DNA from: Acorus gramineus
Taxonomy: Eukaryota; Streptophyta; Magnoliopsida; Acorales; Acoraceae
DNA length: 64,000 nt
Direction: 5' to 3'
Assembly (NCBI GenBank): GCA_030737835.1
Contig: CM060852.1
Location: 9,344,507 to 9,408,506 of the forward strand
How positions within the stretch are numbered: the first letter of the stretch is position 1; each line of letters begins with the position of its first letter. The notes beneath the pieces are model-generated. The model searched no databases, was not told where the DNA came from, and saw nothing but the letters and a program-made list of their open reading frames with translations. The translations under genes were made by a program, and so were the position numbers. Shown one piece after another: positions 1 to 64,000 of this stretch.

Positions 1-3000
1 CAACTTGACTGACACATTTCCTCTCCACGAAATAGGTCAGAGTATCAAATACAGGACCGGATGCTCTACTTTACCCGTCTGATACCACAAAGTACATGTG
101 GCAGTATTAAAATAAAAATCAAGCAGATCCTAGTATACAGTGGTCAAGCAAAGGATCCGATCCCGAGATGAACACCCCGGCATGGACTTTTATTGTGAAG
201 ATTTTATTTTTTAACATTAATAAATCTCTAAGAAAGATAACGCCATCATTAATCCGTGTCGTCCTTGATTTTTATTTTTCAGATTTTGTTCTTTCAAATG
301 AGAATGTCAAACTTTGATATCACTTGGAATATTCATAACAGTTAAATAATTTTTATCATGATGATATAACATAAATATCAAATCTAGACATAATTCTAAC
401 ATTAAATATTGGTTATCATTGTTTTTACATTATAAAGTTTTCCTGACAAAGAAATTTTTAATTGGTTTTTAGTGAGATCTGGGTTTATATTTGTCAATGG
501 TACTGGTTACTAGTGTTTAGGTTTAGAATTTTTATTTTAACGAATTACACAACTTTAGCATACATGCCATTAGCTTTAAATATTGAATATATATATTTTT
601 TTCTCGAAGTCATTCAAAATGTATGTTACAATCCTTATTACTAATATAATTTTAATTAAAATTATCCAACCTATGAATTTATTAAAAAAAAAATATTTTT
701 ATATAACTTAGATTCGAAATTAATTAGCTGGTTTAGATTTTTTGGATTAAAAAAAAGGGTTAGATTCTGTTTGTTTAAAAATTTAGTTTTTTTTTTTTTT
801 TGGATAATATTTATTATTGAAACTAACCGTAATATTTTATTTTATTTTTTATTAGTATAATTTGTTATGAGTGGATAAGATTCTCTATAGACTCATTGTA
901 TCTAAATTTATTTAAAGGTAGTTGTGAATCTTTGTTAACTCTTTCAGAGCTCTTTCGATGGCTGGTCCTGTAAGTTATGCTATTCCTTTTTTTACATTAA
1001 ATGCCTAAGTTCCTTTTTTTTTTTACGTGGCCTTGATCATGTAGTTATTGCTTATATCATGTGATATATTTTATTTATAATAATTAGGGAGAGGAGGACA
1101 ATCCCAAGAACAATACGTGCATGTTTTGATTTTTTTAAAATATTAAATATATATATATGTTTCAAAGAAAAATATCTATAACTTCATAATGAATTGAATC
1201 ATCTCATTTTTAAAAAATATAAAATAAAATTTAAAGATATATATATATATATATATCTCAAATGATCTCATTTTTTATAAAAAAAGTGGTTCTGATTAGT
1301 TTTACCATAAAGTTGTTTTCTATTTTAACACATAAAAACAAAATCCAAATTAAAAATCCATTTGAAACTAATTATTTAAAAACTATTTTTTTTATACAAA
1401 ATTAGTTTAATTAAATTCTTTTATAAACTCTGATTGCTTTTACAGACACCACCCCAAAAAATGACAAAACAAATCGGCGCTCCCGTACTAAATCGAGCAG
1501 CGATAGAAACACTTATTCATCAAATAACACAATTTTGATGGCTCCAACTCCAAATGAGTGATGGAGGTATGCTTTATGTACTAACCATACATTTATTTTT
1601 TTACTAAGGGTCTAACCATACATTTATTCTTTTACTAATAAAAGAATATGTTTCAAAACACAGGTTGAAAAGTAACTTTTAGAATAAAGCTGTATTTTTA
1701 AGATGATTTTAGATCTTTGATTTTTTTAAGATATTTTTTTTAATTCATAAATCAATATTTGAAAGGAGTTTAATGTTTGATAGAGAAAGTTGCTTTTCAA
1801 TTCAAAAAATCGATTCTGACAAAAAAAACATTGTTTATGAGCTTTTTAAAACACAGATTTCGAGGAAAAAATTAAAAAGAATCCAGCTTCCGATTCTACA
1901 AAAAACTACCCCGTTTGACTGTACGATTTTAGCTTTTCAACTTTTCAAAAAACAAAAACGTACCCAAAATGAGAGGCCAATGAAGGGGAGGACAATGATG
2001 AGGGCTGCTGGATGAGGGGAAGAGAGAGGAGGGCTGCTGAATGAGGGGAAGAGAGAGAGAAAGAGAGGCCAAGGAAGGGGAGGACAATGATGGGAGTCGA
2101 GGGAGAGCAATGGCGATGGATAAAGAATGCTACAGTGGAGTAAGGGAGAGACAAAGAAAGAGAGAAATTGATAATAATAGAGCATGGTAGGCGAAGAGGG
2201 GCAACAGGCAACCATTGCTTCTATGCCCACTGCCATCCTCTGCCTCTTTGACTTCCCTTTCCCTCCATCTCCTCTTCTCCTTTTATTGTCGTCCTCCACC
2301 CACCACTACATGTGCCACTATCACCCTCTCCGACCCCTTTGTCTCTATTTTTGTTTCTCTTATTATCTTTCTGTCTCTTCCTCTATTTTTGTATACTGAC
2401 AAGATGTGTTTTTCCAATGTCATTATGTTTGTAACTGTTCAACAACAATTGCATTACCAATCCGTGTATGCCACTTATTTTCTTCATATTTGACATATTT
2501 CAATGCCAACAAAGTATTTCATACAAATTTATTGGGCCTGTTTTAAGATAATCTTAAGTTTTGTTTGAATTTTTTTTTTGTACTTATTTGTAATTGGGGA
2601 AATAAAATTTTAGATACTCTATTTCCAAATGGATTTTTAAGATTTTGATTTCGGATTTTGATTTATATGTTAAAAATTAATGAATGACTTTTATAAAAAA
2701 AATATTTCAGGGAAATTTCCTGGTTAAGCATACATTTATAAAAGTAATATTTTTAACATTAGTCATAGATGGGGTCTTAGGTGCCCCGTGTAACTTTAAT
2801 TGTCAAAATAAATTTTACTTCGGAAAACCTATTTACAATGGTCTGACACATTATACATACTTACTATCTCAACATGTTTATATTTTAATAAAAAAAATTA
2901 AAATTTGTAACCATTTAATTCATATAAATATATAATTTATTTTTTAATAAAAACTATATTTCTTTAATATATATTTATTAAAAAAACAGTGTGACAATAA

Positions 3001-5544
3001 ATTTTTATAAGAAAAATTATTGAAGGGGGTCCCCATCCGCATCTTATGCAATGGAATATACTTAGATTTCTTTGAACATCGATGATTAACAAGAAGCAAT
3101 GATTGTTCCTTTACCGGAGCACCGACACCCACAAATGTATCATATCAAAATGAGTGCTATTACACACAGTTTTTTCCGTCTTAATCCTAATTTTACATGC
3201 GATAATATAAAATTATCAGAACATATACTCATATTAACGAGGTATATGTTTCGATAAAAAATTTTACATTTCTATTATGTATATGTGCAATTAATTGGAG
3301 TATATGATTTATTTTTTTCATGAAAAAAACATTTACCTCATTGAATGATGTATGTTATTTTTAAAATATTCAAAACACGTGTATATTGGAATTGAAACTA
3401 AAAAAAAGGTTCATAATATTATCCTATAAGTATTAATAGCTATCTATGAATTTGGATCCACACAAACCTCCATAAAAAAAAAAGAAAAGAAAAAGAAAAT
3501 ATGAGGTATATATCCGTCTTGCAATGGATAGATAGATAGACATATCATGTGTAAATGTGTTAGTCTCCCAAGAGATATTAATTAAAATATATCTTATAAA
3601 TTGTTCGAAGTTATATAATTTAATTTAGTGCAAATAAATGACCCACGTGCATAATACAGATGTAATGTTCACGTGAAATTCTTTAGTAGATCAAATATTC
3701 TTGTATGATACCAAATCATTTTTTCACGTATCGATAGATATGCTCCCTCTTCATGTAAAAGTCTTGATTAGAGTAAGACTTTGTTAATAGAAGAAGATTT
3801 GATCAACAATAATAATAATAATGATAAATTTAAAAAAAAAACTCTTATGAAAACATATATTTTATGATGATTCATATTAATTATTTTTAAAAAAATAAAA
3901 ACACACATAAAATGAAATTTTAAAAGTAAAAAACTTAACTTCTTATTAAAGCGATGTACATGATGACATGCATATATTAAACTGATCCAAATTTATTGGA
4001 ATCATCAAGTTGTTAAACTAATGTTCATTAGATATTTTTGAGGCACGTGAGACATGCTAGATTTTATAGGATTAAAAGACATAATAATTTTTTTTTCACT
4101 CTCCACTTGACGCCTCTAGACAGAGGCACCCGTTTCGAGGATCGAAATCTGAATCGTCCAATTCATGGTCTCTCTTAACATAAGTTTAACATTAAGGAAT
4201 CAACGGTTCACAAACAGCCACGTATTCCTCTCACATCATTGGCCAATCAGTTCGGTGTGATCCAATTCAACGGTCATGATAACTGATTCTCTTTATGGTA
4301 ACCGTGATTGCTGAACAGACGCGAAGAACGCGAAGTGGGTAAAAGACAAAACGGAAACCCACAATGTGAGGCCAATAAATCGGGACCGTTCATTTATGGA
4401 GCCCACACCCTCACAAACGAAATATATGTGGATGAATTATTACATGTACAAAAAAAACGGAATGCACACAAACCTTATCTGATCCAAGGAACACCATTCG
4501 CCATTCAAAAATAATCTTTATCGGATGTTTTAAATTTCGTTTCAACCCTCACCTCCTGTTTTATTTTACAAAATGGTCCTCCTTAGTAAAGGCCACCATT
4601 TCATCGATCATCACAAAAAAAAATCTTTACTGAAAATCTAGAATTATTTAATATTTGAAATAAAAACCCAAGTCATATTATTATATATTAGTTAAATTTA
4701 ATTAAAAAATTAAATAGCATTTATCATAATTTAACATTTAAATAACGCAGGCATTTATTACACGACATTCTTTCTTATCCTTAACCACCTGCTATATTTA
4801 GTCTTGCTATATTTAGTTATTTAATCATAATATTTAATCATGCTATATTTATCATAATTTAATATTTAAATAATAAAGGCATTTATTTCACAACATTCTT
4901 TCTTATTCTTAACCACTTGTTATATTCAGTCCCACTATATTTAGTTCAATATTTAGTTTATTTAGTTATTTAAAAATATTTATTTGTTATTCTTATCCGT
5001 TTAGAGTAAAAAAAATCTAAATTTAAAACCATGACTTTATCAAAATTGATCTGTTTTTTTTACAACTTTAAAATTCAGATCTCCTTAAAATTTATCCAAA
5101 ATATTTAAGTGTGAATGCAGATACTTAGTTTACAGGCCTATATATACAGTCTCTCTATGAATTGGGTATGGATAATTTCAAGGCCAAATATTCGAAATAT
5201 ATTGGGAGTCCTTACTGATTAAATAGATATTTAGGGGGCAAACTGTACTTATATGCGCAAACATAATAAATAAAGATAAAAAAAAAGAGAAAAAGTGATA
5301 TTCGGACCCGAAACGTGTAAAATACGCCCAACGCGCTGATGCCATCTTATCCGAAATAACACTGAACCGGTCAGTTTATCAAACGCTCACCGCCTCATCA
5401 AAACAAATTTGGACGGTTGAAATAACGCATCATCATGGGGGCACAACATAAAGCGGAGAACGACAATCAAGCTTCCTTTTTGTTTTTTGTTTTTTTTTTC
5501 AGAATTTCACCTCTCCCCGTCACGCTTCCCACTGCCCCTCGCTG
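1..5544. other. AT-rich intergenic region, no supported gene
   Basis: I see no gene here. The longest open frames are low-complexity or lack any family resemblance. About 1971-2100 holds a GA-rich imperfect minisatellite in which a roughly 29-base unit and a gaggccaa-containing block each recur. About 3220-3420 looks like a copy of an AT-rich dispersed repeat also seen near 28.26 and 57.63 kb. TA runs occur at about 1150 and 1235. Confidence 0.6.
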
Positions 5545-5552
5545 TATATAAA
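5545..5552 (+). promoter_or_regulatory. TATA box of the H+-pyrophosphatase gene
   Basis: A perfect TATATAAA lies 104 bases upstream of the ATG at 5656. This would place transcription start near 5580, just before a telo-box-like aaaccctag at about 5590, giving a leader of roughly 75 bases. Position and consensus are seen directly; use is inferred. Confidence 0.6.
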
Positions 5553-5655
5553 GCGGCGCGAGCGACAGAGCGAGAAAACACGACCACCGAAACCCTAGTT
5601 TTTGTTTCTCAGCCTCTCTTTGATTCTTTCGTTCTCGGACGAAGCTCCGGCGACA

Positions 5656-8600
5656 ATGGGGGAGGCGATGCTGTCGGACCTCCTGACCGAGATACTGATC
5701 CCGGTCGCCGCCGTGATCGGGATCGTCTTCTCGGTCGTGCAGTGGCTGCTGGTCTCGCGCGTCAAGCTCTCCTCGGACAGGCAGCAGCCGTCGAATAGCG
5801 GAAAGAACGGGTACTCCGACTACCTGATTGAGGAGGAGGAGGGGATCAACGACCAGAACGTAGTCGTCAAGTGCGCCGAAATCCAGAACGCCATCTCCGA
5901 AGGTAAAATCACATGTCCAGATCTGGTGGTTTCGGTGTTCGATCTGGTTTGATTTACCGGAAATGGTAGTTGATATGTGAAAAGTTTATTTTACTGTAAC
6001 AGTGTTGTTGTGCTTTAAATTATTGTTGAATTACGGAAATGTGTGGTTTCTGAATGACCTACCGAAGCGTGGATTTGAAAATGATTAGATCCTGAGATCT
6101 TGGACCATCGTTCACATGAAGTAGATACTTTGATTTGGTGTCCTGGATCCATGGATGGGGAATGACATTTTTATAATCTGTTTCTTTTGGTGATTTTTGG
6201 TATACCGCTTTTGTTTATGGTGTTGAATGTGGCTTTTGTTATAATATTTGTTGTCCCTAATGTGTTAACTACACCTCGTTCAGTGGGTCCTTTCTCTTTT
6301 GAATAATTATCTTATATTTGTGGGTTATGGAATTTGTGGTTACGCTATTGACCTATAGTGAATAGATATGTCCAACAGTACCTTGTAGATCCCAGATTCC
6401 ATTGTTAATGTGCTTGGGGTGGGGTAATAGCTGTTTTTATTGTTAAAATAATAGTATTATAAGATCTGTGTGCTACAGATCTTATTTTCATTTTGCAATT
6501 AAGATTGTATTAAATCTATTCATGCCCAGAAGATGGTATGGTCTAGTATTATATATTATTTATAGTGGCATATATATTTTTATGTTTATAGGCTGAATGG
6601 GAAGAAAATGTGTGTCTTTTCACATTTGAGATTTTTACTGATTTTGATTCTATGCTTAGAATATAAGGATAATGAGTTGGCAGTCAAATACTGATTCTAT
6701 TTCATAACATGTCCTTGTAACTTGAACATGAGCAATCCTCAAAGAGTTTTGCACCTTGTGATATAAATTTGTTCCAACTTTTGCTTAATATTTCAAAAAG
6801 GAATTGATTCATAAATTCTGGGCTGATATAAGGACAGAATTTTGAATAATGACATCGTAGCATTATTGACGAGTGTATTTGAAATTTTGCATGGGTTAAA
6901 ATGTTTATCAAAATTTATTTATGTCAATTAAACATCCTTTTGCAAATATTTTAATGCTTAAGTTATAGTACTTTGGTGCTGTTATCTAACATTTTTAAAA
7001 AGAATGAGCCAGAGCTTACCCATGGGGTATCCACTCAGTAATTTTTGTATGTATTGAATTTATTCTTTTGTTATTACAGAAGTTGTCTTTGTGAATTGCT
7101 ATGCCTCATTGAGAATATATTGGCTTGTCAATAATGTCACTATACTTAATTTTTTTTTAATATTAAAAAATACAAATTATCAGTTGTTTCAGGTGAGTGA
7201 TGGATATAATTAAAATATATGTAAATGTCCAATTCTCTATTTTTTAGATGAGTAGGGCAAATTTACAAATTTGAAAATATTAGTATTTTATCTCTTTTGT
7301 TACAGGTGCAACTTCCTTCCTTTTCACTGAATATCAGTATGTTGGTATCTTCATGATTGCCTTTGCCGTCCTTGTCTTCCTCTTCCTTGGATCTGTGGAG
7401 AGCTTCAGCACAAAGAGTCAGCCTTGCACCTATAGCAAGGACAAGTTGTGCAAGCCTGCCCTTTTCAATGCCATATTCAGCACCGTGTCATTCTTACTTG
7501 GTGCAATCACTTCACTGTTTTCTGGATACCTTGGGATGAAAATTGCGACCTATGCGAATGCAAGGACTACTCTTGAGGCGAGGAAAGGGGTTGGAAAAGC
7601 CTTTATCACTGCTTTCAGGTCTGGTGCAGTTATGGGCTTTTTGCTTGCAGCCAATGGTCTCTTGGTGCTTTACATTATCATTAACCTTTTCAAACTCTAC
7701 TATGGTGATGACTGGGAGGGCTTGTTCGAAGCTATTACTGGTTATGGTCTTGGTGGGTCTTCCATGGCTCTCTTTGGTAGAGTGGGGGGAGGAATCTACA
7801 CAAAAGCTGCTGATGTTGGTGCTGATCTTGTTGGGAAGGTGGAGAGGAACATTCCCGAGGATGATCCAAGAAACCCAGCTGTAAGAAATTCTTTCTGTTG
7901 ATTCAGTGCTTCTTCTCGATTAGATATGAGAGCTTGGAACTAATGCGATTATGTTAAAACAGGTGATTGCTGACAATGTTGGGGACAATGTTGGGGATAT
8001 TGCTGGAATGGGATCAGATCTTTTTGGTTCATATGCCGAATCCTCATGTGCTGCCCTTGTGGTTGCTTCTATCTCTTCCTTTGGGATTAACCATGATTTC
8101 ACTGCAATGTGTTTTCCTCTGCTCATCAGCTCCATGGGCATCATTGTTTGTTTGATCACCACCCTTTTTGCTACTGACTTCTTTGAGATAAAGGCTGTTA
8201 AGGAAATTGAACCTGCATTGAAGAATCAGCTCATTATTTCCACTGCCCTTATGACCATTGGGATTGCTTTTGTCAGTTGGATTGCCCTTCCATCATCCTT
8301 TACAATCTTCAATTTTGGTGCACAGAAACATGTGAAGAATTGGTGAGTTACCATTGCTATTTCTTAGTTAATATGAGGGAGTTCGGGTCTGAAGTCTGTT
8401 TTCTCTAAATTAATGATTAATTCAACAGGGAGCTGTTCTTCTGTGTTGCCATCGGGTTGTGGGCTGGCCTGGTTATTGGCTTTGTGACAGAATATTTTAC
8501 AAGCAATGCTTACAGGTATCAATTCCCATCTTTCAATCCTTTGAAAGAATATTTTTTTATTTTTTTTGTGTATGCAGATTCTTGATGTCTGATTCTTCTT

Positions 8601-10128
8601 GCTTTTTTTTCTTTTCCTTTTTCTCTCTTGCAGCCCTGTGCAAGATGTTGCTGACTCCTGCAGGACTGGAGCTGCTACTAATGTTATCTTTGGGCTTGCT
8701 TTGGGATACAAGTCTGTCATTATTCCAATATTTGCAATTGCCATTAGCATTTTTGTTAGTTTCAGCCTTGCTGCCATGTATGGTATTGCCGTTGCCGCTC
8801 TTGGAATGCTCAGCACCATTGCCACTGGGCTGGCCATTGATGCGTATGGCCCGATCAGTGACAATGCTGGTGGTATTGCTGAGATGGCGGGCATGAGCCA
8901 CAGAATCCGTGAGAGGACTGATGCTCTCGATGCTGCAGGAAACACCACCGCCGCCATTGGAAAGGTATATTGTTATCTGGCTATCAGTTCTTTCTACCTT
9001 CTCCGAATTGGCATTCACTAGCTAACATCGCCTTTGACATTCATTTTAGGGCTTTGCCATTGGATCTGCTGCTCTGGTGTCTCTGGCGCTTTTCGGAGCT
9101 TTCGTGAGCAGAGCGGCAATCTCGACCGTGGATGTCCTAACCCCAAAAGTCTTCATCGGGTTGATCGTCGGTGCGATGCTCCCATACTGGTTCTCTGCCA
9201 TGACCATGAAGAGTGTGGGCAGTGCGGCCCTGAAGATGGTTGAGGAGGTCCGCAGGCAGTTCAACACCATCCCAGGTCTCATGGAGGGCACCACAAAACC
9301 TGACTACGCCACCTGCGTTAAGATCTCCACTGATGCGTCGATCAAGGAGATGATCCCCCCAGGTGCCCTAGTTATGCTCACTCCTCTCATCGTTGGGACA
9401 TTCTTTGGTGTAGAGACCTTGTCAGGTGTTCTTGCTGGTGCCCTTGTTTCTGGCGTTCAGGTAATCACACAAGATTTTTTTTTTTTTTTTGAATAAATGC
9501 ACATTCCTCTTTGTTCTTTGATTCACTCTTTTGAGATTTGTTTTTATTTATGTGTGACAGATTGCGATTTCTGCGTCCAACACTGGTGGTGCTTGGGATA
9601 ATGCCAAGAAGTATATTGAGGTATTAAAATCTCCCTTCATTTTTTTAGACTCTACAAAAAAATTCATAAGATTATTTTCTAGAGTTCTGTATTAGTAGAC
9701 TTGAGAATTGAAGTTCACCCATTAATCACACCTTAAAATGATATGGAGTGTGATGTAAGGCCAAAAATGAGATTGATATATCATTAACGTGGGACTTCTT
9801 GTCCTCCCAATTCTGTGGTGTTGATGCCAATGCTTCAGATATCTTTTGATAAGATTATCATTATTGATTTTTTTTTATTTATGAAGCCCTGACGATCCTG
9901 TTTTGCAAAAACCATGGTCAGGCCGGAGCATCTGAGCACGCGAGGACACTGGGCCCTAAAGGTTCGGACCCGCACAAGGCCGCCGTGATAGGGGACACCA
10001 TTGGGGACCCACTTAAGGACACATCCGGCCCGTCGCTCAACATCCTCATCAAGCTTATGGCCGTCGAATCCCTCGTGTTCGCCCCCTTCTTCGCCAGGCA
10101 TGGTGGGCTCCTCTTCAAGATTTTCTAG
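5656..10128 (+). CDS. AVP1: Type I (K+-dependent) vacuolar H+-translocating inorganic pyrophosphatase
   Basis: This membrane-bound pump hydrolyses cytosolic pyrophosphate to acidify the vacuole. Exons are 5656-5902, 7306-7880, 7963-8342, 8429-8515, 8634-8964, 9050-9460, 9561-9620 and 9922-10128. They join in frame to 765 aa, the usual length of the family, all with GT-AG introns. Recognition features are the substrate-binding motif [11 protein letters not shown] at about residues 252-262, followed by the acidic NVGDNVGD segment, and many hydrophobic membrane spans. The GNTTAA motif near the end of exon 5 has alanine where K+-independent type II enzymes have lysine, so this is a K+-dependent type I pump. 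The C-terminus (LFKIF) matches plant homologues. Intron 1 is long (1403 bases). The first in-frame ATG after the TATA box is used. I see no damage. Confidence 0.97.
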
Positions 10129-10210
10129 AGTTGATGATGATGATGATGATGAAAAGAAAATGAGAGGATGGAAACAGTTCTTGTACCCTCCACAGTAGTT
10201 TAGTATACCC

Positions 10211-10241
<31 letters not shown>

Positions 10242-13200
10242 CAGAGAGCAGGGGCCCTGCCTTCCTTGCTCTCCATTTTGTTGATCTCCTGTAATTCCTT
10301 CTTTTTTGTTTTTGGTTTATGTTGTTCTCTCTGTTGGTTGAAGAATCCTCACTGCTGGTCTGTTTTGGAAACTATATATACTCTCACTGGTATCAATTTT
10401 GTTCTTCATTACACCTCTAACCTCACACAACTAGCCTTGGCACTCTTTCTATAGGTCGTAGAATAAGAGAGAGAGAGAGAGAGACTAGAAGAGAGATTTT
10501 ATAGATGGGCGATGTTACACAGTTTTTTTTTTTTAGTTTATAATACAGTTCTATATACTTTGTTATAAATCCATTGAAATACATGATTAAATATTTTTTA
10601 CACTTATTAATAATGGGTTTACTCAGTTTAAAATGAAGTGATTTGCATTTTTTATCAAAACATATATCTTATTAGAATGAAATTTATTATTTTAAAAAAA
10701 TTGAAAACATAAAAATTTAGTTGTTAAAAGTGATTGAATTTAATATTTTTTTTTGAGTGCTGTTACACTTAGTGTTTTTCTCAATTTAAGATACAATTTT
10801 ATATATCACATTAGAAATTCAGGTAAGTGTATAACTTGTTAGATGTATATATCACATTAAATATTTTCTTATTATATGTTACATTAAATATTTTTTTACA
10901 CTTACTAAAAATGGGTTCATTCAATTCGAAATGGTACGGTATACACTTTTTATCAAATCATATATTTTATTAGATGATATTTACTATATTTAATAAAATG
11001 AAAACACGTGAGATCTGTGTTTTGGTTGGTGAATATGATCGAGTATAACATTTTTCTTTTCTTTTATAGATTTAAAGGTTTTTAGAGCATCTTCAAAAGC
11101 CTTTCCAATGTTTCCTTACATTGTAGGGAAAAAAATGCTTCCTATAACATGTAGGGAGTTTTTTTTTTTTTATCACTCCAAAAGCCTTATTTATATCCTA
11201 TATTTAATCCAAATGATCAATTTACTCCAATTCATATCTATAAATTACAAGATATTCAAATCTCAAATGAATTAAAGCACATTCTAAAATTTACGGAGAC
11301 TTGGAATAAATATCATTTAAATAAAATTATTAATAATGAATAAAAATTAATTAAAAGTAAATTAAAATTTTTAAATAAAACATAAAAAATATAATCAACT
11401 GTTACAAAATTTTGACAATGATAACATTTAAAATATTAAAATTAATATTTTAATTGAAAAGGGTACATTTGGGGGAGATGATTTAAAAAATGGAGAGAGA
11501 GAATTGGTTTTAAAAAAAATAGGGTTTTGTTAAAAGGGATAAAAAAGTTTTTTGGTACTGTAGTTTTGTATGGAGTCTTATAGAAAAAAAAAATATGGTA
11601 GAGAAGAGTATGGAAAAATTTTTGAAAGTGAATTTTTAATTTTTATATATAAAAAAATATGATGCAGAGAGTCATCCTCTTAAAATTTTCACTTGGAAAG
11701 CCACACTTTTTATTAGTATATGTGAAAGTGCTGGACTGGGTTGGAAACCCCCACGATTTATGGAAACAATACAATGACAGACAGAATAATATTTAATAAT
11801 CTGAAGTACACAACCAGAATTGCCTCATCTTCCATCCACCACCAAATGTAGTGAAGCACTGACCATACATCGGAAGATGAGAGACTTCAAGTATAAGTAG
11901 TTAGGCCATCTTCAACTATGCTTCATCAATGTCTCTTTTCATTTGGTGAAGTATGATAAATATATCTAATTAAAGAATCTTGATTAATATGTTAACTTCA
12001 ATTATATTCTTTAAATGACTCATATAATAATATTTTATTAATATTTTTAAAAAATTTAAATTAATTATATTTAAAATTTAATGTGGAAGCATGACATGAG
12101 GGACTCTCCATATTAAAGAAAACATTATTATATTAAATGTCATATTTTTTTAAGATATATTAATTATTAATTATATTTAAATTTATAAATTTTTCATATG
12201 GACTCCACGTTTGGAAGCTCCCACATGCCTCTCCTATTTGGTGAGCTTCCAAACTTATCCATCGGATTTGTTGAGGAGCTCTTTGAAGATGTTTTTTTTC
12301 TCTCCGACTCCTTTAATTAGTTGAAAAAACAAAAACAAAAAAAAGAAAAGAAAAGAAAAAATGGCCCCCTTGAATATGCTCTCATGGACTCTCTTTACTA
12401 ATAAGAGGTGAACATGTCAAGTCATGAAAAGTTTTTTTTTTTTTTTTGTCCTCCTCCGTGTGTTTGTACGGATTCTACATCTAAATTTTTTTAAACATGA
12501 TTGATGGACTCAAATTTATTTTTCGTTTATCTTTCAACCACTATCCCTCTTCTGTAATTAAACTGTTAATCCCTCTTCTAATGTAGAGACTATTCTTCGT
12601 TTGTTACAAACTACCAATCCTGACCCATATCCAATTCAGTGTTTCGTGGATCAAATTCGTTTGTGTAATATCCTAGGGGATCCAATTGCTTTATGCAAGG
12701 TTTCTAGAGCAGCAGTACGAAATTTGCTCGAAAGATGCAATCCAAAGATTTTACTGTGTTTCTTTATGATGATCAAATTCGAAGTAATTTAACTCCAATC
12801 ATATCTTATGTATCTTTGTGTATAGAACAACAGGCAAGAATGCCTATACAACATATATACAGAGAATCATATTGTATAATTTTGTGTTTTTTAAAAATTG
12901 GAATAAAAGTTTGGCCCACTGGGCTATTTATCAAAAAAAAAAAAAAAAAAAATCCCACTATCCTCTTCTTATTCTTTGTAAAAGGTTGAACATCTGTGAC
13001 TCTCGATTGATTTGATAAGCATCCTAAAAGAACTTCAATGGGCTGGGGATGATGATGTGACGCGGCAAATGTGTAAAAATATAAGATTTTATTTTTATTT
13101 TTATATAAAATAGTACATAAAATAGTACATATAATTTAATTTTATAAAAATATCTATGCAACACACACCTAAAAAAAATAAAGCACCTGTAAAAAATCAG

Positions 13201-13453
13201 TAGTGAAAAATGCATAATAAAACGTTCATATAGAGCCGACCGTTAGACATAGGTAGGCTCCTGTGTTTTGTATTCTTTTACAAGAATTGTTCAAAAATAA
13301 ATAAATTTACAAAATACACAGATTTGGAATGACATCCCATTTAATACAAACCAGATTGACATAAAAACTCCAACCATCCTTTCCAACTGCAAACAAAGCA
13401 AAACAACCCATTCAACATTTCAACACATACACCACCCACTTTAACCAAAAAAA
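10129..13453. other. Intergenic region with repeats, no supported gene
   Basis: A probable 3' UTR with CT/CA and GA microsatellites follows the stop codon up to about 10500. A diverged tandem duplication lies at about 10510-11050. The segment from about 11085 to 12380 begins with gagcatcttcaa and ends with an inverted relative of it; a shorter segment at about 11913-12287 has catcttcaa in inverted orientation at its ends. These may be nested miniature transposons, but I am not sure. A run of 20 A at about 12935, after a LINE-like tail, and AT-rich sequence complete the region. Confidence 0.5.
10510..11050. repeat. Diverged direct repeat of about 250-290 bp
   Basis: Two adjacent segments, about 10510-10755 and 10756-11050, share an ordered set of blocks: a gttaca start, a tttttacacttaxtaa block followed by atgggtt and caxtt, then tttttatcaaa with catat and ttattaga, and a final aaaatgaaaac. 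The second copy carries an insertion of about 45 bases. The similarity was found by eye and the ends are approximate. Neither copy encodes protein. Confidence 0.5.
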
Positions 13454-14563
13454 ATGCTCAAGCTCCCATCTTTTCATCCCAAGAAACCCCAATCCGCACC
13501 GCCAAAACCCCATCAAACCCTAACCCCCAAATCCAACCCTCTCAACCAATTCCCAATCCCCTCCACCGCCCCCTCCCGCCTCCGCCGCCCCCTCCGCATC
13601 CGCGCCATCGACGCCGCGCAGCCCTTCGACTACGAGGCTCTGATGTCCCTCCGCCACGAGACCTCCACCAAACTCAAGATCGCCGTCGTCGGCTTCGGCA
13701 ACTTCGGTCAGTTCCTCGCCCGGACCATCGTCCGGCAGGGCCACACCGTCCTCGCTCACTCCCGCTCCGACCACTCCGCCGCCGCAGCCTCCGTCGGCGC
13801 CGCCTTCTATGCCGACCCTAACGACCTCTGCGAGGCCCACCCCGATGTGATCCTCCTCTGCACGTCGATCCTCTCCACCAAATCCGTCCTCCAATCGCTC
13901 CCCCTCCAGCGTTTGAGGCGGAACACCCTCTTCGTCGACGTGCTTTCGGTGAAGGAGTTCCCGAAAGACCTCTTCTTGAGCACTCTCCCCCGCGAATTCG
14001 ACATCCTCTGCACCCACCCGATGTTCGGGCCGGAGAGCGGCAAGAACGGGTGGGCCGACCTCCCGTTCGTGTACGAGAAGGTCCGCGTCGGGGGGCACCC
14101 GTCGCGGGCCGAGCGGATCGAGAGGTTCCTTGAGATTTTTAGGAAGGAAGGGTGTCGGATGGTGGAGATGTCGTGCGCGGAGCACGACAAACACGCGGCG
14201 GAGACGCAGTTCATAACGCACACCGTGGGGAGGATCCTTGGGAGGTTGGGGTTGCAGTCGACGCCGATCAATACGAGGGGGTATGAGACATTGTTGGATT
14301 TGGTGGAAAACACGGCGGGGGATAGCTTCGATTTGTATTACGGGTTGTTTATGTATAACAAGAACTCGACGGATCAGGTCGATCGGTTGGATGAGGCGTT
14401 CGGTTCGCTCAGGAGGGAGCTTTTCGGGAAGTTGCATGTTAAGGCTAGGGAGCATATTTTTGAGAGTGCGGATGGTGGGGAGGAGGGGAGCGAGGTGGCT
14501 TACCTTCGTGCGTTGCCGGAGAATGGCATTGCTGCTGAGGATCCTTCGATGAAATTGTCATAG
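13454..14563 (+). CDS. TYRAAT2: Arogenate dehydrogenase (TyrA family), chloroplastic
   Basis: This enzyme oxidatively decarboxylates arogenate to tyrosine with NADP+ in plastids. The gene is intronless and encodes 369 aa. Residues 1 to about 50 are rich in S, P, R and T and lack acidic residues, as expected of a chloroplast transit peptide. A Rossmann nucleotide-binding loop GFGNFG lies at residues 80-85. The TyrA landmarks HPMFGPESG (188-196) and ETQFITHTVGR (250-260) follow, the second containing the conserved catalytic-region histidine. The single catalytic domain corresponds to the short plant isoform (TYRAAT2 type) rather than the tandem-domain TYRAAT1. Coding GC is very high in the 5' half and falls towards the 3' end. 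The stop codon is followed by gaagaggtaagg, so a 3' UTR intron is possible. A 311-codon antisense frame here is a by-product of the GC-rich sequence. Confidence 0.93.
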   Translation: MLKLPSFHPKKPQSAPPKPHQTLTPKSNPLNQFPIPSTAPSRLRRPLRIRAIDAAQPFDYEALMSLRHETSTKLKIAVVGFGNFGQFLARTIVRQGHTVLAHSRSDHSAAAASVGAAFYADPNDLCEAHPDVILLCTSILSTKSVLQSLPLQRLRRNTLFVDVLSVKEFPKDLFLSTLPREFDILCTHPMFGPESGKNGWADLPFVYEKVRVGGHPSRAERIERFLEIFRKEGCRMVEMSCAEHDKHAAETQFITHTVGRILGRLGLQSTPINTRGYETLLDLVENTAGDSFDLYYGLFMYNKNSTDQVDRLDEAFGSLRRELFGKLHVKAREHIFESADGGEEGSEVAYLRALPENGIAAEDPSMKLS

Positions 14564-17500
14564 AAGAGGTAAGGTTTTGTATTGGGTAGTTAGTAAAATT
14601 GATGATACAGGGCCACTTTGATGTTCATTTTCATTATCATTTTGGAATACCTAGGAAAATTGCGTTTGGAATTTTCTATTGCCGTGTTCATTTCTTGGAC
14701 ATTGCAGGTGAAATTTCTCCTTCTGCAGAATCTATCAGAACTAGATTCCTAGGAAGGAGGAATTCTCCTTCTAGCACCACTATTTAGCATTCAATAACAA
14801 GATGTGTATACTGATGTTTGAGAGTTATTTGTTACTTTTATGATGGGTACTTGCATTGCATGTGTCTTGTGTTTTGGCAAGCAACGATGAGGAAGAAATT
14901 TAATGGCAGTCAAAGTGTATTGAATGTAGCTTTGAATCCTGCTTGTGACCTATGTGATTTCATTGAATTTGGTGGGATTTGTTGTGATGTTTGCAAAAAC
15001 TTGCTCACCCTGTAATGTTTTACAATTATGTTTGTTTTGATGATTGGATGGAATTCTGCATGCTTGAAGAAATGCTAGGCAGTAATATATGATTCTTATC
15101 GATCACAGGAACTCACCCTTGCTGACATAATCACTGGCCAGAACATCAGTTATGTGTCTAAACTGTTGTGAAGTAACAAAGAGTTCTTCGACGGTGACGC
15201 CTCTCTTGCCATGTCACAGGCTTCCTACTAAGTTACTTGTTTTCCATTGTACAGACATGCAAGTATTTCATCTGGAAACCCCTCGTCATAAGTTCATTCA
15301 TTGAGTCTTGAGAAATGCATACAATGAATGTGTTTTACAATGTCAATGTGCCTTTATTTGGAGCAAAGTGAAATGAAGTACGGTTGGAATTATGTTGGGT
15401 GAATAACTGGGTTGACAATGTAGCTCCAATTATAAAGAAAGAAGAGCCAAGTAGCGAATGTTCTTAATTCAAATTGCTGCCACACGTGGTAAATGCTTCC
15501 CTTGGTAGTGGAATATTCATTCCTTCTGAATCCCAACTATTCTATATTATGAAATGGAAGGTGCAGAAGAGATGGTGTATCAACACATGCATTAGCCCCT
15601 GGTTTGCATTTTACATATGTTGATGGAAGTTGGTTATATTTCCTCTGCCATGACTATTGATTCCATACAAAAGAAATGTAAATGCCATTATGTAAAACTA
15701 TTTCTGATAAACACGCTTCCTGGTTTAATGGATCCGAGTGCAGATGTTGATTTAAGTTGATAATTGGTCAAATACTTTTAAAATGGGGAAGGTTTGTTCA
15801 TCATCACCTGTTAAGTTTCCTTTCCAAATCTAACTGTTTGGGTATGCTGTCATTGTAATACTAGAGTTCTATTTCAAATTTTTAATTGTTAGCTTATTGA
15901 AAAAAAAGTAACTCCATGCTATACTCATGCTTATTAGAGTGCGAGAGTGGAGATTTAATATTTTCCATATGTTGATATTGAACAAATTTTTTGGTGTTTT
16001 TTTTTTCTTATATCATATTATTTGACTGGAGCAAGTTGAACTATCTTGTTCTTCTCTAATTGGAAACTATACAAGGAGAGAAATTTATGGCTTTTAATGG
16101 TATCCATGTAGCTTCATTTCCAAATGGTTTAAGAATACAGAATAACATTCAGCATAAAATTCTGTTGTTTTAAAAAATTGAATCCATGAAAGAGTTTTTA
16201 TTGTCTTCCGAATTTGTATAATCATATCCACTTTTAACATTTTGTTTGAGATAAATAGGAGACTTAAAGAAGTTGGAGATGAACCATTGAAAAACTAAGT
16301 ATGAAGGGGCAAGGCACTGATCTGGCCGTGTATATCTAGTCATTGTTTTATTCATTGTGAATTTATTTTGAAAGTTAAGGAGATATGATACTGCTGTTAG
16401 ACTCGCCATACAAGAAATACATGTTTTTTTCTTCTTCTTTTTTTTATATTTAGCAACTCCTAATTTTCTGTTAAATGGGTTTGATGCGCAAATCAATTCT
16501 CCTCAACATTTTTATTTTTTGCACTGAATTTTTTTTTAAATAAAAAACACGCAACTCGTTAAAAGACATATTATTTTAAAAAAAATTAAAACACGTGCAA
16601 TTGTGCAAACTGAAATTGAAATGATACAGAACATTATCAATATTGAAATGATAATACGTTAATATAATTTTTTCCGGACTCACCTTTTGATCATTATTTT
16701 ATCACTACAAATTAAATGAGTTTTTCCATCAAATAGTTAAAAGACCTCCATTAACAACATCTCTCTCCATGATTTTTTTATGAACGATCTCCTCGCCATC
16801 TGATTTAGCAGACTTGAATTGGACGTCACCGGATGGTGACAAGATACTGACCGAATGTATAGTGGTAGGTATAGTGTCTCATCCATCATATTCAGTGTGA
16901 CTTAAAAGAGTGATCTGACATTAAATTATATGCAATCAAAACTTTAGCGGAGCAGTGAAGTGATGTACAAAAATTAAAGTTTGACAGGCCAATCATTGGT
17001 GATCACGGTTAGAATGGAAAATCGACTCGAAACAAAACTACTGCTTGTGCAATGGCTCCCACCAACTCAATTCCTACCACAGTTCGGAGAGATGAGGGTT
17101 TGGATAAGGATTCAATCAGGTATGAATATTATTAATATTGAACTGTATAATTTATTAATTGAAATTGAATCGCACAATTAATTACTGCTACAATGTTACT
17201 CTCTGTGTAATTCAATTCATAAACGGTGTAGTTCACAGATGGTCCCAGACCTGATTGGATTTGATCATTTTACATTTTCCATTAGAATCGAAATAATCAA
17301 TAGTGGTAGAGGAACAACAAACGATTGGGATATATAGATGCCAGGAATACTAATCCAAACAAAAGAAAAGAGAGATCCAATTCTTAAATCACCTGCATGC
17401 ATTTCAAACCATTGAGATCTTGAAGGATTACACTTTTGATGGAACTCCATAATCTCTTATATATATATATATAAGAAAAAAAAGGATAGGAGATTCTTAT

Positions 17501-18438
17501 TAAAAGAACCCCTAGGTAGAAGAAGGATCTTCTTATAATAGAAATAAGAAGAGGATGAAAAGAGGAAAATACATGAAGGAGGGGGGTTAGCCCCTACAAA
17601 AGATAAACAACAGTGTCAATAATTTTTGAGGGATCATAAAAAATAAGTGCAATGAACCCCCAGAAAGAACAAGTGAAATTTGAAGTGGATGCTTCTCATT
17701 CCCATCAATTCAGTAAGTGGAATGTAAGTGTGTGCATGCCTTACCTATTCATATGCACCATATCATCAAATACAATGTATCATAACAATTCATCTGTGTA
17801 TCATATCTGAAAATATTAGTTAATGCATAGAATAATATAGAAGAACATAGCTTGTTGATCCACACAAGGTGTAATGCAATAAGCGATATCAAATATACTA
17901 AGTTAATTATCATCTGAAAAGCCCAGAATATTATAAACCGTTTTGATCACCCTCATTGATGAAGATTTGATTCTTCCAATAGGCAGAAACTATAAAGTCG
18001 AATCAATGAGATTTCGCAAATGTGTTAAAACTGTACCACCAACCAACATCTTGTATCACAATTTCTACATTGTCTATTGAGTTCAAAAGCCAATCATCTT
18101 TGACACACTCAGAACAACCAATGTCATATGATCTATTATGTGAGTCACTTGATTCCTTTAAGTCAAGCAAAATCAAACACAAATCATCTTCTCTATATAG
18201 AATCAATGAAAACATTCATGCATAACTGATAATAACTGAAGAATTAAAGCTTCAAAGCAAGCAATTTGGATATATATCATTTCAAACACAAATCTTCTCT
18301 CTATATATGTAAAATCAATGAAAACATTCATGCATAAGTGCATAACTGATAATAACTGAACAATTCAAGCTCCAAAGCAAGCAATTTTGAAATATAAAGC
18401 AAAAACGAATCAAAAGTCTCACATTGCAAAATCCGTGC
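14564..18438. other. Intergenic region, no supported protein gene
   Basis: The first several hundred bases are probably 3' UTR of the arogenate dehydrogenase gene. A splice-like acceptor before gaactcaccc at about 15110 would fit a spliced UTR. No open frame in the rest resembles a known protein. A TA dinucleotide hairpin occurs at about 17457-17474, and a tandem duplication lies at 18173-18394, next to the 3' end of TTM3. Confidence 0.5.
18173..18394. repeat. Tandem duplication, period about 109 bp
   Basis: Two adjacent copies, starting at 18173 and 18282, share blocks including tcaaacacaaatc, atgaaaacattcatgcataa, aactgataataactgaa and caaagcaagcaattt. The second copy has an extra repetition of gtgcataa. 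They lie 45 bases or more beyond the TTM3 stop codon and so probably in its 3' UTR. Confidence 0.7.
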
Positions 18439-19059
18439 TCAATTCAACTTCCCTGCCCGGAAGACCGCAAACTTGGACGCCTCATTGTACGCGTACGGTA
18501 TCCCATTCTCCCTCAACAGCCCCTCGAGAAGCTCCCTGGCCCTCTCCGGCTCAGCCGTCTCGCACTCCACCTCATAAGCCGTGCCAAACTCGAACCTTGT
18601 CTCGTCGACCTCCAACGTCAGCCCCGCCTCCACCCACCCGTACACGGCCCTCACGTTCCGAAACCCGCCCAAGCAGACGAACCCGCCCTCCCCGACCCCG
18701 AACTCCTCCACCGCCCTCCTCACAACCCTAGACGCCGCCGCCAGCGCCGCGAGCCTCCCCGGCTCGGCTACGCACGGCCGGGCGAGGAGGGGGTCGAGCT
18801 CTTCCTCGTCCTCCTCGGCACGGCCGATGCCGCCGGAGATGACGGCGCGGGCCTTGATCGAGGCGACGCAGCGGGAGTCGTCCGGGCCGTAGAAGCGGAG
18901 GCGGAGGACGGCGGCGTTCGAGGAGAGCTCGGCGGCGGCGCCATCGAAGAAGACGTTCTCCTGGAGGTGGGTCCGGAGGTGGTAGGGGGAGAGGACGTCG
19001 GAGAGGGCCTGGTGGGCGGCGGCGTCGGGGAGGCGGAGCTTGACCTCCACCTCCTCCAT
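18439..19059 (-). CDS. TTM3: Triphosphate tunnel metalloenzyme 3 (CYTH domain), second cistron after CDC26
   Basis: An intronless frame of 206 aa with a single CYTH/TTM domain. These enzymes hydrolyse triphosphate substrates; Arabidopsis TTM3 is a tripolyphosphatase. The signature ExExK is E3-V-E5-V-K7 at the extreme N-terminus. Further tunnel-type charged patches are LRLRFY, SIKARA, an acidic EEDEEELDP stretch, DETRFEFG, EVECET and the C-terminal EASKFAVFR. The start is the ATG that gives the ExExK motif its usual position. That ATG lies only 3 nt after the CDC26 stop codon and in the same frame, so TTM3 is the downstream cistron of a dicistronic transcript, as in Arabidopsis. Its translation would need leaky scanning or reinitiation. 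A close paralogue, also intronless, is at 53480-54094. Confidence 0.93.
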   Translation of the reverse strand: MEEVEVKLRLPDAAAHQALSDVLSPYHLRTHLQENVFFDGAAAELSSNAAVLRLRFYGPDDSRCVASIKARAVISGGIGRAEEDEEELDPLLARPCVAEPGRLAALAAASRVVRRAVEEFGVGEGGFVCLGGFRNVRAVYGWVEAGLTLEVDETRFEFGTAYEVECETAEPERARELLEGLLRENGIPYAYNEASKFAVFRAGKLN

Positions 19060-19062
19060 TGT

Positions 19063-19263
19063 CTAGGAGGGGTGGTGGTGGGCGATGCCGATGCGGCGGT
19101 GGGGGGTGTTGGAAGGATCTAGGGTTTTGTCGAGCTGGTGGAGGAGGTGGAGAGACGAGGAGGTGGAGCTAGGGTTAGGGTTTTTGGGTTTCTTGCGGGA
19201 TTCGAGGAGCTCCTCTTTGTCCTCCGCCTTCACTTCGATCTTGCTTGGCTTCCTTCGAAGCAT
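19063..19263 (-). CDS. CDC26: CDC26, anaphase-promoting complex subunit, first cistron
   Basis: A 66-aa frame starting MLRRKPSKIEVKAEDKEELL, which matches the conserved N-terminus of CDC26 (MLRRKP followed by a helix rich in K, E and D). This segment binds and stabilises the APC6/CDC16 subunit of the anaphase-promoting complex, the ubiquitin ligase that drives mitotic exit. Residues after about 27 are low-complexity (P, S, H and R), as in plant CDC26, where only the N-terminus is conserved. The frame ends with TAG at 19065-19063. The codon ACA follows, then the TTM3 ATG, all in one frame. Telo-box-like sequences (aaaccctaa on the minus strand) occur within the coding part and in the leader at about 19300. 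An upstream minus-strand ATG at 19402 overlaps out of frame but may lie outside the transcript. Confidence 0.88.
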   Translation of the reverse strand: MLRRKPSKIEVKAEDKEELLESRKKPKNPNPSSTSSSLHLLHQLDKTLDPSNTPHRRIGIAHHHPS

Positions 19264-19434
19264 CTCTTCTAATGGTTTTTGTTTTGTTGAAAAATTTAGG
19301 GTTTTTTTGTGGTTCTGAAATTCCGTTGTTCTTGTTATCCTTTCGTAGGGAGGGGGAGAGAGCAGCCCGACGAACCCAGCCCGGGAATGAATTTCGGGCC
19401 ATGTTTAAGACTCTCTGTTTAGGACTAATTCACT

Positions 19435-19864
19435 GGGTGCAATTCGAATAGGTTGGATGTGACTTAATCTAATCTAATATATATGACATTTTAGGTGGAT
19501 TTAAGTTAAAGTTTTAATGTTGAGGTTCAATTGGACTCTAAATCCAAGTAATTTGAACTGAATTGAATTTGAATTGAGGGCCTAGATAATTCGAATCCAA
19601 TCTGAATTCGAGTAAAAAGTTAAAAATCTAAATCAAATTTTAATTTTTTAATTTATGAAATAAAATTTGAACTATCTAATTTATTTTTACATAAAATATA
19701 TCACTTCTATAATTTATCTTATAAAAATGTCACTTATTTATATATATATATATTTTTTTGAAGAATTGATTTAAAAAAAATTCTACTTGTTTTAAATGAC
19801 ATATTTTTGAAATTAAGCTTGAATCCAATTTGAATCCTGACGGAACTTTGTCCGAATTGCACCC
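19435..19864. mobile_element. MITE-like element with 12-bp terminal inverted repeats in a divergent promoter
   Basis: The segment starts with gggtgcaattcg (19435-19446) and ends with its exact reverse complement (19853-19864). The interior is AT-rich with no coding capacity and contains many gaatt/aattc motifs. I see no convincing target-site duplication, so the family is unclear. It occupies most of the 718 bases between the divergent CDC26 and cysteinyl-tRNA synthetase start codons. Confidence 0.65.
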
Positions 19865-19981
19865 TTTACCGTCCCCTAACCCAGCCCGAGATTACTCACT
19901 CAGTCCACGGGCCGGCCCGCAAATTCACAGATAAAAGCGAGGAAGAAAGAAAGGCACAAATCCAAAACAGGAGAGACTTCA

Positions 19982-21445
19982 ATGGGGGCTCTGCTGAAGC
20001 ACACGCTCCCCATATTCTCCACCCGCTTTACACCGCCCACCCTCACCAGGCGGAGCATCCGAATCCACAGCCGCCCCTACCCCCACAGAAAAACCGCCTC
20101 CCTCTGCTCCCTCACCCATTCAGGTTCACCTCCCGGTGAGGATAACAACAATGGAACCCCTCCTCCTCCTCCAACTCCTCCGGTGCTGCAGATCTTCAAC
20201 ACCATGACGAGGAGGAAGGAGACCTTCAATCCGAAGGTCCCCGGGAAGGTCGGGATGTACGTATGCGGCGTCACCGCTTACGACCTCAGCCACATCGGCC
20301 ACGCCCGCGTCTACGTCACCTTCGATGTCCTCTACAGGTTGATTTCAATTTGTTTTTTTGTTTGGGTGTACTGTTTGGGTTGTTTGATGGGTGTTGATGT
20401 ATTGTGTTTGGGCAGGTATTTGAAGCATTTGAGTTTCGATGTCTGCTATGTTCGGAATTTCACCGATGTGGATGACAAGGTGAGTGTTTGTTGATTTGCT
20501 TGGTCTGTTTTTTGGTGTAGGAATCAAAATCTGGACAACCCATTAGGAGCTTTCATAGGTCTCTCGAACATAGTCACAAAGTACTATGAACATTTCTGGA
20601 TATTCTAACAAAGTTTGGCGATTAGATAACTCATGTACCTATGGGTTAAACATATTTTTGTTCATTGAACTGTGTGTCTAATACCTTCAGAGTCCGGGTA
20701 AACATTTATTTTTGGGGCGTGTTTGTGCACAAGCTCAGATGGAAAATGAAAGGAAGTGTGGGAATTTAAGTAAAAAATGATGGGAAGTAGTTCATTTTTC
20801 TTTTGACCAATTTTTATGTTGTTTGTGCATGTGATGGAAAGTGGTGGAATCATTTTCCCATACTTTCTGTCACAATCACTTCTATTGGGAGGAGTAATTT
20901 TTTTTTTTAATTTTTTCTAATAAGACAAAATAGATTAGGGAAGGTGAAGAATTTTGTTTTCTGTCTTATGTTTTGGCAAAACACTTGTTTTTTGAGTGGT
21001 CAATTTTTTTTAAACTTTTCTCTTGCTTCATTTTCCATCACGCACACCACGTTCTTGATGGTTTACCACATTCTTTCTAATTTAAAAAACTAACACTAAT
21101 TATCGTCATTGCCTTTTCAATTCTCACCAACATAGAAGTTTCTGCGTGCATTTCTCGTAAGAAGCTTGGCAACAATTGAACGATCTCTATACTTTTCTTG
21201 TATTTATTTCGTATGATTTATGAATGTACGCTTACTATACTGAATAGAATCCCTTGTCGAGTGTTTGTCATACACGAATTTTGTGACTATATCCGCCGAA
21301 CACCAGTGGAGGGGACTTGAAACTGGTACTTTATTATATTAGCCAGAGCACTTAAATATTGCTCGTAGCAATGGCCGCTGGTTTTATATGTTCCTAAATT
21401 ATAAGAGGACCAACATGTTAAAGAAGTGATGCCATATTTTTATAT

Positions 21446-21481
<36 letters not shown>

Positions 21482-24400
21482 AATACATATTTTTTTAGGG
21501 GGGAAATATTGAAAAGTGAAACCTTGGTCCTCTGATTAGAGATGTCATACTATTATATTGCAGTTACGCATAGAGTTCTAATGTGCACTTGTAAACATGA
21601 CTTATGTATCTACTGCTTCTTTACATATGCGTGACAGGAAAGCTGAGTTCTGCACTTTTGGAATTCTGTAGATAATTGCTAGAGCCAATGAGTTGGGGGA
21701 AGATCCATTGAGGTTGAGCAGCCGATACTGTGATGAATTTCATACTGATATGGCATATCTTCATTGCCTTCCACCATCTGTTGAACCACGTGTATCTAAT
21801 CACATGAGCCAGATTATAGACATGATAAAGCAGGTATATTATATTTTCCAGTAACAGCATTTTGTTATAATGGTACTTTTCTCTCATGTAGATGGGTAGT
21901 TTAGACTGCTTCTTTGTTGCATGAAATTGCATGATAAGTCAATATTTTCTCCAACCAGAAAGGCACTGGATTGGATTGGTAGCTCCTCTACCCCCAAGGA
22001 AGAGGCAGGTGTCCGATTCCCTGCAGTATGTACAAAATTGGATATTTAGATTCCGTGGCCACTAGGGTCTTGTAAATGTTTTTTTAATCTTCTCAAAAAA
22101 ATATCCAAATATTCTCTTGAAAAAAACATCAATTTTTAACTGCAATAACCTAATGGGGATCCACTTGTTCGGGGGCTTTTAATTAATAAAAGTTCCTACC
22201 TTGCTTCAACAAAAAAAATAATAAAAAAAGCTAATGGGGATAATTCCGTATGTTTTGTTCTTAGTATTTCATTTAATAACGGCGGATTGGGTTCTGATAT
22301 CTCATCCCAAGAGTACCTAAACAATTTTAGTGAGATAATGTTGCAATTCCTCAGAACAGAGTGACTTCAAATTATATGGATTTGATTACATTTGATGTTC
22401 GTTATTAATTTAGATATGACACTGCTTCTTTTCATGTATGGTGCAAAACTAGGGCTGCATATAAGAACCAAACCGCATTAGTTTATGTCTACAATTCTCT
22501 TGTTATCTGTAATTTGATTGCACCAACTGTGCAATATGAGTGCTTAAAAGACTGTTAACAGGCACTAGTAAATCTGTTGACCTGTCCAAGGCATTATATT
22601 TACAGAACCTTGACTTTGACTTGTTCCTTGAACAGATTCTTGATAGTGGTTGTGCATACACAATTGATGGAGACGTGTACTTCTCTGTTGATAAATTCCC
22701 TTCATATGGCCAACTTTCAGGGCGTAAGTTAGAAGATAATCGCGCAGGGGAACGAGTTGCTGTAGACTCGAGGAAGCAAAATCCAGCTGATTTTGCACTA
22801 TGGAAAGTGAGTAAATATTCATTTGGATTGTTTTCAGTATATTATTCCCTATATTAGTTACCCATCTTTTACAGATCTGATTCCATACAATGATGGTCTA
22901 ACATTTGTCAAGTAGGCCTCAAAGGCAGGGGAACCATATTGGGAAAGTCCATGGGGACCTGGAAGACCTGGATGGCATATCGAGTGCAGTGCGATGAGTG
23001 CTGCTTATCTGGGTTACTCGTTCGATATCCATGGTGGAGGGATGGACCTTGTGTTCCCCCACCATGAAAATGAAATCGCTCAAAGTTGCTCTGCCTGTCG
23101 GGAGAGCAACATAAGATACTGGGTACATAACGGCTTTGTGACCGTGGACTCAGAGAAAATGTCAAAGTCACTTGGGAACTTCTTCACCATTCGCCAGGTA
23201 AGGGTTACTTGTTCCACCCATTGCTTCATCGGGTGTGAGCTTTATAGGGGGCTCACTGATTCTTCTCAACTTTTGATTTTAATATTTTTTTTTCACTCAG
23301 GTTATAAAACTGTACCATCCTTTGGCTTTGAGGCTTTTCTTGATGAGCACACATTACAGGTCACCGATCAATTACTCGAATGTGCAGCTTGAAAGCGCAT
23401 CTGATCGTTTGTTCTATATCTATCAGGTACTCCTCATAATTTATGCGAGAAGCTCTTGTATCCAAAAAAAAAAAAAAAAATCTTCAGCATGTATGCGATA
23501 AACATGCACCTGGTACTTATGTGTTCCTTTTCCATGAACTTTTGAGGACTGTAGACTTTACAAGATTGTGAAGAGGTATTGGGACAACATCATGAAAGCA
23601 ACTTCAGTGATATGGCACCTTCTGATACTCAGGACTGTATATCTAGATTTCAATGTGCTTTTGAGACCTCCATGTCAGATGATCTGCACACCCCTGTTGT
23701 TTTGGCTGCCCTATCTGAACCGCTGAAAACTATCAATGATCTCCTCCACACCCGTGAGGTATGCGTCAATTACCAAAACAGGACAGAAAATGTCGATAAA
23801 AAATTTATATTATTTTTTATTTGACTGTGTTCAATAATATGGACAAACTGGTTCTACTTGAGCAGGGGAAGAAACAAAAATCACGCATTGAATCTTTGGT
23901 GGCTCTGGAAAGGGAAAGTAGGAACGTGCTAAAAGTTCTCGGTTTGATGCCCTCTAGTTATATGGAGGTATTATAATTGTAGTTGCTTTTTGAAAATGAG
24001 TACTCAAATTCGAGGTTTGATCAATAACTTGTTCATAGCCAATTGTCAAATTGATTCTCATTATGCAAAATCAGTTTTCAGATAATTGGTCCCAAACAGT
24101 TTTTCGTTAACTTTATTTTGATTTTGATTTTGGTTTTTATGTGTTAAAAATAACAATACAGCTTTGATGGAAAAGTTGGTTGAAAGCGGCTTTATGAAAA
24201 AGCTGATTTGGAGTACTCAAACTTGATCTATACATTCTCTGAGCCATAAAACCTGTAATTAAACAGATTCTCTGGGAACTGAGAGAAAAGGCGCTAGAAA
24301 GAGCTGGAATGAGTGAAGAACAAATACTGAAGAAAATCAAGGAAAGGGCACAAGCGAGGGAAAACAAGCAATATGAAAGATCAGATGAGATCAGGAAAGA

Positions 24401-24500
24401 ATTAGCCACAGCGGGGATCGCACTCATGGATGGCCCAGATGGAACAGTTTGGAGGCCAAGCGTGCCGCTCGAACTACAAGAGACTGTTGCAAAGACCTAA
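19982..24500 (+). CDS. CARS: Cysteinyl-tRNA synthetase, probably plastid/mitochondrial
   Basis: This enzyme charges tRNA-Cys with cysteine. Exons are 19982-20337, 20416-20479, 21672-21833, 22636-22806, 22916-23197, 23301-23426, 23555-23758, 23866-23967 and 24267-24500. They join in frame to 566 aa with GT-AG introns throughout. The N-terminal 65 residues are rich in S, T, R and P, as expected of an organellar targeting peptide. Class I landmarks are visible: zinc-ligand Cys95 in YVCGVT, HIGH at 104-107, NFTDVDDK at the exon 2/3 region, HIECS at about 272-276 with a second zinc cysteine, FPHHENE and KMSKS at 332-336. The C-terminal helical domain includes the conserved QYERSDEIR segment. The order and bacterial-type length indicate the organellar enzyme rather than the longer cytosolic one. 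Introns 2 and 3 contain transposon fragments. Confidence 0.95.
20715..21055. mobile_element. Possible miniature inverted-repeat element in CARS intron 2
   Basis: Near the left end, gtgtttgtgcac is followed by atggaaaatgaa. Near the right end the reverse complement reads gtggtgtgcgtg followed by atggaaaatgaag. This gives imperfect inverted termini of roughly 30 bases around AT-rich, non-coding DNA. Ends are approximate and no target-site duplication was identified. Confidence 0.45.
21435..21482. repeat. AT dinucleotide microsatellite
   Basis: A run of alternating T and A, broken once, in CARS intron 2 shortly before exon 3. Confidence 0.85.
21958..22110 (+). mobile_element. tRNA-derived SINE-like sequence in CARS intron 3
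   Basis: The stretch ggattggtagctcc resembles an RNA polymerase III A box, and gtgtccgattccctg about 35 bases later resembles a B box (GGTTCGANTCC). Spacing is as in tRNA genes, but no cloverleaf is evident. A non-coding tail ending in T and A runs follows. Flanking duplications are only imperfect, so this is a tentative call. Confidence 0.45.
22150..22241 (+). mobile_element. 5'-truncated LINE-type insertion with target-site duplication
   Basis: A 70-base insert (22161-22230) ends in an A-rich tail and is flanked by exact 11-base direct repeats, ctaatggggat at 22150-22160 and 22231-22241. The sequence before the tail (taataaaagttcctacc) resembles plant LINE 3' ends. The duplication and tail are seen directly; the LINE assignment is inferred. 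Confidence 0.65.
24056..24215. repeat. Dispersed AT-rich repeat, copy in CARS intron 8
   Basis: Shares ttatgcaaaatcagttt, cagataattggt and ccaaacagtt, in the same order, with a segment at about 60335-60450 in the GT43 gene intron 1. Both then contain gtgttaaaaa. The left flank has agttttcagat and the right flank caaaagct-like motifs in inverted order, suggesting remnants of one small transposon family. Confidence 0.5.
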
Positions 24501-25376
24501 ATTTTGCACTAATTCATGGTGTTGATAGTTCACTACAATTCATTGTTTTTGCAAGTGTATAACATTACTCTTGCAATAGTGGTACTCCTAAATTATACCC
24601 AAATAAGTTCCGTCCTGTAATGAATTTGGCTTAAAGCTTAAGGTTTGAATTTTTTTGCTTCCCAGAATTCCCAATTGTTCAGAAAAATGTATGTAAATGA
24701 GAAATACCAGGTGAACAATTTGACTTCTGATGTTGAGCCAAGGAGATTTTAAAAATGAAAATTCTTAAAATTATGACATGTCTATGTATTTTCATGAAGA
24801 TGAATTTCGCCCAATAGAATATAGAAATCCATTAAAAAAAATTATTGTTAAAAAAAGCTCGATAAAATTATCCATCAAACCTATTCACAAAGCAACTCTA
24901 TTCACTCATTGACATGATTTGTTCACTCATGGATATGCTCCATCAAAAGCAAGACAAGACATAAACTTCATATAGAAAACACTCCACTAAAGAAAAAGAA
25001 TAAAAAAACAAAAAAGGAAAAAAAACACTGTGAAAGATAAAAAGTGATATATCTACTCAATCCACTAAAGAAAAAGAATAAAGCAACACTCCGAGTAGGA
25101 ATAAAGTGAAAGACAGGAAGTGATAACTCCACTAAAAAAAAGTGAATAAAAAAGACAAAACTTTAATATGAGTGAAATGACATCGGATCTCAAAACCTTT
25201 GAAATCCAGAGGAGAAGAAAAGCTATAAAAAGGAGAGCACAACATAAGTGAAGAGACATCCAAAGAGTGTTATCTCATAAAAAAATCTTGTTGTCTTATG
25301 TAATAGCTAGAATAAGGGAAGAAGAGGAAGGATCCTTATGAAACTTGGTAATGTAAGTATTTTATGATCTTTTGTC
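24501..25376. other. Intergenic region with imperfect local repeats
   Basis: The first 200 bases or so are probably the 3' UTR of the cysteinyl-tRNA synthetase gene. About 24975-25160 contains several imperfect direct copies of a short unit including tccactaaagaaaaagaataaa and gtgaaagaxaaaaagtgata. I see no gene. Confidence 0.5.
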
Positions 25377-26455
25377 TTGTCCTATGAATCACTTTTTTAT
25401 AAGTATATGCATACATACATTGAATCACACATCTATCTCTTTGCGAGTAGCAGCATTTCGAGGAGCTACTCGAAAAAGATGATGTTGTTTGTCTTCTTCA
25501 CTTGCCTCGTAGTCTTCACTAGAGGTCTGATCATCAGCTATGATATCGACATCTCGAGTGGTGTGACTATGATGCAGCCCTTTCTTTCCATTGGTGTATG
25601 TTGAAAAGAGCCCGAGCCTGTACTACAAATACGACAGTCTGAAGCTCACCCTCTTCACCTCCTCTCTCTATTTGGTGGCTCTGGTCGCCTCCTTCTTTGT
25701 GTCTACTGTGACGCAGAAGTTCGATCGGAAGACCACGATGTTGCTCGGTGGTCTCATATTTCTAGTGGGCGCGGTCATCAACAACTTCTCACATATGCTC
25801 GCGATGCTTATCATCGACCGTGTGCTCCTTGGTGTTAGCATCGGCGTCGACTTCGCCGATCAATTTATGCCACTCTACCTCTCCGAGATGGCCCTGACGA
25901 AGCTCCGATAAATGCCTGACATCGGTTTCCATCTAATGATCATCATCGGCTTCCAACCTCATCAACTACTCCACATCAAAGATCAAGTCCGACAAGGGGT
26001 GGCGCATCAGCCTTGGCATTGTCGCTGTCTCGAACCATATCATCAACCTCAGCTCGCTCTTTTCCTCCCAGACAACCCCAACTCCCTTATTGACCGCGGC
26101 AGTGATGACACAGTCAAGGACATGCTCCGCCGCATACACAACACCTCTGACATTCACCAAGCGTACACTGACTTGGTTGCTGTGATGGAGGCTTCCAAAG
26201 CAGTTGAGAAGCCATGGAGGAACATACTGAAGAAGAAGTACATAGCCCAGATGGTGATGACCATGATGATTCCATTCTTTTAGCAGCTCACTGAGATCAA
26301 TGTGATCATGCTCCACATGCTAGTGTTGTTCAAGACGAGCGGTTTTGGAGACCACGTATCCCTCTTATCATCGGTCATCACCGGACTCGTTAACCGCATC
26401 ACCACATTCCTCTTTGTCTTCACTGTTGATAGATCAAGTCGTCACTTCCTCCGTC
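25377..26455 (+). pseudogene. Sugar transporter (STP/MST, MFS) pseudogene, forward arm
   Basis: Successive frames read as pieces of a plant monosaccharide/H+ symporter in the right order. They include [18 protein letters not shown], then [95 protein letters not shown] and TVDRSSR. The frame breaks at about 25600 and after the sequence for MALTKLR at 25911. An in-frame TAG at 26281-26283 replaces the glutamine expected after MMIPFF. No complete reading frame remains and the C-terminal half is missing. It converges on an inverted partial copy starting at about 26463. Confidence 0.85.
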
Positions 26456-26462
26456 TATCAAT

Positions 26463-27075
26463 GGTGAAGATGGAGAGAAATGTGGCGATGCGGTTAACGA
26501 GTCCGGTGATGACCGATGATAAGAGGGGGTGTGTGGTCTCCGAAACCGTTCGTCTTGAACAACACCAGCATGTAGAACATGACTGCATTGATCCCAGTGA
26601 GTTGCTAAAATAAGGGGATCATCATGGACATCACCAACTGTGCTCTATACTTCCTCTTTATTATGTTCATGGCTTCTCAACCTCTTTTGAAGCCTCCAAT
26701 GTAGCGACCAAGTCGGTGCTCTTCATTGATGTCTGAGGTGACGCGAACAATGGAGCGACCAAGTCGGTGCTCTTCATCGATGTCTGAGGTGACGCAAATG
26801 CGACAGAGCATGCCCTTACATCATCGTAGTCACGGTCGCTAAGGGAGTTGGGGTGTCAGGGAGGAAGAATGAGCTGAGGGTGATGATGATGTCCAGGACG
26901 ATGGTGAGGCCAAGGCTGATGCGCCACCCCTCGCCAAACTTGATCTTTAATTGAAAGCCGATGAAGATAAGACCTTTGGTGGTGGCTACGAGACAGGTGA
27001 TGAACATCATCATCTTCCTTCGGTATCTCCTTGAAATGCTGCTACCCACAACGACTATCCCTGTCATTTCCAAAA
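26463..27075 (-). pseudogene. Sugar transporter pseudogene, inverted and internally deleted arm
   Basis: Read on the minus strand from about 27070 downwards, this repeats the forward arm: SSISRRYRRKMMMFITCLV, then a jump (deletion of the first membrane-span block) to IGFQLKIKFGEGWRISLGL and SSFFLPDTPTPL. It continues through EASKEVEKP, MMIPLF, the same TAG before QLTGINAVMFY, and GFGDH up to the junction with the forward arm at about 26460. The shared TAG indicates that the ancestral copy was already broken before the inverted duplication. A 51-base tandem duplication (26703-26797) lies inside. Confidence 0.8.
26703..26797. repeat. 51-bp tandem duplication in the pseudogene
   Basis: The block agcgaccaagtcggtgctct, continuing to gtctgaggtgacgc, occurs at 26703 and again at 26754 with one substitution in the shared part. 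Confidence 0.85.
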
Positions 27076-27659
27076 TTTTCACAAAAACTTTTTCACACAA
27101 AATACAAAGGAAAGAAAAATAGAGATGTGATTAAATAAATGTATGTATGCTTTAGTTTTATCTTAAATTAAACAATTATTAAATTCCAACATGTATGGCT
27201 ATGAACTGTGCAATAAAACTATTTAGAAACTTAGAATACTTATTTTAAATAACTCGTTTACTTCCTTCGTATTTTAAAAAAAAAATTACCCTGAGATCAC
27301 TGGGTATTATGGGCTCTCAAATTATATATTATTATATAATATATCTGATGTCATTAATAACATCATTATTTCCACCCCTTTGTTTGTCTAACCCACCCCA
27401 TTATCTTACCCACCCATTCAGCTTTTAAAAAAAATAACAAATCGACCCCAACATCTTTATATAATATGACAATGATGTATGACAGCTTTAATATAACACA
27501 AAATGAAATGCCTATTTTTTATTAATGTTTTTTTATAAGAATATTTACTTTATTCATTCTGGTTGTGTAGAAAAGGTATACATCTATACATCTTAATTTA
27601 TCTTTCAGGTGGACTAAGTCGAGTAACTATTTGAGTATTTGCCCTTTCGGCCTCACAAT

Positions 27660-27965
27660 AATTAAAAAAATAGATTTTTAGTTTTAAGTCTCTAAAAATT
27701 ATATGATTTAGTGATTGATCCCTCACTTCTTCATATTTTGATTTAAGTCCTCAGATTTAAATGGTATGTTCCTTTTTAGTCCCTCCCAGAGACCTATCTC
27801 TAAATTATTTAGTTTTCTTTTTAATCTCTAAGAGGGACTAAAAAAGAACATACCCTTGAAATTTGAGGATTTAAACCAAAATATGAAGAAGTGAGGAATC
27901 GATCATATCGATCATTAAATCATATAGTTTACAGGACTTAAAACTAAGAATCCCTTAAAAAAATC
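27660..27965. mobile_element. Fold-back MITE with arms of about 125 bp
   Basis: The left arm contains tagttttaagtc, tatatgattta, cctcacttcttcatatttt and ctttttagtccctc. The same blocks recur in inverted order in the right arm (gagggactaaaaaag, aaaatatgaagaagtgagg, taaatcatata, gacttaaaacta). The transcript of this region would form a long hairpin. A second, shortened copy lies at about 30722-30890. Confidence 0.8.
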
Positions 27966-28254
27966 CCTATTTGAGTATCAAATATAGTATTAAAATGACA
28001 GATAATCTCAACATTTCTGTGACCAAATAGTATAAGAATATCGTTTCATATTTCAACAGGCTATAGTATACATTCAATAGAAATATGTTAGGTATAATAA
28101 TTCTTTTAATTTTCTTTATAGGATGTACTCATCCAGTGTAAGTACAAATTTTTATTTTTAAAAATTATACTCCAATGAAACTCAAAGGAAAATGTAAGGA
28201 ACAAAGAATGTATATATTAGGTTTTTTTTTTTTTTTTCAGACGCATATGGATCA

Positions 28255-28455
28255 ATAGAAAATTTTCGAAGCATACACTCACATTAACAAGGTATATATA
28301 TCAATAGAAATTTTTTATTTTTTTTGTAAATTCATCCATGCAATTCATTGGAGCGCATGCTTTATTTTTTATGAATACATGTACTTCATTAAATTATCTA
28401 TATTATTTTTAAAAAAAATCAAAACACATGAAGACTAGAATTAGGATTGAAAAGT
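28255..28455. repeat. Dispersed AT-rich repeat, second copy
   Basis: Shares with about 3220-3420 the ordered blocks catacactcacattaac/catatactcatattaac, aggtatat, tgcaattxattggag, tttatttttt and tcaaaacac. A shorter match, with attcattggagtatat and atgaag, lies at about 57630-57725. The three segments appear to be a family of non-coding repeats with unclear ends. Confidence 0.5.
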
Positions 28456-28811
28456 TCTCTTTGTATATGTGAACTGTTACACCCTACAGCCATTGTTTAT
28501 GGTCCAGTAGAATGCAACAGATCAAGGATTGCCTTCTGATTGATGTTAAAAAACTGTGTCCGTAAACATATTGAATTCTCTTTGCTTGCAATCAAATTAG
28601 CATTTGTTAAAACAAATGATCCATTGGTGTTGTATTAACATGAATTCACCTGATGAACAACAAAATCGTTTGCAAATCTACTCATGATTTATTAGTCTCT
28701 GATAGCCAAAATCAATATTTGAGTTCACAGCATCCCACCATGAAACATAAAAGGTTTAAGTATACAGTCTAAACTCACTAGTAATGTGACCATCACTTCA
28801 GATAGATCATC

Positions 28812-31338
28812 TTACTCTGTGTTTGAGACTTTGATCTGATCGATCGTTCTCTTCCCCTGTCGAAAGTCCTCCCAGAACAAATCATGGTACCCTTTCCCTG
28901 TCACTTTCTTGTATAATCTCGGTCGCTTCTCATCGATGAGACCTTCTGCAGGTTCTATCACTTTGTCTGCCTCCAGAGAATAGAACATGGCCACAGATAT
29001 CCTCTCCTTGGCCGGATTCGTCACAGCCCTATGCACTGGACTCTTGAACATGCCATTGCTCATTATCTGTTCCCAAACATACATTATCAGATAAATCATA
29101 TTGCTATATAACAACATCAGACAGCATCATAGCAGCATTACTTGCACCTGGTGATTTGTGAGCTACTTAAATTTTATATTTAAATTAGTCCGTTATCACC
29201 TATTGTTCTGTATGAAAACTCGTCACCAGCTCCAAATGAGGGAATAATTTGGCAATAGAAAAAATTTACAATTCGGGTTAGGGATAATTATGGAGAAAGT
29301 TTGGAAAATTAAATATTACAAAACAGAAGCGTCCGTTATAATGTTTGAATTTAGGCAAAATCATCAATAACCAAACACTAAAATCTAGCAGACCAAAACC
29401 TAATCAAGCATTTTCTTTCTTTTTTGGTTTTTAATCCCAGTTGCACAAGTAAAATGAAGTATGATGCTTTAATACATATATAATTCATCTAATACGTGAA
29501 TTATTGAATACGACATGTTATTAATGAGACCGATTCAAATGAGAATTGAACTTAATCAACTTATAATGAAAAGTGACATTTAATACCTGAATTAATCAAC
29601 AATTCATCATCAGGAACCAAAATATGAAATCGAACGAATCATTCAGTAACAACAGATAAGATTTACCTCCATGAAATCACCCATATTGATGATCAATGCA
29701 TGAGGAAGCGTAGGCACCATGACCCACTCTCCATCTTTTAAGACCTGAAGGCCCTCCACCTCATCGTCTGGCAATACAATGGTAATCACTGTGGCATCGT
29801 TGTGTGGTTTTATTCCAAACACTAGTTCTGGTCTCGAACAAGGAGGGTAGTAGTTAAACCTTGCAAACACCTCGGCCTTCTCATCAAAATACTGGACAAA
29901 GTAATTCTCATCCAAATCCACCATTTTTGCCATGGCTTTAAGAACATTGTTTGTCAGCAGCCTTGCCATTGTTGTATACTCATGCAATGCAGTTCTGCAT
30001 TAAATAACTGAATTATCAACTAACATAACATTTATACCATATAAACTACAATGCAAAGTTACCTGCATTGTCTTCAGTTACCTGAAAGAGCTAGGCTTTT
30101 CTGGCCAAAAATTTGGCTTTCTCTCATTCTCTGGCTCGACTAATAGGTACAAGCGATCAGACCAATCAAGTATTTGATCCTCAGAAGCAACTCGGTCATT
30201 TCCATAGCCTTCTAAGCCTGGCTCCTTACCACCTTCAATTACATTGGAGTACCTCTGCTTCTCTTCCACTGGAAGTTTGAAAAACTCTCTTGTGATGTTT
30301 CGTACCTCGTCTAGAACGGAATTTGGAATCCCATGTCCTATGGCCTGGAACATGACAACCCAAGCTCTGAATTATATTCTGAAATTAATTAAAGATAGTG
30401 TCACTCATATCTTGGAGAAGTAATTGATCAATGATGCGCAATTTCAGTATGTGACCATCTCAACTCACCCAACCATCAGTTTGGTTCAGGATTAGGTTGG
30501 GTTCGGGTAGGATTCGGTTTTCGCTTCAAAGTTGTATCCTTTTAATTAATTTGAACTCTATAAGGGTGCAGGTGCAACTTTGGCTGCTTAAATCAAATTT
30601 GAACCGATTCAAACTAATTTTTTTAAAATTTTGGTAAATAGTTTTATGATTTGGTTTGGACATGGATTGAAAAATTAATAAATTGATCTATATTGGTTTG
30701 GTTTTACTTAAAAAAAAAAGGGATTTTTATTTTTAAGTCCTCATAAACCATAGGATTTAGTGATCGATTCCTCAATTCTTCATATTTTGATTTTAGTCCC
30801 TAGATTTAAAGGATACGTTCCTTCTTAGTCCCTGGAAGGGATCAATCCCTAAATAGATATGTTTACAGAACCTAAAAACTAAAAAACCAAAAAAAAAAAA
30901 AATGAATTAACTGAACCAAACCGAATTAAATTTAAATATGTGATTATTCATAATAAATATCCATTTAGATCATTCTTTTATATTAAAAACTACATTGTTA
31001 TGCCATTAATATTTATAAAAAAATAAATATACTTATTTATATCATTTTGATATTTATGTGGTCGATCTCAAATTCTCAACATCAAATACATGGACAAGAA
31101 AACCTCCACCAAATCAAAAGTACAAAAGACGCCTGACCTGAAACAAGCCCCAGGACTGGAGAGCTGATTTGAACTTCCCGATCTCTCCGCCGTCGGATTC
31201 GAAGACGAGGCCGAGATCGACGGTTGGGATTGGCGACCGAGGCGAGGGAACTACGATGGGCCTGTCGGGTTCCCTCTGGATGTACCGGACGGGTGGATCC
31301 TGGCCGTCCATCGCCAGCTCCTGCACTCGCTGCTGCAT
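28812..31338 (-). CDS. 2-oxoglutarate/Fe(II)-dependent dioxygenase (DOXC-type)
   Basis: Plant 2-OG oxygenase of the large family that hydroxylates or demethylates specialised metabolites and hormones; the substrate cannot be told. Exons in transcript order are 31338-31138, 30344-30082, 29994-29667 and 29066-28812. They join in frame to 348 aa with GT-AG introns. The N-terminal DIOX_N region (IPTVDLG, SWGLFQAIGHGIP) is followed by the double-stranded beta-helix. Iron ligands are the HND of IKPHNDATV and the His of SPVHRAV; the 2-oxoglutarate-binding arginine is in RISVAMFY. EGYGNDRV, DWSDRLYL and FWPEKPSSFR resemble homologues annotated as codeine O-demethylase-like or SRG1-like. The codons just upstream of the chosen ATG (reading PDSLARSTAE) look like further homologous N-terminus but follow an in-frame TGA, so the protein may be slightly shorter than its relatives. 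Intron 1 carries a MITE remnant. Confidence 0.92.
30722..30890. mobile_element. Shortened copy of the 27.66-kb fold-back MITE, in dioxygenase intron 1
   Basis: Shares tttttaagtcct, gatttagtgatcgattcct, ttcttcatattttgattt and cttagtccct with the left arm of the element at 27660. The right arm is reduced to a short inverted remnant (aatccctaaata, then acctaaaaacta). It looks like an internally deleted sibling. Confidence 0.65.
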
Positions 31339-32761
31339 CTCTGCCGTTGACCGTGCAAGACTGTCAGGCTTTCAATGGAGTTTCCTTTTGATAGCTCGTC
31401 CTTTTATGTGTTGCACTCAAAAGTCTTACAAAGCATCGTTTCATAATGATATATAAATATAAATTAATTATCCTACATTAATAAAAGTCTATGCATTCGA
31501 AATTGAAGCATAGGGACGGGACAGGTGTCCCTGATTTAGATAACTCTTTCTAGGAATGAGATCATGGTCACACTTTGTATAATTTTTATTTTCCCTTCTC
31601 AGTCTCCCCCTTGTGTTTTTCTTTCTTTTTGTCTTTCTTTCTCACCCATTAGATTCTGTAAATCAGAATTTATTAGTAAAAAAAGACAAAATCTATATTT
31701 ATTTATTTAAAAAAAATCCTACATGAACCATGGTCTTAATTAAAAAGGAACTAAAAAATGCTTAAAACAATTTTCGGCGCCCTCTCATTTGTGATATTCT
31801 CCTCTCATATGCATTGATTTTTTAATGCATATTTTATGTAACAAGTTACACATTTAATATAAAATAAATAGTTCAATGAATTATATAAATCAATTTATAA
31901 AACAGAAAAAATTATATATATTTTTAGAATTTTAATAAAATGTATATCTAGTTAGATATATGAAAAATTGTACGTGAGATTCTAAATGAGATTGTGTATA
32001 ATAACCTCTATTAAAAAGAATTTTTAAGAACACATATAATATGAATAATGTTAGGGGCAATTCATAGGTCAGTCTCACATGCAGACGGTTCACACACATT
32101 TTAATTTTTTTTAATAATGAATGTGAAATGTATATGTTTTAATGATGTATTGCATTAATCATTGATTGAAAAATATAAAAATTATTAATAAAATATATAT
32201 TTTATTAAATAAATTTTAAATGCATGAACAGTCCACTTCGTACTGATTGATTGCCTCACCTCTTGGTAGACACACGTAATGCCAAGCACACTAACCCTTT
32301 GGAATTTGTGTCAATTTTAATGCATTTTTCACTTATTAGAAATATTTTATTATCCCTAGATATGTTCACTGCCCTATGACAAGCCGTAGATAATAACAAT
32401 ATACCCTCTCATTGATGGGATCTACAAATAAACATGTCAACATCAGTCAGACACATGAAAAGGAAGCACTTCTAAACGTTTGGCACACACACATTAATAT
32501 TTATATTTAGATATTTTGAGAATAAAATGAATATGAATATTTTTGATAGGTCAAAAATGATGATAAAAATTCTAACACCAACCATTCAATTCATAACCAT
32601 TACAGGATGGAAAAAAAACGATGTTTTAAAAAACTATCCGTTTGTTATTTGTTAGATCAGTAAAATTAATGAGTTAAAAGTCATTGATTTAATTGTTAAA
32701 CAAATCAGATTTAAACCTCCTTTCTCTGCTCCATTAAGATATAGAATTGACTAATGCTAAG

Positions 32762-32985
32762 GTTCTGTTTGACAATACGTCTAGGGACGCTGCGTCGATG
32801 GAAGCGTAGGTGCGTTAGAGAATCTATGTTTTGAGGTGTTGGGGAAGCGAGCAATAAATATATACTAACCGCACAAACTCGACGCAAACGCAGAAGTTAC
32901 GAATTCCGTTTATTTAAGCGTCTGCGTCCGCGGGCGTCCGCCACCACCAACGCGGGTGGGACGTGGATCCAAACGGTGTCTATGT
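32762..32985. mobile_element. Possible GC-rich MITE
   Basis: About 220 bases rich in CpG-containing words (gcgtctgcgtcc, gcgggcgtccg, gacgctgcgtcg), unlike its surroundings. The termini resemble each other in inverted orientation (ctgtttga and tccaaacg). Several internal words recur inverted (gcgtcgatgg, ccgcgggcgtcc), so a folded structure is possible. No target duplication was found. Confidence 0.35.
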
Positions 32986-34025
32986 CAAAGAGTCAACTCA
33001 ATGCCACTCTTCTTGAACAACTTAAGAAAAGGGCCTTCTTTTTTCATTATCACTGATACAAAAATAACAAAATAACATTATTATGACAGGCAAATTTATA
33101 AAAATATGAAAATAATTTTTTTTGCAAAATTATTGAAATTTTGATGTTTTTTAAGCTTTTATTTAACATAATAACATGATTGTTGATTGTATTGTATAAA
33201 ATCAATTTTTTTTATTAAATTTATTATTTAAACAAATAATTAAATGCAAATTTTATGAATAAAGAATCGATCGATTTAATTAACGCATAATAATTTCTCA
33301 AAAACCATCGATTCAACTAGTGTGCTAATTGATTTTTATAGATGTTCTTGTACGGTTGAGTTTTGAGAGTAAATCGCATCAGAATTCGATCCGTTTATTA
33401 CATCTTTCTTTATTCACTGTTTAGTTTCCACCCCCTTCTAAAACAACAAATTATTCAAAAAATTCCTCCTAAAACACAATATTATTATAAAACCCCTTAA
33501 AATATTATCCGATTTGTAAAAAACTCAACAATCAACAAATTAAAAATGTTAAGAGAATATTTAATCTCAACATATGTTTATTTATTATTTTACTCTCCCA
33601 TTAGTGAAATAGGTCTTTTTGAGGTTAATGTGGTGGAATATTATATTTTAGGATTATTGATTTTTTTTTTTTTATCGAATGAACCTTTATTTTGAAGCTT
33701 TGTTTATGTCAAAAATGAATCTGCAGCACTCTAATGTCAAAATTGGGATAAAAACTGGGAATAAATGCTATCCTAGCCTTCAGGTGGAACAAAATATTCT
33801 AATTTTTATTTTAAAATTAGGATAACTGTACGCAGTTGATCCTGATTATTTTTTATATCAAGCAGAAAAAAACTGCCATCTCACTCACTTATTCCCATAA
33901 TTATTTCTTGTCCCACCACTTTTTCGCTTGCTAAAAGAGGTTGAAGAAGGATATTTAAGATTTTTTCATTAATGTGGAGAACAAAATAGTCAATATACAT
34001 AAGTTGAGGGGAGGAAACTAATAAA

Positions 34026-34078
34026 ACACCCCCCCCCCTCCCCCCCCCCCCCTCCCTTTTTTTTTTTTTTTTTTTTCA
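34026..34078. repeat. Homopyrimidine C/T tract upstream of the CNB-like gene
   Basis: About 53 bases of uninterrupted pyrimidine: C runs broken by single or paired T, then a run of about 22 T. It is 210 bases upstream of the TATA box. Such mirror-type tracts can adopt triplex DNA, and their length is prone to assembly error. Confidence 0.8.
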
Positions 34079-34286
34079 TCTCAGCATTTGTAAAAACAAA
34101 CAAAAATTTAACATGAAATAGTAGGAGGACTTTTCGTTAATTTTCCAATAAAAGCTTCTCTTTTTTTATGTTTTCGCGTTGGGAGGCTTTCGATGATGCC
34201 AAGGCCACAAAGGGCCCTCTTTTTTTCCTCCAAATCTTATCCCGCCCATTTATCATTTATTTGTCTCTCTCTCAGACCCCTCTCTC

Positions 34287-34294
34287 TATATAAA
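34287..34294 (+). promoter_or_regulatory. TATA box of the CNB-like gene
   Basis: TATATAAA lies 143 bases before the ATG at 34437 and directly after a CT-rich stretch, a common arrangement in plant core promoters. Use is inferred from position. Confidence 0.6.
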
Positions 34295-34436
34295 CCGCCT
34301 CGTTTGAGTTTCCTTCGATGTCTATACAATTTTAGTTTTACTTGTGTTCATGTGAAGAGGCTTTGAATTTGAGAGGGCCCATCCGGATCTGTTGAAAATA
34401 AAATAAAAAGGGGGGTTCTTTTTAAGTGAGGAAGAC

Positions 34437-37400
34437 ATGGGGAGCGCGTATTCAATGCTCACTCAATATGACATCGAAGAAGTTCAAGATTACTGTGGTT
34501 TTCTCTGTAAGACCACCTTTATTTTTTATTTTATATTTTGGTTTGATTTGTTTTATCGGGCGTGTTTTATTTGTAAGAACATTCTTTTTTTTTTTTTATC
34601 TGATTGCATTGAAAAAACATGTTCTTTTCATTCTCTTATTTATGTTTATGTTATTGGGTGGGCTTCGTATGGATTTTTTTTTTTTTTTGATCTGGGTGAA
34701 TTGGAAAAACATGTTTTTTTCTTTCTCTTATTGGTGTTTATGTTATTGGGTGGGATTGTAAAACAGTTTTTTTTTTATTTTTTGATTTGGTTGAATTGAA
34801 AAACAGTTTTTTTTATTTATTGGGTTTCTCTTATTGTTGATTATGCTTATTGGGTGGGTTCAGTTTCACAGCAGGAAATTGTATCTCTGTATCAGAGATT
34901 CTGTCAGCTCGATAAGAACTCTAAGGGTTTCATATCGGCGGACGAGTTCCTGTCGGTGCCCGAATTCGCAATGAATCCACTCTCACAGGTGATAATGGGT
35001 TTGCTTTATTTCTTTAGTTGTATTTTTATATAATATTTTCAGGCAAATATTCATGGAGATTAGTTTTGGATGCTTTGTCTATTTGATATTTCGAATGGGA
35101 GTGGTCTCTTTGACTCTTTCTGTTATAGCAAATTAGCAATAGACAAATTGTTTTGTTATCTTGAAAGGGCAAAAGCATTAGTGGAGATAGTGGAGGTAGT
35201 ATTTATTTTGATTGTATTTAAAAATGTCAAAATTTCATGAAGAAAGAAAGAATTCAGTGTCTTCTTTTCTTGACCGATATGTACTATGATTAGTTACGGG
35301 TAGCTAACTTAAGATGTTCCATGTATCTATTGCTTTGAAGATCATTTAGCCGCTTAGGTGGTTGACATGTTCTTAAGTGGAAGTACAAAATCTCTTTATG
35401 GGTAATCAAGGACCACCCTCCATAGATGTAGTACTTCATGGAAGAGCACCTCTATGGAAAATGGAAGTCAGTCCTCTTTAGGATCCACCGGAGAAGACAT
35501 TATGAGAGCAGAGAGTGCTAAACTTGGTTTGGGCGCTTTTTATGAATCCTTGGTAAATGATAGTTGCTTAAACTTGTGAATGTCATATAGTGTTTCAAGC
35601 TCTTCTATATAAGTATATCCTTTCAGTGATCATGGTTCTGTTTAGCTAGGAGATTCTTCAAAAAAGATTCCATGCAAGCACCTTAAATGGGGCTGGATTT
35701 TGGTGCTGATATTATCTTACGTCATGCTATCTTTTCGTATTTCAAATGATTATAAAGCTTATTTTTTGTGTAGTTTATTTTCATGTCTTATACTCGTAAG
35801 TGTAGATCTACCCAACAGAGTATTTTGTTTGATGGTATCAATGTCTATCATGCACCTCTGTCTCAATTTACCTATGTTTGCATTTTAATTTACCAATTTT
35901 CATTGCAGAGGCTATTGAAAATGACAGATGGTTTAAATTTCAAAGATTTTGTGGCCTTCTTATCTGCTTTTAGTCCTCAAGCCAGCCTTCAACAGAAAAT
36001 AGAGTGTATGATCTATTCACCTAAATCACAAAACTATGTGCATGATGTCCATTATTTTGTTCCTTTCACCGTTCACAAATGCTTAATGAAGTAAAGCTGA
36101 TACTATAACTCAAATGGCTCTCTCTTTTTACATTGTTATCTTAAATTGGTTATTAATAATATTAAAATTTTGCTCTTTAATTTTTCAGTCATCTTCAAAG
36201 TCTACGACAAGGACAACAAAGGGAAGGTGACATATAATGACATATTATTGGTTCTGCAAGATCTAACAGGATCATTTATGTCTGAAAAGCAAAGAGAGGT
36301 TTCTTCCTACATTCTGTTTCTTTGTGATTTCTCTTTTATATCTATGTTCTTATTAGCGAATGAAGAAGTTTAATTTATAAGTTAGTAAGAAATTATATAG
36401 AGGACCTCACTGGGGGATGTTTTATTTTTCTTTCTTAACTATACTACATTGTTTGTCCGAAATTGAAATTCTAGACATTGTTTGGTCTCAGTTCTACAAA
36501 AGTTTTGGAAAACTCCAAGACATTCCTCCATTTCCCCAATTTGGCATTATTGGTACCCACATCTCATCAATGAACATCATGTCATCTGTAGAAAAGATGC
36601 ACTAGAGAAGCTCATCTTATATGTCCGCTGTTATTTTGTTCATGCCCTGCTTGAACATATATGAGAATAAAGAGGACCGTCGATAGAGACGTATGACAGT
36701 TTTGAAACTCGCAGTCCTTGCACTACTCCATGACTTTGTATATATCCTTGACTGTATTAATGTTGTTTTATGACCCACTCTCTTCTCAATAATCATCACA
36801 CCGGGGATAGTGGACCTTTCATGATCCATTTGATTTTGTTAATTTGACTTTATATTATGTATTATGAACATGACAATATATGCATATATCTATATATATG
36901 ATTGAACATGAAATGCCTTGGTGAAATGTGTTATTAATCAGCTCTCAGTTTCTCATCTAACTCAGTATAATCAGAAATGTTCCCCTTCTCATCCTTGGAG
37001 TGTTCCCATTCATGGTATCACCCAGAGATTCAAATCACTCTAGTTTATGACAGGATTGAAAAATGAAATCTATGTTGGATACTAATACTTGTAGGATAAG
37101 TTGTATGTAGATAAAGTGCATGGCAAGCTAACAAATTTGGAAACTTAATAAAGTAAAATCTGTTGCTTTATATGGTAATCAAGATATAAAATGCTGCATG
37201 TTGATGTCATATTGGTGACTCCCAAATCCAATATGATGAATGATGAAAAAACCAATAATTTCATTCACAGTCCTTTATGATATATGCTGATTACTATTTG
37301 AGATATCCGATCCCAGATAGCCCGGTGATATAAATGCTTCAAACTTGACATGTTTGTTGTATTCATGCTATTTCAGCAAGTTTTGGACCGCGTGTTGGAG

Positions 37401-37895
37401 GAAGCTGGGTATACAAGAGAATGCTTTTTATTATTAGATGACTTTATCAAGGTATCATTTCTTTCACTTGGAAACTCCATAATCTACAATTTTTTTCTAG
37501 CTTGAATACCTTGGTTGAAAGTTTTGACTGTTTAGGCACATCTTTTTCCATCGATGTACCGTTTTGCTTCTAAATGTGATTATCCCATCAATGTAAATTG
37601 TTCATTTCCCCTTTTGATGTACCATTTTGATTCTCTTATTATAATAAGTTCATGACATGCTTTTATTTTATATCCATCATTTCTGTCACACTCTCACAAC
37701 ATGTTGGTGAACATCGCGCTGTATATCTTGCCAGTGACATTTAAAAACTTACATTCATTTATAAATATCATATTGAATGAAGCATCGAAAGCAACCGGAC
37801 AGCTAACCTTCTGTTATGGTGTTTTTTTTTTTTTTTTGTTGCAGATTCTCAGCAACCAGGGCCTTAAAATGGAAGTCGAGGTCCCGGTCGACTAG
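34437..37895 (+). CDS. CNB: Calcineurin B-like EF-hand protein (CNB regulatory-subunit type)
   Basis: Exons are 34437-34506, 34864-34988, 35909-36005, 36189-36298, 37377-37451 and 37845-37895. They join in frame to 175 aa, the length of plant proteins annotated as calcineurin subunit B. The start MGSAYS has Gly2 and Ser6, the pattern for N-myristoylation and membrane attachment. EF-hand loops with good acidic ligands are DKNSKGFISADE (40-51) and DKDNKGKVTYND (104-115). The second and fourth hands are degenerate (TDGLNFKDF and GYTRECFLLLDDF). The protein is a calcium sensor. It is distinct from CBL proteins, which are longer and bind CIPK kinases. Plants lack a clear calcineurin A catalytic subunit, so the partner is unknown. 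Exon 3 ends with a single base of the codon for Phe98, which fixes the donor at gtatga. Confidence 0.93.
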
Positions 37896-39124
37896 CTGTG
37901 CAGAAGCCTATTTTGAGGAATGACTAAGCTTACAAAAAAAAAAGTCATCCCTCAACAATAATAAAGCCATGCTAATCATATTTTGCTTCAATCAAGTCAG
38001 CACTATTTTTCTGTTAATGCCTTGATAAACTCCATGCTTTAAGCATCAAAAACTCCATAATATATCATTCAAACTTCTTTGTAATTATTTAAGGGAAAAA
38101 GGCTGCGTTCAGTCCCGTTTGTACTCCCAGCTGTAGCACACGCACATTTTGGATTTTTTTTTTTATAATATGTACTTAGCTAATACATTTTGATTAACTA
38201 TAACAGGCAATCCCACGTAACAGTTTGCATGTGTTTTAATTTATTTAAAAATCGTAATCTTTATGTAATGATGTATATACTTTGATAAAAAATAAGCATC
38301 GCTGTATTTTGAATTCAATGAATTCATTTTTAACAAATTTAAAAAAATTAACAAAGCATGTAGATTGTCCGTGTGGATTATAATTTGAGAGTTGATACAT
38401 CCAATCTGTTTTGCAACCCATTTTGTAGCCTTATGTATTATAAAATATAATATGTATTGTCTTATTATGGTGTATAAAATTTTATCATAGTGTAAAGATT
38501 ATTTTTTTAAGTGAAAAAAATATATTATTGTATCTCAGTATATATTTCATTTTATATAACAGTATATATTTTAAAAGGAAAACAATGTGGACTGTAAATG
38601 AGACTGTAGCTGAACATATCATTTTTCTTAAAGCTTTAATACACTTAGTCTATTTTACAGTTTCTTTTACAACTCCATACACTATGACAATGTATGGGGT
38701 TTTATATAATCAATGTAAAAAAAATATATTAATGTATCTTAATATATATTTTATTTTATATAAAAACATATATTATGTGAGTGATTTTAAAAGAAAAAAA
38801 ATTCTATAGGTTCCAGTTGCGACTGCCCGTGAGGTGGATATATCATTTTCGGTTTCCTTACCATTTATGATGCCCTTTTATTGAGAATAAAATCCATCCA
38901 AAATACCTATATGTACCGGGGTCAAATTCGTCATTTCACGTTTTCAAACTGAAAAACCATCACTTCCACTCTCCAATTTTAGGGTTTCTTAAAAAAAAAA
39001 AAAAAAAACTTCCAATCTAAACGTTTGCCCTCTTTTACTTCCGGTGATCAATTGATGATTCGATAATCGATTCTTCAATAGGATTTCAAGTAGATTTTCT
39101 TGCAATTCTGATGTTCATCAGATC
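37896..39124. other. AT-rich intergenic region, no supported gene
   Basis: The first 200 bases are probably 3' UTR of the CNB-like gene. Two similar AT-rich blocks, about 38500-38600 and 38700-38800, share aaaaaaatatatta, tgtatctxaxtatatattt and attttatataa and appear to be an old local duplication. A telo-box-like tagggtttc at about 38980 precedes the next gene. Confidence 0.5.
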
Positions 39125-40678
39125 ATGGAGGGTGAAAGCCAAGGGGAATTTCGAGAGACCGACGTGTCCCCGAAGAGCCCTTTCGACGATTTCGGTTCGA
39201 GTTCTAGCAGTGAAGGCTCGGAGGGCTCTTTTACAGGGCAAAAGAGTGTCGACGAGATTGGATTGTTGGGGGCGAAACTCCGGGTGCTCGAGGAGGATAA
39301 CAGGGTCATGAAGGAGGTGCTCGTCCAGAGCTTGGAGGAGAGGGCGGAGTTGATTTCGGAGATTACTTGGCGGTTCGGAGCGATATGCAGGCGTCTGAAT
39401 AGGCCGAAGAGCGGCAACGGTTGTCGCAGTGGTTCTCTATCCGTCGAGCATTTGGAGGTCAGCTTTTCAATCTATGCATAGTGTGTACATTGCATGACTA
39501 GCGTACACGATCGAGGACCTCTCTTGTCGAATTGCATTACTCTGATCATTAGTTACAAATGAACTTTTTTGAATTTTTGAAAAAAAGTACTCTGATTAGA
39601 TAACTGTTAAAAATAATCCTATTTGTCGCCGCTTCCTTCACACCTAACATTGAATTTTTTTCACATGTACTTTTTTGTACTAATGATAGAATACATCTAA
39701 AAAATAGTTTAATTATCTCCATACCTGTATTTATCTAGTATGATTTACGAATGTATGCATACTGTATTGAACAGAACACTTGCTGAATATACGCCGTATA
39801 CAAACTTTGTGACTATGAGTCTTGATTTGTTTTGCTCTGTGGGTTGTGGAGGTACTTCTAGTTTTTAATGGTAGAAAATTGACTCAGTATTCCGTGCCAT
39901 CTTGGAAACAGTACTCCATTTAATTGATATCTGTGTTATTGAAATTGGAGAATGTAATAAATCTGTGTGGAATGTATTGTCCCAATATATTTGTGGTTTT
40001 ACTAATGGAACTGAGGGCTTTGTCGAGTTAATGAATACCCCGATTCATCATCATCGTCGTGATCACTGTTTTCATCATATTTAGCCTTCCAATGTTGATT
40101 AGACGTCACTCCTCTTGTAAATACTGTTGTTTTTTTTTTTTTTGAAAGCTAGTAAGAATCCTACCACCAAAATTTGTTAAAACTCTGGGTTAAAAGTCTG
40201 AAAAGGAGAAAATAAAATATTTAGTTTGAGGAATCTACTGAGACCTATGCAGCAGGTGGATCCACACCTGCATCTGCACAGAGATCACCGATGTGCCCTT
40301 GACAGAATACATGCTCTTTGCCCTACAATGAACTGCATGATCCTTTACGAATCTAACATCACCATACCATCTCATTTCTCGTCAACCATAAAGCCCAATG
40401 TCCACTTGAAATAAGCATCCGTGAAAAGTGCTAAAGTTGTTCATTTTTTAGGCATTTCTTTGCTTGCCACAGTGTGGATTGCTTCATTGTCAGATTTTTC
40501 TCCCTCTGCTGGTTCTCTTGGATTTTGATCCTTCCCTTGCTTCTGCATATAGATTTAGCGACTATGAATTGTCTACTATAACTTGTTCTGATCTCCAACT
40601 AAATCTATATTAAATTATATTTGTTATATCCAGAACAGAACAAGTTGTACAGCATTTCCAGATCCTTTAAGAGAGTAA
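39125..40678 (+). CDS. Small coiled-coil protein of unknown function
   Basis: I do not recognise the family. Exon 1 (39125-39457) is GC-rich with codon use like the neighbouring real genes, begins MEGESQGEFRETD, and ends at a good gtcagc donor in phase 0. The first 40 residues are Ser/Glu/Gly-rich and acidic. Residues about 43-75 (IGLLGAKLRVLEEDNRVMKE and following) are a strong amphipathic helix with leucines at heptad spacing, likely a short coiled coil, followed by EITWRFGAICRRL. A plausible second exon at 40634-40678 follows an acceptor cag and adds NRTSCTAFPDPLRE and a stop, giving 125 aa. If unspliced, the frame ends at 39481 (118 aa). Exon 1 is well supported, exon 2 is a guess. Confidence 0.55.
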
Positions 40679-41135
40679 GAGAAGATCTAGTAGTAGGAAC
40701 TACTTTTATTTTGCATTTAAAAAAAAATTCTCATAATAGAGTAAATGTAATGTGCTATAAAGCCATCGATAGAAAAGCTTCATCGTGCATACTCAGCATT
40801 CTATATGTTGATTCTCACAAGTTCATAGACCGTGTTGTTAAATCATCTTTTGTTTATGCATGTACACAGAGGAGAAACATATCTACTGGACTATCCCAGG
40901 TTCTGCATCAAAATTCAAACACACTGCTCACTAGGAGGTCGATGAAAGTCAATTTTAGTGCTTTCCAATAAAAGCCCGGAACGATATAACATGCTTTGGG
41001 CAATCTCAGTAAGCAAGGGACTTCAGCTTCTTCACTTGTAGAGAAACTCAATCTGTTATTTCAGGTTGATAGATTAGCTAACATCCATGTAAATTCTAAG
41101 TCTTTTTTGTAGGGTAAGATAGTCTCTGACTACTA

Positions 41136-41436
41136 GTCAGGGGCAAGTATTATTAGGTACAGAAACAGTAACACAAATTACTTTGGTTTTTTGAGACCGA
41201 AGTGTTAACACCTGTCAACATTTAATCGATCTTCTCTAAATGGGTTGTCAAAATGGATGCAATTTTAAGCTGTATCCTTTATGCAAAAGTCAGGGTTAAG
41301 TATTATTTGGTACAGATACAGTAACACAAACTGCTTTGGTCTTGGGAGACTGAAGTGTTTACATCTGTCAATTTTACTCTTAATGGGATGTTAAAATAGA
41401 TGCATTTCTAAGCTATATTTGTTATGCAAATATTTG
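41136..41436. repeat. Tandem duplication, period about 153 bp
   Basis: Copies begin at 41136 and 41289. Shared blocks are gtcaggg, aagtattat, ggtacaga, acagtaacacaaa, ctttggt, gaagtgtt, ctgtcaa and atgcaaa at the end. Divergence is moderate, so the duplication is not recent. It is non-coding. Confidence 0.75.
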
Positions 41437-42383
41437 CAGGCCAGCCCCATAAATTCTGATTGAGCTTTCTGGCTTAAGCAGCAGAATAGAGAGTTTACCT
41501 CCAAATATCTTGTACAGCTTTATTTAGCTTTAGCATTTGTATACTCACATACCATGTATGCTTATTCTTTTTTGTTTTATTATGCATTGTGATGCATGTG
41601 ATGCGCGGAGATTTTATTTTATTTAATTTTCACTTGTGAAGAAGGCACTGTTTAGATATGCAGTCTGTGGACCAAACAACATAAGACCAGGCGGCCTAAT
41701 AATATGCGGTGGTCCGCATACGCATATGCAACATTTTTTTTGTTTTTGGTGGGCTCACAAGACTTGAATAAAATATTTAGGGGTGTCTTTATTATACTGA
41801 ATGATAGATTTTATGATATCTATTGGATGTTAGGGTTGCTTTAGAAGCTTTAATAGCTGAAGAAGTTTTTCTCTCCTTCATTATTATGATTATTTTTCTT
41901 ACATTCTATTTTCCTGAACATCTAGGTAGGGTAATTTCTCTATCCATTTTCAACCATACATGCAGACTTATATTTATTGTCTAAATATTTTCAACACTTA
42001 AGACAAGCAACTTCAGCTATGGCATATTTTTTTATTATTTATTGTTTGAAAATAATAATTATATACTTTTTTATTAATAAAATTACAGAATCGCATATAA
42101 TCCTGCATCCTGTATATATATTATATGTGGTATTTCAGTTGTAAGCAAACTGTATACCATATTTTTAAACACTATGTGAAGATCTGTTTGGATCTAACAT
42201 GTTACTCCGTATTGTAATTTCTACATTTTTATTTTTTCTTTGAGAAATGTAAGTTTTATATAACGACCTTGATTATATTTTTTTTTATATAAAAAAAAGC
42301 ATTGTTACGTGTAGTCTCCAATGCCATCTTTCGGTCACCTCTGGCCACCACCTCCCGATGCCCATCTCCTTCACCCCCCTCTC

Positions 42384-42413
<30 letters not shown>

Positions 42414-42419
<6 letters not shown>

Positions 42420-42501
42420 CCATGCAATCCCACCCCAATTTCTCTTACTCCCCGTGTGTATCTCTCTCTCTTTCTTCCACCATGCAATCCCACCCCAATT
42501 T
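42414..42501. repeat. 60-bp direct repeat next to CT microsatellites
   Basis: cttccaccatgcaatcccac and the following cccaattt occur at 42414 and again at 42474, each preceded by a CT repeat. The repeats are identical over 28 bases. They lie upstream of the PHT4-type gene, about 340-420 bases before its ATG. Confidence 0.85.
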
Positions 42502-42836
42502 TTGAGGTGGGGTTGCAACATTATTTAACCGCCCTTTTCGCTTAAATGAGTAAGGACAATATAGAAAATATTTACTTGTGCAGGGGAGCAATGTGTAATG
42601 TGAACAGGGAGAACAAGGTCATTAATCCATGGTGGACCTTCCCTCCTGGTTTAATGGATGGAAGACGTTCTGGACATCCCGATCAACTGGTTTTCTATTA
42701 CTCAACCTCCATTCCAAGCCCGTCCTGCCACGTGGCGCATCGACGTCCTTTCTCCCCCAAAAAAAAACGTGCTCTCTTTTTCTTCCCGCCCTCTCCCTCT
42801 CTCTCTCTCTCTCTCTCGCTCTCTCTCTCAATCGAC

Positions 42837-45800
42837 ATGGCGACTCTGGTGCTCCGATCAAACCCAACGTCCATCATCCACCGTCGGTTCTCTCACCTCA
42901 AGAACCCCCGTCCCCCTCTCAACACCCTCTCATCCCTTCCATGTCCATCCTCGCCTAAACGGAGGTGCTCGGGATCCATTGTTAGGGTTTCTAAGCCAGA
43001 AGACATCGTCACCGACGATCTTGATAAGGAGATCCCTGTATCTGTAGCCGAAGAGGTGAACGATGGTCTCGACTTGCAGTGGCCCCCATGGAAGGACCTC
43101 CCTCACCGGTATAAGGTCATCGGTGCCACCTCTCTCGCCTTCGTCGTCTGCAACATGGACAAGGTCCTCTCTTTCTCTCATTGGACTGTTTCATTGTTTC
43201 AGTGAGTCCGTTCTTCCTGTTTATGAGATTGATTTGGTGTGTGTGTGTTAGGTCAACTTGAGTATCGCAATCATTCCGATGTCGCATCAGTTCGGGTGGA
43301 ACTCGTCGACCGCTGGATTGGTGCAGTCTTCTTTCTTCTGGGGCTATGCCTTGAGTCAGTTGCCTGGAGGGTGGCTCGCCAAGTTTTTTGGTGGGAGGTC
43401 AGATTTTGCATTTATGAATTTTGATTTCGAGGGTGTCAAATTCCTTACAATTTATTTTTGAAACATATATTGCTTCCTTTTTGTAGGAAAGTTCTTGAGG
43501 TTGGAGTTTTTGTTTGGTCATTGGCCACGATGCTTGTTCCTCTTGTTGGAGGATTTATTCCTGGACTAGTGTTATCAAGAATTTTGGTATGTTGATAATT
43601 AATCTTGATGCTAATATTGTCTTTTTTTAATTTCAATACTAATATTATCATGTCCAATGGAAGTTCAACTTTGACAAATAATTATATAATGCTACCTCGA
43701 ATATTTATATGATCCATGGTTTAAGATATTGGAGAGTTGATTTGGGAATCAGCCAAGTCAACTTGTATAAGATCAGGACCTGTATGATTGTTGTCACTTG
43801 GTCAGAACAGGACCGCTCTGAATTTCTTGTCGAGTCGGGTCATTCAGCGAGTCAACTGAGTTATTAAGGTCTCACAAGTGTTTATTAGAGAGATTCATAA
43901 CCTCCATGAATTAAATGATTTGCATTATTTTATAAATTTCTTGTCGAGTCGGGTCATTCAGCGAGTCAACTGAGTCATTAAGGTCTCATAAGTGTTTATT
44001 AGAGAGATTCATAACCTCCATGAATTAAATGATTCACATTATTTTATAAATCCATTTGGTTCAATGGAAATGGAATATTGGAATGCCTATATCTAAATTG
44101 TTTTAAGAAAATATTTTGTTAGAACTTTCATTATTGGTTGCACCTATCCTTTTCTTCAGCTGATATCATGGTTGAAAAAGGAAGGTTTTTCATCTCTAAT
44201 TTGGGAACCTTATCTTTCCTTGTTTGGGTATATGTTGTGGTGTTGATTTTATAGAGCACTTATTTTGTATTTAAAACATGATTTTTTGTAATTTTTTTCT
44301 TCCCTATTTCAGGTTGGTATAGGTGAAGGGGTTTCCCCATCAGCTGCCACTGACCTTATCGCCAGGCAAGTTGTTCGGATTTGATTGTATTTGATCACCA
44401 TTAATGCAGCTAATGACTTATCATTTTCTTGCAAAACCTTATATAGTAATTGATATATGTAATATATTGTTTTATCCTCTATGCCTCACACAAAATTTTG
44501 ATTTTGTCTTTTCATCATCATGTGCAGTTGAGTATAACACATAGGCATGACATCATAGGACCATTTATTGTTCAACAATGTTAATTGAAGCTTACTTAAA
44601 GTTGTTGCATGCAGGACCATACCATTGCAAGAGCGATCAAGAGCTGTGGCTTTTGTTTTTGGTGGTTTGAGCGTAGGAAGCATTCTTGGGTATGTCTTGG
44701 TGTTTTACTATTCAATATCTTTGATGTATCGACAATATATACAATAATACAAAATTACAAATGCTTGCTTCTATACTTTTAAATTTGTTCTACTCTCTTA
44801 ATTAGGGTTTTTCCAACATTATGTGCTTTTGAGTTTAGTTTAGATGAATAAGTAAGGGGAAATTATAGTCATCAAAAAATGCTTAATGATAACTTTTTTT
44901 GTGTGTGCGTGTGTGTTGTGTGTGTGTGTGGGGGGGGGGGGGGGGTAAGGGCAAGTATATTCTTAGATTTGGTGTAGCAATACAGCACAATTTGCGATAC
45001 ATGGCTATGGAAACTTCAAGTGCCAGGTATCAGTATCCATCTATAATATCAGGAACAACTGATTATGGTAGCAGGTATGAAAGACCTCCCATGGACAAGG
45101 GCTAAGCCCTGACCGGAAGATCACATGATCATACTTTTAAATTTCCCTTTGTTAGTTTACTACTACATCCCAATTAGAATAAGATGTAGACAAACACAGT
45201 CTCCCCTCTCCTAGTTTGACTCTAAACATTTTTGTGCACTAAACTTCACCAGTGCTGGACTGCAATTGTCTGCTTAAGTGATAAACAAAGAGCATATCAG
45301 TATCAACCTTCTGCTCCATTGTTCCTAAAGGAGAGCTGGCGCCTGCCTAGAAGCCCACCTAGGAGTGTTACCTGACCCTCCTCCTTGTGTTGTTAGATGC
45401 CTGCTCGCCCAGTGTCAGGTTCCTTCCTAGGCGGATATTGATATATTAGCCTTTAATTTTAAAAAACCAAATATCTGAACATTCCCTTCCCATCCTCTCA
45501 ATGCTACCATTACGTGATATCCATTGATCAGTAGTTTTCTTTTCTCTTCTTAGTTCATTTTTTTTCCCTTCAGCCTAACAACCCCTCCCCTTTTCCCCTC
45601 TTCTGGCCGCCCACCCCATCAACCCCTTATCCTTTTCCCTCTCGCTACTGATTGGCTCCATCAAGCACTTCCCTCATCCACCCGATCAGTAACTCATCCT
45701 TTGCCATTGTGGCATTTTCTAGGCACTAAGTACCCTCCCTCCCCTGGGTGCCTCAATGCTGTCTAACAACCTTTAAATTATAGGACTTCTGTAATACCCT

Positions 45801-48800
45801 GGCTGAAGTTGCTCGCCTTAAGTGTTGGAATTATTTCCAACAGGTGTGGATGATCTTCCTATGTTGCAAGGTTAAGTTCACTTCCCTAATTTGCCAGCCC
45901 TAGCTAATTTGTTCATGAATTATTAAAAAGTGATTGATGCAATCCAGATTGAAAGAACGAGTACAAGTATTTAAGAAGATAAAACAGATAGCTTAACATA
46001 GCTTAAAGATTTACATCTCAATCCCCATGAGGAATGGAGAGGATCAACTACAAACAAAACTATTATGCATTCAATATCTTCCAAAAAACTGCCTTTAATA
46101 AGCCTGAAGAAACCCTTAAATAGGATCTTGGGGTTGCCCTAACAAAGTACAATCTCGATCTTAGGGTTGCCCTGCCCTTTGTTAGGCCCAACGAATTTCA
46201 ATGATCCATGCTTTGGATTGATTTCATCAGAGGATCAGCAGACAACTGGGCTGCTGCAGGCTTCCCACAGAAATAGAATATCATTCCTTGCTTTCATGGA
46301 CTTAATGCATACTCAAAATTCTAAATAGTTAATACCCTATAGATTGTATGATATCTTCTCTTCATTGCATCCTAATGCTATCTTACAAATCCTTGCAGGC
46401 TTCTGTTGGCTCCTTCTCTGATCCAAAATTTGGGCTGGGAGTCTGTCTTTTACTTATTTGGCTTCCTAGGGATACTTTGGTAGGTAACAAAACATATACC
46501 TGACATATGTTGCTTTGTAATTTGATACCAACACGTAAGCTTTCTTTTCTGGATCCTTAGGATCTGAACTTTAATATTCGATACTTGAATTCTACAATGC
46601 ATTTGCAGCCCAGATTTAAATAATCTGGTTTTCTTTTTCAAAAGATTGTACCTTATGCCGCTGGTTGTTTGAAGTGATTGATGTTTAATCCCAATAGTAC
46701 TGACGATTTGATGTGCAGATAAAAAATTTGACCAGTTCTGCATTTTAATATTTGTTATTCTCCATTCAAACATGAAGGTGTCTGGGATTTGAGTTCGTTA
46801 AAGATGGACAATCTTCTTTCATGAATGAAAACGGTTAGTACATTTCTACTATCACTCTTTATAAAGAAAAATGAAGAAATAATCATTTTGTTTGCAGAAT
46901 TTCCTCATTTGGAAAAATGAGGAATTTTTTTCTATTTTCACTAGTCTTTTGTGGATCTGTTGGGTTCACTTCAAGTCAGTGGGCTTTATAAGTGACAGTA
47001 TGTGATCCAATACTAATAATCTGAGTGATGAATTGGTGATGTGGTTTCTATATAATGTGATATCATTATTTATTTGTGAAATGACTGTTGAAACTTGAAT
47101 GTTTCTCAGGTTTGAGCAAAATGCTTCAGAGTGTTTACACAAACTCACCTTTTACATCCACACCTGGAGGACGTTCATTGAAGTCACTTTCAGATGGGTT
47201 GGGTAAATCGCTTCAGGTAATGACAAAATTTTTTCGTCTTGGTCAAAGACACATGGAAAGCGAAAAGAAAAATGATTCTTGTTGATCTATACATGTATTC
47301 TTGCATGCATGGAAGTATATTAATTGAATCATATATCCAAGTTAGGTGACTGCTTACCAATGTGATGAATGTTAGGCTGCTATTCCTTTGTTCTAAGAGC
47401 CTTCTAGTTCCCTATCACGCTGCCCACTCTTTCTGCTAAAGCTTGATTTCACTTTCCCTCCTAAATGAACTCCCTGTTCTAAATTTGTAAGTGTGTATGT
47501 TTTCCTGCTCTGACTCTGTTCCACACTCCTGCCCAATCCATGCTTCATGCATTTAAGATATTCTATAAATTATACTTATGTTAGTTTCATATGTGTATTG
47601 ATAGGTAAATTGAAATAAACAAATGTATGGCATAAAATAATAATATGTCCACCAAAGGGTCGCGGTGTATATCTGGTTTGACTTGGCATCTACTATATTT
47701 AGATAAATAACAAGGGATAAAATAATTTATACCCCTGATTCACCAAGTGTCGAAATAGTCTATAGTTTTTGCTGGTGGGATATATGATCATAAGTTCCTG
47801 GAAATTTTATTTCTTAAAGAGGTTTATTATTCTTTTATTCATCTCCTATTTTAAGAACCATCACATAATTGTTGTTGCTGACCACCTTCTATTGATAAAG
47901 GCACTAGTAAATGTTGAAAGAGGTTTTGTAAGTCACATTCATTTTTAATTTTACCTTTTTACTTATTGACATCATTTATTGCCATTCTTATACTGGATGC
48001 CATTTGTTTTTGTTCTGGTTTCTTGCACACTAAATTGTTAAGCTTTATGCTCTAACTGTATTTCATCTTTTTCGTGTATGCTACTTTAATAAAGTAGAAA
48101 TGCGTCAAATTGTTCGTCTTTGAATTTTATGTCAGTTTAGTCTATATCACCCTTAGTTCTCTGATTGGTTTTGTTGTGTCACAGGATGTACCTTGGAAGG
48201 CTTTTTTTAGAAGCCATGCAGTATGGGCAATGGTATATGCTCACTTTTGTGGAAGTTGGGGCCACTATACTTGTCTATCTTGGCTTCCTACTTATTTTAG
48301 GTAATTCTAGAGGTGTGGACTTTTTTATTTAATTGTTGTTGAATGCTGCATAACAGTCTTTCTATTAAATTTATTTTTGTATACATATTGTTATGAATTC
48401 TTTTTCTCGAGCAAATAAGCTTTTCCGTTGATCTATATTAGTTCCTGTTCAGGCTGTTCTTTTTATGATTGTTTTTTTTACAGAGCATTCTGTTCCATCT
48501 CCATATAATATTGTGCCAGTGTGGTTGTAACTGATGTAAAGATCCACATAGAGTTTCTTGTCAGACACTTTCTGGTTTCTAATAGGCAGTCTTTTATCCA
48601 ACCTTCAGCTATCTTTGAGAGAGAGAACTTTAAAAAATGAGGAGTTGTCACAGTTTGTAACTGCTTGGAAAGTATTAAAGGATGAATTGTTAAGGTGTTG
48701 ATGTTGGGTTGTGAACTTCAAAATGTTGAAGAATTTGGTGGGCTTTGAGTAGGAGATTGAAATATTTTACGTTGGTCTTTATTTAACCTATTTGGCATGA

Positions 48801-50801
48801 GGTTTCCTTTTCATGTAGTGAATTTTTCACTCTCTGGTTGTTGCATAATCATATACATTTATTCTGTTACAATGTAATGTACAGTCCAAGCAAACATTTG
48901 TCAGTGTCCGGTTTCCCCTTCTTTTATTCTGATTCTTTTAAAGCTTCAATAGTAGAAGGGGTACCTCATTAAGGACTTATGGTACAATATCATCAATATT
49001 ATTGTAATTATAATTGCCAATCTAGCAAGATAATGTGATTTAGTAGCAGGGTACATACTGGCCTGCTGAATATCATTCAGGTACACTCCTATGCATGAAA
49101 TTTTGGTGAGTCAGACACCTGGATTTCGATATTTACTGCTTCCATACTAGCCTTGTGGGACTTCATATTTTTACCTTTGGCAATAAGATGTGGATATTTA
49201 TAAGTTTAAACTTGCAATTATGTTAAATATATGTATCTTATTTTGAAAAGCTGTTTTTTATGTGCTTTATGCAGTGAGGAGTTGGACCTTAATTTGACTG
49301 AAGCTGCATGGGTAAGTAGGTTTTAAGTTTCATATGATTTGGTTAAGTTCTGAGCATAACAGCCAAACAGATTTGATTAAGTTCATAGTTGCAAATGGAT
49401 GATGAAGGTGTGATTCAAGTCATAGAGAATGAAAACCCCCACACAATCATAATATGTCACCAGTTAATATTGGTATTAATAAAAAAATGAATCTAACTTT
49501 TTCCTATTGGTTTTAGCTTATACCAATGAATTTCTGTTTCATACATAAGATTATAAACCTGAAGGGGGTGTGGATAAGTTAGAAATGAAAACTGAAAATC
49601 AGTGTACCGGATGAATGGTTGGATATTTAAAAAAATGTAAATTTTTAGTATGTTCTTGTGAAATTATAAATGTAATAAGTCGTGGCATTCAGATTTTGCG
49701 GTGAATTGAGACACTTGAATATATGCACTTTTGAAGACTGGTGAAAAAATGTTGTGAATCCCTTTTAATTGGGGTCTTAAAAAACATGATGTAAGATACT
49801 TGATATCATGTGCTATGTAATACGATTAGGCAAATCTTTATTTTCTTTATATACAAACCATGAACTTGATTCACTTATATATATATGGTTGACAGCTGCT
49901 TAGTGACATCCTTGTGGATGACTAACCGCCCATATATTTCAATAGTTTGTGAGCTAGATTTCTTGGGCTTTCTAAGATCCTTTATCATCAAGGTTTGCAA
50001 ACCTTCCACCATAATAGAATTGTATTCGTCCTATTTAAAACTTGTTACATATCTTTTTGACAGGGGCCTGATTATCTACAACCTTCAATTCTTCAATATA
50101 TTTGATTTTCAATGTCGATTTACAGTGCATAAGTAAACAATGCAATTCTAACTTGGATGATTTGAGGTCTCACGGTTCTTTCGGCAAAATTATGCCATTA
50201 GTGATGTGCATATTTTCTTATTTGTTGTAAGCAAACATTTGCTTTATTATGATGTTTGTTGTATACTTTTGGTTGCAGGTTTCTATTATTCCTTCTTTGG
50301 GCTCAATTGTAGTGACCAGCATTGCTGCACCATTCGCTGACAACTTAATCTCAAGTGGGGTTGAAGTCACAAGGGTACTGACATAGATGCATGGTCATTA
50401 TGTTGTCTTTCTTGTATTACACCTTCTAAAGTTGAAAATTATGACTCCCCATGGATGAATATTATGATTTTCTCCATCCTATTCAATGCTCAGTTCAGTC
50501 TAAATTATCAAACTGACATGTCTCTCTCTGTTCTTATATGAATGTTGGAAATTTAAACCAGTATGACTTCATATTCCTATATTATAAGTATTTTTTTTGC
50601 TAGTCAGTGTCAAAGTTAAGGAATATTTCTGATTAGGGTGTTTGTCCAATAAATGCACGACGGTCCTCGCACAATAAAGAACCTGGTGTTCCAAAGATAT
50701 GATTATGAAAGATGCTCTTGAAATATTGAAATGCCTCGTGTGGTTTAGAGCTAAGTATAATACTCGAGTTCTGTTTCATACATGTTTAATTGAATTTTTT
50801 T

Positions 50802-50833
<32 letters not shown>

Positions 50834-51782
50834 TAAAACTGTGAACATCATAATCAGTTGTTCAGTTTGCTTTGGCGAAGAGAAAATAATGGATCACTTA
50901 TTGTTGAGGTTACAGGATGGTTTCATGCACAATTTCCTATAATATTTGAATTCGTTCTTTCAAATTTAGACAAAAATTATTAGATACCACATTCTTTGCA
51001 TTATTTTTTATCACCTGATTACTCATGTTTGTACTGTAGGTGCGAAAAATTTGCCAAACAATTGCCTTTTTGTCTCCTGCAGTTTGCATGACCCTTTCCT
51101 CTGTGGATTTAGGACTACCACCTTGGGAAGTTGTAGCTTTTCTCACCAGTGGCTTAGCCCTTTCAAGCTTCGCACTATCAGGTATCACTAATTGAAACTT
51201 CACATAGTATTTCAGTGCTCAACTAATGCACATACTATGCAGGACTGTACTGTACTCACCAAGATATTTCCCCTGAATATGCAAGTATCCTATTGGTATG
51301 CCATTCATTTCTGTTTTTTTCATGTTTCTATACATATGTGTATCTGCTAGGCTGCTCTTACTCCCAGTTGTAAATTTTTAACTGATTATATATAAATTCA
51401 TTTAAAAACTTTCGTTTCAAAGACAAAATAGTAAATGGACTTTAGCATTTCATAACATTTGTAAACTGGCACAGGGTATTACTAACACAATTGGAGCATT
51501 CCCTGGAATCATTGGCGTTGCACTCACTGGCTATCTTCTTGATACGACCCACTCATGGAGTGTATGCTGTTTGCACTATATATGATTTTTTCCTCTATTC
51601 AATTCTTGGTATTCATGTTGTTTCCATTTATTTGATCTGATTAACACTCAGTGTTTTGTTTGTTGTTTGGAATTCTGTAGATATCATTGTTTGCTCCATC
51701 GATCTTCTTCTATTTGACGGGCACAATTGTATGGTTAGTATTTGCCAGCAGTAAGCCTCAAAACTTTTCCGAGACGGACTGA
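42837..51782 (+). CDS. PHT4;5: PHT4-family anion (phosphate) transporter, chloroplast-targeted, probably PHT4;5/ANTR6 type
   Basis: MFS transporter of the SLC17-like PHT4 family, moving phosphate or other anions across plastid membranes. Exons are 42837-43163, 43252-43397, 43487-43586, 44313-44365, 44615-44689, 46399-46479, 46778-46833, 47110-47216, 48185-48300, 49275-49311, 50279-50374, 51040-51181, 51243-51295, 51475-51561 and 51681-51782. They join in frame to 525 aa. Residues 1-60 are Ser/Arg/Pro-rich and resemble a plastid transit peptide. Family hallmarks are NMDKVNLSIAIIPM, QSSFFWGYALSQLPGGWLA, GEGVSPSAATDLIA, FCGSWGHYTCLSWLPTYF and ITNTIGAFPGIIGV, with about 12 hydrophobic spans. Intron 4 uses a GC donor (cag/gcaagt); the others are GT-AG. 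The open frame continues upstream to 42546, but the ATG at 42837, after a CT-rich leader, gives a normal transit peptide. The exact PHT4 subgroup is from memory and less certain. Confidence 0.93.
43821..44048. repeat. Tandem duplication, period 114 bp, in transporter intron 3
   Basis: Two nearly identical copies start at 43821 and 43935 with aatttcttgtcgagtcgggt and differ at only a few positions (for example gagttatt/gagtcatt and tttgcatt/ttcacatt). The high identity indicates a recent duplication. It lies wholly in an intron. Confidence 0.92.
44690..46398. other. Long intron 5 of the transporter gene
   Basis: 1.7 kb without coding sequence. It includes a GT microsatellite running into about 17 G (44915-44946). 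A pyrimidine-rich segment at about 45480-45700 and a segment at about 45840-46270 containing repeated ggttgccct (aggatcttggggttgccct, then gatcttagggttgccct) resemble retrotransposon-derived DNA, but I could not define ends. Confidence 0.4.
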
Positions 51783-53479
51783 TAATCCCAATAAACAGTA
51801 AAGGCATCAGAGAGGAATTGTTTTGTGAAGACGTGCCAGATTCTTGGGAGACATCTTGTCTAATCACAATTTTGTTAGAAAAAAAATGTAAATTTTTGTA
51901 TATGTGTAAACTCTGCATATTTAAAAATGTTCTTATTATCATCTTGTAATTTATTTATTTATTATTTTTTTGCCTAACTGATCTCCTCTGTTATTAAAAA
52001 AAAAAAAGGATGAAGTGGGAGACTTTGAATACATGATCAACATTGATTGAGTAGAAAATCTAATCTTTTGAGTTTTGACACATACTGATACCTTTCATTT
52101 GAGTTGATCTATATGATTTGTATCTGGGATGTATCTGCGATGCACTGAAGTAGTGGCATTTATTTCATTGATTCAAGAACACACACCATGCCATGAGTCA
52201 GGTTTGTTTTAGATTGACCCCTCGGCAGTACTTTGGTGCAGTGGATGCACTCGTCAAGTAGAGTATCTCACATTACTCGGCGTTCTATATCGTTATAGGA
52301 TTCATTCATGCGTGTAAATGTTTGTCTGCTCAACGGGACTCTCTTAGATTGTTAGTGGGTGAGTGGCTGCAAGCCACTGGTGATTATCTCCAAGTCAGCT
52401 GATGAGATGACACATTCTGCTTTGTTGGTTTCAACAGAGCCTTGTATACCAAAAAAAAAAATAATAATTTGCTGCTTGCAAGTGATTGACCATTAATAAA
52501 TCATGAATATATATATGACTATTGTGTAAGCTTTCATGATATTTTAGATTATCATGATAAAATAAAAATAATGATGACAAACAAATAATGTGTGTAAATA
52601 AAGGGAAACGTAGAATAGAGATGGAAAATCTATTTAGATTTTAGAAAGATGTTTTATTCGTGGAGTAATGAAACAATGATTAATGTTATTTTAAATCAAC
52701 TTTTCAAAAAACGAACGGCGGATTCATGTTTGAAACAAAGTTGAAAAACTTAAACACTTCCGATTAGTATATAAACAGATAGATAGATATGTGTAAATAA
52801 AAGCTGTTACAAATCTTAACACACGGGGTTGGTTCAGATTTTGATTGTCACATTTAATAGGGCAAATGAAAACACTGGAAATGGAATTCTATTTATTACA
52901 CTTAATTATTATAATCAAATAAAATATTGTATTTGATCTGGTGCAAATGAGAACTCACCCCATTTGCATCGCATCCAAACATATCTTGCGTGTGTAGAAA
53001 CTAAGACAAACTATCACCTGTAGCCTCCCTAACACACTGTATCAAAGATGGAAACACTGGCTGGATAAGTCGGCGTATATAGGTATCTTGTACACCTACG
53101 ATTTGTATATATATTTACTTGGTCTTCCGCTGTTGCCCTAGCTAGCTTTTTTGCTGCTTCAACCGTGGATCGGGTGACTTTGCACCACTTGAAATTTCAA
53201 ATTCAATCAGACTTGAGTACCATTAGTATCGAACCACACATCATATGAATTGAACTGGATAATCAACTGTTGGGTACAATACACTTTCTATACAGCTCGA
53301 TTAATAAGTTGTACAGTTTGAAGTTTGATACCGATCGAACCAGGCATGACTGGATTCAAACTTAATACAGGGATTCAGCAGGGCCAATTGGGGCAAAAAT
53401 TATGCGTCTTGGTCTCCCCAACGTCATCAAAGCGAGGCACTTCCGCGGTCCCCAACTCAACCACCCACAAAAAAAACCA
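51783..53479. other. Intergenic region upstream of the second TTM3-like gene
   Basis: The first 200-250 bases are probably 3' UTR. About 52215-52465 begins with a tRNA-like word (ggtgcagtggatgcac), ends in a run of 11 A and may be a retroposon, though no B box is clear. I searched 52900-53479 on the plus strand for a CDC26-like frame (MLRRKP) and found none. Confidence 0.5.
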
Positions 53480-54094
53480 ATGGAGGTCGAGGTCAAGCTC
53501 CGTCTCCCTGACGCCTCCGCCCATTCCCGCCTCGCCTCCGCCCTCTCCCCCCACCACCTCCGCACCCACCACCAGCACAACTTCTTCTTCGACGGCTCCT
53601 CCGGCGAGCTCTCCTCCCGCCGCGCGGTCCTCCGCCTCCGCTTCTACGGCCCCTCCGACTCCCGATGCGTCGCCTCCCTCAAAGCCCGCGCCGTCATCGC
53701 CGACGGCATCAGCCGCGTCGAGGAGGACGAGGAGGACCTCGACCCCCTCCTCGCCCGCCCCTGCGTCGCCGACCCCGGTCGCCTCGCGATGCTGGTCGGC
53801 GGTTCTAGGATTCTGACGAGGGTCAAGGAGGAGTTCGGCGTCGGCGACGTGGGTCTCGTGTGTCTCGGGGGGTTCGAGAACGTGAGGGGGGTGTACGGTT
53901 GGAGGGGGCTGACGGTGGAGCTCGACGAGACGAGGTACGAATTCGGCACGAGTTACGAGGTCGAGTGTGAGACGTCGGAGCCGGAGAGGGCGAGGGAGAT
54001 GCTGGAGGGGTTCCTCGCGGAGGAGGGGATACCTTACGCGTACTCCGAGGCGTCCAAGTTCGCCGTCTTCCGGGCGGGGAAGCTGCTGCCTTGA
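53480..54094 (+). CDS. Triphosphate tunnel metalloenzyme 3-like paralogue, monocistronic
   Basis: Intronless frame of 204 aa, clearly paralogous to the TTM3 at 18439-19059. It shares [64 protein letters not shown] and [13 protein letters not shown]. The ExExK motif is E2-V-E4-V-K6, and the other charged tunnel residues are kept, so it should be catalytically competent. Two residues are missing after VYGW compared with the first copy. The frame extends upstream to an ATG at 53402, but the start at 53480 aligns with the paralogue. No CDC26 frame precedes it. The equally GC-rich coding sequence and lack of damage suggest a functional gene that arose by dispersed duplication. Confidence 0.92.
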
Positions 54095-55611
54095 TGACTT
54101 GGGTAATCTCTTATGCTTGATTTGGATTCTGATTGTTTGATCGTAATGTTCTGTTGTTTGTTTGATTTTTTTGGGTTTTTAGCATTTGAGAATAAAATTA
54201 GACTTTTTATGCAGCAAACGTTCATCCAACATGAATGTAGACATGAAACCAATAAGTAAAATTTATTCTAATGCTGTTGTTGAATATATTGTTTTTGCTA
54301 TTGAATGACATTATCTGCTAATGAGTTTTTAACCATCTGTTTTATTTGTGTATTGAAATTGGAGGATTCAAATTCTCTAAGAAATTCTAGTTGAAAAGGT
54401 TTAAATTGTCTTCTTAGTCCATATATTGGAACTTCCTTGATTCATACAGAGCTGGGAGTGTTCGTTTAACTTTTTAACCATCTATTTTATGTGTGCATCG
54501 AGGATTCAAATACTTTGTGTAATGCTAGTTGCAATGGTTATGCTAATGCAGAAAAAATGTTCTAATATGCGGGGAGTGGACACCTTGGTGGAATCAGGCC
54601 TGCCCGTGTTGTCCATGGGATTAAGCTGTTTGGGGATTAAGGGGGGATTAAATAATGATTAAGCATCTAGGCATTGGTTAAGCGGGGTTTAAATTCTATG
54701 AAATCAACTTTTTCCTTTTATTCCTTGCATCATCGCATCTATTATTTAAATTATATATAATATTTTTATTATGAAAAACAGAAAAAGTGACTGATTAATC
54801 CCTTAATCCCCCGCTTAGTCAATTTATCCCTTGGCGACTACAGACCTCTCGACTAGTGCCTAGTGTTTTGTTGTACATCATTGTGGAAGTACTTTTAACT
54901 GATGTTTCTAGCTCGTCCAAACCATCAGATATTATCTACTTCATGGAAACTTTCACCCTGTGGAAAGGGCCCAACACATTTCCCTCCCTTTCTTATGCCT
55001 TTGAAAGTAATATTCATCATTCATAGGATCATCCATTTTCTAGGTCTTATTGAACTCGGGAAAATGTTTAAATTGGATCCCTTGCAAGAGATATTATATA
55101 TTTTAAAAAAGTAGAAAGTAGATTGAATGGTTGGATTGGTTAATGTGATTTACCACTGCATAGGTTATTGTTATTGAGCTTTGCAGCTACAATGGCTCCA
55201 TATACTCCACTTCTTTAATAAATCTGCAAAGATCGCTTATGAACCAGCCTTCCTTGTTCTTCTCTTCTTTCTAACTGTCTTCTGTAATAAGTAGTCTTTC
55301 AATTGAAATAACTTTAGTGGACTCCACCTTCTTCCAAATTTTTTTTGTAAACACTGTGAAGCTTTATCTAGATAGTGTGGTGTTCAATTTCGACATCTAG
55401 GATTTTGACCTACAAATAGTTTGTAGTTTCAACCATATAATACAACTCGATTTTGTTGAGTCCTCCCTCCCTTTTGGGTTTCACTGCCCCTTTGTATTTC
55501 ACAGTTCATATAGGAAAATGATAAATGGAAAGATAATGTGAACAAAATTTATCATTTTTAGGTCTTGAACTCCAAATTTTTTTAAAAGCCTGTATATATA
55601 TGTAAAGAATG

Positions 55612-55842
55612 GTATGTGAGAAGAGAAGAAATAAATTGAATAATATTGTATTGAGTAATGGAGACCGAAAGGTCCCTTATATAGTTACAAGATGTACAAA
55701 CTCTAGAAACAGAAAATGACCAAAATACCTATGACAAAAATTCGAGTTGCGCTGTCCCTGAACCCCCGTGCGCCCAATCGGCGATTCCCTACATGGGCCT
55801 GTTGTTGGGCCTATTCCCTCAACCCCCGGGCCCAACAACATG
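55612..55842 (-). mobile_element. Probable solo LTR of a Ty1/copia-type retrotransposon
   Basis: Read on the minus strand it begins TGTTGTTGGGCCC and ends TTCTCTTCTCACA, the TG...CA ends of an LTR. It contains a TATA-like ACTATATAAGGGACC followed by CT-rich DNA before the end. No polyprotein is nearby and no clean 5-base target duplication is visible, so the ends are uncertain. Confidence 0.45.
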
Positions 55843-57110
55843 CCTATATAATGACTCCAATAAGAAGAAGGGTAGTCTACCAAATTCACTAGAACTAGTA
55901 AAATATGGAATTGGACCAAATGTTGTATTGGAATAGACATAGTTGGCAGTATCATGAATCATCGTGGTTAGCCAAAAAGATAAGAGATTCATGGATCCCC
56001 TATTTTTACATAAATACTCCTCTTTTGTTTGGTCTAAATATTCCCAACTGTTCAAATTTTGACATGGACTGTTGGATCTTAGGAGTTGTCCCTGATGAGC
56101 TACTTATCCATTCATGTAAATCCACTGTCAGAAGGGTAACAATGGTACCCCGACCGCTTAAATACTCAGGTGAGTGATGGCACAACCTGGCTTCCAGGAT
56201 TGATAAAGCCTACTACTGCTGCACATCTTCCAGACAACATTCAGTTTTTTTCCATCTTCCCCCGTGCAAGTGGAAATTTCACCTATATCACAACCATAAT
56301 GTCTGTTAGTAATTAGTAAACATTTCCTTTAATGAGTGGAGCTACAAAATAACTCGGTCTTTATTTTTTGAGTGAAATTTACCTCAATGTTCAAGTTGAA
56401 ATCTGAGTTGCCTACCCAAAATAATTACCTTGTATATGTGATAAATTGAATTTATTCATCAAGGCCCCATTTGGCAGAATGGCAGCAGGTTAAGGTTTTT
56501 TTTGGTCAAGTATACCACAACGGAGGGCATTGTGACACCCATGAACTTAACCCACTTTTATCTTTCAAAACTTAATAAGTTAGTGTCGTTATGCCAATCG
56601 TTTTTTTCTTTGTCAGGCATTTGGTAAAATCCATATCCATACATTCTTTATTAAATACAAATTTTACCCTAAGTGAAGCGTGGTAATGTAAAAGAGAGTA
56701 GAAGGGTGATTGATGCACCTAAGATTTTTAAATATTTTATGTGATAAAAAATGGTATAAATCTTAATCCATCTCTTAGGTGATCCGCTGTTTGAGGATCC
56801 ATATTCAGATTTTAGTAAGAGAGATACTCTCAAATGATATTAAAGTATCATTTCAGCTTTATACCATAATTATACAGGTCAACATACCATTGCCAAAGGG
56901 GTCTAAATGCTCATATATATGCATCAAAAGCTGTATAAATGGATGACAGATATGAATTGGTTCCTGTTACTTTCTGCTGACTTTTGTTGTGAATAATCAG
57001 CATGTTGTAAACCTGGAAGGCTCATCAGATTCTGATAAAAGTTTAAGTAAGGTCTTCGCAAGACCAACCTGATGGAGGTACATAAGCACTACTTCAATCA
57101 GCTATAAACA

Positions 57111-57134
57111 CACACACACACACACACACACACA
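57111..57134. repeat. CA dinucleotide microsatellite
   Basis: About 12 uninterrupted AC units. Confidence 0.9.
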
Positions 57135-57880
57135 GATGTGCATTCCATACAGAACACCAAATCGATCCAAATTTTTTTGTACAGGTATTTGGAATTAGTT
57201 GTTTATATCTGTATTTATTTATGGTAAGTTTAAACAAATTAACAGTGTAGTGAACGCCTCTTTCCAAGTTTAAGGGGGGTTGGGTGATTGGGTCTTTGTT
57301 GACGGATTAGAGGTCTCTGTTAAAGAGCTTGGAGGTTCGTCACTGACTTTTTCATCATGTTTTCCTTTGTATGTTTTTTCTATGAGGAAATGGTTCTTCA
57401 TCTTCCCCTTTTTATTTTTTTAATGATAATTATCCTTTTTGGAGGAGAAATAAGTCTAAAGGCAGAGCTGATTAGGATATTATCCAAAAAAAGAGCTTCA
57501 GCAAATTAAGTATGTCAGAATGCTAGAAACCAATACATGTAGAGTGGTGTTGTTACTTGCCGTCTTCATTTGTAGCCACTCATGCAGTTCTAGATCTCCA
57601 ACTATATGAAACATGTGATATTTTTTTGTGAGTCCATGTAATTCATTGGAGTATATATATTTTATTTTTATGAAGATTCGTTACATAAAGTATATATTTT
57701 TTTTAAAAAATAAGTGGGGACTAAATGTGCGACTGCTACTAACATCCTGACCCAGAAGGTTTGAAGTATTACAGAACAGTGATAAACTCCCTTAGACTCA
57801 GAAAGGTGTATAGGATAAAAGTTTGATACTTGTACAAGGATGATGCATCTTTTTCAGATTTATATCTGGTACTTCAACTA

Positions 57881-58114
57881 CAGTTTAATATCATCACCGC
57901 ACGCTTTAGCATGGTGGTTCGGACACCCTCCCATCTACATGAGGTGGTGTGTTTGAACCCTGTCGAATGCAAGAGAAAAAAAAATGATTTAGTCATTTGA
58001 GACTGGTTACTGTAACACTCTGGATTAGTTGTTATGGGTCTAGTAGCCCCGTATCTATATGCTCTAGATACAGAGTCTTCAAAATAATAATAAAAAAACT
58101 CCAGTTTAATATCA
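57881..58114 (+). mobile_element. tRNA-derived SINE with 13-bp target-site duplication
   Basis: A 208-base element (57894-58101) is bounded by exact direct repeats cagtttaatatca at 57881-57893 and 58102-58114. It carries a pol III A box-like tagcatggtgg at about 57907 and a B box-like gtttgaaccc at about 57951. It ends in an A/T-rich tail. The head resembles the plant Au SINE family by memory. The duplication is direct proof of insertion. Confidence 0.88.
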
Positions 58115-58589
58115 ATATATGCTTGAAATCAGTTACATCACTCAAACCAAGCTCAACTGTTAGATGGTCATCAAGGCCTCACTTAAAGTACAATTGGTTT
58201 TGATAAATTCTGTTCATGGGACTTGGGTTTCTAAGATTTCCTTGTTGCCTTGTGTTGGACAAGGAGCTTGACCTAATTTTCTTTTCCTCTTTTGGGTTAT
58301 GAAAGTGACACGGCTGGTCCAGTGCAGTCTTCGTTCATGATTTTCATCAGTATCGTTCATGGTCCCGTACACTCAATATATATACCGTGATATAATTATA
58401 CCAGTGTATATTTTTTTTTTTGAAAAAATAAAAAAATAAATCTTTATACACTGTGATATACAATGTATACTGTTCTATCGAATATGTACATATGGTTGGA
58501 GAAATGCTTTTGAGATGCAGATGAGGTTGCATAACGAATTGAGTATACCACGCTCATGTAAAAAATATATATTTATAACTAATATAATA

Positions 58590-59092
58590 TATAGGGAAAA
58601 ATCCATGCAACTCATTGAAATCTGACTGAAATCTATATAACCCCTTGACTTTTCTTAAAATTCATATAACCCTCTGAAAACGATGATTAAATCCAAATAA
58701 CTCAATGAATAAAATTTTTGTTAATAGATGATGAATATTTTGTTTGGTTAACCTTGATTGAAAACACTATATATTAAAAAACCAATACAATGTGTTAAAA
58801 ATGCGAAAAATCTTATGAAAATGACAATTTTACCCTTTCTAGATATATTATAAAATCCTATTCAGATGGATAAAATTATTATTTATGTAAGATTTTTTAC
58901 ACTTTTAATACATTATAAGGTTTTTTTTGATATATTGTATTTTTTATTAGAATTAATCAAACATAATATTCATAAAATATTCATTATCTGTAAACGTAAA
59001 TTTTATTGTGGGGGTTATTTGGATTTATTAAGTAGTTTTAAAAAGTTATATGAATTTTAAAAATAACCGAGAATTATATGGATTTTTTCAAT
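58590..59092. mobile_element. Fold-back MITE of about 500 bp
   Basis: Arms of about 170 bases are inverted copies. The left arm has aaaaatccat, aaaattcatataac, aaatccaaataac, aataaaattt and gatgaatatttt; the right arm has atggattttt, gttatatgaatttt, gttatttggattt, aaattttatt and aaaatattcatta in reverse order. The 9-base aatataata flanks both sides (58581-58589 and 59093-59101), which would suit a Mutator-like element, but the context is AT-rich so chance is possible. Confidence 0.8.
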
Positions 59093-59602
59093 AATATAAT
59101 ATTCTTCACATACATTTTTCAAGTGATCATACCTAACATCCAAAATATTCATCAGAATCCACTGATTCACATCTGAAATCAAATCAGATGCAAATCCTTT
59201 TAGATTTTTGATATAGGGAAGAATCCTATATTTTCTCTCCACATTTAATAGACTACGTACCACACTCCACCAGAACTAACGAAAAAAGGTCCACCAGTGG
59301 GGACCATTCGATCAATAAGTCTTTGAAAATCCAAGCGACAGCGATCAATCTAGTCTTTCCGTGTATGACGGAGACCAATGATTGGACCCTCGTCAGTACC
59401 ATTCAATAAATACAAATCGAAACCGGGGGCATTTGCGTAAATCACCTCCTCTTCCCCGCAAATCACGACCGCCTTTTCCTCGACACCCCGCCGAAAATTC
59501 CCCTGATAAAAAATCGGCGATTTATTAAAATCTGCTGAGACTCTCTTCGGTTCATCGGCGATCCGCCGCCAAATGAAGCCTTTCGCTTTCTAGGGTTTCT
59601 AC
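59093..59602. other. Promoter and 5' UTR region of the GT43 gene
   Basis: The sequence turns from AT-rich to GC-rich at about 59430. A short upstream ATG at 59573 (atgaagcctttcgctttctag) opens a 7-codon frame ending 9 bases before the main ATG, and a telo-box-like tagggtttc lies at 59591. No TATA box is clear. Confidence 0.5.
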
Positions 59603-62600
59603 ATGGCTTCCATCCGACGGACCCTATCACCGTCGAAGAATCACGATCGGACGCACCAGAAGCACTCCCCCGTCGACCTCCGGCGGATCCTCGCCGGGGA
59701 AGTCTTCCTCCATCGCCACCCGCGGCGGCACGCGCCGTGGAAGCAATCGCTGCTTCTCCGGTTGCTCCTCCTCTTCCTCGCCGGGTTCTTCGTCGGCATC
59801 TCCCCCTTGATCGGCCTCGAAAGAGGGGGCTTCGATCCGCCTCCGGTGGATCTCGAAAGCTCAGATTCGACGGTCCCGAGGAAGCTCGTGATCGTGGTGA
59901 CCCCGACGTACGAGAGGGCGCACCAGGCGTACTACCTGAACCGGGTCGCGGGGGCTCTGAAGCTGGTGCGGCCGCCGCTGCTGTGGATTGTGGTGGAGGC
60001 GGAGGCGGTGATGGCGGAGACTGCCGAGATGCTGAGGCGGACGGGGTTGATATACAGGCACCTGGTTTGCGAGAAGAATTTGACGGATGCGAAGGACCGA
60101 CGGGTCCACCTGAGGAACAGAGCGCTCGAGCACATCGAGCGGCACAGGTTGGATGGGGTTGTTTATTTTGCTGATGATGATAATGTGTACTCGGTCGAGC
60201 TCTTCGAGCGCATCAGAGAGATTAGGTAATTGTTCTTGTTCTTCATTTGAAATTTTGAATGATTTTCTTTTAGGCCCTGTTGGGACTGTTTAGATTAGGT
60301 AATTGTTCTCATGCTCTATTTGGATGCTTTCACTTTATGCAAAATCAGTTTGCATATAATTAGTTCCAAACAGTTGTGTTAAAGCTTTTAGCTTTTGGTC
60401 TCATATCTTCTTTTTTTTGTGTTAAAAAGAGCAACTTTTATATATGTATATATAAAATTGTGTGTTTAGATTGGTTGTAGATTTGATATAAATTTTATGA
60501 TCTCAAATATTAACTGGTAAGGTGGTTGAGGTTGTTTGAAAAATGTGGTAAACTGAGAAGCTGGGTTGGTCAGTTCATTTGACAATTTAGTGATGAGTGA
60601 AGCGAAATAGTCATTTAATGTTGAGAGTGAGACAAATATAAGTATTGTATTGGGTATGTAAACTGATCATATGTGTGATGTTACTGAACTGATTTTGTCA
60701 TGAAATAGTCGGGTTTCAATATTCTAAATTAGTAACTAGGTACTATATTCATCAAGAGGGGAAAATATTCATTCTGGACTTGACATTTTTTTCATTATTC
60801 TGCCTTTGATGGTTTTTTTTTTTTGTCAAATGTCACACAATGTTGCACTTCAAAAATGTCTCACAATGTGCTTCCTTGTATGACTGTGTGAGTTGCAGTT
60901 TTTCTTTCTAACAAGTCTCCACTTGTGAATATATTGTTACAAGTCCATCCAATCCCTTCTAACCCAGGAGTAAGCTAATTTCAGTTGATTTTGCACCTTC
61001 AAGTTAATACTTTGCGTTTGAGTGTCAGATGAGAGATAAAATTTGAACCATAATGTTATATAAATTATGGGATTTTAGCTTCAAATGGCCTGATCCAAGT
61101 AAGAATGATCCCCCCCCCCCCCTAAATATATATATATATATATATATAAAATAAAAAGAAGAAAAAAAAGTCAAAGAGGTGGAGGACCAATATTTACTTG
61201 TACAGTTTGTTCCTGTGTACTTTTATTTTTTAATGAACTGATTAAATTGTGGAATTCAGGCGCTTTGGAACTTGGCCGGTTGCCATGCTTGCTGAGAGCA
61301 AAAACAAAGCAGTGCTTGAAGGTCCCATATGTAATGGAAGTCAAGTAATTGGATGGCACACAAATTTAAAGAGCAAGAGAATTCGAAGATTTCATGTTGA
61401 TATGTCGGGATTTGCATTCAATAGCACAATTCTTTGGGACCCCAAGAAATGGCGCAGGCCAACCTCAAATCCCATAAGGCAGCTGGACACAAAAAAAGAT
61501 GGGTTCCAAGTAAGTGTTGTTTTACTCAACTTCTTTTGTATGCCTTATTATGGTTCAAAACGTGTAGTTCGGTCATATGAAAAATGCTAGGGATGCAAAT
61601 CCATGTTTGTAATATTTCACTGTCATCTGTTTAATTGTGCCCACCATTACAGGAATTATTCCTGTTTGCATCTATGATTTGCATAGTCCTTGAGAATGGG
61701 CCATTATAACATGATGAACAGGACCTTGACATGGAACTGTCAGGCCATCCAATGTTTCAATGTAAACTATGCAAGAGTTGGTGTAGGATAAATTCTGCAC
61801 AATCATTTTGAGGTCATGTGTGCACTAATCTGTCCGTATTGGTACTTTGGATTTTGCACATGTGCATATACTCTCTGATTGCTTGAACTTAATCTGCTTA
61901 GTTTTAATAGGATGGGTGTCCCATCTGGTAATTAGTGGGCCAAAACATCGCAAGGCGCGTGTCATCAACTTGACCTCCATGGTGTTTACCAATATCTAGA
62001 GTTTTTGATGTCAGATTGAGGGCCATTTGATTAAAGTAAGCTTGACTCACAAATGGGTGGAATAGGGCTTGTTCGCTCTGGTTATGGTTAATTTTTTTAC
62101 TGTGTTTCGTGATGTGACCATATAGCGGGAGTTGTTCCTGTATAGGTTACTTACTTACTATTATGGCGTTTAATCCTGTTTGATTGCAATTATAGAAATG
62201 GTGTCAGCAAGAAATCATATCGTCTACTTGTTGAATTTATTTTCAGAACTGACCCAAAATTTGTGCTTTATTGCCCATCAGTGCTGGTCCTGAATTTAAT
62301 AATATGACTATGTTTTATTTGCATCCCTTTGCTATATCTCACATGCAACCCTCAATCGCTTGCATTTTGCATGCATAACAAATATGCTATTAAAAAAAAA
62401 AATGAACTTATCATTCTAGAATCAGTTGTGTTATTGTGAAATGCAAAAAATTAGCTAAGGGTTCCTTGCCATATCTCATGTGCAAACCCTCCCTCTCGTC
62501 CGCAATGAGAAAATCAAATTTTACGGTGATACCTTTACTAATGGGTCAAATTACATACTTTTTGCTTGTTTATCAGCGTATTGTGAGTTAATAGATTTTG

Positions 62601-63097
62601 GTAGTTTTCTGCAGTATTTTTTCATTCTCTCAACTCTTTGGGACTTGTTGCCAAAGCACTCTTAACACATTGATTGTTCACTTTAAGCCACATACAATTT
62701 GTTGGTGTTATGTACCATAAAAAACATTCCTCAAATATACAAGAATTCTTTTGCATTTTTGCTTATTATTATCGCACACATTAATCCTTCACCTCAGTTC
62801 TTTAATTTCCTCATTCTGCCCTAATCATGTGGGCACATAGCCACATAATGTTTAAAAATGATGTGCAACATTGGTATAACCCCATAATCCGTTGCCTAAT
62901 CCCTCTTGATCACGTTCCCAATCCAGGAGACAACATTTATCGAGCAAGTCGTTGAAGATGAGAGTCAAATGGAAGGCATACCTCCTGGTTGCTCGAAGAT
63001 CATGAACTGGCATTTACATCTAGAGGCTCAGAATCTTGCGTATCCCAAGGGATGGCAACTGCAAAAGAGCCTTGATGCTGTCCTTCCCATCAAGTAG
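59603..63097 (+). CDS. IRX9H: GT43 glycosyltransferase, probable beta-1,4-xylosyltransferase (IRX9H-like)
   Basis: A Golgi type II membrane protein involved in building the xylan backbone of cell walls. Exons are 59603-60225, 61260-61509 and 62927-63097; they join in frame to 347 aa. A short basic cytoplasmic N-terminus beginning [10 protein letters not shown] is followed by one hydrophobic membrane anchor at about residues 48-66 ([20 protein letters not shown]). The GT43 domain starts at about residue 92 ([20 protein letters not shown]), with the nucleotide-sugar/metal DDD motif at about 191-193 in [10 protein letters not shown]. Later conserved parts are [21 protein letters not shown] and NWHLHLE. 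The [10 protein letters not shown] start and sequence favour IRX9H over IRX9 or IRX14. Plant IRX9-type proteins may act structurally in the xylan synthase complex with IRX14 and IRX10. A 7-codon upstream frame might lower translation. Intron 1 contains a run of 13 C next to a TA repeat. Confidence 0.92.
60335..60450. repeat. Dispersed AT-rich repeat, copy in GT43 gene intron 1
   Basis: Matches the segment at about 24056-24215 in the cysteinyl-tRNA synthetase gene over ttatgcaaaatcagttt, ataattxgttccaaacagtt and gtgttaaaaa, in the same order. Confidence 0.5.
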
Positions 63098-64000
63098 GCA
63101 ACATGTCCAGTGGTGCTGTTTCTTCATGGAGACAGGTCTGAATCCTTCAAAAGTGAATACAACCCCTTTTCAGGTTCACCTTTCAATCTCCCATAAACAT
63201 ACTGGTTCAGTTTTTCGCGTATCTTGACTGCATGTCACAGCAGGTAAACTAGATTCTCATAACACCCAGCAAAGTCCTGCTTAATTAATCTGGAGTGGAT
63301 GGATCTTATAGAAATCCCTTTGATACAATTTTTTTGTTTTTTTTTTCTTGACATAAACGGTAGGCATTTCATTAATTGAATAAGAGTGCCCAATGGGAAA
63401 TGCAAAAGGTAGTCAGAAGAATGAGCAGGAGAGAGAGTCTTACTTAGACCAACCACAAGTATTCAACCACAAGTAGTCAGAATGGGAGATACAATTCTTT
63501 TTGTTGTAAAACAAAACAATTTAGTATTTAATCAAACCACCTTGCTATATATGTAGCCAACTGACATTTTTTTTCCCATACGAGGAACATCAGTTGGAAA
63601 AAAAAACCTTGGATGCACCATTGTAACCAGCCTAGTTTGTAACCAAATGGTATTGTTGTTACCTGATGTTTTACCAATATTTATTGAATTATCAATCCTT
63701 GTTTTTTTAAGGTTTTCATATCCTTGTTGGTAATTTGATTGTTGGACATACCCGAAATTGATGTGTTGTTTTTTTTGTCAATTTTTTTTTTACTTTTGAA
63801 TAGTATTGGTGATGTCAGAAGTCAGATACAATACAATCAAGTTTTCTGTGTTTACACAGCAAGGATTTTTTTTTATAAAAAAAAGCAGAAAAATAGGATA
63901 TCACAAATTGGATTCCTTTTTAATAATGTTGATTTGTAAAATAAATTGGTCATGCATTCTCTAATTCTGATGGGAGAATTATTAAATAATCCAGATTTGT
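63098..64000. other. 3' region of the GT43 gene and intergenic DNA
   Basis: Probably 3' UTR for the first few hundred bases. About 63335-63400 reads on the minus strand as a LINE-like tail: attcaattaatgaaatgcct, then tatgtcaag and an A run. No further gene is seen before the window ends. Confidence 0.5.

Follow-up and report, generated by a model that had tools for sequence, protein, structure and literature searches.

In plants and green algae, an open reading frame (ORF) for CDC26, a subunit of APC/C, has been described upstream of TTM3 in the same transcript. A comparison of Arabidopsis and rice cDNAs in 2012 recorded a cdc26-homologue uORF before At2g11890 as CPuORF homology group HG30, which the passages on this group termed a putative dicistronic transcript (PMC3426882). 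Citing reviews credit Lorenzo-Orts et al. (2019) with showing the bicistronic CDC26–TTM3 mRNA of Arabidopsis and what CDC26 does in that plant. As stated in passages of PMC11291117 and its journal version PMC11892635, the CDC26–TTM3 locus is conserved across plants and green algae, and leaky scanning accounts for the translation of algal bicistrons. Both versions, citing others, also state that in Arabidopsis the mRNA becomes sensitive to NMD through its short CDC26 ORF and that translation of TTM3 raises the output of CDC26. TTM3 homologues numbered nine in Houttuynia, four in Piper nigrum, three in M. cordata and two in Papaver somniferum, according to passages of PMC11415239.

The CDC26–TTM3 pair at locus A

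The window, a stretch of 64,000 nucleotides, corresponds to C6:9344507-9408506 of a 398.6-Mb assembly. On its minus strand, a 66-aa ORF for CDC26 (19063..19263) was located directly upstream of an intact 206-aa ORF for TTM3, a CYTH-domain triphosphatase (18439..19059). The CDC26 ORF runs from the ATG at 19263 to the TAG at 19065-19063 and is followed by the 3-nt spacer ACA (19062-19060), which puts both ORFs in one frame. The ATG of TTM3 is at 19059, and its TGA ends at 18439. This pair is referred to as locus A. An earlier note on this DNA had described a 3-nt, same-frame junction on the minus strand with both frames intact and had recognised the pair as the one known from Arabidopsis; coordinates and family matches agree with both statements.

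The identity of the second ORF as TTM3, predicted to be a triphosphatase by its family, is secure. It matched Pfam CYTH (PF01928) with an E value of 1.6e-15 and 57.8 bits (cut-off 23.2), and it matched four distinct sequences of solved chains. The best of these was 6yp4 (E 1.3e-76), which we take to be a monocot enzyme, and the Arabidopsis TTM3 chain 5a5y gave an E value of 2.4e-57. The ExExK motif noted earlier at the N terminus of TTM3 was found as MEEVEVK at locus A and as MEVEVK in the second TTM3 of the window, locus C.

The identity of the first ORF as CDC26 is thinner than that of TTM3. Pfam ANAPC_CDC26 (PF10471) matched residues 1-27 only, with an E value of 6e-5 and 24.3 bits, 0.2 below the curated cut-off of 24.5. 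The CDC26 chain 3hym came first among the solved chains, and the N-terminal segment with MLRRKP, also noted earlier, aligned with residues 1-24 of 3hym_A at an E value of only 0.067; unrelated chains followed at 0.18-0.24. A second copy on contig C3, 90% identical and with an omega of 0.13, strengthens the CDC26 identity. Two adjacent, intact and recognisable frames are in our judgement no chance event, and the shared frame by itself is a 1-in-3 event. Third-position GC was high at locus A (0.78 and 0.90), and together with 6yp4 as the best match it makes the earlier note's reading of the source as a probable monocot plausible. The window had no Rfam match at gathering scores.

The pair has been published for Arabidopsis, rice and green algae, and a monocot copy is therefore expected. 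The earlier note overstated the linkage in a monocot as special, since the Arabidopsis–rice cDNA comparison had found the pair in 2012 (PMC3426882). Locus A is a typical example of the plant dicistron already known. Immediately 3' of its TTM3, at 18173-18396, is a direct repeat with units of about 115 bp and 83% identity.

Predicted transcription and translation of locus A

One promoter upstream of 19263 would give one mRNA carrying both ORFs. The closest ATG 5' of CDC26 is 139 nt away, at 19402, and is CTG in the C3 copy. Just inside it, a block on the minus strand (19357..19401) with the runs TGGCCCGAA and CCGGGCTGGG is common to locus A and the C3 copy in their alignment. From the CTG that C3 has in place of this ATG and the position of the block, we infer that transcription starts downstream of 19402 and that the leader is short. 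The block may represent the promoter or the 5' leader of the pair.

Most scanning ribosomes would initiate at the CDC26 AUG, and some would bypass it and reach the TTM3 AUG. The TTM3 AUG has A at -3 and G at +4 and the CDC26 AUG has G at -3 and C at +4, the TTM3 context being the better of the two. Between the start codons, ATG was absent from all three frames; base composition alone predicted 1.2. The same region was also ATG-free in 80% of 5000 dinucleotide shuffles and in 83% of 20000 codon permutations, and the ATG desert was therefore rejected as proof of leaky scanning. A synonymous-recoding control carried no information, because 20000 of 20000 trials had zero ATGs. Leaky scanning fits the sequence of locus A.

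Reinitiation after CDC26 could also translate TTM3, and the spacer of just 3 nt would suit it. According to passages of PMC11291117, reinitiation is higher where a few bp separate the ORFs and was proposed by earlier authors for algal constructs with spacers of 6-10 bp. The same passages state that reinitiation declines as the uORF grows longer and that the algal bicistrons tested, at other loci, acted as expected of leaky scanning. We consider it unlikely that reinitiation rather than leaky scanning serves the TTM3 of locus A.

Locus A could instead be two separate genes, with a TTM3 promoter inside or near CDC26 and no functional dicistronic mRNA. The solitary TTM3 of locus C, a putative gene, persists without CDC26 upstream and speaks for this arrangement, whereas the bicistronic Arabidopsis mRNA and the conservation in plants and algae, as reported by citing papers, make it very improbable. 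With a spacing of 3 nt, there is no room for a TTM3 promoter outside CDC26.

The earlier note had also proposed a CDC26–TTM3 fusion as a third product, made by readthrough of the single TAG. Its sole support is the shared frame, with just ACA between TAG and ATG, and such a frame is expected in one of three cases. A 76-nt stretch at the junction, chosen by us, folds as a hairpin with a z of -4.2, and 0 of 200 dinucleotide shuffles were as stable. However, the signal weakened in longer stretches, to z -2.7 and z -1.7 at 121 and 341 nt, respectively, the hairpin came 40th among 204 transcript windows, and 65 of 1000 synonymous recodings were at least as stable. The stability is within reach of the encoded peptides and codon usage, and the hairpin was rejected as evidence. 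The corresponding C3 stretch folds differently. The readthrough extension is in frame at locus A but has TGA and another frame on C3; since TTM3 is dead there, the C3 stop codon and frame say little on readthrough. TAG followed by ACA lies outside the readthrough contexts known to us, which counts against the fusion. We regard the fusion as extremely unlikely. As an observation on the fold itself, the hairpin spans 19035-19110 on the minus strand, and both the stop codon of CDC26 and the AU of the TTM3 start codon fall in its 8-nt loop, UAGACAAU.

CDC26 without TTM3 on C3 and a solitary TTM3

A DNA search of the 398.6 Mb with the dicistron gave at least three matches, namely locus A, locus C and a stretch of C3. 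Protein searches of the genome gave at least two TTM3 loci and at least two CDC26 loci, and a further CDC26 match had an E value of 1.9 and a stop inside. These copy counts are lower bounds, because scoring was limited to the top candidates and took no account of introns.

The C3 match was 80% identical, covered CDC26 and ran into the very start of TTM3. At this locus (locus B, C3:16225046-16225314, in sequence L003), CDC26 has 61 codons without an internal stop, is 90% identical to that of locus A and ends in TGA. The start codon of TTM3 is lost and the frame is shifted; about 20 codons remain recognisable, with 51/60 bases as in locus A, and the alignment is poor thereafter. Similarity to C3 returns at 18043-18128 of the window, beyond the TTM3 that is gone from locus B.

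The CDC26 pair of loci A and B showed an omega of 0.13 (95% 0.05-0.31) over 61 aligned codons and a dS of 0.532 (0.26-1.09). By our reckoning, rather than by a computed test, a copy unconstrained since duplication should push omega to about 0.5 or more. The CDC26 of locus B is therefore probably functional. Its open frame was rejected as proof of function, as it also stayed open in 37-60% of neutral simulations, and the argument for function rests on omega.

Both homoeologues keep a 9-nt CAATGTGAG run, recognised by eye, at 18418-18426 (-) of the window and at 1442-1450 (-) of L003; in locus A it lies just past the TTM3 stop. The run could be the splice donor of a 3' UTR intron and, if real, bears on NMD.

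A 200-kb stretch of C3 around locus B shared three anchors with the C6 window in the same order and orientation. The first is a vacuolar-type H+-pyrophosphatase (V-PPase) gene with several exons, at approximately 5650..10130 (+), one exon of which matched H_PPase (E 6.5e-60); the second is CDC26. The third is a glycosyltransferase family 43 (GT43) gene with matching stretches after it, at approximately 59594..63246 (+), the first ORF of which matched Glyco_transf_43 (E 6.2e-31). Window positions 5368-10146 (V-PPase), 18997-19401 (CDC26) and 59596-63246 (GT43 and what follows it) corresponded to C3 stretch positions 85443-90859, 100046-100436 and 118603-122229, respectively. The remaining blastn matches between window and C3 were shorter, scattered and in both orientations, like dispersed repeats. 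Two other coding features of the window had no match in the C3 stretch. One is the cysteinyl-tRNA synthetase gene next to locus A (19982-23389, +), two ORFs of which matched tRNA-synt_1e; it is oriented divergently from the dicistron, with about 720 bp in between. The other is a prephenate-dehydrogenase-like ORF of 372 aa (13445-14560, +) with a nucleotide-binding domain of that type. Elsewhere in the window, 25975-26951 and 58629-59085 match their own reverse complement at about 71% identity, like large inverted repeats or palindromic elements.

The dS of the V-PPase pair was 0.456 (0.378-0.544) when four pieces, whose exon limits are approximate, were pooled, and single pieces gave 0.29-0.65. 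A short piece of the GT43 anchor gave 0.575. The values of 0.456 for the V-PPase anchor, 0.532 for CDC26 of A and B and 0.469 for TTM3 of A and C are alike. From the conserved gene order, we take loci A and B to be homoeologues from a segmental or whole-genome duplication.

Locus C, 34 kb from locus A, is a second intact TTM3 of 204 aa (53480..54094, +), with 80% DNA and 76% protein identity to that of locus A; the genome DNA search matched 53482-54085 (+) at 80% identity. It scored 61.2 bits against Pfam CYTH (cut-off 23.2) when scanned with a 26-residue extension. These 26 residues could be added from an in-frame ATG at 53402, 78 nt upstream of the start (53402-53479). Protein and DNA searches found no recognisable CDC26 beside locus C. 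Outside the coding region, locus C had no convincing similarity to A or B. An origin as a copy with the flanks of locus A was rejected, the best match upstream or downstream being 26 bases (E 3.5e-4).

Between the TTM3 of loci A and C, dS was 0.469 (0.34-0.66) and omega was 0.36 (0.23-0.55), and with this omega, relaxed constraint on one of the two may exist. The locus C frame was still open in 2-11% of neutral simulations; given this and the values for the CDC26 of locus B, open frames alone prove little. Locus C scored 241, 216 and 257 bits against Arabidopsis TTM3, 8h92 and 6yp4, respectively, and locus A scored 197, 193 and 260 bits.

By eye, an extra codon after the TTM3 start is seemingly common to A and B and is absent in C, AtTTM3 and 6yp4. 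This suggests that locus C parted before A and B split; its dS does not tell. The B remnant shared 51/60 bases with A and 38/57 with C, and A shared 44/57 with C; counts from the remnant are soft because B is decaying. An origin of locus C from the lost TTM3 of the C3 copy is not favoured, given the extra codon in A and B and a B remnant nearer to A.

Apparent uncoupling of CDC26 and TTM3

The sequences, the collinearity, the decay of TTM3 on C3 and the dS and omega values are observed, and they are very probably explained by a conserved dicistron, read by leaky scanning, that was duplicated, with C3 keeping CDC26 and losing TTM3 and with a further TTM3 standing alone. The genome would have undergone a segmental or whole-genome duplication, after which the C3 duplicate would have held CDC26 under purifying selection while TTM3 lost its start codon and almost all of its sequence. 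The TTM3 of locus C, which has upstream DNA of its own, would have split off at about the time of the duplication or earlier. For this explanation, we infer one transcript, leaky scanning, and the expression and function of every copy.

This plant appears to have a CDC26 copy without a TTM3 partner and a TTM3 copy standing alone. The sequence data support the presence of all three forms, linked, CDC26-only and TTM3-only, in one genome, which indicates that CDC26 and TTM3 are not strictly tied. This coexistence is what is new here and is of moderate interest, the dicistron itself being already in print. Among the papers listed in a search mainly of openly accessible literature, there was no report of CDC26 or TTM3 uncoupled from its partner. 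Extra TTM3 genes are not rare and as such not new, since passages of PMC11415239 give several copies in other plants; some of the homologues in Houttuynia and those other plants may be solitary too. None of the 137 pattern matches in viral_contigs and 437 in genome_contigs, collections not built of plant genomes, was confirmed by tblastn as a relative.

A division of labour among the copies is a tentative and rather unlikely further reading. Locus C would supply the enzyme and C3 would supply CDC26, and the TTM3 frame of locus A would be retained in part because it influences how CDC26 is translated and how stable the message is, so that its protein could change faster. This reading draws on the longer maximum likelihood (ML) branch of locus A and on three relative-rate tests, one of which was significant. 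In an ML tree of five sequences, the branches of A and C were 0.28 and 0.09, respectively, and A and C were joined at 52% bootstrap. Site patterns also favoured A with C, by 14 against 5 and 3 with 6yp4 and AtTTM3 and by 9 against 2 and 2 with 6yp4 and 8h92. The relative-rate counts for A and C were 21:7 with AtTTM3 (chi2 7.0), 12:7 with 8h92 (chi2 1.3) and 16:15 with 6yp4 (chi2 0.03), of which the first was significant, uncorrected. Accelerated evolution of the TTM3 in the dicistron is at this stage a lead rather than an established result.

With all three forms present, this genome offers a natural experiment on the coupling of CDC26 and TTM3. A CDC26 copy seemingly living without TTM3 and a TTM3 free of CDC26 make it possible to ask if the coupling is required or a historical relic.

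The solved chains 6yp4, 5a5y, 3v85 and 8h92 were all matched nearly full length by loci A and C, 6yp4 being deposited as an adenylate cyclase. In multi-copy plants, as here, there is more than one TTM3 gene per genome, and the passages of PMC11415239 on them do not mention CDC26. Like locus A, the green algal bicistronic loci, which include CDC26–TTM3, have a short ORF 1 before ORF 2, and leaky scanning fits both; in contrast to the algal loci as described in passages of PMC11291117, the scarcity of ATGs between the starts of locus A is within chance in two controls. HG30, like locus A, has a cdc26-homologue uORF ahead of an At2g11890-type ORF, and the HG30 passages of PMC3426882 are silent on uncoupled copies, which are present in this genome. 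Arabidopsis At2g11890 is described, like locus A, with the CDC26 ORF upstream of TTM3 in one gene. Its CDC26 is about 65 aa long compared with 66 aa at locus A, and its TTM3 likewise starts with ExExK. Unlike the description of At2g11890, the genome studied here adds a CDC26-only and a TTM3-only copy to the linked pair.
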